A DNA stretch of 64,000 bases, taken from Gautieria morchelliformis (Eukaryota; Basidiomycota; Agaricomycetes; Gomphales; Gomphaceae). Where the stretch lies: positions 1 to 64,000 of the forward strand of contig WHVA01000391.1 of NCBI GenBank assembly GCA_015179125.1, given 5' to 3'. Below the pieces are notes generated by a model that saw only the letters and a program-made list of their open reading frames with translations, was not told where the DNA came from and did not search any database. Both the position numbers and the translations under genes were made by a program. Positions 1 to 64,000 of the stretch are shown here, piece by piece; within the stretch, counting starts at the first letter, position 1, and every line of letters begins with the position of its first letter.

Positions 1-1211
1 GTCAAAATACGAGGAAGATATTTGGTGGTAGAGCCACGTTTGGCATTGAGAACACATGGCTTCTTCCTCGGATTTGGGAACAGCCACTGGTTTCCTGGAC
101 ACAGTGCGACACTTGGGGCAAACTATTAAGAGGGTGAAACGATCAGTGAGTCCCAGATGGGTGAACACAGTCCCTAGCGTAGTCAGCATGCGGTTCTCCT
201 CAGATATCCAGCCGACTAAAATGAAGACCATGCGCAAACTCCACAATAATATCCCGCAGGCGCGGAATGACAGGTGGTGTTTAGTATGAAGAAAAGCTAT
301 AAGGAGCAAAATTATACGGATATACCAATGTTCGTTGGATGCTGAGAACGAGTCCATTGTGTTGAGGACAGGAGCTGAACTTGCCAGTGGCCAGGGGTTG
401 GCCTTGACATTCCCTGGCTCTGCACCACTAGATGGCGATTGCGATGATGCCGTGTCGGATTTTGCGTGCTGTTGAGAGTCTGCCTGTGAAAGAGATTCGA
501 CGTCAGAGTTCGACGCTGCTGGAGATGCCATGGGGTTCTCGGCATATATCCAGATATCATCATCAGGAAGATCACGTGCGGGTTCATCCTCTTCATCCTC
601 AAACACAGTGTTAAGTTCCATGGCTGGCAAGTTGGGGTCTTGTGCGCCCGAGTAACCAGAAGCCAGGGTCTCTATCGGTGCTTCTTCGCCAGCACTCTCA
701 TGGACACAATTGCCAATATCCATGTCCTGAAGAAGTGTAAAATTAGCGTATTTCTAGGTATTTGATGCAAAATAGAATGTACCATTAGTCCATCTGAATC
801 AAATTTCGACTTGGCTTGGGAGACCTCAGGGACCAGTTGCGCTTCATCATCTAAATCGAACATGCCCGTATAAGTACAATATGAGACAGATGAAAGGAGA
901 AACTTACAGTCCTCATCTTCTTGGAGATGAGTGTTGAGTTGGGATGGCCCTGCGACCTGTGATCCACCGGTGTGAAGTGCACATTTGACAGATATAGCCC
1001 CTCTGCCTCTGCCTCTCCCTCTAGTATATTTCTCCACTGGTGAGATCCGACGGTTCTCTCGACGGCTAATGGGCAGAGTTAGTTGCTTCTCTTCATGTTT
1101 CCGCTTCTGGCACTGTGTGACAAAACAGCCACCCTGATCCTTGTCGGGGAATGCACGACATTCGACACATGTGCACAATATGCAGCGGACAGACGAAGAC
1201 CCCTGAGGCAT
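1..1211 (-). CDS. Tnp2-like (CACTA-type) transposase, N-terminal part, runs off left edge
   Basis: This is the 5' part of a DNA transposon gene. I read three exons: 1211-908, 850-783 and 726 to the edge, with GT-AG introns of 57 and 56 nt; the phases join and give at least 366 codons. The start is ATG at 1211, followed by a Cys-rich patch (CILCTCVEC, then H/C residues) of the kind that opens fungal Tnp2-type proteins. A Gly-Arg run and an acidic, Ser-rich linker follow. Exon 3 ends in the region typical of the family: an aromatic/aliphatic stretch (AFLHTKHHLSF), a conserved TLGTVFTHLGL-like segment, and Cys pairs (CPKC, CSQC) near the left edge. The catalytic DDE part lies outside the window. 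Family assignment rests on remembered motif order, not on a search. No CACTA-type terminal repeat was found near 1211-1500. Confidence 0.6.
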
Positions 1212-1390
1212 ATACTATAAGTTGGTGTATGATGGCTGTCTCGCCAAAGCTAGCAGTACTCACCTGTCGATGGGCGGCAGCGACATGGAAATGTCGCTGT
1301 GACATGCTCACAAGCTGCAGGCCGCCTTGATCGAGTGGCCATGCAGGGGATGGTGGCAAGAGGCAAAGAGAGACGTTATATAAGACCCGT

Positions 1391-1439
1391 ACTTCGTACG
1401 GTTTAAGCAGAGTTTAGTACTGCTTAAACCGTACGAAGT
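1391..1439. repeat. Perfect hairpin, 20-bp arms
   Basis: Positions 1391-1410 and 1420-1439 are exact reverse complements separated by a 9-nt loop. The arms read ACTTCGTACGGTTTAAGCAG and its complement. It lies about 180 bp upstream of the transposase start codon at 1211, just before the tRNA-like tandem repeats. It could be a transposase-binding or terminal structure of the left-edge element, or a cruciform site. No function is evident. Confidence 0.75.
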
Positions 1440-1507
1440 TAGTATAGTAGTACATGCGTTGAGTAGTATGATCTCTTTATATGGACTGGCGTTTGTTTTG
1501 ATGCGAT

Positions 1508-2336
1508 CGAACAAACAATAGAGTAGTCGCCTAGATACAGTTGGATAACGTGGGTATCAGTTATTCTCTGGTTCGAATGCCCGGTCTAGATCCATCGGGT
1601 CGATCCCTTACGGAAGCAGGCCGAGGCACTCGAACAAACAATAGAGCAGTCGGCTAGATACAGTTGGATAACGTACGTATCAGTTATTCTCAGGTTCGAA
1701 TTCCCGGTCTAGATCCATCTGGTCGATGCCTTACAGAAGCAAGCTGAGGCACTCAAACAAACAATAGAGCAGTTGGCTAGATACAGTTGGATAACATACG
1801 TATCAGTTATTGGATGACTATCCGTAGTCCTAAAAACCTAAATCCAAAGTTCTAAGATGAGTGACACACGACAGCTGTCAGATTTAGACCAGTAGCTCGA
1901 ACCGTAAGACCAAAATCTAATTTTCAGTTAACCTGTCACCGGCTGCGCATGGCAGCTTGTTTACCGAGCTCCGAGGACTTGGTACGGACTAATTAGTGGC
2001 TGAGATGGACCGAGAGGGAATATGGGGGGGACGGTATGCCGTTCTGGGATGAGCTGTCAAATAACTGTCAAATTTAAATGAAATGAAACGTTTAGGACTG
2101 CGAAAAAAGTTTAGGATGGGGGGGAGGAGGCCATCCTAAACGAAGGGTTTAGGACGGCGTTGGGTCGATCGGCGGAGTTTCAACGCACTTCTCTGTCATT
2201 GGCTAATGGCCGGCACAATGTTCCGGAAGATTTAGGACACACCACCCAGGATTTTAGGTCTACGGATAGTCATCCATTCTCGATTCGAATGGCCGGTCTA
2301 GATGCATCAGGTGGATCCCTTTCGGAAGCAATCATA
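1508..2336 (+). repeat. 123-bp tandem repeat with tRNA-like boxes, three units, third unit interrupted
   Basis: Units start near 1508, 1631 and 1754, with an exact 123-bp spacing of the string ACAAACAATA. Each unit has TAGATACAGTTGGATAACG, which resembles a tRNA D-arm/A box. About 30 nt downstream is GGTTCGAATGC or a close variant, which matches a pol III B box and T-loop. Unit 3 stops at 1811 and resumes at 2276 after the inserted 464-bp element. The units do not fold into a clean cloverleaf, so I call them tRNA-like or SINE-like and not tRNA genes. Confidence 0.6.
1812..2275. mobile_element. MITE-like element, 464 bp, 27-bp inverted ends, ATT target duplication
   Basis: The left end GGATGACTATCCGTAG... 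is matched by the reverse complement at the right end ending at 2275. The ends agree over about 27 bp with two mismatches. ATT flanks both sides (1809-1811 and 2276-2278). The flanking sequence is one tandem-repeat unit cut in two, so the empty site can be read from units 1 and 2. There is no coding potential. Internal copies of a TTTAGGA/TCCTAAA motif lie near both ends. The 3-bp duplication fits PIF/Harbinger-type elements, but the superfamily is not proven. Confidence 0.75.
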
Positions 2337-2474
2337 GCCTGCAAATAGATGCCATATGCGAAGGTCTGGTAGGGTAAATATACATGCATGTCAGCCGGCA
2401 GCTTATGGCCGGCCACATCGACTAATATTTACTTTCAAACCGATTTTCAACCGCCAAAACGCGGTGAGTAAGCC

Positions 2475-2860
2475 GCCTCACATGGTCGTCATCTGTTCAG
2501 GTCAGGCCTAGCACAAACTCGGGCCTGCGGGCACGGGAACTCGTTGAAGGGGATTCCAGTTTCGACTTACGCTGGCTCAACGGATGTGGTGAAGCTGTAT
2601 GTGGTTGTGCAGATCTGAGCGTTAGCTCAGAGGGTGCGCGGAGGATGGGCTCGCCGCTGGGCTCTCTGCACGGCTTTGCTCCACTGCAGTCCATTTTGTA
2701 CAGTACGATTGCTGCCACCCTACTTGTGTTTGGAGCTAGAGGGCATGCAAGACCGTTTCCACTCTGATAATAGTTTCATACAGTTCTTTACACTAGTAGT
2801 ATCTTAAAGCATCTCTCTCGGATGCACCCTGTGATTATGTAATACACCCGAAGGCAGAAA
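2475..2860. repeat. Dispersed repeat R, copy 1
   Basis: About 385 bp are shared with 29285-29670, and the central part with 6062-6330. Landmarks are GGCCTAGCACAAACTCGGGC, then GGGGATTCCAGT, GGCTCAACG(G/A)ATGTGG, and GCAGATCTGAGCGTTAGCTC. The string TAGCTCAGAGGG inside it fits a pol III A box, so a tRNA-derived SINE is possible. No matching B box or A-rich tail was seen. It has no coding capacity. Confidence 0.65.
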
Positions 2861-3160
2861 TTTAGCAGCGACGTCGAAGGATACCGATTTTTAAGGTTAT
2901 TGTTGTATGAAACACTTTACCGTTTTTTTAATATCCCTGCATTATCAGTTACTATCCCGGTCACGGGTTCACTCTTTTTGGTTGACTGTCATCATTATCT
3001 CCGCCCCTGCGTCGTTATTTTGGGCTGCGCTCTTTTTATATCCCACGCTATTACATAACGGGTCAGGGACGGCGGGCGCAACAGCTACAATTTGCATACC
3101 TTGAAACATCAATCAGGATCTTGGCGTTCTGTTCATAGCGTATATAATTAAGCCAACTCA
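2861..3160. other. No gene recognised
   Basis: Moderately AT-rich spacer. The only open frame (2907-3104, plus) is short and hydrophobic and resembles nothing I know. The last 20 bases (from about 3140) begin the third copy of dispersed repeat R, which is then cut by the hAT-like element. Confidence 0.5.
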
Positions 3161-3170
3161 CTTGGTCTTA

Positions 3171-3778
3171 GTGATGGGCACGGCCTGGCCCAGGCCGCGG
3201 CTTAGCCCGAGCCGAGCCCCCCAAAGCCCGAGCCAAGCCAGGCCCAAGTCGTTGGTGCGCCGGGCTTCCGGGCCTGGCTCGAGTTTTGACAAGCCGGAGC
3301 CGAGCCCTGAAGCCGCGGCCTCGTACGCGCCTGGCGCTTCTCCTTCTCCTTCCGCCCCACCATCCCGCCAGCGCCTTGAAAATCTCGCCCCACCCCCGCC
3401 GTCTCCTTCCTTCACCTGCACCCTGCAGCGAGAGCAGCGCGGAAGGGGCTTTGCTCCTCCACGTGCGTGTGCAGGTGCGTGTGGGCATCTGCAGGGGGGG
3501 TGGGCATGCACATGCGGCTGCGTGTGCATGTGCGTATGGGGCTGCAGCTGCGTGGGGGGATGGGCATGCTGGTGTGACCGCGCCAGCGGCGGCGGCGGCG
3601 GCGGGTGGTGCTGTTGTTGGAGGTGCAACATACATGTCTTGCTCCCCACCAACAGGCCGCGGCCCAAGCCGGGCCGGGCCTGCTGGTAAGGGCCTGGCTC
3701 AGGATTTGGGAAGCCCGAGCCCGAGCAGGCCGGGCCCAGGCACGGGCTTTGGGGCCAAGCCAGGCCCTGCCCATCACG
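3171..3778. repeat. GC-rich insert inside the left end of the hAT-like element
   Basis: After the first bases of the left terminus, about 600 bp of GGCC/AGCC-rich sequence intervenes. It has its own inverted ends: TGATGGGCACGGCCTGGC against GCCAGGCCCTGCCCATCA. From 3779 the sequence (AGAGCAACCCGGCCATTCGC) resumes the match to the outer element's right subterminal region (about 6030-6050 reversed). This suggests a nested relative, or an amplified terminus. Long frames on both strands here are composition artefacts. Confidence 0.55.
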
Positions 3779-5011
3779 AGAGCAACCCGGCCATTCGCAC
3801 GGCGTCCATGGACACGTCTATGGACGTGTCCATGGACCTGGTAACCTTAATTCGTTAGTAAGATGCGTGTACATGTGGGTGGTGACAATAATAATTGCCT
3901 CATATAGGTGACTCGGGAACACGACCACGTCGTTCCATAACGTCGCGTTCGCTGTGCGTTGGATATATGTCGGCCCTGAGCCCTGAGCCCACCACAACAA
4001 GCCGCCTTTAGCCCGCGTTCTGGCAAACTTTGATCTCACGGTGACCGTATCAAAGGCTTCCCTGTACAACACATTGCACCGACTCAGATCCCACTATTAT
4101 TCTCACATACAACACATTCCCTCGCGCATCCTTTGCCCCTTGGCTCATGATGGTATTCCTGGTGCCGAGTTTTGATCTCATGGTCTCAGTCCAGGAGCGA
4201 AGGTTTCCAGACCAGTGGACTAGGTTTACAATTCCGTTACGCGAAGTCAAGTGAGCATCTAGTACTCAAGGGATGGCGGAAACTTGCCAGAGTAGTAGAC
4301 GGAGCAGGGTTTTGGTGACAGCAGCTCCATAATACTAGGAGAGGTGGAACTGTTAAGACATTCCAGAGTGGGTGCGTTGCATCATGGGGGTTTAGTGGAG
4401 AGCTGGTGAGCGAGGGAAAGAATAGGCCGAATGAACGATGGAGAGGACGAATGTCCAGAGAGCCATCTGCCCTCAATTTTTGGACCACCATCTTGCTTCG
4501 CGAGATTTTTTTTTATCCTATCATTGAAACAAACTAAGTCCATTGGTTCTCTGGAAGTATGGATTATATTGATCGTAACAGATTATCAACTGCAGCATCA
4601 GCTAGCGCAAGTAAAACGATCAGAAGGTATTAAGTATGGACAGATTTATCCATTATGCCAGCAGGAGCGGAGCTGATGGTGATGGTTACTTGGACGGTGA
4701 GTCGAGTGGTGACTACACTCACAGATATATTGTTAGGTAACTGCGGTCGTCGAAAGTAAACGGAGTCTGGGGATGCGATGACGATCATGTACATTTCTCG
4801 CCGCACTAGCATCTTGTCAGTTTGATTTAGTCCTGTTTTGCAATGTCTTGGGGATCAGGTGAATAAAAATCATCGGTTTTGGTTTTTGAAGTCACATCGG
4901 GGTCATTGTCATGAGATAAGGGTTTATTGGCTCTGCCATGACAAAACAGGTCACCCTGTCCTTGAAGTGATGGGAGATATCTCACCTGACAGAGTAGTAT
5001 CTGTGTGGTAC

Positions 5012-5735
5012 CTGGCCTTGCCAGGGGGATGTTGTCTGCCTCCGTCCTTGCTTGACCTGGTGGAGGGTTCGCCCTTGCCCTTCGCATTCTGTTCCCTGTT
5101 TTGATCGATTTGCGCCTGAACCTTGCGGTTAGCAGCCTGTCTAGCGCGATCGGCCACAACGGAAGTGTTAAATGCCTCTTCATCAGCCTTCACGTGCTAT
5201 ATGCATACCTGATAAGTACCATTAACTTCCACGCTTGATGACAGGATACTAACCTCACGCCGCTCCTTTATCATTTTGAAGCCGTCTCTTTTCCATTCGC
5301 TCAGCTAGCTCCTCCGGTGTCATTTTAGCCTAGCAAGATTGGCATGTCCATAAGCGAGAAGTTGATATTATAGATGCCGGGTACCTACTCTGACAGGAGG
5401 TGTTACTGGTACATGTGGTGTCCCTTTGTCCTTCTTCGATTTATCACCCTTTTGCATTGCGCCAGCTTCCTCCTCTAATCCGACCTCTTTATCCTTCTTC
5501 GGTGCCACATCATTTTGCGTTGGACTAGCTTCCTCCAGTGTGCCCCAGCCGTCCACTGCGCCCTTGTTCCATATATCATCCTGCTCGGGGGTACTAGATT
5601 CCGCAAGTATACCCCAGCTGTCCTCTGTGTCCCTTGTCCACACATCATCCTGCTGATTTGTTCCAGCTTCCTACAGCACCCCACAACAAAGATTTGCCGC
5701 CTTGCAGCCGATCCACGTCGATGGCCCGACGACAT
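5012..5735 (-). pseudogene. Captured host-gene fragment inside the hAT-like element, three exons
   Basis: The minus strand shows exon-like blocks 5735-5389, 5329-5254 and 5196-5012. They are separated by introns of 59 and 57 nt with intact GTAGGT/TAG and GTTAGT/TAG borders, so the copy came from genomic DNA and not from an mRNA. Block 1 carries about 2.5 units of a roughly 22-residue repeat with DD(V/I)W and WG.L.E motifs, then a Lys/Glu-rich part. Block 2 reads MTPEELAERMEK. Block 3 reads VKADEEAF...ADRARQAANRKVQ, a charged helical segment. The block 2-3 pattern reminds me of a conserved fungal coiled-coil protein of unknown role. One frame slip in block 2 and an in-frame stop upstream of block 1 show decay. 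The family is not identified. Confidence 0.45.
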
Positions 5736-6061
5736 CTCGGGTCAAGAGAGAAGGGAAGAGAGATTTTTTGATCCGGCTGGTAGCCTAGTGATATGGATAT
5801 GGACATGCGGCAGAAACAGTATATTCGCGCGGTGAGATGGGAGCATATGATAATGATTTTTGTTCAGCTGCTGGATACTCATTTGTTTATATATGGCGAA
5901 TATGGACGCGTTCTGGTGGTTCATGGGTGCGTGTGGTTCAGTAGTTCAGTGGGCGCTGGAGCCACGTGACTGTAGGATTTATGGTTTGTGGGTCCATGGA
6001 TGCGTCCATAGACGTGTCCATAGACCAGGTGCGAGCGGCCGGGCCTTTCTGCCCATCACTA

Positions 6062-6330
6062 CTTGGTCTCACTTGCTCAGGGAAGGAAGGCCTAGCACAA
6101 ACTCGGGCCTGCCAGAGCGGGAACTCACTGAAGGGGATTCCAGTCTGGACTCGCACCGGCTCAACGGATGTGGTAAAGCTGTGTGTGGTTGGGCAGATCT
6201 GAGCGTTAGCTCAAAGGGTGCGCGGAGAAAGGGCTCACCGCTTGGATCTCTGCGCGGCTTCGCTTCACCCCAGTCCGCTTTGAGCCATTGTTGCGGCCCT
6301 ACTTATGTTTGGAGAGGGCTTTGGATGACG
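6062..6330. repeat. Dispersed repeat R, copy 2 (right part)
   Basis: This continues the repeat whose first about 30 bp lie at 3140-3168; the hAT-like element separates the two. It shares GGCCTAGCACAAACTCGGGC and GCAGATCTGAGCGTTAGCTC with the copies at 2475 and 29285, but is more diverged and ends earlier. 6331-6577 holds nothing I recognise. Confidence 0.6.
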
Positions 6331-6761
6331 AGCTGATCTGGTGCAGATCTCTCTTAGGACCGGTGCTGTGGCTTAACTATTCTAAGTGGCATTAATCTGG
6401 TGGACGCTGACCGACGCTATGAGGCTGATTACTGTAACAAGCTGATTAGCTATGCTGTTAAATAAAAGGGAAATTCGCCTTCCTCTGGAAGAGCTCTCTC
6501 CGCTGCCACCATCTCCTTCTAGCATTTCGAGCAGATAATTATTTGCATCAACAAGCTACACCAGAAGTCTCTCCGCAATGACCTCTCCCACAGGGCCGAA
6601 GCGTCGGACGACTCGGAAGATCCCCCGAATCTCATCACCGGATGGACCCGCCACCGCTCCCGGAAGAAGAGATGAGTCACAAAGCTCGGTGTTATGTAAC
6701 CTTACATCATCAATGAGGGACTGGCACCTGGAAGGTTTCGACGAGGTGTTTCGAAGCTATT

Positions 6762-6939
6762 TGTTACTCGCGTGCTACTCGCGCGAGATCACGTGACGCA
6801 GTCACCCAATATGGTAGTCTGAGTTCGAAGGGAAACCCTATCAGTTTTCCCTTCGAACTCAGGTGCGTAGTGCTAGGTACTCACCGAGTAGATAGTAATC
6901 TAATCAGTTTTCCCTTCGAACTCAGTCCTGCACGTGACA
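6762..6939 (+). repeat. Copia 5' LTR
   Basis: 178 bp, TGTTACTCG...GTGACA. It contains a 17-bp inverted repeat (6819-6835 with 6846-6862, CTGAGTTCGAAGGGAAA) and a third copy of the TTTTCCCTTCGA motif near its 3' end. It is preceded by CTATT. Confidence 0.93.
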
Positions 6940-6951
6940 GGTTATGGGCCC
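6940..6951 (+). promoter_or_regulatory. Primer-binding site, initiator tRNA-Met anticodon arm (half-tRNA type)
   Basis: GGTTATGGGCCC directly abuts the 5' LTR. It is complementary to the anticodon stem-loop of eukaryotic initiator tRNA-Met (GGGCCCATAACC). Drosophila copia is known to prime from an internally cut initiator tRNA at an equivalent site. The match is exact over these 12 bases. Use of a cleaved tRNA here is inferred. Confidence 0.7.
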
Positions 6952-9900
6952 CGCGCTATAATCGAAGGAAAAGAACTCAGCATGTCCAAATCAGAGGCTG
7001 AAGGTTGCGCGAAAAGCGTCAGACTCACGGGCACGAATTACGATGTCTGGGCAACCGAAATGCAGGAGAAGCTCATGAAAATAGGCGCATGGCGAATAGT
7101 CATTGAAGACCTCAAAAGACCGATGGACACGAGAGAAGCGGAAAAGTGGATTCTGAAGAGGGAGGAGGCCGCCGGCACCATACTCGAATCCCTAACTCCG
7201 ACACAATACGTTCACGTCGAGAACATCATGGAAAATCCTATCGAAATGTGGAAAAGGCTAAAAAGCAAGAATCTGGATGGAAATACTATCGCTACAGGAA
7301 CCAGGAACCAGAAACCTGAAGCGACAAGGATCTTTTGCGCCACTTGCAGAGAGGCTATCCGCACCACGAAAACAGAAGAAAGGTACATCGAGCGATATCA
7401 CAGAGGAACTCGCTGGGAATGCGAACCTACGACCTTCGCCTTCATCATCAATCAACGGAGACGCCGATCTGTGCTGGAACACGGACACAGGAGCGACCAG
7501 CCACATGACTCCTCATCGTCATTGGCTGTGGAATTACGAGTACTACAGAGTACCTATCAGACTAGCAACAAACGAGGTAGTGTACTTGGCCGGGTGGGGG
7601 CAAGTATTGTTTTCCCCCATGATCAACGGGAAGCCGACACAAGACGTTTTATTCTCGAAAGTTCTACATGTGCCCGCACTCCAGAACAACTTACTCGCAG
7701 TCCTCCACCTTACCACACACCACAATTTCACCGTCTGCATCGTGAAGGACCACATATCGTTTATCCAAGGCAATAAATTGCGCTTCTGTGCCGCCATACG
7801 AAACGGGACGGGTTTCTTGACTGGGAACACGGTCCCAAATCAAGAACTCGCACTCGCCATCTCTTCGCAAATAGTAGACCGACCATTACTCCACAGACGA
7901 CTCGCGCACATTGGACAGGCGCGGCTGGAGAAGCTCCTAGAAAATAACATGGTTGATGGGATACAGGTAAACTCAAATGGGACTGGTCCTCATATCTGCG
8001 AACCATGTATTGCTGCGAAGCAACACCGCAACCCCTTCCCAAAAAGCACCAACCGCGCATCCAGCCCACTCGACCTTGTTGTCTCAGACGTCCATGGGCC
8101 TCTCCCAGTCCGCACACCATCAGGACACCGATACTGGATTACTTTCACGGACGACTGCACGAGGTACAGGACCGTTTATCTCCTGAAGACAAAGGATGAG
8201 GCATTTGATGCCTACCGGGCCTTCGAAGCACTGGCAGAAAATCAATTAAACTCGAGAGTGAAGCGTTTTAGGGACGACAAAGGCGGGGAGTATATTGGTC
8301 ATAAGTGGGACCAACATTTCCAGCACCGTGGTATACTCCATGAACATACTACGAAGGGCACACCACAACAGAACGGCATCTCAGAACGGACGAATCGGAC
8401 CTTCATGGAAGGAACGATCGCACTACTACTACAGCAAGCCCATCTACCAGTGTCGATGTGGGGAGATGCCCTAAAATTATTGGTTCGAATCGTCAATGCC
8501 ACTCCAACCTCTGCTCTCATAGACAAAACTCCCTACGAGGCCTGGTTTGGCCACAAACCAAACCTTGGAATGCTGCATACTTTGGCTGCACTGCCTATGT
8601 CCATGTGCAAAAGGACGAAAGAGCTGGACTGCAACCCAGATCTCGCAAATGCATTTACCTCGGCTTCGAGGATGGTTATAAGGGTTGGCGCTGCTTGGAC
8701 CCCATCACAAAACGCACCACCATATCTCGAGACGTCATCTTCGATGAATCTGAATTGCCAGGTCTTACCACAGCTAACAATATTACCGAACCACTCTTAC
8801 CTTCCGCCATACTTCCCGACCGGATCGTAGCTCCACTGGAAGGGCAACCGGACCAAGGCATTGAACTCCCAGAAGCCGCCCCTCCAGAACATCCCAGACC
8901 ACCAGCCGAACCCAACCCACCAGTTGCTCCCAACCCTCCTGCCGACCCTGACCCACCAGCCAACCCCAACCCACCAGCCGACCCCGACCCACCAACTGAC
9001 CTTGACCCACCAGCCCCACCCGCACCTATCGCACCCCTCCGTCGGTCCAGCAGGACTACTGCCCGGATTGATTATCGCCATCTCCATGACCCATTCCTCC
9101 GACCTCGTCCACGTCCCGATCATGACGATCCAGGCCCTGAGGGGGGTGCAGCAGCCAGGGCTTCAACCATTCAGGCCCTGGAATTCATCTATGATGAATC
9201 AGACATCATGGACGCAAACGCGATCTCACCGGGTATCATCAGAGCAGCACTGAATGCAACAATAAAAGATGGCCACGTTCCCAAGACGTTCGCTGAAGCA
9301 ATGCAACGCTCCGACGTGCCAATATGGAAGGACTCGACGGATGCAGAGATCCGAGCCCTCCTAGACAATGGGACATGGGAATTAGTGAAATTACCTCCTG
9401 GAGAGAAAGCCATTGGCTCCCGGTGGGTCTTCCGAATCAAGCTCCATTCGGACGGCTCTCTAGATAAATACAAGAGCCGCCTGGTAGCAAAGGGATATAC
9501 CCAACGACCAGGCATCGATTACGACGAAGTCTTCGCTCCTACCACACGATGGGCAGCCCTGCGCACAATATTAGCTCAGGGAGCACTACAGGGAGCACAT
9601 ATCGAGTCAATAGACATATCGAACGCTTACCTAAATGGAGTACTCACCGATGACGCAACAATATACATGCAGCAACCGGAAGGCTACCATCAAGGGGGAT
9701 CAGACTGGGTATGCAAGCTGAAGAGAGGGCTATATGGATTAAAGCAGAGTGGAAGGTTATGGTACGAACAGCTTGGGACTGCGCTAGAGAGTATGGGATT
9801 CAAGCGTCTCCAATCTGCGCCAAGTGTCTACATCTGGTTGAGCAACACCACCAAGATCATCATACCTGTTTTTGTCGATGATTTGACTCTGGTATCAAAC

Positions 9901-10843
9901 TCCAAGCAGGAACTAGACCAGGTCAAAAACAAACTAGGCAAAATCTTCAGATTGAAGGATCTGGGCCCAACAACGTCGTTACTGGGAGTAGAGGTAGAAT
10001 ACAATCGCTCACAGAGGACATTAAGACTCTCCCAAAGGCAGTACATTCACGAACTCCTCAATCGGTTCCAGATGTCGGATTGTCGACCCGTATTCACGCC
10101 TATAGCCCCAGGTTCGAATTTGAGCGCTGCCATGGGACCAGAGGAGATAGAGGAAATGAGGGATGTGCCCTACCTAAATGCAGTCGGAGCGCTGAATTAT
10201 TTAGCCATCGCGACTCGTCCTGACATTGCCTACGCCGTCGGACGCCTCGCACGATTCAACTCAAATCCAGGCCCGGCGCATTGGACAGCGGTGAAACACC
10301 TCCTACGCTACCTGCTAGGGACGATCGATCTAGCACTCACCTACGCACCCGATCCATCAATCAAATCGTTCCAGACATGGACCGACGCTGATCACGGAGG
10401 AAATCCCGACAACGGTCGATCAACCTCTGGGTTCCTCACAAAGGTCGGGACCGGAGCCGTCAGCTGGGCCAGCAAGTTGCAGAACATAGTCACCTTATCA
10501 ACAACCGAGGCCGAGTTCGTCGCATCAGTCCTGGCAGGGACTGAAATCGTCTGGTTGCGAAGCTTATTGGATGAGCTTGATTCAAGACTTGAAGGACCAT
10601 CTCACCTATTCATTGATAATCAATCTGCTCTATCTGTTGCCAAAAATCCCGAGCATCATGGACGCATGAAGCACCTGGATATCCGGTACTTCTGGCTGCG
10701 AGAAAAGGTCGCTCATAAAGTCATCCAGATCGGTTACGTACCTACGAACAGTATGCCGGCGGACCTACTGACCAAAGCGTTACCTCGCGAGTTGGTCGAA
10801 CGACATAGACGCACTATGGGACTCTTCTAACGTTGACCGCGTC

Positions 10844-10852
10844 AGGGGGGTG
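10844..10852 (+). promoter_or_regulatory. Polypurine tract of the copia element
   Basis: AGGGGGGTG lies immediately before the 3' LTR and shortly after the end of the RNase H region. This is the expected place for the plus-strand primer. Confidence 0.65.
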
Positions 10853-11030
10853 TGTTACTCGCGTGCTACTCGCGCGAGATCACGTGACGCAGTCACCCAA
10901 TATGGTAGTCTGAGTTCGAAGGGAAACCCTATCAGTTTTCCCTTCGAACTCAGGTGCGTAGTGCTAGGTACTCACCGAGTAGATAGTAATCTAATCAGTT
11001 TTCCCTTCGATCTCAGTCCTGCGCGCGACA
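10853..11030 (+). repeat. Copia 3' LTR
   Basis: 178 bp, nearly identical to 6762-6939, followed directly by the second CTATT. Confidence 0.93.
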
Positions 11031-11190
11031 CTATTGTGTCGTTATGGACCATCCAGCCGCAATGTACCCTACGCAGCTGTACGCTGCACACTCCGATGAG
11101 TTCATCCTTCTACGTGTGATGCCACCTCCAATCGTCTCCACCCACATTTGGCACGACAGACGATGTGTGACCCTTCCATGTGGGAGATGA

Positions 11191-12548
11191 GCATGGGAGC
11201 CACTATCCTTCGAGCAGCAGAAATCCTCGGGGCCAAAACCAGATTAGAAGACCTCTTGCGGCATGCATGGCGCGAGACTTACATGCTAGGTGTGTGTATT
11301 CGTCATGGTATAATCCCAGTTGGAATCGACTTGAATTAGGGCTACACGTAGCTGCAAATACCAATAATGAAATAGAAAGTCGGGGTTAAATCTGTAGGTA
11401 CAGTACCGGTGACGCACAGACGTGTTTTACAAAAATAAGTTGCTTCCACCACCACAACCGATAAGTAGGGTATGGTATGTCTGCTTGACAACTTCGCCCG
11501 ACTTTTTCTGGACGCACTCACATCTCCTCACCACTCGATTTCCCGTGTCTTGCACGCGCACTTGCATCTGCACTCTGCCATTGTCACCCAATTTCCCGAT
11601 TCTGTGTGTGCACTGACATATGCGTAGTCCTAGTCAACGCTCAATCATCCGTTTCCGCCATTTTATACGACTTCGTTCTGCACGGTGCGAGTTTTTCGTT
11701 TCTGCAGACGCACTCATAACCTGACGTCCATATTTTATTCTGCTACGCACAGACACATGACGTGTGGCTGGCCGTGGGTTTTCTGCCGGTTTTTATGCCC
11801 GACATTCGTTCTCTTCATGCACACCCGTGCGTGTTTTATTCGTAAGTCGACCCATGGCTCATTATAGACTCACATGCATCTGCTGCGGATTTTATCAGCT
11901 TTCCGCCGATTATGTTCGCTTGCACTACTATGATTTGATGTCCACCCAGTTCATAACACACAAGCTGGACTTGAGGCTTGTGTAATCAATCTCTTCCTCC
12001 ATCTCAAACAGTCCTAGTCAGCCTTCGCTTTGGATTAGTGTCCGTGGTGCACGAAGCTCATCATGCACCATAATTTATGTCTCGGCGCATATGACAAGGT
12101 TAATGACATCTTATGGCGTCATTTGGCACGCATCATATGCGGCTATAGTGTGGTGTGGTACTTCATGTGTGTTATATGCACCTATGGCCGTATCATTTAT
12201 ATGCATGACAGACATCACTCTGGGTATGTTCTCGACTTCATACTCACCTTCCACTAATTCTTATCCTGGAGAAGAAGTATTAACCATCACGCTCTGATCA
12301 AGGTGCACTTGCCATCATCGTTGCCCTGACCAAAGCTGAGTGCTGAATGCTCTCTGTTCCTCCACATCGTGTAAGCTGAAGCGCAAACGATTGGGACATG
12401 TAGGACCGCCTCAGACCCGCCCCTACTTCCCTGCCTGCATCACACCGGACACAGCATAATCCGACACAACGTCCTCGGTGGATAGATCCCTTTAGTAGTA
12501 TACAATTGCTTAATATGAAAGTCCACCACCCCTCAAGGACACGGTGAA
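11191..12548. other. No gene recognised
   Basis: About 1.36 kb between the copia element and the permease relic. Frames are short and unlike known proteins. Short phrases recur (GTCCTAGTCA near 11620 and 12010; CTGCAGACGCACTCAT-like text near 11700), suggesting decayed repeats. No RNA gene or clear promoter was seen. Confidence 0.5.
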
Positions 12549-13004
12549 TCACCGCCCCCATTTTCTGATCTCCAGCCATCGAAGTGGGGGATAGACTACC
12601 CCAGCGAAGACAGCTGCAAACACAAATCCCATATCGCCCCCGGAAGGGCCTAGCTTTGCACCACAGGGCCAATATACCACATTTGCGCCATGGAAATTCA
12701 CTGGACCACAAATTCCGCAAAGACTAGCAAAACTACAGGTTCATCAGGCCAAGCGCTACGTTGAAAATTTGAATCATGCATGGCCGCGAGCCCGACTGGC
12801 AATCTTCAAGCGAAAATTTGTGTCGCGAGAGATGGGACATCACTAAGAAAGAAGGTTGGAACTTTTCTCACGCTCACCACAACAACCAAAACGCAAAAAC
12901 CCCTTTTCCCGTGTACACAATAGATACACAACACTCTAGAGTGTCGCTGCTTGTCACCAGCGACACCACACAGCTCCTGCAAAAAGAAAGCAGGCGAAAA
13001 AACG

Positions 13005-14786
13005 ATGCCACCAAGCGCCGACCCGCTTTTGCCTGCCACGTCACAAAGCCGCACGAGGGCGGGCACCACGCAGCAGACCAGCAATAAATCCAGAGCCGAA
13101 CTATTAGCAGAGCCAAATGCAACAGTACGCACAAGAGAGCAGGCCAGGAGTCACCTCGACAGATACGGCTACCTAGCCAAAGAGGACCCCCTCTCAGCGG
13201 ACCAGCTCAGCTACGTGCTGCTGTCGCTAGTGCACAACGCCAGCGGAAAGACATTGCAGGAAGGAGTAAGGGCGGTGGCAATCCTGATGACGGAGGAAGC
13301 AGCGAAGGGGGTAGGAGTAGCGGTCATGCGACACGTGGAGAAGAGTCTCGCCCCAATCATAGCCAAGATCGAGGCGGCGGCAGAGACGGCGAAGGAGGTC
13401 ACAGAGGTCGCAAAGGACACGACGGAAGGAGCCAGTAATCTAATGGAGCACCTGAACATTATGAGCCAGCAGAGAGAACAAGGGAGGGAGGAAGGACGCG
13501 GGGAGAGGACATACGCAGCGGCGTTGAAAGGTAACGTACCTCTATCGCACCCGAACAACCTGGCAAAAGCGAAAGCGAAAGCGAAAGCGAGGCAATTACT
13601 GATAGATAAGGACCCACAAAGAGAGCAGGACCCCTTCGGCGGGCTCACTGAACAGGAGCTGGTAGCGAAGGCGAACGAGGCAGTCAGCAACCTAGAGGAG
13701 GACCACGGCCAAGCCAACATGACCTTTATCGGGGCCAAAAAGCTGGCGAATGGGGGGATAGTTTTCGACATGGAGACGGAAGAGGCAGCAAGATGGATCC
13801 AGGAGAACAAGAGGGCTTTCTTGAGCAAATTCAACGGGGCAGCCGTAATAAAGGACCAGGCAATGACGGTAATAGTGAAATACGTACCCCTGAGCCATTC
13901 ACCCGACGCACTCGCGGAGATGAGAAAAATAGAAAGAGATTCCAGGATTCCTGCCGGCTCCCTATTATCAACTCGGTGGATAAAACCCGTACACAGGAGA
14001 AGAACTGGACAAAAATCAGCTCACATCATCGCCAGATTCACCACGACCGAGGCCGCGAATCAAAGCATAAGAGACGGACTGATAATAGCCGGCAAGAGGA
14101 CATGGGCTAGAAGATTGAAAAGAGAACCACGCCGATGCCTCAAATGCCAAAAATACAACGCAAGACATATCGCGGCCGAGTGCAACAGCAGTGACAAGTG
14201 CGGAACGTGTGGAGGCGAGCACAGAACAGCGGAATGCAAAGAAGTTGACCCGAGCAGGTTCAAGTGCACGAACTGCAACGTACAAGGACACGTGTCCTGG
14301 GACAGGACATGCCCGATATTCAGGGCAGCATGTTTGGCGGAGGAAAAAGGAGACCCAGAGCACACGTACAAGTTCTTCCCAGACGAGAACCCGTGGACGT
14401 GGGAGCAAAACGGAGCAGAAGAGGAGGTGGAAGACGCTGGGGACCTGTTAAAGAGATACAGCGCACAGGAGGGCAGAAGGAGACAAGCGGCAGAAGGGGA
14501 ATATCGAAATGGAAGACAAACGGATTACAGAAGCCACGAGAGACAGCAGACAGACGAGAACGGCCCATGACATAGAGAAGGGGGACAGCGTAGGGGAAGC
14601 ATGAGGGGACGAAGAGACGGGGCCAACCCCCAGATAGGGCACAGGGATCAGGGGTGGCAAGGGCATGAACGAGAGGCAGGAGAGATTCGCCAAAGCCGAC
14701 TGGACGAATACGGAATAGGAGACGTGCACAGACAAGAACAACCGACAGAGCGCGAGGAAGGCGGCGACAACACACACCGGGGATGA
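13005..14786 (+). pseudogene. LINE A ORF1, nucleic-acid-binding zinc-knuckle protein, one in-frame stop
   Basis: The ATG at 13005 aligns with the first Met of LINE B ORF1 (20110). The N-terminal third is helical and charged. Around codons 385-450 lie three Cys/His knuckles: CLKCQKYNARHIAAEC, CGTCGGEHRTAEC, and CTNCNVQGHVSWDRTCP. Such knuckles bind element RNA and act as chaperones in RNP assembly. A TGA at 14568-14570 ends the frame early. The same frame then stays open and encodes the tail conserved in B and C (NPxxGHxDQGW...RQSRLDEYGIG), up to TGA at 14784-14786. That TGA overlaps the ORF2 ATG in the string ATGA. Confidence 0.85.
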
Positions 14787-17700
14787 ACAGGGAAAGCCTG
14801 CAGATCAAAAAATTGAAGATTAGACAACAAAACGTCAACAAGTCGCTGATCGCAACGACAGAGATGCTAGCTAAGTGCTCACCTGACAATTATGATATCC
14901 TTGCAGTGCAGGAACCGTATATTGATTTCCTAGGTAACTCTAGAGCGACCCCCAGCTGGTACACGGTGTACCCCAAGACGCACTTCCAAGAGAAAAGCAA
15001 AAGGACGAGATCGATGATCATGATAAGCAAAAGGATAACTACAGGCGCGTGGGAGGCAGTAGAGATAGGAACGCCGGACGCCACGGTGAGGAGGGTCAAA
15101 ACAAACATGGGTAACGTGCTCATCATTAACATATACTGCGACTGTGCGCAATCTGATAGCATAAGAGCCGTCCAGACATATCTTCAAAGACAGGCAGCCG
15201 ATCAAGGAACGCAGAGGCAGGGACAAGACGTGGAAGGGATAATATGGCTGGGGGATTTCAATAGACATCACCCGACATGGGACGAGCTGAGGAATTCACA
15301 TCTGTTCACAAGAGCTAATCTAGATGAGGCGCAGATATTACTTGACGCAGTAGCCGAACTGGACCTGCAGATGATACTACCAAAAGAGATACCCACGGTG
15401 AGAGCAATGGCCACGGGCAACTACACACGCACGGATAATGTATTCGCGTCTTCACCGCTAGCAGAAAGCCTAATTAACTGCAGGGTGGTGCCGGAGGACA
15501 GACCCCCCAAAAGTGACCATTTCCCTGTAGATACCGCATTCGAAGTCATGGTCAAAGACAGCACACAGACAGCGAAGCCCAACTTCAGACAGGTGGATTG
15601 GCGGGCCTACACAGAGCGACTCAAGGAAAAGCTCGAACAGGACATCAGCACTCTAACGCCGGCCACCCCACAGCAGTTCCACAGGCACTTGAGGACGCTG
15701 ACGGAAGTAATCGCAGACGTGACAGAAGAACTGGTACCCAAAAGCAGGCCGTCGCCATTCATGAAACGCTGGTGGTCGCTACAGCTTACACAGATAAGAG
15801 TGGAGACGAGACGGCTGGGCAGAAGGTCATACGCTAGGCGGAATGACTCAGCAGATGCGGCACATGAAGAATACAGAGTAGCCAGGAACCGATACGCGGA
15901 GGCAATCGAGGGGTCGAAGAAGGACCACTGGAAGGATTTCCTGGCCAACATAGACCAAAAAACAATTTGGACGGCACACAGGTACACATCGTCAGACGCG
16001 ACAGATGGGGGACGAGCGTGAGTGCCGACACTGGTAACGACACAAGAAGGCGGCACATGGCAAACAGCGGAGACAAACGAACAAAAAGCAGATCTGCTCT
16101 TCAACACGTTCTTTCCACAGTCAGCCGCCGGGATAGAGCAAGTGCCGAGAGACTACGAATACCCTGCACCAGCATTCAAATACCAGCCGATCTCAGACAA
16201 ACAGATAAGGAGAGCAGTCGACAAGCTGAACCCGTTCAAGGCCCCAGGGGAGAACGGTATCCGGAACGTCCTCATTAAACGCTGTATTAAAGTTCTACTC
16301 CCTTATGTAGGGCCTTTATTCCGCGCAGCCTTTGAATTGAAAGTGTACCCAGCGGAATGGAGAGACTCGATCACGAGGGTCCTGCACAAACCGGCGAAGG
16401 CGGATTACATGGCCCCAGGGGCGTACAGGCCAATCGCCTTACTGGACACGATCGGAAAGGTTTTATCAGCATGCGTGGCCGAGGACCTAGTGAAAATGGC
16501 GGAGAAGCACTGCCTACTGCCGAACAACCATTTCTGATGTAGGCCAGGGCAGACCATGACTGACGCCATACACTACATAGTAGGGGAGGCTAAAGACGCA
16601 TGGAGGAAGGGAAGGGTATTGGCAGCGTTGTTCTTGGATATCAAGGGGGCTTTCCCGAGCATACTGTTAGACAGACTCATACACAATATACGCAGGAAAG
16701 GAGTACCCCAAGAATACACGGACTGGATATGCCGAAAGGTGCAGGGCCGGCTCACCACGATTAGCTTCGATGATTACACCTTGACAACCAGGGCTGCCCG
16801 CTGTCGGCAATCGCATACCAATTCTACAATGCGGATTTGATCGATGTAGTAAAAGACAGAAGAGGAGAGGGTAGCGTAGGCTTCGTCGACGACACAACAC
16901 TGATAGCAGAAGGAGCCACGCTCAGGGAGGCTTTCGGCAAGCTCACAGATATCATGAATAGACCTGGGGGTGCAAGCTGCTGGGCGACCGAACACGACTG
17001 CCAGTTCGCCATCGAAAAGTTCGGTTTACTAGGATTCACCAGACACAGAGACAAACATCCAATGAGACCGGGCAAAACCAGGCCAATTCAGAGGCCGTCG
17101 ATTAGAATTGGACAGCACGTAATAAAGCCGGCAGCGACACACAAACTGCTAGGAGTAATCATCGACCAGGAGCTAAGGTTTAAGGAGCACACGAACTACG
17201 CACTAAGGAAGGGAGAGGCATACATCGGGCAATACAAGAGATTAGCGAAGCCGATGAAGGGAGCCACAGCTAAGCACATGAGAACATACTACCTAACAGT
17301 GGCCGTGCCGCGAATGCTCTACGCAGCTGACATTTTCCTTATACCAGCCACCAAACGCGCCAAGGGAACGAAAGGACATGTGAATAAGTTGGCACGGATA
17401 CAGAGACAGGCAGCACTGGACATAACAGGGGCCCTAAGAACCACGGCAACTGACACGCTCGACGCGCACGCCAACCTCCTACCGTTCCCGCTCCTAGTCT
17501 CAAAGCTAGTACACAGGGCGGGGGTGCGACTTGCCTGCTTACCACACAACCACCCGCTCGCCACAAGGATAAAAAAGGCCGCCAGAAGATACGTAAAACG
17601 GCATCGCTCGCCCCTCCACGAAATCCTGCATGCTTACAGCCTGAAACCCAACAGCATGGAAAAAATCCATACCGTAGTGTTTGGACCCAAATGGGCCCCG

Positions 17701-18888
17701 GCTTTTGGCACAAAGATTCCGCAGAGCAAGGAGCATGCAAAAGCAGAGATTGCGGGAGAGAGCGCGGACGTGATAGTATTCACAGACGGGTTGTGCATAG
17801 AAGGCGGAGTAGGGGCAGCAGCGGTCCTGTACAAAGACGGGAGAGAACACAGAGTGGCGAGACTACACATGGGCCCGGAGAGCGAACATACGGTGTTTGA
17901 GGCTGAGCTGGCTGCGGCGGCCATGGGAGCCAAAATGCTCAACGAGGAAAGAGGCAGAAAGTATGTGATAGCCCTAGACAGCCAGGCAGCGATCCGAACG
18001 ACCCAAAGAGAGAGTGCTATATCAGGACAGTACATAGCCAACGCTCTACACAGACAGGTCCAAGGAATCGTAGAGCGACAGCCAGCGGCGAAAGTCCTCA
18101 TGAGGTGGGTGCCGGGACACGAAGGGATAGAAGGGAACGAAAGAGCAGATGAGGAGGCTAAAAAGGCAGCGAAGGGAGACACCAGCAGAAACCAGGAGAT
18201 ACCCATCGAGTGTCGAGGGGCCATGCCAATCAGCAGGACCGCCGAGACCCAGAGACACGCTTCAGAGCTCAAACAGATGGTGAGAGATATGTTTGCTAAG
18301 TCCCCCAGATCACAGCGGGCGTTTGAAATTGACCCAAGCATGCCGTCAGCAGCATTCTCAAAGATCACCAGGAACATGCCACGCCGACACACTAGCCTAC
18401 TCGTACAGCTCAGAACCGGGCACATCGCGCTAAACAAACACCTGTACAAGATCAACAAGGCGGAATCACCCACGTGCCCAGCATGCAGGAACATGCAAGA
18501 AACCGTCCACCATTATCTGTTTCGGTGCCCGGTATACAGCGAGCAGAGGAAACACCTGGAAAAGGGGCTGAGGAGAGGAGCGAAGTCCGTGAGAATGATA
18601 CTAGCGAGCCACACCGCAATGGAACACGTCTTTCGGTATATAAACGACACGATGAGGTTTGAAAGGACACACGGAGATCTATCCTTGCAAGTGAAGAAGG
18701 GGAACAAAAGAAGAAGGCAGGGACGGGAGCAAGGAACTAGAAGAAGAGGCACGCAGCCACACACACAACCTCGCCCACATAGGCATGGACAAACCCAGGG
18801 CTTCGCCCATCGAGGACAAGTAGAGGTCGAAGACAACAGGCGAGATGGAGAATATATAGAACGAAATTGTACACACCGTCTTACATAG
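14783..18888 (+). pseudogene. LINE A ORF2, endonuclease-reverse transcriptase-RNase H, three lesions
   Basis: It starts at ATG 14783. The APE-type endonuclease shows RQQNVNKS, QEPYI, WLGDFNRHH and KSDHFPVD (14815-15560). RT covers roughly 16140-17400 with FKAPGENG, AYRPIAL, LDIKGAFPS and FVDD (catalytic pair at about 16882-16887). RNase H follows with FTDG, E, D and D residues (17770-18180). A terminal Cys/His motif (CPAC...H...C) lies near 18475-18530. Lesions are TGA at 16019-16021 (CGA in LINE C), TGA at 16535-16537 (Gly codon in B), and a deletion of about 25 nt near 16795 that shifts the frame and removes the region around RGMDQGCPLS. The host-type role would be target-primed reverse transcription in the nucleus. 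Confidence 0.88.
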
Positions 18889-18916
18889 GGCACGGCCCCA
18901 AAAGACGATAATTGGA

Positions 18917-18945
<29 letters not shown>
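18889..18945 (+). other. LINE A 3' end and poly(A) tail
   Basis: GGGCACGGCCCCAAAAGACG is followed by a short AT stretch and a run of 27 A. The same sequence ends LINE D, and a variant (GGGTGCTGCCCCAAAAGACG) ends LINE B. GGGC.CGGCCC can form a small hairpin, a plausible recognition element for the RT. Confidence 0.7.
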
Positions 18946-18947
<2 letters not shown>

Positions 18948-19400
18948 GAAAGAAGGTTGACTGACTCACGGGGGGTGTCATAAGCATTTAAATCATACCC
19001 ACCAAGCACGCCATCTCTCCGACGAAAGATGTAGTGTTCCTAAAGAAGAATTACAACCCAGAATGAGACCCAATATCCCAACTTCTGGAGGTGCACATGA
19101 ATGTCCTGAGGTGGCAATGACGGCAAAAATATACCACGGAAGCGAAATTTGTTAGGAACACACTAAAATGCTGACGACCTGCAATGCCTGCCACTGTGTA
19201 AACGATGAAAGCAAGCACAGTGAATATCGCCCCTGGAATGCGGCGGAATGGTGGGAGGTGTGTCTGCATCGACAGGCCGGCGGAATCTGCAAGTAAGGAA
19301 AGAGGTTCCAGCGGGGCGAAACATAAAAAGAGAGGCCCGTGCCATACATGTATTAAGGACTTCACAAGAGGGTCAATATTTGAGCGTTCACTATAGACCA

Positions 19401-19775
19401 TGTCACTACTTACCGTTATTCACAATTACGGAAAGAGAAAGCTGGAACACGCTCGATACCCCGTGCTTCAACTTATATATCGACAGTCAGGTATTGCACA
19501 CAATGTATGCGCTGCATGTCTTTCCTTGTTCTTCCATCATTTTTTTCTTTCTGATATATGGATAGTTCTACAGCAGTGTCAGGATGTATCGGTGAGTAAA
19601 GACAATTGTAAACTACAAGCTAGTTAGCTTTGAACCTCATTATACAGGTTACGCACTTACTTCCCAGTGGCAGCGAAAGACACTGGGAAGACTACACTAT
19701 TGTACATGCGCTCATACATATACGCATGTCTCAGAATGAGTAAGAAATCGAGCACAAACCATTTCCTAACTGAGC
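19401..19775. other. No gene recognised
   Basis: This region lies between the FCY2-like relic and the gag foldback. The missing N-terminal exons of the permease would be expected here, but no family motif could be read. It may be strongly decayed 5' sequence of that gene. Confidence 0.4.
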
Positions 19776-19963
19776 ACCGGACTGAGCCAAACTACTCTAG
19801 CTCTAGCTCCTCATCAGTAGGAGCCTTCGAATCAGCACGTGTTGGACTGGGAAATCTTCCCATTACGACCTCCCACTGGTTGAGAGATTGCAGGGTCGAT
19901 TCCATACTTGTGCTCCATGAAAAATAATTATCATGGTGCAACCTTGGAATCAACGCTGCAATC
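19776..19963 (-). repeat. Copia gag fragment, left arm of a foldback
   Basis: A fossil fragment. The minus strand encodes the start of a copia-type gag (IPRLHHDNYFSW, then QWEVV). The part up to about 19893 is the inverse of 26027-26135. It ends at AACGCTGCAATC (19952-19963), the 5' copy of the LINE B target duplication. Confidence 0.6.
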
Positions 19964-20109
19964 GGGAGCTTTCTCATGCCTACCACCACACCCAAAATCC
20001 CAAAACACCCAATTCCGAGCCACACGCTCACAAAAACACCTCCAGCTCATTGCTGACAACAGTCAGCAATAGCATCCAGCTTCCTCCAAAAGAAGAAGTG
20101 ACCAAAACA

Positions 20110-21872
20110 ATGCCACAGAGCGTCGAACCACAAGCGCCGGCCACGTCACAAGGCCGAACGAGAGCGAGCACCACTCAACAAGCTAGCAAAAAGACCAGAG
20201 CGGAACTGCTTCTAGAACCCAACACATCCATCCGCACGAGAGAGCAAGCGAGACAGTACCTGGACAAGCACGGGTACTACGAGAAAGAAGACCCGCTATC
20301 CACGGAACATCTCAGCTACGCACTGCTGTCCCTAGCGTACAACATCAGCGGCAAAGCTCTGCAAGAAGGAGTGAGGGCGGTGGCAGTTCTAATGATGGAA
20401 GAGGCAGCGAAAACGGTGGGAGCAGCGGTGATGAGGCATGTCGAGAAAAACCTCGAACAAACCCTCTATAAGATCGAAAGAGCAACAGACGAAGCAAAGG
20501 AGGCCGCAGAGAACGCAAAGGCGGCTATGGAAGGAGCTGGAAATGTTATTGAGCATCTGAATAGCATGAGGCAGCAGAGTCTACAAGAGGGGGAATGCAG
20601 AACGAGAGGAGTAATGTATGCAGCTGCGCTCAGAGGTAACGTACCGTTATCACACCTGAACAACTTAGCGAAGGCGAAAGCGAAGGCTAGACAGATACTG
20701 ATAGACGCAGACACACAGGGCGAGCAAAACACGCTCACCAGCTTGACAGAACAAGAGCTGGTGGCCAAGGCAAATGAAGCGATCAACAATTTAGAAGAAG
20801 ACCAAGAGCGACCGACATAGCGTTCATCAGGGCCAAGAAATTAGCCAACGGGGGATATTATTCGACCTCGAAATGGAAAGCGCAGCAAAATGGGTCCAGG
20901 ACAACAGACGAACCTTCTTAAGCAAATTCAGCGGATCCGCTACCATAAAAGATCGAGCGTTCTCAGTAATAGTCGAATATGTACCACTAAACCACTCGCC
21001 TGACGCAATGTCCGAGATGAGGAAGATCGAGCAAGACTCAAAGCTACCCGCCGACACGCTGATATCCACCCACTGGATAAAGCCCCCACACAGGAGAACG
21101 ACAGGACAGAGGTCCGCCTACATCATCGCAAAGCTATCCACCACGGAGGCGGCAAACCAATGCATACGGGACGGCCTCGTCATAGCAGGGAAAAGAACAT
21201 GGGCTAGAAGGATGAAAAGAGAACCCGGAAGATGTCTAAAGTGCCAGAAGTACAACGCGCGACACCTGGCGGCCGACTGCGAAAGCCAAGACAGATGTGG
21301 AATGTGCGGAGGAGAACATAAGACAGCAGACTGCGAGGAGAACGACCCGAGCAAGTTCAAATGCATAAACTGCGACACGATGGGCCACGCATCATGGGAC
21401 AGAACATGCCCAGTCTTCAGAGCGGAATGCGAGAAGGCAGAAAAAAGTGACCCGGAACACACATACCGATTTTTCCCCAACGAAAACCCCTGGACCTGGG
21501 AGCAACAAGGCGAGGCGGAGAGAGCAATAGACGCAGGAGACCTGCTGAAACAAGTCAGGGAACAGGAAGAAAGGAGGTGGAGAGCAGCCGAGGCGGAAGC
21601 CCACGCAGACAAGAGAAAGAGGAGACGAAGAGTGACAGACAGAACTAGAAAACCCAACGAGGAGGGGACGAATGGAAAGCCGAGGAAGCGCAAGGGGCAG
21701 GGGACGAGGAGCAAACCCACGGGTAGGACACATGGACCAGGGATGGCAAGAGAGACAACAAGGGGAAGGACGACAGAGCCGACTAGACGACTATGGGATC
21801 GGAACACACCAAGAACAGACACAGATAGAACAGCACAACGAAAACAACAACACCCATCACCACGATGAGTAG
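20110..21872 (+). pseudogene. LINE B ORF1, zinc-knuckle protein, frame broken
   Basis: Starts at ATG 20110. The first 236 codons match LINE A ORF1 (RTRASTTQQ, RTREQARQYLDKHGY). Two single-base-scale frame changes lie near 20815 and 20853; between them and after them the sequence still aligns with A (AKKLANGG, FDLE). Knuckles CLKCQKYNARHLAADC, CGMCGGEHKTADC and CINCDTMGHASWDRTCP are intact (21230-21415). A third slip before about 21670 puts the conserved tail (NPRVGHMDQGW, SRLDDYGIG) in another frame, ending at TAG 21870-21872. The frame carrying the knuckles ends TGA at 21866-21868. Both overlap the ORF2 ATG at 21865. Confidence 0.82.
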
Positions 21873-24800
21873 AAACGACCAACGAATCTACAATTTGAGA
21901 ATCAGACAACAAAATGTAAACAAATCACTCACGGCAACGGCGGAAATGCCAGCTAAGTGCTCACCTGATCATTATGACATCATTGTTATCCAAGAACCGT
22001 ACATTGAATTCCTGGGAAATTCTAGGGCCACACATAGCTGGTACTCAGTGTACCTGGAGACACACTACCAGAGCAGAGGGGCAAGAACAAGATCGATGAT
22101 ATTAATAAACAAAAAGATAGCGACGAGCGCATGGGGGACAATGAACGTCGGGTCACCAGACATCACGGCAATAAGGATCAAGACAAATACGGGTAATTTC
22201 CTAATCTACAACATATACGAAGACTGCACGTGATCAGACAGCATTAGGGCAGTGCGAAAACACGTACAAGAAAAAGCAGCGGAAGGAGTCACACAGGGAT
22301 GGGAAGCAGAGGGAATGCTGTGGCTGGGGGATTTCAACAGACACCACCCCCTGTGGGACAAGCTCTGCAATTCGCATCTGTTCACCAGGGCCAACCTCGA
22401 CGAGGCACAGGTACTCTTGGATGCCATGGCGGAACACAACATGCATATGGCATTACCCAAGGGTATACCGACACTCAAAGCGATGGCCACGGGGAACCAT
22501 ACCAGAACAGATAACGTGTTTGCATCAAATCAGTTGATAGAGAGGCTAATCACTTGCACAACAGTACCAGAAGAACATCCGCCAAAAAGCGATCATTATC
22601 CCATAGACACCAGAATAGATCTTACAGTCGAAGCCAACACACACAGCCCGAAGCACAATTACAGGCAGGTGGACTGGAAAGCGTACAACAAAGCGCTGGA
22701 AACAAGACTAGAGCAACTTATAGAAGATCCCATCCCGACAAACCAGACGCAGTTTCACCTTCGCCTAGAAGCGCTCTTCACAGCGATCCAGGACACCACA
22801 GAGGAACTGATACCGAGGAGCAAACCTTCGCCATACGTAAAGCGCTGGTGGTCGCTGCAGCTGACACAGAAGAGGAAGGAAACGAGGTGACTGGGGAGAA
22901 GGGCCTACGCAGCAAGGAACGACCCAACACACCCCTCACACGAAGAGCACAGACGAGCCAGAAACAGCTACGCCGAGGCAATAGACGAATCGAAGAAGGA
23001 ACATTGGGCCGATTTCCTCGCGAACATAGACCAGAAAACGGTGTGGACGGCACACAGGTACGCCTCAGCAGGCACATCAGATGGGGGGCTGGCGAGGGCG
23101 CCGACGATGGTAGCACAAAGGAGGAACGGCACGAGAGAGGTGGCAGAAACGAACGAACAGAAGACAAACATGCTCTTCGACACATTTTTCCCCAGAACAA
23201 GTGAAGCGCCAGAGCAGATCCCGACAGATTACGAGTACCCGACACCGGCATTCAAGTATCAGCTGGTAACTGATGGACAGATACGGAGAGCAGTAGACAA
23301 GCTCAATAGGTTCAAAGCGCCAGGGGAAAACGGTATCCCAAATGAACTTATAAAGCAGTGTATTACCGTGCTCTTACCCTACATAGGCCCCCTCTTCCGA
23401 GCAACATTCGACCTCGAAGTGTACCCAGCCGTATGGAGGGACTCCATCACAAAAGTCCTGCGAAAACCAGGGAAAGCAGATTACACGGCCCCAGGCGCAT
23501 ACAGGCCGATCGCTTTGCTCGACACATTAGGCAAAGTGTTATCAGTGTGCGTAGCAGAAGACATTGTGAAAATGGCAGAAAAGCACCGATTACTGCCTGA
23601 CAATCACTTCGGATGTAGGCCAGGCAGGACAACAACCGACGCCATACACTTCGTGGTAGGACAAGCAAAGGATGCTTGGAGGAGAGGGAGAGTGCTAGGG
23701 GTGCTATACCTGGACATAAAGGGGGCTTTTCCCCGCATCGTGCTGGAAAGACTGACCCAGAACATGCGCAGGAGAGGAGTACCATGCGAGTACACAGATT
23801 GGATATGCAGAAAGGTCCAGAACAGACTCACAGTCGTCAGCATGGACGACTACACGTCAGCGACCAGACCCATAGAACGAGGCATGGATCAGGGCTGTCC
23901 CCTCTCGGCGATCGCCTATCAATTCTACAACGCAGACCTGATAGACATCGCGCAGAAAAAGAGAGGGGAGGGCTGTGTGGGATTCGTCGATGACACGACC
24001 CTAACAGCGGAAGGGAAGGACTTACCGGAGGCATTTAGAAAGTTGACAGACATGATGGAAAGGCCCGGGGGAGCATACGACTGGGCGGGGCAACATCAAT
24101 GCCAGTTCGCGGTGGAGAAATTTGGGTTAATGGGGCTTACCAGAAGAAGAGAGAAAGACCCAGCAAAGCCGAGAAAAACCAGGCCGACGGCGAGACCATC
24201 CATAAAAATAGGGAGACACGAAGTGCAGCCCGTGGTGACACATAAATTCCTGGGGGTGATAATGGACCAGGAACTGAGGTTCAAAGAGCATGTCAACTAC
24301 GCTCTAAAAAAGGGGGAAGCATACGTCGGACAGTACAAAAGGCTAGCGAAACCATCAAAGGGAATACTAGCTAAGTACATGCGGACATACTACCTAACAG
24401 TTGTGATACCGAGAATGTTGTATGCCGCTGATGTATTCCTCACGCCAGCAACGAGCAGAACCAAAGGTACCAAGGGCTTCGTGAACAAGCTGGCAAGGAT
24501 CCAGAGACAAGTAGCGCTAGATATCACAGGCGCGCTCAGAACCATGGCCACTGACACACTCGATGCACACGCCAACCTCTTACCATTCCCATTGCTAGTG
24601 ACCAAAACAATACATAGAGCCGCAGTACGCCTGGCGTGTTTGCCTCAAGAACACCCGCTAGCAGAGAGAATAAGGAAGGCGGCAAAGAGGTACGTCAAGA
24701 GACATAGATCCCCCCTACATGAGATGATGCACGCGTTCGAGATAAACCCAGATGCGATGGAAAAGATCCACACGGTGATATTCGGGCCCAAATGGGCTCC

Positions 24801-25853
24801 GGCGTTCAGCGTGAGGATCCCTCTGACCAAAAAAAAGCTAAGGAAGAAATAGAGGCGGATGGAACAGGGGTGGTGGTGTACACAGACAGGTCGTGCATAG
24901 AGGGCGGAGTAGGGGCAGCCGCCGTGATGTACAGAAACGGAAGGGAGTGCAAGACGGCCAGACTGCACATGGGCACAGAGGGCGAGCACACCATATTCGA
25001 AGTGGAGTTAGCGGGCGCAGCCTTAGGAGCCAAGATGCTGAACACAGAGCGGGGCGGGAAGTACACGATAGCCCTGGACAACCAAGCAGCCATACAGACA
25101 ACTAGGAAGGAGCGCGCAATCCCAGGTCAATACCTTGTCAACGCAGTCCATGAGCAAATTCAAAACGTGGTACAACAGCAACCGGGGGTCAAGGTTATCA
25201 TGAGGTGGGTACCGGGGCACGAAGGGATAGCAGGGAATGAGAGAGCGGATGAGGAGGCGAAGAGGGCGGCAAAAGGGGAAAGCAGCGAGGAGAGAGACAT
25301 ACCGATTGAGTGTTGGGGAACGATGCCAACAAGCAGAGCAGCGGAGATCCAGAGGCTCAACACGAGCCTGAAGCAGAGAGCGAGAGAAATCTTCGCTAAG
25401 TCACCCAGAGCTATGCGAGCACATGAGATTGACCCAACCATGCCATCAACAGCTTTTGCGAAAGTCACAAAGAACATGCCGCATAAGCAAGCCAGCCTAC
25501 TAGTGCAGCTAAGGACGGGACACATACCACTGAACAAATACCTACACAAGATAGGAAAGGCAGAGTCGCCCCTGTGCCCGGCATGCAGGAGTGCACAGGA
25601 GACAGTACACCACTTCCTATTCCAGTGCCAGGCATACAATAAGCAGAGGGAGAGGCTGGAGAAAAAGTTGAGAAGGGGTGCAAAATCCACAAGAACACTA
25701 TTGGGAGGGCACAAGGCACTAGAACATTTATTCGGGTACATACAGGACACGAAGTGATTCGAAAACCAGTATGGAAACGTCGAACTACCACCGGCGAAAG
25801 AGGACAAGGGGAAAAGAAAAAGCGGCAGACGGCGCAAGGAGAGAAGACGCTAA
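21865..25853 (+). pseudogene. LINE B ORF2, endonuclease-RT-RNase H, at least four lesions
   Basis: Starts at ATG 21865. Endonuclease motifs QEPYI, WLGDFNRHH and KSDHYPID are present. The RT domain is complete, with RGMDQGCPLSA and FVDD (about 23985), and RNase H begins VVYTDRSC near 24875. Lesions are TGA at 22231-22233, TGA at 22888-22890, a slip in an A8 run at 24829-24836 (the RNase H frame lies two bases away), and TGA at 25755-25757 before a Lys/Arg-rich tail that ends at TAA 25851-25853. B keeps the stretch deleted from A near 16795, so the pair lets each lesion be polarised. Confidence 0.87.
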
Positions 25854-26022
25854 ATTTACACCTCGCCCACAAAGGCACGGACACGCTCGGGGCCAAGCCC
25901 CTTGAGCACAAGCAGAGAACAGAGGTCTAAAGGAGAGAAGGGGAAAACACAAAGAGGAAACTGTACATACCGTCTTACATAGGGTGCTGCCCCAAAAGAC
26001 GTAAAATGGAAAAAAAAAAAAA

Positions 26023-26260
26023 AACACTGCAATCTCTCAACCAGTGGGAGGTTGTAATGGGAAGATTTCCCAGTCCAACACATGCTGATTCAAAGGCTCC
26101 TACCGATGAGGAGCTAGAGCTAGAAGAAGCTTGGGCACTCAGGAAGGAGCATGCGTATACAGAAATTGATCTGCGTATTGAAGAACAGCAATGGATGGCG
26201 TGCCCACTCAAATTGACCCGATCACATCCCCCGACTCCCCCGATGTCACAGGGACACATA
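26023..26260 (+). repeat. Copia gag fragment, right arm of the foldback
   Basis: A fossil fragment in the opposite orientation to 19776-19963. It encodes LQSLNQWEVVMGRFPSPT and continues further into gag (ALRKEHAYTEI) than the left arm does. It begins inside the 3' target duplication of LINE B. Confidence 0.55.
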
Positions 26261-27288
26261 TCACGTGTTACCACGACTTACAACACCCAAAACACTATCC
26301 AAGAACACCGAGCCCATCCCGAATCACGCGCCTTCTATCAGTCACGTGACCCAATCAAGGGACACGACACGTCGAGCCGACCCTGCCTATACCCAGACTA
26401 TGCCCCCTATCCTTCACTAAACTTCCGTTCCCGCATCCTACTTTACACTCCATCTCCAAGCCCAACCTATTCAACACACGTCGTCACTCCTATCGTTACA
26501 TGTGCGCCGCTCGCCCCATTCCATCATCCCTTTAGTATCACATCACCAATCCCTTGACCGCCAAGTGCCACCAGTAACTAATAAATACGTAGCCCCATGT
26601 ACAACGAAACAGTAGTGAAATAACACATCGTTTCACATATCATTCAGTAGTAGATTTTCCAGTCGGCACTATTCATAAGACACGCATACCCACTGTGCGC
26701 GCAGATACTCCTGTCTACTTCAAAGCTTACTCGATTTATCTCATAATTAAGAGATTAAATCACATCGTCTTAAAATCACATTCCTAGTATAAAACCACAC
26801 CACGCGCCAACAATACCTGGTGGATTTTCCACTGGAGTTTGGTGCAGTTCTTTTCCGCATGGTCCCCTCTTTTGGCGTCCCGGCTCAGGCTAGGGCGGGT
26901 GTTTATACGGGACTTGGAAAACACCATCCATTATCCTGATGAAGGATGTCATGCAGTCGTGTGAGTGGGTTGAGTAGTTTGGATCTGTAGGTCTAAGATA
27001 GGATAAGGATCGTAATTGATTCGATGATCAGCAGCGACCGAATACATAAACAGACAGCCAGGTATTCTAATAATACTCGGTTAGTATTGTGTGCTAGATC
27101 CTTTCTCCTTTGTCCACCTGCTGTACCTCTTCCTCGTCTTGCGAATTGAATTGCCGGGTCGCGTCATCGCACCGAAGTGCTGAGCCGTGCCGCGTCAGAT
27201 CCTTAGATTCCAACAGGATCCCCATTGACACAATCGTGTCAGCACGCCAGATTATTGTAACAGTATTCAAAACGAACCAAAGCATGTA
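26261..27288. other. No gene recognised
   Basis: About 1 kb, AT-richer toward 26600-26800. The gag-side frame stays open to about 26557 but shows no motif after 26260. GTAGATTTTCCAGTCGG near 26650 and GTGGATTTTCCACTGGAG near 26820 are partial repeats. The 3' UTR of the MFS gene on the minus strand should lie at its right side. Confidence 0.45.
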
Positions 27289-29040
27289 TCAAACACGCAT
27301 GGTCATTTTCCGTCTCGCCTGCATAAACCGCGATACAACAAGAAGCAGTAGACCAGCCAAGATGATAGTCTGTGTAGGAGATAGCATGACCCCCAGATGT
27401 TAAGAATACGAATAACACAAGGAAGTGGCTGGCGACTTACGCCGTTGAATATAATCGGCCTGAGCCAATGGTTTTGATTCGTGAGCAAGGCACCAGAGAT
27501 AGGAGGACCTAACAAGTAGGCGAAGGATGACACAAAAAAACCAAGCCCCATTCGTACACTTGAAAACAATATCAGTGTCTTCCTGCTATTGCCCGGCTAG
27601 GCAATGCGCTCATTACCCTATTTCATCCACGTCCGAAGCGAAAGCAGCAATGACGGGAGAAAATAATGACAGTACTGAATTTTCCGCTCAACGTCTATCA
27701 TGGATGCTGGAAAGAGCACGGACCTGCCCCGGAGAAGAATCCATATAAAATGGCAAAAGCAGTTACTCCTCCGACGTTTGTGATGCCAAATAGGGAAAAG
27801 GCCAACCCAGCCGTCCCCAAAGTCACGAAGATGAGTGTATTCAAGAGCCCAACCTGTTCGGCAAGAAGATTAGGAATTATTCTTCCAAATATCGATGCGC
27901 CATTTTGAATTGTAAGCTGGTCCATCACATAGACGATCAATATTAGGTCAAGAATAGAATATACAGCACTGACGGTGTAGAATGCAAAGTTTGGAGATAT
28001 ACCCTTCAAAACTGTAAAAAGCTGCAAGTAGAAATCTCCGGACAGATGAATGGCGATTCCATGACATCTCTGAAGCATTCAAGACTTACAGGGAAAGAAC
28101 AATCCCAAAACAACTAGGACGCCCCTAGGATAATGCCATGAGACATAATAATCTTGGCTGATTCCCGATACTCACCCAATAACCATTAGGATGAAAGGTG
28201 AATCTCGCAAGATTTGTTGGACATTTGACTTAGGCTTCTCGAGTTGATTCTTATCAGATGGATGTCGGCCGCTCATCAGTAGGTTTGCCATGATTAACAA
28301 CCCTAAATTCAGGAACGCCGATGCACGTACTCCCCAGGCAAATCCGACCGGACCATGAAAAAGATGATTGAGCATGATAGGATACACAATGCCACCAACA
28401 GAGGAGCCTAGGTATCCATGAGCACAAACGTCCTCTTCCCATACGGTGGGCACACCAGTGATCACAAAACCCATTGCCAAGGCACGCCTAGCCCGCCAGT
28501 GATGAGTTTGTACGACCATGGAAGGTAAGTAGATTAGACCTGAACCTAAACCCACGCCGACACCTTGCGTTAGGAAAATTTGGTAGTAACGATCGATATG
28601 TGCGAAAGATAGCACGAAAAGACTGCATGCAAATAAATAAATAAATATGAATATGAAAGGGAAGGGAATAAACCTGGAGATGTTAATGAAAGATCCTGCA
28701 AGGATAATGTGTCGGAAATACCCCTTATCAACGAGCTTTCCGGCAGGGAGACCCATAGCGACGAAGATAAATAGATGAACAGAACCGATCCAACTTATAT
28801 TCGACGATGATGACGTTCCCGCACGAGTGTATAGATCCTGGTACACCCCAAAGGAGGACGCATACCCGAATGTTGCAAATAATGCCAGCCACCTACGTTG
28901 GGTTCAACCAGTGTATAAGATACTGAGAATAAACACACATACCCGCCCAGGAGGGTACACCATGCCCTTGCCCCACCATCGCGAGGCTCTGAAGTGCCCT
29001 GGCCGGTTGTCAGAGAATCATCCGAGTGGTTTGCGTGCAT
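27289..29040 (-). CDS. MFS transporter, monocarboxylate porter-like (MCT/SLC16-type), 10 exons, 420 aa
   Basis: Predicted plasma-membrane carrier for monocarboxylate-type solutes. Exons on the minus strand: 29040-28943, 28892-28674, 28622-28456, 28407-28176, 28124-28090, 28035-27974, 27916-27724, 27674-27617, 27558-27441, 27369-27289. They sum to 1263 nt, all with GT-AG introns of 48-71 nt, and no stop inside. The family signature DGGARAW opens the first membrane helix, followed by GVYQDLYTR. GSGLIYLP and a loop before the second six-helix half follow. The length suits a 12-helix MFS. Introns 28455-28408 and 27973-27917 are multiples of three without stops, so a naive ORF reader would retain them; the paralogue at 48444-50217 supports removing them. 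Substrate is unknown. Confidence 0.88.
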
Positions 29041-29284
29041 ATGGGAGGGTCTGTTTCGACTCTCGAATTTATGGTGAATCAGGTATGCGAAGGGCTATTT
29101 TATACGATGGTCTAGGACAGTTGGTTGTTGTTAGTGATTTCTGGGCTCGTCGGGCTCGAAAAAAACTGGCCTCGGCCTGATGAAGCTAGGGACACTTCAA
29201 TTTCCGTCCTGACCCTAGATGAAAGTCGGGTCAGAACGACTAGGTATCATGCGGCCGGATTCAGTTGAAGAACGAACTATATCA

Positions 29285-29670
29285 TTAAACCGCCTCACTT
29301 GGTCGCCATCCGCTCAGGTCAGGCCTAGCACAAACTCGGGCCTGCGGGCGCGGGAACTCGTTGAAGGGGATTCCAGTTTAGAGGAGTTAGGGTTGGGGTT
29401 GGGGGTGGGGGTTTAGGTTGGTGCGCTGGCTCAACGAATGTGGTGAAGCAGATCTGAGCGTTAGCTCAGAGGGTGCGCGGAGAATGGGCTCGCCGCTTGG
29501 CTCTCGAGTCTGCGCGGCTTTGCTTCACCGCAGTCCGTTTTGTATGATTGCTGCCGTCCTAATTACATTGGAGCTAAAGGGCGCGCAAGAAGGTTTCCGC
29601 TCTGATAGTAATTCTTTACCTTCGGGGCTAGAAAGTATCTCTCGGCATGTACCCCGCTATTACGTAATCC
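29285..29670. repeat. Dispersed repeat R, copy 3, with a telomere-like insert
   Basis: Colinear with 2475-2860. Between CCAGTTT (ends about 29379) and GCTGGCTCAAC (starts about 29424) it has some 44 extra bases, including GTTAGGGTTGGGG and runs of GGGGGT and TTTAGG. These resemble degenerate TTAGGG telomeric repeats. The other two copies lack the insert. Confidence 0.65.
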
Positions 29671-30224
29671 ACGAGTTACATTGGTCTTATACCACTGCTC
29701 ACAAGCCGATGGCATGCCAGCAGGTCTATGCTGTTATATGGACTTGTATGAATCTCAGACGCCAATCATTTCTGCAAGTGGAGGTTCTTTCAAGAGACTT
29801 TGGATAACACCAGGACTCCAAGCTTCAGATTGGTTGACCCTGGACGACTCGGATCTACTGCGGCGACTATTTTTATTTTTATTTTTCCTTTTTTTTATCT
29901 ACTGCAGAGACTGGCCCCTGAAGGGACCTCCAGTTCACCGAGGTGATTTCGGTACTGAACTCGGCCACACGCAAAACCACAGGCCAGGTTCCATATAGTC
30001 CGGCGTTTTACTTGTTCCGAAAGCGTTCTCGAGTTGGGGAGATGTGCGACAGAACTTCAAAGAGAACTCACTGGCGGTTGACTGCCAGTGTCTTATCCAG
30101 TCAGGCAAGAATTCGAAAGTTGGCTTGGGTCAAGCTCCTCCTAAAATTACTGATGCAGGCCGACTCGAAGATACTTTGGTCGATTCGCGGATTGACGTGA
30201 ATTACTAGCTTGAATTTGTTTACA
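29671..30224. other. No gene recognised
   Basis: Only short frames, and a T-rich tract at 29870-29896. Nothing on either strand resembles a known protein. Confidence 0.45.
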
Positions 30225-30710
30225 GTACTTCTGCGGTGATGCCCCGTACGAGACGACTGAGATTATTGCCTTCTGCATATACGAGTAGGAGGTAGTAACC
30301 AATCCACTGCCAGCTGGGGTTCAAAGTGAATATGGGGTTAGTACTTCTGTGGATTGCCGTCACACATTCTGGCTCGTTGCCCAGCTCGATAGAAATAAGG
30401 TTCGACATTGCTTTGGCGGCTTGCTGGACCGCCCCAGGGTGTTTGCTTCATTGTTGAGTCGACGATTTAGTCCTGGGGTGACATCACCACTAAGCTGGGA
30501 AGCTTTGGTGAAGAAAGATGGCCCATAGGTGAAAGCATTTGGAGCTGAATGCGGGTTTGGGACTGTATAGTGAACTGCAATTGGCTTGCTAGCATTGTAA
30601 GTGGCTCGATCTCTGAAGAATACCAGTGTTAAGGTCACCGCATTTTTCTTGCTGCAATTTGGCGAGCTCCGTCTGTCATAAAAGGGTGCTAGTAAGCTCA
30701 TAACTGCCAC
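30225..30710 (-). pseudogene. Glycoside hydrolase family 79-like fragment
   Basis: GH79 enzymes cleave glucuronides; fungal members are usually secreted. On the minus strand DRATYNAS, then AFTYGPSFF, VTPGLNRRLNN, and ISIELGNEPE occur in the family's order. The NEP triplet in ELGNEPE is the clan GH-A acid/base motif. NPSWQW follows after a short gap. The segments lie in two frames between about 30710 and 30225, and neither the N-terminal region nor the second catalytic Glu region was found, so this is a relic of roughly 150 codons. Recognition is from memory of motif spacing. Another GH-A relative is possible. Confidence 0.5.
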
Positions 30711-30762
30711 TACACACCCAGACGAAATATCCCATCACCGCATATACCCTATCCCACGCCGC

Positions 30763-31140
30763 CTACTCACCCCACATGAATAAACCAAGCCCACCCGAGC
30801 CCACACACGTCCGCACGACACACCTCGACAATTCCATCGCCCCGCAGGCATGATCCTGATCCAGTACCCGTGGATCCATCCCAACCCGAGACGATGCCCG
30901 AGTCCGAGGCATGCTGACCCACGGAGCGATCAGACGTTTTACCACTTGCATACATTCCTTCCATGTTTCCTTCTTTCCTTCTAACCACAACCCATGTTTC
31001 TGATACGTATGACTACCTACATTCCCCCCCATTCGATAGACTATCCTCTTAGTTACCGGTGCCTCCGGACCACCGTACCCCCGAGTCCAGACATTAGAGT
31101 CGAACCACACATCTCCCCTCCGCTCTTCGCACCGCAGCAC
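30763..31140 (-). CDS. Hypothetical ORF, 125 aa
   Basis: An open frame on the minus strand with ordinary amino-acid composition (SNVWTRGYGG, YRMGGNVGSH, KHGLWLEGKK). It ends at a TAG about 50 bp before the GH79-like fragment. I recognise no domain, and no intron borders could be tied to it. It may be an exon of the neighbouring glycosidase relic, or chance. Confidence 0.25.
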   Translation of the reverse strand: MLRCEERRGDVWFDSNVWTRGYGGPEAPVTKRIVYRMGGNVGSHTYQKHGLWLEGKKETWKECMQVVKRLIAPWVSMPRTRASSRVGMDPRVLDQDHACGAMELSRCVVRTCVGSGGLGLFMWGE

Positions 31141-31805
31141 ACCTCGTAGCTAGATAAATAGCTCAGCTTGTATATCTAAATCCCCCAGTCAATCAGAACT
31201 CACTTTGAGCCATATTGGTATTTCGCGACGCACAAGTACTGCGTAGTTATTGCTGAAGGAGATACACACATTGTGTTCTCCCTAAATCTTCGCCTCTATA
31301 ATTCTACTCGATTCGACTTCGAGTAGAAGTCTGAATCCTACTCACTATTCAACCTACTATCAACCACTCTTAGTCTTTCACACCGTCGAGCTCCGACTGA
31401 AGCCGGATGGGCAGACGCGTTAGGTGGATAGTGACATAATGCCTATTCCAATACTACGCAGTCAGGGCAATAGTCGCGAGCCTCATCCGTCCGAATCGGT
31501 AGTGCTCACGTCACGTGACCAACTCGTGAGACGCGTGCTCTGTTTGTTGTTTCTAACTTGCATAATGATGACGACTCTCGATTCGACTGGACTGAGGCAC
31601 GTTTCGGGGAGTGCTAAACCATGTTGATACTCTACTAACACACACTTCCAGATCCGTCTGTGCGTACATCGGATGCTCAAGGGCGAGAAACGATGCCTCT
31701 TCCGTGCGAATGTTTCGACGTGATCTGCGGTAACTGTACAGGAGGGTAAGTTGACTTGCATATCATCGTCACGCTCTAATACTTCCATCCAGGCTCATAG
31801 CCCTC
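31141..31805. other. No gene recognised
   Basis: Mixed composition with a short inverted motif (CTACTCGATTCGACTTCGAGTAG, about 31305-31327). Frames are short. No recognisable feature. Confidence 0.4.
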
Positions 31806-31995
31806 ATGCACGTGTACCGTAGTGAAAGGCGAGATGCACGTGCACCGTACTGACAGGCAGGATATAGTGCACTTGAACCGTACTGAGAGGATGCCTATGG
31901 TGCACGTGCATCTTCCTGAGAAGCGGGATACGGTCCGCGTGCACCGTATGTAGAGGCGTAAACACGGTCGGCGGCCACCGTATGTGGACGCGAGG
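31806..31995. repeat. Degenerate minisatellite
   Basis: About five copies of a 35-42 bp unit built on TGCACGTGCACCGTA followed by CTGAGAGGC. The unit contains the palindrome TGCACGTGCA. Copies differ by substitutions and small indels. A second small tandem (TTGTACATGTAATTTACAGC, two copies and a part) lies at 32045-32105. Confidence 0.55.
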
Positions 31996-32192
31996 GGACG
32001 GTTGAAGCAAATGTGCAGGTGTAGGAATAGGCGTCTGCATTGAACAAGCATGTAATTTACAGCAGGTTGTACATGTAATTTACAGCGGGGGTTGTACATG
32101 TTTCCAACAGCTGGCGTCTGACTGCTATCCGCTGCCGCGACGGCACCTCGCGCCCCGATCTGCATCGTCGTGGTACTAGCCGCGCCGTTTCT

Positions 32193-32250
32193 GCTTGCGC
32201 TGGGCCTGCCGTTTCAGCATGCACAGCAGAAACGGCACGCCAGCGCAAGC
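32193..32250. repeat. Imperfect hairpin, about 24-bp arms
   Basis: GCTTGCGCTGG..CCGTTTC pairs with GAAACGG..CCAGCGCAAGC around a 10-14 nt centre (AGCATGCACAGCA). It lies 170 bp before the first direct repeat that flanks the large palindrome. Confidence 0.55.
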
Positions 32251-32415
32251 GTGAAAAGGAAATGCGGCAGTGGCAGGACTAGGCTCGCTGGCCGCCCAGG
32301 GACCCAAGCCAACAGCGCAGCACCCACCAGACGACACCAACGACGCCACGAACCTGGATGCAAGGGGTAAGACGAGGTTCAAGGCGTCTCCATGGGAAGG
32401 ATGGAGTATTATGAG

Positions 32416-32859
32416 GTAGAAATTAAAGGGATCGAAGTTGAAGCAAGCCGACAGGAGCGCGAGGAAGGCGGGAAGCAGCGCCAACAATGGGCGAGAAACG
32501 ATGGGGAATAACGGCATATACGGACATAATGGAGTGGCAACACGACGGTCGCTGTGTTCTTCAGTAGGGGGTCCTGCTCGGCGGGTGAGGACGCAGCCTT
32601 CCGCCACGGACCCGCGCGAGGGGCCGTGGCGGAAGGCTGCGTCCACAGCCGCCGAGAAGGACCCCCTACTGAAGAACACAGCGACCGTCGTGTTGCCATC
32701 CATGTTTATCACGACGACACGGATCGGGGCGAGAGGCCGTCGCGGCAGGGTGCGCCCCCGCCCGACCAGGAGGAGGTCCCGCTGCAGGATCAACAGACCC
32801 TCGGGCTGGTAGTAGAAATTAAAGTGATCCAAGTTGGAAGCAAGCCGACAGGAGCGCGA
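32416..32859. repeat. 444-bp unit: 47-bp direct repeats around a 164-bp palindrome
   Basis: Direct repeats 32416-32462 and 32812-32859 share GTAGAAATTAAAG, AAGCAAGCCGACAGGAGCGC and the spacing between. Between them, 32535-32609 and 32624-32698 form 75-bp inverted arms with only about three mismatches and a 14-nt loop. Flanking direct repeats plus a central palindrome could be a compact mobile element, or the trace of slippage at a cruciform. No coding content is credible. Confidence 0.7.
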
Positions 32860-33734
32860 TAACGAGATCGAAAGGCAGCGAGGGGGATGTAAGTCACGGT
32901 CAACCACCGAGCTCGCCTCTACAGTAGACACTAGACTGGCTGTGACGTGAGGCTTCAGGAACGATGTGGGGTCAACGACGACACGGCTCTGAGATGGGAG
33001 GCGTATTTGAAAAGATAAGGGCCGAGATGAGATGGGTGACATGCCGTCAATGAGACCAGATGCACAGCCAGCCAGGCGCCACCCCAACAGGCAAATGGTC
33101 GCTGCCCTGTGTCTCGGTTTGCTGGAGCGGACATGCATACAAGACCGGTGTCGAGATGTACGCCATACCCGGGGCATCGGGGCGTGGTTGTATAGGCTGA
33201 ACTGCACGGTAAGCGGAGCGGGCTGTGGGACGACGACGGGAATATTAGAGAGAGTCAAGACAGACGAGGATGGAGTCACGCACTAGGAGCACGAGGCTAC
33301 CAGAGAGATGGAGCTGGGGTGCCGAGATCGGGGACAAAGAGGCATAGATCGAGGCCGTGCGGGTGGGCAGACAGAGGATACATAGAAATAGAGCGTGTCA
33401 CTCAGAGGATGATATGAGCGCTACACGAAGACAGACACACCTAGAAGCCGACGCAGAAAGACGGTGTATATCAGCGCACTGATATCTGGGTGCTAGCTTA
33501 GGCCTGGCAAAGTTGTGAATAGTCAGGTGGCAGGAATGGCCCACAGCTTCCAGCTCGTGCGAACACGGCACTCATTCTCACAGCGCCACATACATTCCGG
33601 CCACCCGATGGAAGTTTACTTGGGGTGGTCGCGCATCCACTCGATCCCGCTACGTGTGGGTATACAGGGGCTCAGTGCAGACGCCATGAAGCCCACGTAC
33701 TCTCGTCTCATCGTGGTCAACCCTTCCACCATCA
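32860..33734. other. No gene recognised
   Basis: GC-moderate sequence with only short frames on the plus strand. On the minus strand a long frame runs through the palindrome to 33279, but it has no domain. Confidence 0.4.
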
Positions 33735-36700
33735 CCATCCCACCAAGCCGTCGGGACATCCAGTCCTCAAGTGGCCAACGACACACTGCGGCGCGCTGGC
33801 TCGGCCTGAAGAGGGCAGTCCAGGCGGGTCATGGCGGGAATGGCGCGTGGGGGTGTACCGCGAAAAAAAAAAAAAAAGACGGCGACGAAACGATGTGCAG
33901 AGCTGGCGCCGGCGCAAAGCGTAAGGGCCAGGGCTAGTCGAGCGCCGCAAGCCGCCGCCGCGGGTCCCGTTATCCGAATTTCTGGGGAGTTCTAACGAGG
34001 ACGTGGCGGTCGCACTTGCCGTCGTCAGAACAGCCAGATGATAAGGAGACTAGGGGAGCTGGGCGTGGGGCTCGGGGTGTGGCTCGGGGGTGAGGGAACG
34101 ACGACTCTAGCGAGACAGGCGAGGGTTAAGTACCCGCGGAGTAAATGAGGTTAATAATATCAGGCACTGGCCTGGGCCGTGCGCGGGTGACTGGATACGA
34201 GGGTGACGGGTGGGTTAACGTTTAAGCTTTACCGAGTAGGGAGTAAGGTGGCGTGCAGGGCTGCGGAAGAGGGAGGTGAGCCATTGTGCAGCATGTTTTA
34301 TCGCCAAATTGAGATGGACGTGGTGGCTGGGAAGCTTCGCTTCCCGGGTTGTCAGCTTGGGCCGCAGGGTCGTGTTGGTAATGCAATGTAATGTGCCCTT
34401 GTGCTATCGTCAAATCGGGATGGACGCGGTGGCCGGAAAGCTTCGGTTCGCGGGTTGTATTGTCAGCGTGAAGCCTTGGGCTTCAGGGCTGGTTGGTAAT
34501 GCGGTGGAACGAGATAGATGCAATAGAAACGAAAATTTCTTCAGTCACGCGCGTCGTTCCGTTGACGTGATTGGAGGAGCCGATAACGGCATGATCTAGA
34601 TGAGCGTAGAGATGTGCTTCTGAACTCTTTCATTCGATGTCATATTTAATCAGACGTCACTTGATTGGATCACGACCGCGGAGAAGCGAGTGCCGGGAGG
34701 CTGACGTTGTATGCTGATCTGAAGGCGTTGAACTAGGTTGACAGCTGGACACGGTCCCGTATGTAGCCAAGCACGAGGCGTGGTGGATTGAGACGTTTTG
34801 GAGATCTGCGCACGGCACGATCTAGACGAGCGTAGAGCCTGTACCGTGCGTCCGCGGCCTTCTGTACGGTATCATACCATGGGCGGCTCGATTCGACGAT
34901 GGGTGGCTGAAGGCTGAAGGTTCATGCAGATCTGGGGATATGTTACTAAGGGCTTTGGTCGGTAGCAAGTAGGGACTACCGGCACGGTGGCCGTAAGGCG
35001 TATCTGCGCGGGTGCTATTGTCGCTGTGGTGGGGACATTCAGTGAGATTGACAGAATAAGGAAGGAAATGTCTGGAAGCCAGGTGTTCAATAATATATTT
35101 GGGCGAGGCGTGTCCCATTGAGGCGGTTCGAGATCTGCTCCCGTCATGATCTAGATGCGCCTAGAGTTATGAGGGTGCTTCCGCAGCATTCCATATGGTA
35201 TCATACTTCTCAATGCCCTCGATGATGCGCGCTGAAGAACCGAGGGCCTGAAGGCTGACGTTTAATGCATCGGTGGTTAGCGTATTTTCGTGGGTACACA
35301 CGGTGGCTGAAAACCTTGTCTTCCCGATGCTATTGTGGGGCGTTTAGGTAATCCCGCTGAGCGAGTTTGATGGAATGGAAAGGGAAATCAGCCTGTGTTC
35401 CCCATTACAATAGGCCGATCGGGTCATCCTCGGCACCCACCTACTCCCCTGCCGGTATCCGAGGGGCGTCTCTCTTGCGCAAACTTCTCCCACAGCGGCA
35501 CGGCACCCAACCCCTCTGCCCACGCGCATCCTCCCAAGCATGTCCGCGCCCGCACAGAGGAATCCCTTCCACCCCAGTCCTCCGCACCTCCTCACCCAGT
35601 CAGTCCTCCGCACCTCGCTGTCCTACGCTCCGCCATCCAGCAGCGGACAGCGCAGCTACCGACGCCGCCTATCAAGCCCTCATCGCCAGTCTCCCCGACT
35701 CCGCCTGAGTGGCATTTCTCACCATGCCTCACTGCCCGGCAGCCAGAGTTACCCACGGAGCCAGTCACCGGCCCAGGACGCGCGGCCGTCACCATACGCA
35801 ATGAGGGCAGAGTACGCGCGCCCCGCCCCACCGCATCCACCTACCTCCTCAGCCAGTCAGTCCACCACACCTCGCTATCCTACCCTCCGCCACCCAGAAG
35901 TGTATAGCGCGGCCGCGGACGCCACCCACTCGTCCGTAACCCAGCAGTGCAAAGCGCAGCCGCGGACGCCGCCCACCTCTCCGTAACCCAGCAGCGCACA
36001 GCGAATCTGCGGACACCGCATATCACGCCCTCGTCGCCGTGCAATCTTCCCGGCCCGCGGCCAAGGCCTGAGTACTTGAGTGGAGTGGCATTGCTCGTCC
36101 GCGTGGCTGCCACTGCCAGTTCCACTATTCCAACGCACCCAGCCAGGCGTTCCAGAGCCCGTCTGTCCGACGTGGACATGCCCGCAATACAAGCCCGCAT
36201 CGGGGCCCGCAAGATTGACAGGCAAGCCCACGCGCACGCGCGGCCATCGCCACACGGATTGAGGAAGAGCACGCACCCTCACTCCCACCCCAGTCCTCCG
36301 CACCTCCTCGCCGACCGACCGGCCCAGTGCTCCCCACGCACATCCACATCGCCGTCCTCCCGGCACGCGCGGCCATCCATACGCAATGAGTGCAGAGTAC
36401 GAGCGCCCCGCCCCACCGCAATCCACCTACCTCCTCACCCAGACAGTCCTTCACACCTCGCCGCTCTACCTTCCGCCACCCAGGAGTGCACAGCGCATTC
36501 CGAAGTTCACGTGCCCGCCCACACACAGGTCACACAGGTCATATTCGAATACGACCGCGCAGCCGGGCCCGTGGAAGTACCAGGAAAGCTCACGCGGACG
36601 CGCGGCCGTCGTCACACGCATTGAGGCAGGGTACGGCCGTTCCCACTCCAGTCCTCCGCACCTCCTCGCTGACCGACTGACCCAGCGCTCCCCACGCACA

Positions 36701-39033
36701 TCCACATCGCCGTCCTCCCGCCGTCACCCAGCAGTGCACGGTGCAGCTGCAGACGCCGCCTATCGCGCCTTCTTCGTCATGTGATGCTCCCGACAGTGGC
36801 CTTGCTCCTCCGCGTGGCAGCCAGAATGGCGAGATCCCAATGCGCGCAGCTAGCCGTGACGATGTTGACGTGCCCGCCCGTGCACAGGTCGTCTTCGAAT
36901 ACGAACACGCGGCCGGGGCGGCAGGATGATCTGGCACTCCCATGCGCGTACGCGTACGCACAGGCCGGGACGTGCGGCAGGCGCAGGCGCAGACGCAGAC
37001 GGAGCACGCCCGGCGGTCGCGATCACGCAATGTCGCGTTTGTGGTCGAGGAGTTCTGCGCACGGCATGATCTATACGAGGCGCGTAGAGTTAGAGACAGT
37101 GCTTCTGGCATTCGGCAGAGCTTCCTTGTCTGTCGTATTATGAGCGGCTTGATGCGATGATGGGCGGAGAGGCGAGTGCGGGCCCGGTTGTCCGCACCTC
37201 TGCACCCTCACCTTCACCCGGTCAGCCGTGGGCATCTCGCCGTCCTACCCGCCGTCGGTCAACCGGTAGTGCATAGTGCAGCTGCTGCGGACGCCGCCCG
37301 CCTATCGCGCCCTCGCCGCCGTGCAATCCCGGCGTGTGCACATGCCCGCAATGCAAACTCGAATGCGGGCACGTGGAAAGACCAGGCACCCACTCCCCTA
37401 AGCATACGCACAGGCCCGGACCTGCCACAGGCGCAGACGCAGACGCAGCACGCCTGGCGCGGTCCTTGCGGTCGGGACGCGCAATGCCGCGTTTTGGTCC
37501 AGGAAGTTTGCGCACGGCGTGATTTAGGTACGCGTGGAGTTATGATTGTGCTTCTGGCCTTCTGAAGCCTGGTGCCTTGTAGGTCTGGATGTCCACGGTG
37601 ATGATGGGTGGCACAAAAGGCATTGGGAGGTGGTAGGTGAGTATTCGAGGGCAGGGACTGCGCACGGTAACTCAGCTATCCACCGGTGGATCAACAGGTG
37701 AAATGAAGAAGTGATGTAGTGGCGAAGATCGCCGATGAGCGTGGAAGCTGCCATAGGGCACCTGGGGCGAGATGCGATTTGGCGGGCACTTTGCAATGAC
37801 CAGTCCTGAGATTGAGAGCCAGGAGGTTGGCGTTGGGGGTGGGTCGGAGGACGACGCTTCTATTCTCATCAGGGATGGAGTCGGACCCGAGTCTGTGGAA
37901 GCGTCAAGGTCGAGGGGCTCCGCATAACACACGCCGCGTAGAAACGGGTCTAACCTCAGAATTACAGACGTTGACCGAGTGTGGAAGCGCTGCATGTCAG
38001 CCTCTCTTTGGCATGTCAGTTAATCATCGTGGGGAAGCAGTGACGCAGGGGCGCACGGGCCAGGACGTGCGCGGTTCCGGTAAAAACCTACAGTCCGCGC
38101 GTACTAGGCCGAGGTGCTGTTAAACCTGATTCGCAGCGGCAGGGTAGCAGCGCTACCGGGCGGACGAGTGGAGCAGATATTGCAGATTGGGAGCGAGGAT
38201 TAGAGACGGTGGTTTATGCAGTGTGTCCGTGTGGCCCACGTGACGATCGACGCGCGCTTCAACTGGCCGAGAACACGTGGGAGCTGCTGCGATGTTGCTA
38301 GTTGCCATGTCTTCGATGAAGGTCCGAAGTACGCAGTGCCGTACGGCGCCTCTCGTCGTCTTTTTCCGCCTACCACCCACCTCGAACACTGCAAACAATG
38401 AACAACGTTAAGTGCAACGATAAGGGCACACGCGGTAGCGTAAGTCCACGATCATTTCTCTAGTGAGCCAGCTGTTAACTCTCTACCCCGAAGTATTCCT
38501 GCAGCAGTCAAAATTGCAGGAAAGGCTCTTTCGTTTGGGCTATCTATTGTATACTGACTCTTGGCGACGGCAACAGATTTGAGATGCACTCATCTTCCCA
38601 ATGTCACACTGTTCGGCAAACCCAGTCACTGCTTCGTGAACCTCCTCGTCGATATGGATATCCAGAAGACTGCGTTAGCTGCGAGAGGCAATACTGCCTC
38701 GTGGAATGAGCCATTCTATTTGTGAGTTTAATTCCAGTGTTATTGTCGCAATGTGATCTTAAATCCATACACAGCTTCCACTTGAATGGGTCTTCTGTGT
38801 TGGAAATTGAAGTATATGGACATCGTACCTTCGCACGTGATGACTACATAGGCGGTGCCAAGGAAAGGATTGATTTGCTGCTTGCAGAAGGAGCAACCGG
38901 AGGTCAGTCCTTTTCGCTCATGGACGGAATGCACGCGTAATCATCGAATACAGCAGCCGTTGCTCGCAAACTGCGAAATCAGGTAAGGCAGGGAAGATCC
39001 ATGAGGTTCTGACTGTCCTAGAATTCACCCTCA
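33735..39033. repeat. Segmental duplication, copy 1 (about 5.3 kb)
   Basis: Colinear with about 41345-47090, and nearly identical over 33905-34130 against 41757-41982. The shift between copies is about 7.85 kb at the left and 8.05 kb at the right. Contents in order: a GC-rich head with an A15 run at 33863-33877; about 1.2 kb of AT-balanced sequence (34200-35360) with recurrent GATCTAGA/GAGCGTAGAG phrases; a GC-rich array (35390-37560) built from units like those at 43130-44510; a short spacer; and the C2-domain relic. The right boundary is sharp: similarity stops after TTCACCCT at about 39033. Confidence 0.75.
38557..39033 (+). pseudogene. C2-domain gene fragment, copy 1
   Basis: C2 domains bind phospholipids, often with calcium. 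Exon-like sequence reads ATDLRCTHLPNVTLFGKP, FVNLLVD, TALAARGNTASWNEPF, then a 53-nt intron (38722-38774, GTGAGT...ACAG), then SSVLEIEVYGHRTF..DDYIGG and LLLAEGATGG. The layout is a C2 beta sandwich, and it recalls the N-terminal module of basidiomycete STAND/NLR-like proteins (weak inference). An in-frame TAA at 38938-38940 follows MHA. Homology to copy 2 runs on past it and stops at the duplication boundary. It has no proper start and no downstream domains. Confidence 0.5.
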
Positions 39034-39499
39034 TTGTATTGGCAGCACGTAACTGTATAATGCTCTTGACAACATACCCCTTGTGGCAAAACCTAACACT
39101 GCCTTAGACTCCTTTCCTGCTACCATGTTGGTGGCCCACGTTCGAATATCTTTTGAGCGTCGACCACTAGGGTATCGTTTTACCAGCGGCGCGAATGCCA
39201 TGCACCGGGTAGCCGCCTGACCAGTTTGGCATTTCACCCTAGATTCAGTAGAGCCGGATTTCTACAGATATAAAGCTAGACTAGTTCATAGTCAGGTGTG
39301 TTCACGAATGCTGCAGCAAATGACTACTATCTTTGTAACACAGTAATTGGTTGGATTTATTCATGGCGATCAATATCTGCGTCGCCGTGACCTAGCGCCT
39401 CAATGTGCTGGCAACTGTATAACGCCCTGACTACCACCTCGGGGTGTGGACCTTCGAACTATACGGGCGATGGCGCACGTTGTTGCAGCCATACACAGG

Positions 39500-41114
39500 G
39501 TTGTTTATACCATAAGTGCGCCCGGGGTATCCGGGTTCAGCGATTTCGTGCCTAGTGACTCGCTGGGTAAAATGTTACTGACCGCGTACGATACATCATG
39601 GATTGATCAAGTCTCGATGTTGTGACCTGTTGCATCTACAGTATGGGCAGCCCTGGTAATTTACTACTGATGCCAATTGTCCATGAGTACCGTGTCTATC
39701 GGGATCACAGGCCATTGCGTTGTATGCTTTTCTGACAGCAGCTCGAGTCGATTTGGGGTTGTCTCGGCAGAAGTCAATAGCGAAAAGGTTCCTGAAAGAT
39801 ACAATGTGAAATGAAGGCATAGGACGCAACGGAGACTCACTTCACCGAGTTAATCCCCTTCTCTGGGTAATACAACTTGTTAGGCCCTTTATGTGCAACC
39901 ACCGCCATCTTTTCCTTTTTGATCTTGATGCACATAGTATTGCTGGTGGTAACATCTGCAGTGTTTGCTTGAGGGTGCATAGTGGATTGATTGCCGACAG
40001 ATGTGTCTAGGTGATCTGGAGGGATAGCAATTTCAGAGGATATTTGGAGCTGCGTCGCAATCGTGTCAATAGATGCTGGCCTGTGGGTCACGGTACTGGA
40101 GTAATAAAAATAAATAGTGACTGAAGCCTTTGATATTCTATGACTGGTATACTTACCAGGGATCAGCGAGCTGCTGTTGTAGATAGTAAATTGGGTCAGA
40201 CCATGCATCCATTCCAATTACTCGACTGGCACCAGCTTAGTCTTGGCACTCGGGAGCAGAGACTGCAGGGCTGGGCTTGCCAGGGGTGGCACACTGCTCA
40301 AAGTGGAGATGGCTGGGTTGGAAAAAGTGTTAACACGGGTGTGAGTATGCCTAAGCTGGATATGCGATGTTTCTTCCCTGAGCATTTCATGCGAAGCGGT
40401 CCCAATAATATGCATCAAAGGTGGATTTTGAATGCTACTGAGCTGCATATATGAGGTTTCTCATCATTAATGCTCATAGGTCGAGGGGAGCTTACATTGT
40501 TGTCACGCAGAGATGACTTGGAGGTGCGATGACGGTCACTTGCGTCACTTGTTCCCATCGAGCCCATATCACGGTGACTAGAGTAGGATACTGGAGATTC
40601 TTCTCGTCTACATGGGATGCAAATGCAGTTGTGAGTTGACTGAGACTGTGTGTCGCGGTTCCTTGCAGATAAGATGATATATTATAGAGTGAGGATCTGC
40701 AATACCAACGTCGAGTTAAAATAGATAACGAGAACATGAGGAAAGTAACAGACCATCCTCCAGCTCATTTCCGGTTGAACCTGTGTCAGAGTGAAGACCG
40801 CTGTATGTATCCCCATCGACATCCCCGATTTCAATATCTCCATCACGTTCTTGAGATAGCCCCGCCGCCTGGTCCAAAGGCATGCGACCTTCACCACCAC
40901 TTTCCTCAGCATCGTTATTGGACCCTTCGTGATTACTGCCAGACACCTCCATTAGTGGTTGGTTCGTATCTTCCCCGTGACGTGCCGCATGCCTGTACCA
41001 CGTCCGTCGACTCACCATCTTGCCGCCGTGACAGCCATGCTCGCAATCGCACCACTTAGGTTGGTTCATGTCGAGTGTACAGGATACGCACACGTACACA
41101 CCGGCCGCCAGCAC
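39500..41114 (-). CDS. Unrecognised multi-exon gene with a Cys/His N-terminus, possibly Tnp2-like
   Basis: The minus strand has several coding-like blocks. One, from about 41084, starts MNQPKWCDCEHGCHGGKM.. with a following R..H, then an acidic Ser/Gly-rich linker ending near a GTCTGT donor (about 40745). Another block reads SRVIGMDAWSDPIYYLQQQL (about 40240-40150). A Lys-rich block follows, ending at GTGAGT near 39840, and after it RNLFAIDFCRDNPKSTRAAV (from about 39793). The C.C...C..G..VS...H pattern resembles the opening of fungal Tnp2-type transposases, like the gene at 1-1211, but no core domain is visible. Frames between blocks could not be joined with confidence. Confidence 0.3.
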
Positions 41115-41344
41115 GAAAGTCCATGGATTTTGTGAGCACGTGAAAGTCCGAGCAGATTGCCTGAATGGAAATTATGTTGCCTTTTTCGGACAGACAAGCC
41201 CGGAATTGTATTTTGGAATGGGAAGTACAGAAAAAAAAAGTATCTACCGGAGCCGTACCCCGAGTAGGGCCCCGGCGGCATCGACCCCAACGTATTTACC
41301 ACACGCTCGGACCCGTCGCGTCTACACAAACCTCACGTCCCCCT

Positions 41345-44300
41345 AAAGACCAATCCCACCACGTCGCCACATCTCCAGTCCTCAAGGGGCCAACGACACG
41401 CTGCGGCGCGCTGGCTCGGCCAGAAGAGGAAAGTTGGCGCGGGTCATGGCGGGAATGGCAGCTGGGTAGCACACGGGGAGGAGACGACTAAATGAATCAG
41501 ACTCGGGAGTGAAACTCGACGGCACGGTGCAGACGCCACGAATCTCACGTACTCTCACCTCACTATGTCCACGTTGCCACCGACACATTTGATCAGTCCT
41601 CAAAGGGCCAGCGACAGCTGCAGGGTGCTGGTCGCGGCCTGAAGACGACAGTCAACGCGGGTCATGGCGAGCGCGGGGCATGAGCGGTTAGGAAGGAGAC
41701 GACGACGACGAAATGCAGCGGATGCGGGGCTGGTGCCAGGGTCGAGGCGGTGTGCAGAGCTGGCGCAGGCGCAAAGCGTAAGGGCCAGGGCTAGTCGAGC
41801 GCCGCAAGCCGCCGCCGCGGGTCCCGTTATCCGAATTTCTGGGGAGTTCTAACGAGGACGTGGCGGTCGCACTTGCCGTCGTCAGAACAGCCAGATGATA
41901 AGGAGACTAGGGGAGCTGGGCGTGGGGCTCGGGGTGTGGCTCGGGGGTGAGGGAACGACGACTCTAGCGAGACAGGCGAGGGTTAAGTACCCGCGGAGTG
42001 AATGGGGATAATAATAGCAGGCACTGACCTGGGCTGTGCGTGGGTGACTGGATACGGGGGTGACGGGTGGGTTAACGTTTAAGCTTTACCGAGTAGGGAG
42101 TAAGGTGGCGTGCAGGGCTGCGGAAGAGGGAGGTGAGCCATTGTGCAGCATGTTTTATTGTCAAATCGGGATGGACGTGGTGGCTTGAAAGCTTCGCTTC
42201 GCGGGCTGTACTGTCAGGTGATGCGGGAGGTGCCGGCAATGCTATGGACCGAGATTGATGTAATAGAAAAGAAAAGATCCTCAGCCCTGCGCGTCGTTCC
42301 ATGAATGGTCCCGTGGACACCAAATCAGCCAATCAGGAGGCCTGGTGCATTGAGAGGTTTGGATATCTGGGCACAGCATGGTCTAGATAAGCATAGAGTC
42401 AGGACGGTGCGTCCGCGGCCTTCCGTACCGTACATATCATGAGCGACTCGATTCGATGATGAGCGGAGAAGCGTGTGGCCCAAGGCTGAAGTTTGATGCA
42501 GACCTGGGGGTTCTGGGTGTGAAGCGTGTTCGTTACAAAGGGCTTTTGGGGGTGTTCGGTAGGCACTACCGGCACGGTGGCCGTAAAGCTTCGCTGCACG
42601 AGTGCGCATGTGACGGTGATGGGTATGCATGGGACATTTAGGTTGAGCGATATCGATGGAATAAGGAAGGAAATTTGTTAAGCCAGGTGTTCGGCACAGA
42701 TGAATTTTTCCATTGAGGCAGTTCGATATCTGCTCCCGGCAGGATCTAGATGAGCCTAGAGTTATGACGGTGCGCCCGCAGCCTTCCGTACTGTATCATG
42801 GTTCGATGATACGCGCCGAGAAGCGAGTGCTCATGCCTCGGGGGTTAGCGTATATTCGCGGGTACTCATCCCGGACGTGCTGGCTGAAAACCTTGGCTTC
42901 CCGGTGCTATTGTGGGGCGTGTAGGTAAGTAATCCGACTGCTTGATGGAATGAAAAAGGAAATCAGCCAAGCACCATGACAAAGTGTGTTCCAGAGTACA
43001 ATAGACCGATCGGGTCATCCTCGGCACCCACTCTGCCTGCCGGTATCCGAGGGGCGTCTCTCTTCCGCAAACTTCCCCCACAAGCGGCACCCCACCTAAC
43101 CCCTCTGCCCACGCGCAGCCTCACAAGCCATGCCCGCGCACGCGCAGAGCACCCCCGCGCCACCGCATCCACTTACCTCCTCACTCAGTCAGTCCGCCAC
43201 ACCTCGCCATCCTACCTTCCGCCACCCAGCAGCGGACAGCGCAGCTACGAACACCGACTATCAAGCTCTCGTCGCCAGCCTTCCCGACACAGGCGCAGGC
43301 CTCAGGCGCCTGGAGTGGCATTCCTCACTCCCTGGCTCCTAGGGTTGCAAGGTCCCACGGAACTCGTTTGCCCGACGTGCACATGCCCGCAATACAAGCA
43401 CGCATCTGGGCACGCAGAAGCACCACGCAAGCCCACGCGCACCGGCCCAGCACGCGCGGCCATCGCCATACGCAATGAGGGCAGAGTACGCGCGCCCCAC
43501 CCCACCGCATCCACTCACCTCCCCACTCAGTCAGTCCTCCGCACCTCGCCATCCTACCTTCCGCCACCCAGCAGCCGACAGCGACAGCTACGGACGCCGC
43601 TTATCAAGCCCTCGTCGCCAGTCTTCCCGACCCAGGCGTAGGCCTCAATCGCCTGGAGTGGCATTCCTCACTGCTTGGCAGCCAGGGTTGCAAGGTCCCA
43701 CGGAACTCGTTTGCCCGACGTGCACATGCCCGCAATACAAGCACGCATCTGGGCACGCAGAAGCACCACGCAAGCCCACGCGCACCGGCCCAGCACGCGC
43801 GGCCGTCGCCATACGCAATGAGGGCGGAGTACGCGCGCCCCACCCCACCGCATCCACTCACCTCCCCACTCAGTCAGTCCTCCGCACCTCGCCATCCTAC
43901 CTTCCGCCACCCAGCAGCCGACAGCGACAGCTACGGACGCCGCTTATCAAGCCCTCGTCGCCAGTCTTCCCGACCCAGGCGTAGGCCTCAATCGCCTGGA
44001 GTGGCATTCCTCACTGCTTGGCAGCCAGGGTTGCAAGGTCCCACGGAACTCGTTTGCCCGACGTGCACATGCCCGCAATACAAGCACGCATCTGGGCACG
44101 CAGAAGCACCACGCAAGCCCACGCGCACCGGCCCAGCACGCGCGGCCGTCGCCATACGCAATGAGGGCGGAGTACGCGCGCCCCACCCCACCGCATCCAC
44201 TCACCTCCTCACTCAGTCAGTCCCCCGCACCTCGCCATCCTACCTTCCGCCACCCAGCAGCCGACAGCGACAGCTACGGACGCCGCTTATCAAGCCCTCG

Positions 44301-47090
44301 TCGCCAGCCTTCCCGACCCAGGCGTAGGCCTCAATCGCGTGGAGTGGCATTCCTCACCGCCTGGCAGCAGAGTTGCAAGGTCCCACGGAACCCGTCTGGC
44401 AGATGTGCACATGCCCGCAACACAGACACGCATCTGGGCGCGCAAGCCCACGCGCACCGGCCCCAGCACGCGCCGCCGTCGCCATACGCAATGAGGGGTG
44501 GGGCGCGCGTACTCTGCCCACCGCAATCCACCCACCAGTCAGTCCTCCGCACCTCGCCGCTCTACTCTTCGCCACCCAGCAGTGCACGGCGCAGCTGCGG
44601 ACGCCGCCTCTCGCGGTTACAATATCCCAACAGCCTCCGCCCACACACAGGTCACACAGGTCATATTCGAATACACCCCGGTTCCCACCCCAGTCCTCCG
44701 CACCTCCTCGCCGACCGACCCAGCGCTCCCCACGCACGTCCACATCGCCGGCCTCCCGCCGTCACCCAGCAGTGCGCGGTGCAGCTGCGGACGCCGCCTA
44801 TCGCACCCTACGCCATGCGATGTTCCCGACACTGGCCCTGCGCCTCCGCGTGGCAGCCAGAGTTCCGGTATCCCAACGCGCGCAGCTAGCCGTGCTGATG
44901 TTGACGTGCCCGCCCGCCCACAGGTCGTTTCGAGTACGAACACGCGGCCGGGGCGGCAGGATGATCAGGCACTCCCATACGCGTACGTGTACGCACAGTC
45001 CGGGACGTACGGCAGACGCAGACGCAGACGGAGCACGCCCGCCCGTCGCGACACCACGCGAGGAAGCGTTTTTGATCCACGAGATCTGCGCACGGCATTA
45101 TCTAGACGAGGCGCGTAGAGTTAGAGACGGTTCTTCTGGCGTTCTGCAGAGCTTCCTTGGGGTCTCTGTGGTATGATGAGCGGCTTGATGCGACGATGGG
45201 CGGAGAGGCGAGTGCGGGCCCGGTCCTCCGTACCTTTGCACCCTCACCTTCACCTGGTCAGCCCTGGGCGCCTCGCCGTCCTACCCGCCGTCGGTCAACC
45301 AGTAGTGCACGGTGCAGCTGCGGACGCCGCCCACCTATCGCGCCCTCGTCGCCGTGCAATCCATGCCCAGGCCGGTGTGCACATGCCCGCAATACAAACT
45401 CGAATGCGGGCCCGTGGAAAGACCAGGCACTCACTCCGCACGCATACGCACAGGACGGGACCTGCGGCAGGCGCAGGCGCAGATGCAGCACACCCGGCCG
45501 TCCGTGCGGTCGGGACGCGCAATGCTGCGTTTTGGTCCAGGAAGTCCGCTCTAGATGAGCGAGCTTCTGCAGTGTTGATGACGGAGTAAGATTTAGGGAG
45601 CGACGCAAGCGTCTGAAGCCTGAAGCCTTGTAGGTCTGAATGTGGTGATGATGGGTGGCACGAAAGGCATTGGGGGGCGTTAGGTGGGTATTCGAACTGC
45701 GCACGGTAACTCAACTATTCACCTGTGGATCAAGCGGTGGAATGAAGCAGTTATGTCGTGGCGAAGATCGGCGATGCGTGCGCGCGAGCGTGAAAGCTGC
45801 CATAGGGCACGCACGTGGGGCTGGGCTTCGAGGTGCGATTTTGCAGGCACTTTTTGCAATGACCAGTCCTGAGATGGAGAGCCAGGAGGTTGGTGGGTCA
45901 GGACGACGCTTCTATTCTCATGGGATGGAGTCGGACCCGAGTACGTGGAAGCGTCCAGGGGCTGTACAGTGTACACGTAACGCACGCCGCAAAGAAACGG
46001 GACTAACCTCAGAATTACAAGAACCGTCGCATGGCCTAGCGAGTTGAGCGAGTGTGGAAGCGCTGTAAGCCTGTCCTTGGCATGGCAGAGACGCAGGGGC
46101 GCACGCAGGGTGCCAGGATGTGCCGCGGTTCCGGTAGAACCTGCAGTCCGTGAGTACCAAGAGGCCAGGTGCTAATTCGCAGCGGCAGGGTCGAGGAGAG
46201 TAGCAGCGTTGCAGGGCGGACGAGTGGAGCAGATATTGCAGATGGGGAGCGAGGATTAGAGACGGTGGTTTATGCAGTGTGCCCGTGTGGCCCACGTGAC
46301 GATCGACGCGCGCTTCAACTGGACGCCGAGAACACGTGGGAGCTGCTGCGATGTTACTAGTTGCCATGTCTTCGATGAGAGGTCCGAAGTACGCAGTGCC
46401 ATACGGCGCCTCTCGTCGTTTTTTCCGCCTATCACCCAGCTCGAACACTGCGAACAACGAACAACGTTGAGGGCAACGATAAGGGCATGGTAGCGTAAGT
46501 CCACGATCACTTCTCTAGTGAGCCAACTGTTCACACTCTACCCCGAAGTATTCCTGCAGCAGTCAAATTGCAGGAAAGGCTCTTTCGTTTGGGCTATCTA
46601 TTGTATACTGACTCTTGGCGACGGCAACAGATTTGAGATGCACCCATCTTCCCAATGTCACTGTTCGGCAAACGTCCCAGTCACTGCTTTGTGAAACTCC
46701 TCGCCGATCAGGATGTCCAGAAGACTGCGTTAGCTGCGAGAGGCAATACTGCCTCCTGGAATGAGCCATTCTATTTGTGAGTTTAATTCCAGTGTTATTA
46801 TCTCAATGTGATCTTAAATCCATACACAGCTTCCACTTGAATAGGTTTTCTGTGTTGGAAATTGAAGTATATGGGCATCGACCTTTCGCACGTGTTGACT
46901 ACACAGGTGGCGTGAAGGAACAGATTGAGTTGCTGCTTGCAGAAGGCGGCACTGGAGGTCAGTCCTTTTCGCTCATCGACGGAATGCACGCGTAAACATT
47001 GACCATAGCAGCCATTGTTCGCAAACTGCAAAAATCAGATAAGGCAGGGGAGATGCATAGGGTTCTGGCCGTCCTAGAGTTCACCCTTAC
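41345..47090. repeat. Segmental duplication, copy 2 (about 5.7 kb)
   Basis: Second copy of 33735-39033 in the same orientation. It has an extra about 170-bp tandem at its left (CAGTCCTCAA..GGGCCA at 41370 and again at 41595) and an expanded 343-bp array in the middle. Sequence continues past the right boundary of copy 1: the C2 relic here runs on to about 47200. Confidence 0.75.
43130..44510. repeat. 343-bp GC-rich tandem array, about four units
   Basis: Units begin near 43132, 43475, 43818 and 44161. The middle units are almost identical and spaced by exactly 343 bp. Landmarks are ATGAGGGC(A/G)GAGTACGCGCG, GTCCTCCGCACCTCGC, TGCACATGCCCGCAATACAA and GCCCACGCGCACCGGCCC. Because 343 is not a multiple of three and composition is GC-rich, long frames appear in several phases. 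They are not genes. Diverged versions of the same unit make up much of copy 1 at 35540-36720. Confidence 0.85.
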
Positions 47091-47220
47091 GTCTTTCGCG
47101 ACGTCCGACGAGGCGCGGGAGGCGCAGGTGAATGAAGCAGTCAGCGGAACGAAAGCGGTAGATGAAATATTGCTCCCACCTAATTGTTCAATGGCGTATG
47201 GTAAGAGGTTGTTGATGCTT
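46612..47220 (+). pseudogene. C2-domain gene fragment, copy 2
   Basis: Same structure as 38557-39033: the exon up to 46776, an intron at 46777-46829 (53 nt), then FSVLEIEVYGHRPF, GGVKEQIELLLAEGGTGG. It has the same in-frame TAA after MHA (46993-46995). Past it the sequence still reads like the family (IAAIVRKLQKSDKAG, AVLEFTLTSF, VNEAVSGTKA) to about 47190, which copy 1 has lost. The shared TAA shows the gene was already broken before the duplication. Confidence 0.5.
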
Positions 47221-48443
47221 TTTTGGTGCCATGGCGTCTAGCTTTAGCCTATGGGGTTTGAATTTCGAAGCGTGGACTTCTGGCCAGCCGTACTAAGATG
47301 TAATGGTTTGTGATGACTTTCTATGATTTTACAAGTAATATGCTGACCCCCCATCGACTAAGCCTCATTTGTTCGGGCAAGCGTAGCTGCGCTACGTGAT
47401 CCGAGATGACGCACACACCCTGACTCCGAATGCGCTTGTCCGCTCCTAGAAGCGCGATGGTAAGCGCGACAAAACGGGGCGCCCGCCATGTCTTGGAACG
47501 AGATGCAGTGCTTACTGCCCCATCTTTTTCCTCGCAGCCATGAGTGTGCACGACGTCCACCACGCGCGCCCAGCCTGCGACGCTCACGGACGAGGAGCGC
47601 GACTCTGTGGCGACGAGCCCGGCCTGCACTTACACACGCACACGCGCACACGCGGGCTCCGGCGACCACGAGGAGGCGCACGAGCCCCGGCTTGTTAAGC
47701 TCAGCCGTGCGTCCGCATTCGCTCATATCCCAACACCGCTATACCCCCTGTCCACTGGCTCGCCACACGGACGACGCAGATACCGACGAGGATGATGCGA
47801 CGGAACTCGGAATACACGCCGGGTGGCCTGGCATTTGAGTCGGCAACACGGACGTGTCTGTGGCATGCAGGCCATCCACGCCATAAACACGGAGCTCTGG
47901 ATCAACAACACCCTCTTGCATGCTCGCACTCATTTTTGCTGTTCCACCCTATATGCGCGCGCGGGAAGGGGTGTGATGACAAATGCGCGTGAACCCTTCG
48001 ATCTCCGTATCGGTACTGAATACAGTCTTTGGGCCATGGCATGGTCCTTATATGCTGTCCATCACGACAGAATTTCATTGTCTCGAGAAATTAGCAAAAA
48101 ATGTGGAATACATTTTCCAGAGAATTTCCTGAAGATACAAGTTAGAAAATGTGGCCCTGCCTCCAGTCCATGGGTATTCAGTGCGTTCACTTGAACAAAA
48201 GGCAAGCATCTGGCGACAAGGTAACTAGGCGGATAAAGCCAGACCTATTCAGAGACACGCTGATTGTTCATAATTTAACGGTATAAGTTTGCAAGTGGAA
48301 ACATGGTGAACTCACTGCCTGGAACTGCAGGAAGTACTTCATCCTGTCAGTATTAGAGGCATGGAGATTTGGGGTGAAAGAGACGTTAAGTCGGCCCACG
48401 CGTGGTGGATGATAAATGGTGGAACGGGGGCTATCAATGGAAT
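47221..48443. other. No gene recognised
   Basis: GC-rich at 47500-47800 with frames in several phases (His/Arg/Thr-rich), then ordinary spacer. No conserved motif was found. The 3' UTR of the MFS gene at 48444 lies at its right end. Confidence 0.45.
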
Positions 48444-50217
48444 TCATACATATGGGCTGCCTTTCCGCTTGGCGTGCACGGCCCGCGCGGCCCAAATGAA
48501 CGGAACGCCTAGGAGCATGAGTGTCTGCCGTCGGTAAAAACAAATGTGTGAAAGGAGTTGGGTTGGGGTTTGATAATTGGTATAGCCACATACCCCACTG
48601 AAAATAATAGGCTTGAACCATGGCGTTCCGTTGTTCAGAAGGGCACCAGCAATTGGTGCGCCAGTCAAAAATGCAAACGAGCACATGAAGTAAGCTAGCC
48701 CCATGCGAATTCTTCCAAAGACAATAAAACCCAGAATCGTACATCTGGTGTGTAACAGTCACTCACCCTATCTCCGGGATATCCCTAGCGAACGAAACAA
48801 CGGCGGGGGAGAGCATAGCCAGTACTGCAAGAAAATAATGAGCTACAAAACACGTGGAATGGCAAGTGTATACGGACTCCCTCCAGAAAAAAATCCGTAC
48901 AGGATAGCGAAAACAACCACACCGCCGAGATTTGCGATACCGAAAAGAGCGAAGACCGTCACCCCGGTACCGAAGCTCATGAAGACACAGACATTTATCG
49001 GGCCCAGCTTGTCAGCGATGAAACCGGGAAGTGTCCTCCCAAGTATTGAGGCCCCGCTTTGAATAGTCAACTAGATTAGTAAATATAAACCTCAGGTCCA
49101 TTCCGTGAATGTGCTACCCAAATACCACCCACAGTATAAAAAGCAAAGCTAGCGGGAATCCCATGTGAAATTGAATAAAGTTGTAGATAGAAGTCTTGGT
49201 GGGGCAGCAGAAACGTCAGCTATGCACAAGTCCGCTGGAATAGAGATTGAACTTACAAGGAAAGAACAAGCCCCAGACAACGAAGGATATGCTGGTATTT
49301 GAGATTCAGAAAAGGTGCCATTCTTGGGAACCGTGTGGTGCTTACCCAATACAGTAAAGCAAATAGGGCATATCGGTGACTATCTCACGAATGTTGGGTT
49401 TGGGAGTCCTTCGCTGTTCCATCTTCGAAGGAAGGCGTGAACTCATCAGTAAATTCGCCGCAACAAGTATACCACCGGTCAAAAACGCTGAAGCCCGCAC
49501 TCCCCAAGCAAACCCGACGGGTCCATGGAAGAGATGATTAAGCATGACGGGGTACACCATGCCACCGAAAGATGATCCTGCGCTAAAGTGAATACAGAGA
49601 GGAATGCTGAAGGTTTGTGGAACTAACCAGTGATAACCACACCCATAGCTATGGATCGCCGTGCTTTCCAGTGATGGGCCTGAACACCCATTGCGGGTAA
49701 ATAGATTAGACCTGACCCTATCCCCATTCCGACACCCTGAGAAAGAAAGATTTGATAATAATGGTCGAGGGAGACTATTGAAAGCATGAAAAGGCTACAT
49801 GAAATTCAATAATGTACTGAAGACCCCACACAAGAAAGACAAACCTGAACATATAAATGAATGAGCCGACCAAGACGCAGTGTCGGAAGTATCCTTTGTC
49901 GAGAAGCCTCCCAGCGGGCAGTCCCATGCCAAGGAAAAGGAAGAGCTGCACTGAGCCGATCCAACTTATGTTTGACGAGGAAGATGTGCCAGACCGAGTG
50001 TAAAGATCTTGATACACTCCAAAAGAAGATGTATAACCGAATGTCGCAAACAAAGCTAGCCATCTGGATCGAAAACTCGATGTGAGACACGAGCATTCTA
50101 GGGTGCAAAGCAGAAGAGCAATTACCCGCCCAGAACTGTACACCATGCTCGTGCACCACCATCAGGTGGTGCTGCCGGTGGATCCTTGGATTTGTCGTGA
50201 GTAGGTTGGGTATCCAT
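48444..50217 (-). CDS. MFS transporter, monocarboxylate porter-like, 10 exons, 419 aa (paralogue)
   Basis: Exons on the minus strand: 50217-50126, 50063-49845, 49794-49628, 49577-49346, 49291-49257, 49194-49130, 49070-48878, 48824-48767, 48711-48594, 48524-48444. They sum to 1260 nt with consistent phases and GT-AG borders throughout, including a 35-nt exon. The start MDTQPTHDK leads to PPDGGARAW, the MCT-family signature, then GVYQDLYTR and GSGLIYLP. Eight exon lengths (219, 167, 232, 35, 193, 58, 118, 81) equal those of 27289-29040, and protein similarity is high throughout. The donor of intron 6 (49129) could lie three bases upstream, as in the paralogue, losing one Val. It looks whole. 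Substrate is unknown. Confidence 0.9.
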
Positions 50218-52984
50218 GTATCCCTGGCTGCTTCGATTATCCCATGAACTATGCATTATTTATACGGTCTGTATGGGTGTGTTAAGCGCGGGATCGAATT
50301 AGACTTAGCCAGCCAGAGTCTGTGGCACAGTGAGGCGAGAACTCACGATGGCGGAAGATAATATAATTTCAGCATTGCTTCAATGTGGGCTCACTTGAGT
50401 GACATTCTCGGCTCTTCCATATTGCCCTGAGTGGCAAATATTCCTTGCGCCGCAAAGTGGTCTTGGGGCCATACTCTCTTCTAGAAACAAACCCACCCCC
50501 GTGGTGTACTTTATCACAGGGAAGCCCTCTGCAGCTGGGTAAGTCACTTATGTAATCCCATGGAGATTATTAAGAAGGCTACAACCATCATGACCCAGGA
50601 TATGCTGATTACAGAACACCACCGTCAAAGGCGCTTTCCTGTAAATATGGAGGATTCGTCTTCAGCAATTGCTGGAAGTCAGAGAAGCTGAGATCGGCTT
50701 ATGTGACGGCTGTGGTGAGCGCTGTCCTGCCACAACATAGACCCCCCGCCCGTTCGGGCGAAGGATAGGAGGGGCGAGGGTTTGCACGAGGCACCGGCCA
50801 TCTTCTCACAAGGAGTTCGGATGCCGATATAGTCGCAGAGGCAGGAGAGACGTGCTGAGAGGGTGCGCGCGCACGGTGCTTTATACTACGGGATACCGTT
50901 GATGGTGAGGGAGTGAGAGTATGTAATTGGGGCAAGGGAATGATGGCACTCTGAAAGGGAGAGGCGAAGCTTGTAGAGCTGGAGCAAAGCGTGCAAACGA
51001 AGCAGCGTGGCCGTGATTAGATATTGTAATCAATATTGTTTCACACGCACGTGCGTGTGACAGATGCCGTTGATACGCAGGCGGCAGCCACCACCAGCCA
51101 CGAACAGGATACCTGTGCGAGGATGCGGGTGCGAAGCGTGCAGGGTGAAGAGGATTGTGCGCGCTAAATAGAGACCCCTGGTGCGGTACGATACGCGTGA
51201 GTGCTAACCTTGCCCCGGCCTACGACTGAGACGGAACGCACATTCCTGTGATGGTGTTGGGGGAGGCGGATTGGTCAAGGTAAGTTGCTGGTCCAGCTTG
51301 ACGGCCTCTCCAAGGAATAAAGCCACCTCCTCCAGGTCTTAATCATGTCCTACAACCGCAAATCTTGGTATAGTAGTGACTTACAGGATTTCTAAGGGGG
51401 TTGGTATACACCCCAAGATGCGGTCAATTGGTGACTCCTGAAGAAAGGTAAAACGCCAAGTCAGCCTTATGGGCCACCATCCCTGGTAAAGAGTGCATAT
51501 TTATGGGTTTGGAAGAAATGGGTAGAGCACCCCATAACGATTCAAGGAGGCGAGGGTTAATGAGTCGAGGTAGAGGACTGTCAAAGCGAGGGGATGTTAA
51601 GATTCAAAAACGGCTCTCTCAATGAAACAAATTTGCTCGACTTACCTCAGTGACTGCTGCAGAATCTCGTACAACCTCATTCAACAGGATTCTGCAACCT
51701 TCCCATGATCGGTGCGTCTGTCACCACATACCCAGCCTCATATTTCACTTTGCAAAGAGGTGGCAACCCTTGCGCTCTCGGAAATGGACACGTGAGGATG
51801 GGTGTCGGCATGGGCATGACGCCTACGCTGCAGACAAGGCATATATTTGCTAATCGCAAGCAGAAGATTTGTGGTGTAACGGTCACAGACTCACAAGTTC
51901 TCGTCGACTAAGTATCACCGGATCCCTTGTTGCAGGACACAGCTCAGTTCGTCCCGACATGTTTCACAATGTTATCCTTATGAGTGCGCTTCGCGGGCCG
52001 CGATCTTTCACCCCTTCTGCTGGCCCATATGTCCCCCTGCCCCATATACTCTCTCGAGCTTGCAGCTGTTGACCCTCCTGCCGAAACATGTCAGCATTAC
52101 CATTACTTCGCCTCAGACATCCCATGTATGTGATTACAGGCTCCATTCCTGCAAGTACTTTCTGCTTTCCAACGCTCTTGCTGCTGTATTAGGAACGCGA
52201 TCAGAACCCAAACACACCTCATCCTCAGCTCACATCCTATTCAGAACAGATGGAGAAATCAGCTCGAGCCCTGACGGGTGTTTCTTTTATAACGAACGCC
52301 AATGTCAGCGCAATGTTTCTTCTGAGGCTGCATATTGATGTATGTTTCACGCGTTCTTGTTTTCGAATTCATGATTATCCATTATTCTACCCGTTTCAAT
52401 CCTGAAGAGCAGACGAAAGTCATTGGGCCTCGTTTTTGTACGCTTGTGACAACACTCACCAACGGCAGGTTTTATGTTGTATGGGAAGTTCATGTTATCA
52501 TTGCTCGAATGTGTTTGGAGCTTGCAGATAAAGCACTTTACTTTACTCTGTATGACACGTCGAGGATGACAACGCGCTAGCACCGCACACGATCTCCTAC
52601 ATCTACTTGACACCTTTTCCCTCGCTTCAGCGGACACATTCCGGTCTGCATTTCTTGTGGCAAAGGACCTTTCGACGCCGTCACCGTGCAGGCAAGGACC
52701 TCCATGCAGGGAATGCTCTCCCTCCTCGACTCGCGTGCCACTGGCACGTCATCCAGCATCGAGCAGCGGGAGCGCGAGGGGAAACGCGGCGCCATGCGCG
52801 CTCGCGGGGCCGGCGGGCGGCGCAGGAACGGGGGATGCTGCTAGTCTACTTACAGTACACAACAAGCACTGTCCAGCAGAAACTGGAGAGTAAGTAAGAT
52901 GTCAGCGAGAGAGCGTAGCACTAACTTGGGAGTATGGGGGAGCTTAGATTCCAATCTTAAATGTGTGGACCCTTGTCGTTTCCG
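50218..52984. other. 2.8 kb without a recognisable gene
   Basis: The left part should contain the promoter of the minus-strand MFS gene. A perfect 20-bp palindrome TCACACGCACGTGCGTGTGA lies at 51041-51060. At 52615-52850 (plus) a frame with CISCGKGPF and a charged, Arg-rich C-terminus ends at TAG; it may be a decayed gene piece but has no family I know. No RNA gene was seen. Confidence 0.45.
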
Positions 52985-53990
52985 TAGGGTAGTTTTGTAT
53001 ATCCTGACTTCACAGTAATTAGACGCGGCGTACCATAGGAAGGTAATCGCAGGCGCGGCTAATGCTAGACCGATCGATGCAGCCAGTTGCACCCGCAATA
53101 ATACACCCGGCAGCCAAGCCAACAAGAATGCTATATATTTGTCAGGGAGGGAGACCCAAAAACTCCGTGAGAACTATGCTGAGAAGCAATAAGAATCAGA
53201 TGCCGATAAATTCAGGAGAGCCGGGCCCAGGTATAAGCGTGGTGGGACATTTCTGAAATAATCCGCTGGTGGGGCACAATTGGCAGCCAGGTGCTCCGCC
53301 GCCCCAGTTAAGTGCACCCAGTGCACAGACGAGAGCGCTGCCGATCAGAAGGGCCACCATACCTGTAAGGTATATGCCCCGTAATCAATATTGTTATTTG
53401 GTGGATGGAAGGCATTATATTCCACCTGTGATCATTGGCGGGAACAGTCTTGTGATGGACAGAGGATAAAACATTTCTAGGAAGGAACAAACAAGAGCGG
53501 CACCTGTCGTAACAGGATCAGGCAATTAGTTGGTTTGGAAGTGCAAGAGCATATCTTACCGAGAAGTTTGCCATAGGCTTCAGGGAAGGCGTGACGAACG
53601 ACAGTGCCGTCGGAAAACGTAGTGGACGAACATGTGCCATCACCACACATAGCGTCAAAGATCTGCCTGTTGACGAAAACCTTAGGACGCTATAATGCTC
53701 TTCAGTGATAGTAGAAGTACAGATTTTGCAATAGACAGCATCGAGAAACTAGTGCCAACAACTACCGAATGTTAAGCGCCAATACAGACACCAAACCAAA
53801 ATTATTCTCACCTGATATTAGACCAGTCCCTAGATAATAACAAACAAAGAATTTTATGCGGGACGTTTTCACCAAGCTGAGGATCTCTGTAGTTGCGTTA
53901 GATGTACCAATAGAGTCTACAGGAGGAGTAGCGCCCATGGCTCCTACCAATGATGCCGAGATCAGGAGCACGCGACAGGTACGCTCATGT
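52985..53990 (-). pseudogene. Xanthine/uracil permease (NCS2/NAT, UapA-like) relic
   Basis: NCS2 carriers import purines and uracil across the plasma membrane. Minus-strand exons read, in family order: LLISASL, SLVKTSRIKF, YYLGTGLIS, VVGTSFSMLSIA, QIFDAMCGDGTC, AFPEAYGKLLG, LFPPMITG, MVALLIGSALV, LNWGGG, PGSPEFIG, SILVGLAAGC and APAITFLW. Introns of about 50-70 nt with GT-AG borders separate them. Decay appears from about 53190 on: a TGA after SPEFIGI, a frame change around the FGSP region, and loss of the C-terminal helices. The first helices, expected above 53990, were not identified. Retained splice sites and motifs suggest fairly recent loss. Confidence 0.72.
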
Positions 53991-54944
53991 TGCAGGATTA
54001 AAACTGAGAGAACTTGCGAACGTGAGACAAGAGCTCCGCCAATGTTATATCTTACCCTCAGTCAGCTCTCGATGAACTTACCAGGAAGCATGTAGTGTCT
54101 TCCCGGGGAGCCGAGCCGGGCGCAGCCCTCGGAAAGCCCGCTGCGAGGGGTGGGCTTGAGACTTAGCAAGCACGAGACTAGCAAGCACGAGACTTAGCAA
54201 GCACGAGACTGACCCATCTATGCACACTCGTACGGCGAACCTGGGCAAGCAAACTTATATTGCGATGCCAGCGCTCTTAGCGCGACCGAGAACCGGGCCG
54301 TGCTCAAGCCGGCGCAAGCATAAATACATGTACGACAAAATAAGTGGGAAGTGGTAGGGTGGGTGCAAAATCGAGAGCTCGAAGCCTTACGGCTATCGAG
54401 CGCGATATGAGTGAGAAGGACGTGAAGAAAGGGGAGAGTAGGAATGCATGTATATATACTATCAGGGACAATAGAACTCTGTGAACGGTGGACAATGCGA
54501 GCTGAGACCCACATGACTCGTCGTCATAGACCCTGAACAAGGTGTCCCTTGTCCATTCCATAAGCGCCCAGTGAGAATCGACCCGGGATCCTTTGGGATC
54601 TGGCGGGTAATTAATGTATTTTAGGGAGGGAGTGGGGTATTTCGGGATGAACCGATGATGCCATAATTAAATCCGTAGCGGCGCATTGGCGCCAGTCCCC
54701 GACTCCGTTGCGGGGTAGGGGATGTCGATATTACAGTTTCATACGAAGTATTCTTTCATAAGTGACGTTTTGCGTTTATATACATTATATTTGTTACAGG
54801 TGATGCGCAGTACCTGTGGATCCTTTTGACCCTTCGGCCCGGAGTTGAATCCGGAGCAGCACAGCAGAGGCAGAGGAGGAGATAAGTGATGACGTGGCTG
54901 GATGCCCTTTGGCAGAATAAGTGGTAATTTGATGTCGAACTCCG
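53991..54944. other. No gene recognised; small tandem repeat
   Basis: The 5' end of the NCS2 relic is probably decayed here. 54158-54207 has three copies of AGCAAGCACGAGACT with short spacers. The rest shows nothing. Confidence 0.4.
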
Positions 54945-56423
54945 TTAACTTGTTTCAGAAGCGCGGTGTGATCTTTTTGCGGGAGGAGTGATCTTGTCCG
55001 CAGTTTCCGTAAGAGGCCGCTTTTGTTTTCCAGTGGCCTTGCTTCCCCAAGGAGCTGGCGTGGGAGTCTGGGGAGCGAGCGAAGTTTCCATGGACGAACT
55101 GGTGGGATCTGTCGGTGTGGCAGGCGAGGTCGGAATGGTCGTCATGGACTTCACGCCGTCTTGTATAGTGGGCAGGACTTGCATGCGTTTCAGAACGAGT
55201 TGGTAAGCCCTCGAACCATTCGGATTCTTTTCGTCAGGTTTGATATGCCACCTGTATTTACACGCGTAAGTATGAATAATCCCACGCGTGATCTGAAGGC
55301 GTACATCCGCAGCGTGGTTAGCACGTTGACAAGTGTACCCTCGGTCAGCGCTGAATTGTACTGGGGGGGGGGGGGGTAATCGTTGCACCCTGTGAGTCGT
55401 GGACCGGGGGAATAATGACAGGTACGGAGCCGGCAACGTTCTTTATGGTCGAGAAACGTGCCTGAGGGTCCGGAAAGTCGGCTAGAGTAAGAGACTCTAA
55501 AGATAGCTTATTGTAAGGGCCACGGGTCAAAAAGCGCAACAGAAAGAAGTCTGCATTACTTTTCTTTGGAGTGGTGGGCTCATTGTTTCTAGCGACATCA
55601 TTTCTACTGGAAGTTTCTGGTAGGTCGTCATTATGTGGCGCATTCGCAGGCGCTGTAAGGATGCTAATGAGCAGTGGCAAAGCGTCAATGACAAGACGCA
55701 CTTTCAAGAACGCTCCTGGTTATCTTGACTGGAGAGCCCGCACTGGAAAATGGGACGTCGTCGAAAAGATTCTCCGAGTTCACCAATACGAGGAAGGTGC
55801 CGTTTTCTTGTCTACGTGTGAACGCGTGCACTCTGGGTTCTTCTTCATCTCTCAGTCCTGGTAGATGTTTAGGATACGCTGTAACACAAAGCTGAGTACG
55901 TACCAGCATTCAGGATGTCATCTCGCTCTTGTTGAATAAGGTGCAGTATATTCTCAATGTACTTCGCCTTGGGTCGCAAGTGTGAAGGCCCTTCGAGTTC
56001 CAGCTGGAGCGCCCACACCATTTTAATTTTTCGAAGTCCCCTCAAGTCAAACTACAGAGAATTCGTCGACAGGGTGTCAAAGTTAGCAGAAAGTAAAGTG
56101 GAAAAAGTTCTACGAAGGCGTACCTTGCTCATTTCACCATCTTTATTGCCGTACGAGGTGAGTTTGGAATCGCGCGTGCTTCGTATAATACGTGCAGGAA
56201 AACGCAGGAGTAAGTGTTTGTTTCCAGAGCCCGACTGGATGAACCATTCCTCAGCACCGATCTTCTTCTCAAACCTCGTGTAGAATTTATCCATGTATGA
56301 CTTATGATTGGGACGGTCGTGGCTGTTGTATATTCGCTCAACGGCGGTGAGTTCCATCGGTTTGAGTTTCCCTAGGTCCTCGTTCTCAACCTCCTCGTCG
56401 GAAATGGTGGCGACGCTACTCAT
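54945..56423 (-). CDS. Unrecognised spliced gene
   Basis: ATG at 56423 opens MSSVATISDEEVENEDLGK. Exon 1 runs to 56124. The intron 56123-56052 (72 nt) leads to exon 2 (56051-55904: LRGLRKIKMVWALQLELEG). A 46-nt intron (55903-55858, with a CCTAAAC branch-like site) leads to exon 3 in phase (GLRDEEEPRVHAFTRRQ). Beyond about 55700 the frame changes once (LKVRLVIDALPLL). It changes again at a G14 run on the plus strand (55363-55376) into a Pro/Thr/Ser-rich, Lys-rich tail ending at 54945. Residues look protein-like but match no family I know. Either two introns remain undefined, or it is decaying. Confidence 0.4.
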
Positions 56424-56779
56424 AGTAGTGGAAGTTGTAATCTGACAGGTGGATCTATCATCGTGCGTGCGACTTGCCTATTTATTAAACCGGTCATTCG
56501 TCTTCATGTGATCAGTAAATGTGACCACTCTCCGTCCGACGAGGGTGAAACAAGGTATAGTGGTGTTCGAATGGTTAAACGGGGTGGACATGACATGCGG
56601 TCATGTGTCTTTGCAGCAGACACTCAGGAATGAAGTCTGAAACAGTCATTAATACGCCAGGGAAGTGAAAGGTTTAGTTGCGCAATTGGATATTACCCAG
56701 TGGGGTTGCACTCACCTAGATCTGGGGAAGTTTACGTGTAGTTGTCGGGCGAGCCATTAATCCATGCCTCGGGCATGGA
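56424..56779. other. Short intergenic spacer
   Basis: Lies between the stop of the peptidase-like gene and the start of the unrecognised gene at 56423, both on minus. It should hold the promoter of the latter. A CATGCC..GGCATG inverted pair at 56763-56780 is the only structure noted. Confidence 0.4.
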
Positions 56780-57508
56780 TTAAGAGGCAGTTGAAGCCTC
56801 GCGGCGCTGATATTTACATACATAAATGTATAAGTGGGCATTCATGTTACCATGGGGTGAATCTAGAACAAGAGGGTTTATGTCCTCATATCGTCCTGTG
56901 TCCAAATGGTAAGGAACCCCTCCGTTGCGTTGGCCATCATATATCCACGTTTCGTTATGCTCTCCTATCAAGCGAGCGGCGAAATGTAGGTGACCTATGT
57001 AAATTACTGCAGTCAATGTGTACCACACGGTACCAGCTGTAGTCGGGATTGAAATGTCAACATCCGGAATAGGAATAGATGATGTTTCAGGGGCCACCTC
57101 GAATATGATGCAGGGTGGGGGCGAGAACAAGCATGTGACCCTCTTGGTCCCGGTACTGCAAGGCCGAGCATGCGTTAATGCCGCATTCGGTGTGGACTGG
57201 TTACTTAGAAAAATGTGAATCCACGATTGTAACGTACGTGGTTCCAAAATGTTAGCCTCCTGTACATGGGAGCTGCACAGTTCGCCACTCAAGTACACAG
57301 TGGCAAAAGCAGGATTGGTATGCGTAGCAATTTCGTCACACGCGTCGCACCACACTTGGGATGACATTTGCAGGCATCCCTGAAGGTCATCGTTAGTTAA
57401 CATCGCCGAAATCACATCGGCCACAGATGCCATGTTCGCACCAAATCTTGGGAAGCGGGTGGGGTCTTCTTGGAATAACACGTCCCTGATGTTGTGGCGG
57501 TACAAGTT

Positions 57509-58543
57509 TTTTTTTTTTTTTTTTTTTTTTTTTTATCCAATTTTTTGTCTTTTGGGGCCGTGCCCTATGTAAGACGATGCGTACAGGTGTTCCGTCAACA
57601 TGCTGTTTCTATCTATGCTCCCTTGTCTATCTCCGCAAGTGCCCCATGGACTAGGTCCCGGGCTTGGCTGTGCTTGTGTGAAAGCGAGGTGGTTGTTCCC
57701 GTGCGCTGCGCGCGGGCGTGTTTTCCGTTCTGTCCTCTCCTCCTATTCTCTTCCCTCGGGCAGCGCGACGTCACCGAATATTTGCCTAAACCTTCCTGTT
57801 TCGTTCACGTACTGGAACAGCGGCGCCAATGCCTTCGGTTTGTTCAGTAGTGTGCTGACTGACCTTGCCCCCCGCTTCAGCTTCCTCTCCAGCCTCCTCC
57901 TTTGCTCGCTGTATGTTGGACAACGGATCAGGAAATGGTGCACGGTTTCGTCTTCGCTGCGGCAGGTTGCGCACGTTGGGGAGTCGGCTTTTCCTATCCT
58001 GAAGAGGTGTCTTGCCAGCGGTACGTGGCCCGTCCTCAGCTGCACTAGTAGCGAGCTTTGCCTTCTTGCCAGCCCGTTGCTGAGTCTTGCGTATGCTATG
58101 GATGGCATCGAGGGGTCGACCTTGTGTAAGTGCCGTGCTCTTGGTGACCTTGCGAACGCCTCTTTGGCTTGCGCTTTAAGGGCCTTGTGGTGTCTCTGCA
58201 GCTCCGCCGACCTGCTTTTTGGCATCTTGCCCCGGAGTATCTGCAGTTCGTGTCGTTCCTTGGTCGAGTCGCCCTTTGCTTCCTTTTTTGCTTCGCTGTC
58301 TGCCCGCTCGTTGCCCCTAACGCCCTTGTGCCCTGGTACCCACCTCATTGTGACCGTGGCCATCTCGCCCCTCTCCCGTCTCATCTCCTCCACCTGCTCG
58401 TGCAACACGTTGACTAGATACTGTCCCGATATGGCCCTCTCTTCTCTTGTCGTTTGTAGCGCGGCCTGGTTGTCTAGGCTCAACGTGTGCGCCCTGCGGC
58501 CTTCCTCCCTCAGCATCTTTGCCCCTAGCGCCGCTCCCAGCAA
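57509..58543 (-). mobile_element. LINE D, 5'-truncated copy with 12-bp target duplication
   Basis: GCGGTACAAGTT flanks it on both sides (57497-57508 and 58544-58555, plus strand). On the minus strand it begins inside RNase H (GAALGAKML), continues without stops through RWVPGHKGVRGNERAD and CATCRSEDETVHHFLIRC, and ends with the shared TAGGGCACGGCCCCAAAAGAC and about 26 A. Truncation at the 5' end with an intact tail is what incomplete target-primed reverse transcription leaves. The open frame and long A tail suggest it is young. Confidence 0.88.
57743..58543 (-). CDS. LINE D ORF2 remnant: RNase H and terminal Cys/His region
   Basis: A continuous frame of about 266 codons from the truncation point to the stop at 57743. 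RNase H residues are present from the second acidic position on (LDNQAALQ, RWVPGHKG, NERAD). The first acidic segment (FTDG) is lost by truncation. The terminal knuckle reads CATC..D.TVHHFLIRC. Sequence is closest in feel to LINE C among the copies, but the two do not overlap enough to prove a shared source. Confidence 0.8.
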   Translation of the reverse strand: MLGAALGAKMLREEGRRAHTLSLDNQAALQTTREERAISGQYLVNVLHEQVEEMRRERGEMATVTMRWVPGHKGVRGNERADSEAKKEAKGDSTKERHELQILRGKMPKSRSAELQRHHKALKAQAKEAFARSPRARHLHKVDPSMPSIAYARLSNGLARRQSSLLVQLRTGHVPLARHLFRIGKADSPTCATCRSEDETVHHFLIRCPTYSEQRRRLERKLKRGARSVSTLLNKPKALAPLFQYVNETGRFRQIFGDVALPEGRE

Positions 58544-58647
58544 GCGGTACAAGTTAATCAAAGAGCTAATTTCCATCTGTGGATGTTGCACTAAACTGTC
58601 AAAGCTGAATCCCAAATCGCGGGACATTGTGGATTGTGACCGGAACT

Positions 58648-60918
58648 TTAAACGCCAATGTTCGTCGCAGACGGTGTAGGAATGGTATAAGCATGTGAAA
58701 GTGGTGTCATACGCACATGACCAGTTATCTTTATTCCACGTGCAACCCACAAACGGCCCTTCCTCTCTGTGCGGATGCTGATCAATATTTCTTGGCGGTG
58801 GTCGGCAGGACTGCTTCCCGATTGGGCGCAATGGGTACGGCTCCTTTTTCTATCATGTGATGCTGCATCTTCATTGACTGAAAATTTGCGTTTGATGCGG
58901 GATAAATCAGTTTGTGAAGTATCAGATGCGTACCGGACCTTGCACCTAGTATCAACTTTGCTAATTGACTCAGCATCAGGAACTTTGGCGAGGGATCCAT
59001 CTGTGAAACCGTACGCTATGCGAGTGTTCAATGCCATCGCCTTGAAGCGGCGCACCTCGAATAGCAAGTCCGGGTGATGCGGTTTGTTGAGGTCTGTCAA
59101 GCATACCGGTTCAGTAAGGAACACGCCACGCCGGCTCGTTGCCCTGGACGCTGCAACGTATGCCGCGCAACCACCCTCTTTCAAGTTCACCAGCACACTA
59201 GGGAGGGTTTTGCCTTGGGCAGAGTGGCCGGTTATGGCGAACGCGGGTTGCAGGGGCAGTTGATGTCGTTTAACACGTGCCTTGATTCTTTCATCATTGT
59301 CCAGGACTAAATCACTTACAGTAAATGTCCAAGAAGTAGGCTCAATGAAAACCCATCCCTGTGGCAGGTGAGGAAGTTTCAGTGGACAGAGCGGAAAATT
59401 GACGAAGGCACCGGTAGCGTAAGTAAAGCCAGAAGTGCAGACCGAAGTGAATATTTTTTTCACAATACCTTGAGCACCATTGGTAATTTTCAGGTCTGTA
59501 GAAATGTTCCTTCCTCTGAGTATGACTGGCATCCCTTCATAAAGTGGTAGGTAACCGGGAAGTGCGCTTTGAACACTCGAAAAGTCTCGTTCTAGGAGAG
59601 GTAGTCGAGATACAGAAGGTACCGGTGAAGCATGCATGGTGTCGTTTGCAGCACATATCACAAGGTCTGGACAGTTTATACCGGTTGTGTTTGCCACAGC
59701 CTTTCTAGCGTTCAAGAGCTCCCGCAGTCGGTTGGTGTGAACTAGGGCTATACTGTCAATGTTCCCGTCTTGATGCATGTCAATCCCAGCTGGATATCGA
59801 TCTGACCGTACACATCTGCTATTGAAAAGGTCAACATCTCCTTCAGTGCATTCTCTATGCCTTAGTCTGTAAACAGCTGCGCCGTATTCGGGGTCATCGT
59901 GCATGTGCGTCTGTTTATGTAAATCTACGACATCTGTAACGCTTTTCCATGCAAGCCTCCCTAGCCGTCTCAGCACTTCATTATTGCTTTGAGTCGAGGT
60001 TGCCCGAATCGGTGTATAGAGAGGCGTACCTTGCACAGGAGGGTATTGGAAGAAGTCACCTGCGAAGATAATAGTGACCCCACCGAACCACACGTCGTAA
60101 TTTTCCTTAGCATATCGAAGTGCATGATCTATTTCTGACAACAGTTGTTGGCTTAGCAGTGAAACCTCATCAAGCAGGACAATATCGACATTTTTCCAAT
60201 CCTCACGCAAAGCGCGTCTATTCTTGATGTCAATTATCACAGACGTTATTGAGTCTCTCCATTCGGGCGGGTATATTTTGAGCTCAAAAGTCGCGCGGAA
60301 AAGCGGGCCTAGGTAGGGAATCAAAATGTCAGCACACTGTATTAGAAGCACGTTTGGGATACCGCTGTCTCCCGGGGCCTTAAACGGGTTCAGTCTGTCT
60401 ATGGCCCTTCGTATTTGGTTGTCCGTTATTGGTTGGTACTCGAAGGCCGGGCTTGGATACTCGTAGTCCGTTGGCGCTTGCTCATAGCCCTCGCTTGGCT
60501 GCGGGAAGAAAGCATTGAACAGCATGTCGGCTTTTTGCTCGTTTGTTCTTGCAATTGCGTGTGTCCCATTTTCCCGTGCCATTGTCAGCGTTGGTACTCG
60601 TGTTCGACCCCCGTCAGATGCATCTGCTGAGGCGTACTTGTGCGCCGTCCAGATCGTCTTCTGGTTGATATTGTCCAGGAAGTCTCTCCAGTGGTCCTTT
60701 TTTGATTTCTCTATGGCACTTGCGTACTTGTTTCTAGCGATCCTATATTCCTCGTGAGCTGCATCCGATGGGTCGTTTCGCCTTGCGTAGGATCGTCTGC
60801 CTGCTCGCCGCGTCTCTGCTCTTGTTTGTGTGAGCTGCCGTGACCACCACCGCTTCATGTACGGTGATGGCCTGCTCCTTGGAACTACTTCCTCGGTCGT
60901 ATCTGCGATAGCAGTCAT
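58648..60918 (-). CDS. Chimeric 756-codon ORF: LINE C RT N-terminus fused in frame to PIF1 helicase
   Basis: Codons 1-224 are LINE ORF2 sequence between endonuclease and RT (SRPSPYMKRWWS, NQKTIWTAHKYAS, RLNPFKAPGDSGIP, YPPEWRDSIT). Codons 226-700 are helicase (motif II at 250-251, motif III at 287-295, V at 560-572, VI at 587-600). The switch falls at about 60246, without a stop. The last about 55 codons run in a frame different from the peptidase-like domain. The upstream LINE frame is interrupted by a solo LTR at 60963, so the natural start is unclear. Lacking the RT catalytic core and Walker A, it should have neither activity. Confidence 0.7.
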   Translation of the reverse strand: MTAIADTTEEVVPRSRPSPYMKRWWSRQLTQTRAETRRAGRRSYARRNDPSDAAHEEYRIARNKYASAIEKSKKDHWRDFLDNINQKTIWTAHKYASADASDGGRTRVPTLTMARENGTHAIARTNEQKADMLFNAFFPQPSEGYEQAPTDYEYPSPAFEYQPITDNQIRRAIDRLNPFKAPGDSGIPNVLLIQCADILIPYLGPLFRATFELKIYPPEWRDSITSVIIDIKNRRALREDWKNVDIVLLDEVSLLSQQLLSEIDHALRYAKENYDVWFGGVTIIFAGDFFQYPPVQGTPLYTPIRATSTQSNNEVLRRLGRLAWKSVTDVVDLHKQTHMHDDPEYGAAVYRLRHRECTEGDVDLFNSRCVRSDRYPAGIDMHQDGNIDSIALVHTNRLRELLNARKAVANTTGINCPDLVICAANDTMHASPVPSVSRLPLLERDFSSVQSALPGYLPLYEGMPVILRGRNISTDLKITNGAQGIVKKIFTSVCTSGFTYATGAFVNFPLCPLKLPHLPQGWVFIEPTSWTFTVSDLVLDNDERIKARVKRHQLPLQPAFAITGHSAQGKTLPSVLVNLKEGGCAAYVAASRATSRRGVFLTEPVCLTDLNKPHHPDLLFEVRRFKAMALNTRIAYGFTDGSLAKVPDAESISKVDTRCKVRYASDTSQTDLSRIKRKFSVNEDAASHDRKRSRTHCAQSGSSPADHRQEILISIRTERKGRLWVARGIKITGHVRMTPLSHAYTIPTPSATNIGV

Positions 60919-62283
60919 CAGCGCGGGTAGATGTGCATTAAATTGTTGTGGTGTGAGGGGATTGTTGGGTGCATTTATGCTCCTGCACCAAAATCAAGCA
61001 TAATATATTCGATTTATTGTATGGTGTTTCAATCCTTTCTCACATTGTTCTTGTACCATGCATCTATTTCTCTGATTATTTTCGAAATTTTCCAGTCACT
61101 CCTTATCTCTCCATTCCACTTTGTTATTTCTATTTTCACAGGCGGCTGCACCCAGCGGAGTTTGAAATGACTTCAACGCGCGAGCCCATGGGCGCTAAAG
61201 AGCCGGGTGCACGTATATTCCTTCTGAGACAGGATAGTGCTCCTCTCTCAGTGACAATAAATTCACTGAGAGAGGCGAGTAGTATTCTTTATATTTACAT
61301 AGTATGTTGACTGAAAATTATGTAGTGTATTTGATTCTAGGTATTGTATTAATATAACAGTGACAATAAATTCACTGAGAGAGTGTATTTGATTCTAGCT
61401 TTCTAAGAACTCTACCGAACCTTCCCTGCCATAGCCCCTAGTTGCTTACAGGGATTTGGCTCGCTGATGTCTGCTTTGAGCCTGGCTTCTAGTTTTTCAT
61501 TATACAGCTTCCAGTCTACTTGTCTGTAGTTTGGTTTTGGCTGTTGCGTGCTTGCCCGTAGAGTTACGTCAAAAATGGTATCCACTGGGAAGTGGTCACT
61601 TTTGGGCGGTTGCTCTTCTGGTTTCGGTCTGCAGCTGGTCAAGCTCTCTGCTAAACTAGTAGAAATAAAGACGTTATCTGTGCGAGTAAGGTTCCCGCCA
61701 TCTGCAGGTCATGTTCGGCTACTGCATCCAATAATGTTTGTGCTGCATCCAAATTGGCCCTAGTGAACAGGTGCGTGTTCCGCAGCTCGTCCCATAGTGG
61801 GCGGTGTCTGTTAAAGTCACCAACCCATATCATTCCCTCTACGTTGTGCTGCTGGCCATCGCCTCCCTCGGCTCTGTTCTGTAAAAACTTCCTTGTGGCC
61901 CTCAAGCTATCTGAGTGTGTGCAGTCAGAGTATAGATTGAGGAGGAGCACGTTACCCATGTTCGTCTTTATTTCTATCGCTGTAACGTCTGGTGTTCCTA
62001 TATCCACGGCCGCCCATGTGTTCATGGCTATTTTCTTGTTTACCAGTATCATCGACCTCGTTCTCTTCTCTCTTTCCTGGTAATGCGTCTTCGGGTATAT
62101 TGAGTACCAACTATTTGTAGCCCTGGCGTTTCCCAAGAAGTCAATATACGGTTCTTGTATTGCTAATATATCATAACAGTGGGGTGAGCACTTAGCTAGC
62201 ATTTCAGCCGTGGCTGTGAGCGATTTATTGACGTTCTGTTGTCGGATCCTCAATTTTTTTAACTGTTTGGTTTCTTCGCTCAT
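60248..62283 (-). pseudogene. LINE C ORF2, endonuclease and start of RT
   Basis: ATG at 62283 (MSEETKQLKKLRIRQQ) follows ORF1 in an ATGA overlap. Endonuclease motifs QEPYIDFLG, WVGDFNRHRP and KSDHFPVD are present. Near 61690 about 40 nt are missing between two ATGG-containing words, which shifts the frame. The solo LTR then splits the linker. The part left of it (60957 down to 60248) is open and joins the helicase. The RT catalytic segment, RNase H and tail are gone. Confidence 0.82.
60963..61450. mobile_element. Solo LTR in LINE C
   Basis: A fossil of 488 bp with ends TGTTGGGTGC...GTTGCTTACA and a 5-bp target duplication GGGAT (60958-60962 and 61451-61455). It includes a 13-bp-arm hairpin at 61241-61275 (CCTCTCTCAGTGA..TCACTGAGAGAGG) and two copies of GTGTATTTGATTCTAG near its end. 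There is no coding content. Family is not determined. Confidence 0.7.
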
Positions 62284-64000
62284 TCTTGGCGTAGGTTGTT
62301 GTCCCTGTTCTCCTCTATTTGCGTCTGCTCTCGGTTGCCTGTGAAGTCGTATTCGTCCAGCCGTCTCTGTCGGACCTCTCCCGCTTCTCTTGTTGTCCAC
62401 CCTTGGTCTCTGTGCCCGACCCAAGGGTTCGCTGCGCCCCTTCCTCCCCACTCACTCCTCTCGTACTCTGTGCGCCCTCCACCTCTTGCTTCTGCCTCCG
62501 CCTCTTGCTTCTGCCTCCACCTCTTGCTTCTGCCTCTGCCTCTTGCTTCTGCCTCCGCCTCCTGTCTCTTTTTGTTCGCTTGCGCGCCGACCCTTTTGAG
62601 CAGATCCCCAGCGTCTTCCATCTCTTCCTGGGCTCCTTGCTGCTCCCAGGTCCACGGGTACTCGTCAGGGAAATATTTATAGGTATGCTCTGGGTCTTTT
62701 TTCTCCATTGCTTGACATGCCTCTACGAACCTTGGGCACGTCCTGTCCCACGATGCGTGCCCGTGTGTGTTGCAATTGACGCATTTGAATCTTTTTGGAT
62801 CAGTTTCCTTGCACTCTGCCGTCCTGTGTTCTCCTCCACAGGTGCCGCATTTGTCGGCGCTGTCGCACTCTGCGGCAACGTGTCTCGCATTGTATTTCTG
62901 GCATTTGAGACAGCGCCGCGGTTCCCTTCTCATTCTTCTTGCCCAGGTTCGTTTTCCTGCTATAATTATTCCGTCTCTAATACTTTGATTCACTGATTCT
63001 GTACTGGCGAACTTAGCTATAATGTGTGCCGATCTCTGTCCTGCAGTTCTCCTGTGAACTGGTTTGATCCATCGGGTTTCTAGGAGGGACTCGGTGGGTA
63101 ACCTCGAGTCTCGTTCTATTCTTCTCAACTCTGAAAGCGCTTCTGGTGAGTGACTTAACGGGACATATTCGACTATCACCGATAGTGCCCGGTCTTTTAT
63201 CACGGCCGTTCCGCTGAACTTGTTGAGGAACGTTCGTCTGTTTGTTTGGACCCACTTCGCCGCTTCTGCTGTGTCCAGTTCGAGGATTATCCCGCCGTTT
63301 GCTAACCTCTTGGCGCCAATGAAAACTATATCGTTGAGGTCGTGATCGTCTCCCAGCTGATCTATAGCCTCGTTCGCCTTCGCGACTAATTCCTGCTCTG
63401 TCAGTTCTTTGAGCGTGTCTTGTTCCCCTCGTGGGTCCCTGTCTATCATTATTTGCTTTTCTCTTGCTCTTGCCTTTGCTAGGTTGTTTGGATGTGAGAG
63501 GGGTACATTACCCTTTAGTGCTGCCGCGTAACTCAACCCTCCTGCTCCGCTGTCCGTTCTCTGTCGTCCCTGCCAGTCTATTTTTCCGACATGCTCTATG
63601 AGGTTATGGGCCTCTTCTGCTGTTTCCTTTGCGACCGTAACCGCATCTCTCGCCGTGTCTGTAGCCGCTGTTATCTTTTCTATGACCGGACTGAGTTTCT
63701 GTTCGACCTGGCGCAGGACCGCCACCGCTACGTTTTTCGCTGCCTCCTCCAACATCAGTATCGCAATCGCTCTGGCCCCTTCCTGCAGTGTCTTCCCAGT
63801 GGCGTTGTGCGCGAGCGAGAGCAGCGAGTAGCTTAGCTGCTCCGCCGACAGCTGGTCGTCTTTCGCTAGGTAACCGTGCCTGTCTAGGTAGCTTCTTGCC
63901 TGCTCTCTGGTATGCACTGCTGCTGTCGGTTCTGTCAGGAGCTCCAGCCTGGTTCTATTGGTGGTCAAATGCTGGTTGCTCGACCTCGTCCGGCTTTGTG
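62280..64000 (-). CDS. LINE C ORF1, zinc-knuckle protein, intact in the window, start beyond right edge
   Basis: Open from the edge to TGA at 62282-62280, about 573 codons. The edge codons (SQSRTR..) align with codons about 13-18 of LINE A ORF1, so only the first few residues are missing. Knuckles CLKCQKYNARHVAAEC, CGTCGGEHRTAEC and CVNCNTHGHASWDRTCP are present. The C-terminal part carries a Gln/Lys/Glu/Ala repeat encoded by an 18-bp minisatellite (62480-62572). The conserved tail NPWVGHRDQGW..RQRRLDEYDF precedes the stop. It is the only undamaged ORF1 of the three copies. Confidence 0.85.
   Translation of the reverse strand, partial: QSRTRSSNQHLTTNRTRLELLTEPTAAVHTREQARSYLDRHGYLAKDDQLSAEQLSYSLLSLAHNATGKTLQEGARAIAILMLEEAAKNVAVAVLRQVEQKLSPVIEKITAATDTARDAVTVAKETAEEAHNLIEHVGKIDWQGRQRTDSGAGGLSYAAALKGNVPLSHPNNLAKARAREKQIMIDRDPRGEQDTLKELTEQELVAKANEAIDQLGDDHDLNDIVFIGAKRLANGGIILELDTAEAAKWVQTNRRTFLNKFSGTAVIKDRALSVIVEYVPLSHSPEALSELRRIERDSRLPTESLLETRWIKPVHRRTAGQRSAHIIAKFASTESVNQSIRDGIIIAGKRTWARRMRREPRRCLKCQKYNARHVAAECDSADKCGTCGGEHRTAECKETDPKRFKCVNCNTHGHASWDRTCPRFVEACQAMEKKDPEHTYKYFPDEYPWTWEQQGAQEEMEDAGDLLKRVGAQANKKRQEAEAEARGRGRSKRWRQKQEAEAEARGGGRTEYERSEWGGRGAANPWVGHRDQGWTTREAGEVRQRRLDEYDFTGNREQTQIEENRDNNLRQE
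62480..62572 (-). repeat. 18-bp coding minisatellite in LINE C ORF1
   Basis: About 4.5 copies of CCTCTTGCTTCTGCCTCC (plus strand), in frame with ORF1, encode RQKQEAEAEARGGG-type repeats. LINEs A and B have only short charged stretches at this place. Confidence 0.75.

Follow-up and report, generated by a model that had tools for sequence, protein, structure and literature searches.

The window, that is, the entire stretch of 64,000 nucleotides analysed here (positions 1-64000 of contig C439 in a 122-Mb assembly of 1,113 contigs), contains a 756-codon open reading frame in which LINE-derived and Helitron-derived coding sequences are joined. The initial annotation reported this frame without stating its strand: the frame runs on the minus strand from an ATG at 60918 to a stop at 58648 (M...V*), and the plus-strand translation of 58648-60918 is full of stops. 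Read from stop to stop, it spans 781 codons (60993-58648, minus strand), the first 10 of which are solo-LTR sequence. The LINE sequence ends with ...YPPEWRDSIT, and Helitron helicase follows. LINE sequence extends to base 60244 and helicase sequence begins at base 60243, 2-3 bases from the annotated switch at about 60246; the join is clean and falls on a codon boundary. On the minus strand, the junction (60243..60244) reads LINE ...AATAACG / TCTGTGATAATTGAC... helicase, as delimited by comparison with 8 LINE copies and 5 Helitron relatives.

The upstream part of the frame belongs to a young LINE, denoted LINE C, that occupies 60244..64000 of the window on the minus strand and, as indicated by matches to other copies, has its 5' end at about 64183 on C439, so that its last 184 bases lie just outside the window. 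Its presumed ORF1 (62280-63998, minus strand) is assigned by position only, and its endonuclease ORF (61651-62451, minus strand) by an Exo_endo_phos match. Sequences 97-99% identical to all or most of 60244-60500 are present on at least 7 other contigs (loci L009-L015), a lower bound taken from the best 40 of 146 candidates, and a more distant copy of the family (L016) is 89% identical. The 5' ends coincide near 64183 in all six LINE copies with this end shown and LINE C, judging from these alignments, has retained its full 5' end. An endonuclease, a reverse transcriptase (RT), poly-A and a target duplication are all found among the relatives of LINE C; the window copy lacks the RT and the 3' end. 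Poly-A is present at the 3' end of 5 of the 5 family copies examined, and the flanking repeats match in 3 of the 4 copies with both ends shown (exactly in L009 and L015, with one mismatch in L010). In the remaining copy, L012, the flanking repeats do not match each other, so it may itself be rearranged. The 5' flanks of LINE C copies differ, but L010 (C215) and L012 (C909) have one in common, combined with different 3' flanks; a rearranged or misassembled LINE copy and gene conversion can be offered as alternative explanations of this pattern. Elsewhere in the window, two near full-length LINEs (12859-18946 and 19961-26024), 68-70% identical to LINE C, adjoin each other in the same orientation.

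The LINE portion of the frame had been described as a reverse transcriptase fragment, an identification that does not hold. The relative L010 has a 718-amino-acid stop-to-stop frame with endonuclease (Exo_endo_phos) matches in which RVT_1 starts at residue 642 with 26.1 bits, below the Pfam cut-off of 29.6, and the remainder of RVT_1 is found in the next frame with 51.8 bits, so that L010 is not wholly intact either. The window junction corresponds approximately to residue 637 of L010 and thus precedes the start of RVT_1; hence the LINE piece is the linker between the endonuclease and the RT. In agreement with this assignment, Pfam searches of the fused protein yielded neither an RVT_1 nor an endonuclease match at E 0.1.

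Upstream of the fused frame, a solo LTR of 488 bp (60963..61450, minus strand; TG...CA) disrupts the LINE ORF; it is inserted in ORF2 of LINE C, flanked by a 5-bp duplication, ATCCC, and missing from L009 and L010. The solo LTR shares 93% identity with the LTRs of a copia element located at C439:67522-72767. That element (L018:3522-8767) appears complete, with a 1,421-amino-acid frame and LTRs that are 99.8% identical, and probably inserted recently; next to it on C439 is the 3' piece of a LINE (about 65413-67104).

The downstream part of the frame is a Helitron helicase (58808..60243, minus strand), in its native frame from just before motif II, that covers PIF1 positions 87-164 of 223 and is matched in tblastn by the protein of the Helitron locus L019. 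Motifs II (LLDEVS), III (GDFFQYPP), V (TGHSAQGKT) and VI (YVAASR), the four named in the initial annotation, are present, and Walker A is absent from the frame. The assignment to a Helitron-type helicase is likewise borne out, the sequence being collinear with L019, which combines Helitron_like_N and PIF1. The L019 frame comprises 2,192 amino acids, is still open at the end of the locus and contains DUF6570, Helitron_like_N and PIF1 domains; Walker A is located at residue 1568 and motif II at residue 1660 of this protein, and the window copy begins between the two. Rep (Helitron_like_N) and PIF1 thus occur in one protein in L019 and not in the window copy, and from its domain content the window helicase is classified as a truncated Helitron derivative rather than a complete member. 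The helicase side is 70-72% identical to L019, L020 and L022. The nearest Helitron copy found, L024 on C181, is 87% identical over 58704-59779, has no match to the window below 56943 and is itself deleted in its helicase. Alignment to L024 and L019 places two additional bases at 58807 of the window, where the tblastn match to the L019 protein breaks into two pieces in different frames. Because of this 2-base insertion, the last ~52 codons of the fused frame (58648..58807, minus strand) are out of the native helicase frame and do not represent native Helitron protein.

The remaining 3' part of the Helitron (54671..57508, minus strand) is collinear in pieces with L019 and L022 and stops shortly beyond a terminal hairpin (about 54680-54693, minus strand), a motif common to these two loci and undetected in L024, whose sequence has no match to that part. 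Copies on C460, C172 and C583 begin at the same boundary, 54670-54671; the hairpin fold is weak when considered alone (z -1.26; 22 of 200 shuffled sequences fold as well). No poly-A was seen at the Helitron 3' end in the stretch inspected. Within the Helitron, at a site where L024 is unbroken, lies LINE D (57509..58543, minus strand), a 5'-truncated LINE 3' end with an RNase_H match, poly-A and the duplication AACTTGTACCGC. The C-terminal piece of the Helitron reads on in frame into LINE D (ORF 57743-58849): in this second in-frame join, on the minus strand of the window, a 368-amino-acid frame passes from ...SLINLYR into the RNase H region of LINE D. A stretch around NWSCAYDS in the Helitron C-terminal portion (about 58770-58546 in the window, about residue 2144 in L019:3423-9998, minus strand) is alike in L019, L020, L024 and the window. 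The 434-amino-acid frame of L024 that spans this stretch has no Pfam match above the cut-off, and the stretch may be an undescribed accessory domain. A different 982-amino-acid frame is located directly upstream of the Helitron helicase piece in L022 (5908-8853, minus strand; C506) and, by eye, looks like a second, different Helitron-type Rep/helicase.

Comparison with the relatives indicates that both sequences are interrupted at the junction. Uninterrupted LINE sequence continues across the junction position in 5 of the 8 LINE copies (L009-L013), and in L015 a short deletion is followed by LINE sequence that resumes past the junction. The other two copies, L014 and L016, carry an interruption 29 bases upstream, which makes them uninformative at the junction itself; LINE sequence resumes after the insert in L016. 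The inserts in L014 and L016 are different, each starting with TG at the same ORF2 base (window-equivalent 60273), which is suggestive of a possible insertion preference. All 5 Helitron relatives (L019-L023) remain helicase across the junction, following one another's sequence. Nothing of LINE C is present downstream of 60244, and there is neither a LINE 3' end nor poly-A at the switch point, just as the initial annotation had observed. A search of the 122-Mb assembly for the 26-mer spanning the junction, tolerating up to 3 mismatches, located it at one place.

A single occurrence could also mean that two repeat copies lying apart in the genome have been linked in the contig. Such an assembly misjoin is unlikely, even though repeats lie on both sides of a junction found once in an assembly of 1,113 contigs, and the common 5' flank and different 3' flanks of L010 and L012 could reflect either misassembly or real rearrangement within this family. 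Assemblers usually misjoin on shared words. No shared sequence was seen at the joint, in a comparison in which the Helitron comparators are ~70% identical and the nearest copy (L024, 87%) is itself deleted. Moreover, the helicase copy is far from the others found (87% for the nearest), and the LINE piece carries private changes, which also argues against a misjoin.

The sequences that should flank the junction in intact elements were not found nearby. All LINE pieces in C439:1-74000 that match the 3' half of L009 do so at only 65-70%. When the L019 Helitron protein was compared with C439:1-79000 by tblastn at E 1e-3, its first 1,640 residues went unmatched, and its C-terminal part, the control in this search, matched strongly. 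The repeat targeted by LINE C is present without LINE C at C478:19925 and C1014:15282, which represent empty sites. Its continuation beyond the insertion point is represented in C439:1-74000 only by short repeat matches of 74-85% near 6.8-6.9 and 10.9-11.0 kb, and a search of the window for a 13-mer adjoining the insertion point, with 1 mismatch allowed, gave no hit. Beyond the shared flank, C478:9900-20200 and C439:1-74000 have in common only two repeats, of 602 and 127 bases. The target is a dispersed repeat or gene-like family that is also represented on C478, C1014, C559, C309, C114, C1003, C849 and C471, at about 74-99% identity. At least within the stretch examined, LINE C and the Helitron thus appear to have both lost the halves that faced each other.

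Two simple insertion scenarios were considered and rejected. Insertion of a LINE into a helicase gene, which the initial annotation had rightly considered insufficient, would leave the LINE 3' half and the N-terminal part of the Helitron in place; no close LINE C 3' half is present in C439:1-74000, and no Helitron N-terminal part in C439:1-79000. Insertion of the Helitron into LINE C fails in the same way because the LINE 3' half is missing from C439:1-74000. The concurrent lack of the LINE 3' half, the target flank and the front of the Helitron is better explained by a deletion or rearrangement than by insertion or template switching. Of the routes that had been proposed for the origin of the frame, deletion and recombination stand, and template switching is disfavoured, since no poly-A was seen and the target continuation was not found.

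Taken together, these observations make it very probable that the fused frame is a passive scar of a recent break that joined the front of LINE C to the back of a Helitron. Under this scenario, a young LINE C, complete at the 5' end, would have inserted into a dispersed repeat, and a solo LTR would have landed inside it; a Helitron with its 3' end, bearing the 5'-truncated LINE D, would have been located in the same orientation. In a deletion or another end-joining rearrangement, the LINE 3' half, the target flank and the 5' half of the Helitron with Rep and Walker A would then have been lost or moved elsewhere, and base 60244 joined to base 60243. The phase would have matched by a one-in-three chance, and the join would be too young for a stop to have accumulated. 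That the rearrangement was a deletion rather than a translocation is presumed, and so is any statement on whether the LTR and LINE D inserted before or after the break. The deletion itself is not directly seen: no reciprocal product is among the matches listed (the best 40 of 374), and no intact allele was found. A search for such an allele with the sequence beyond the Helitron 3' end retrieved, besides the window, partial repeats only, the best of these being 94% identical over about 330 bases.

Two further mechanisms would bring the same sequences together without a break. In template switching, the LINE machinery would start on a Helitron transcript, jump to LINE C RNA and finish at its 5' end. 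The polarity, with the LINE 5' part first, and the complete LINE 5' end fit such a course, and LINE chimeras of this kind have been described in a fungus (PMC2104539), but the helicase side reaches the terminus of a DNA Helitron with no poly-A in the stretch inspected, and the expected target continuation is absent from the window search, which renders this mechanism highly improbable. Alternatively, a Helitron undergoing rolling-circle transposition could have acquired the LINE 5' part, giving a chimera that would now move as a unit. The capture and copying of genes by Helitrons has been described (PMC5148889), and the 3' terminus is retained here; nevertheless, there is very little chance that this is what happened, given that the junction occurs once in the genome. 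Besides copies of the shared LTR, three Helitron loci (on C665, C181 and C340) show similarity to C439:1-79000 in the known 3' part alone, with no Helitron sequence matched upstream, in a search that a short 5' end could have escaped.

The break is younger than the insertion of LINE C, and LINE C is itself young. The LINE piece differs from the nearest copy, L009, at 7 of 720 bases, and only 3 of the 720 are private changes relative to all seven copies (2 nonsynonymous, 1 synonymous), too few to judge selection and not suggestive of it. With so few changes since insertion, few stops could have arisen in this piece. In a simulation, random joins of the open L010 LINE frame to the window helicase remained open in 6,495 of 20,000 trials, in agreement with the one-in-three phase expectation invoked in the initial annotation. 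Because the LINE piece is young and such a share of random joins is open, the openness of the frame requires no selection. Other in-frame joins include that between the Helitron and LINE D and an internal deletion in L024 that links the Rep side to the helicase C-terminal part.

The openness of all 756 codons, a sign of selection in the helicase and the fact that the deletion is not directly seen are the points that stand against a passive scar. Among single-change codons polarised by L019, the window helicase branch has 16 synonymous and 9 nonsynonymous changes, compared with 10 and 14, respectively, on the L024 branch; dN/dS between the window and L024 is 0.23. These substitutions point to purifying selection having acted on the window lineage, in which the periods before and after the break are inseparable, and most simply fit the active life of the Helitron before the break. 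The open frame and the excess of synonymous changes could equally be cited in favour of a new functional fusion gene that consists of the LINE linker and a helicase-derived domain. Such a gene would, however, contain no RVT_1 and no Walker A and would have a frameshifted tail; the private changes in its LINE part are 2 nonsynonymous versus 1 synonymous, the junction is found once, and the solo LTR breaks the LINE ORF upstream, so that this possibility seems extremely remote. The view that the openness is suggestive of a meaningful fusion is accordingly not upheld, considering the missing cores, the frameshift, the solo LTR, the single occurrence and the youth of the LINE piece. Because both pieces lack the catalytic core, the fused product would not be expected to have reverse transcriptase or helicase activity and is presumably without function. 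It is conceivable, with a barely appreciable probability, that the frame is transcribed, for example, from the upstream solo LTR, and that the resulting protein, a LINE linker followed by the motif II-VI portion of a Helitron helicase, perhaps acts as a dominant-negative partner of the Helitron transposase.

If the frame is a passive scar, it serves as a caution that, in a repeat-rich genome, one young break can yield a 756-codon frame over two element types, since about one join in three keeps phase. The history of the locus can be ordered in part: the Helitron was there before LINE D, LINE C preceded the solo LTR, and both LINE C and the Helitron predate the break. If expressed, such a frame would exemplify a route from transposon debris to new proteins.

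The fused sequence can be compared with three known systems. The first is a Helitron with a Helitron_like_N-PIF1 (Rep/helicase) protein, as in L019: the window copy is collinear with L019 down to the 3' terminal hairpin but differs in that the Rep domain and Walker A are missing, the frame is shifted and LINE D is present. The second comprises helentrons, in which a CR1-type endonuclease is reported (PMC4067079, PMC5148889) at the C-terminus of the Rep/helicase. As in the window, LINE-derived and Helitron-derived coding sequences are joined in these elements, but the LINE piece in the window precedes the helicase, has no endonuclease or RT match, and the join is found once; nor does the L019 frame contain the endonuclease characteristic of helentrons (no Pfam match at E 0.01). 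The third system, the MINEs of Magnaporthe, consists of template-switch chimeras with a 3' LINE part, 19 of 31 of which are reported to have target-site duplications (PMC2104539). The direct fusion of a LINE part to other sequence resembles the present join, but the latter has Helitron DNA, with no visible poly-A, on its 3' side, and no continuation of the target was recovered. On the features compared, neither helentrons nor MINEs fit the fused sequence. A literature search on LINE-Helitron joins returned analogues only, and we do not claim that such joins are unreported. The LINE-Helitron join is most likely an ordinary scar of the transposon graveyard.
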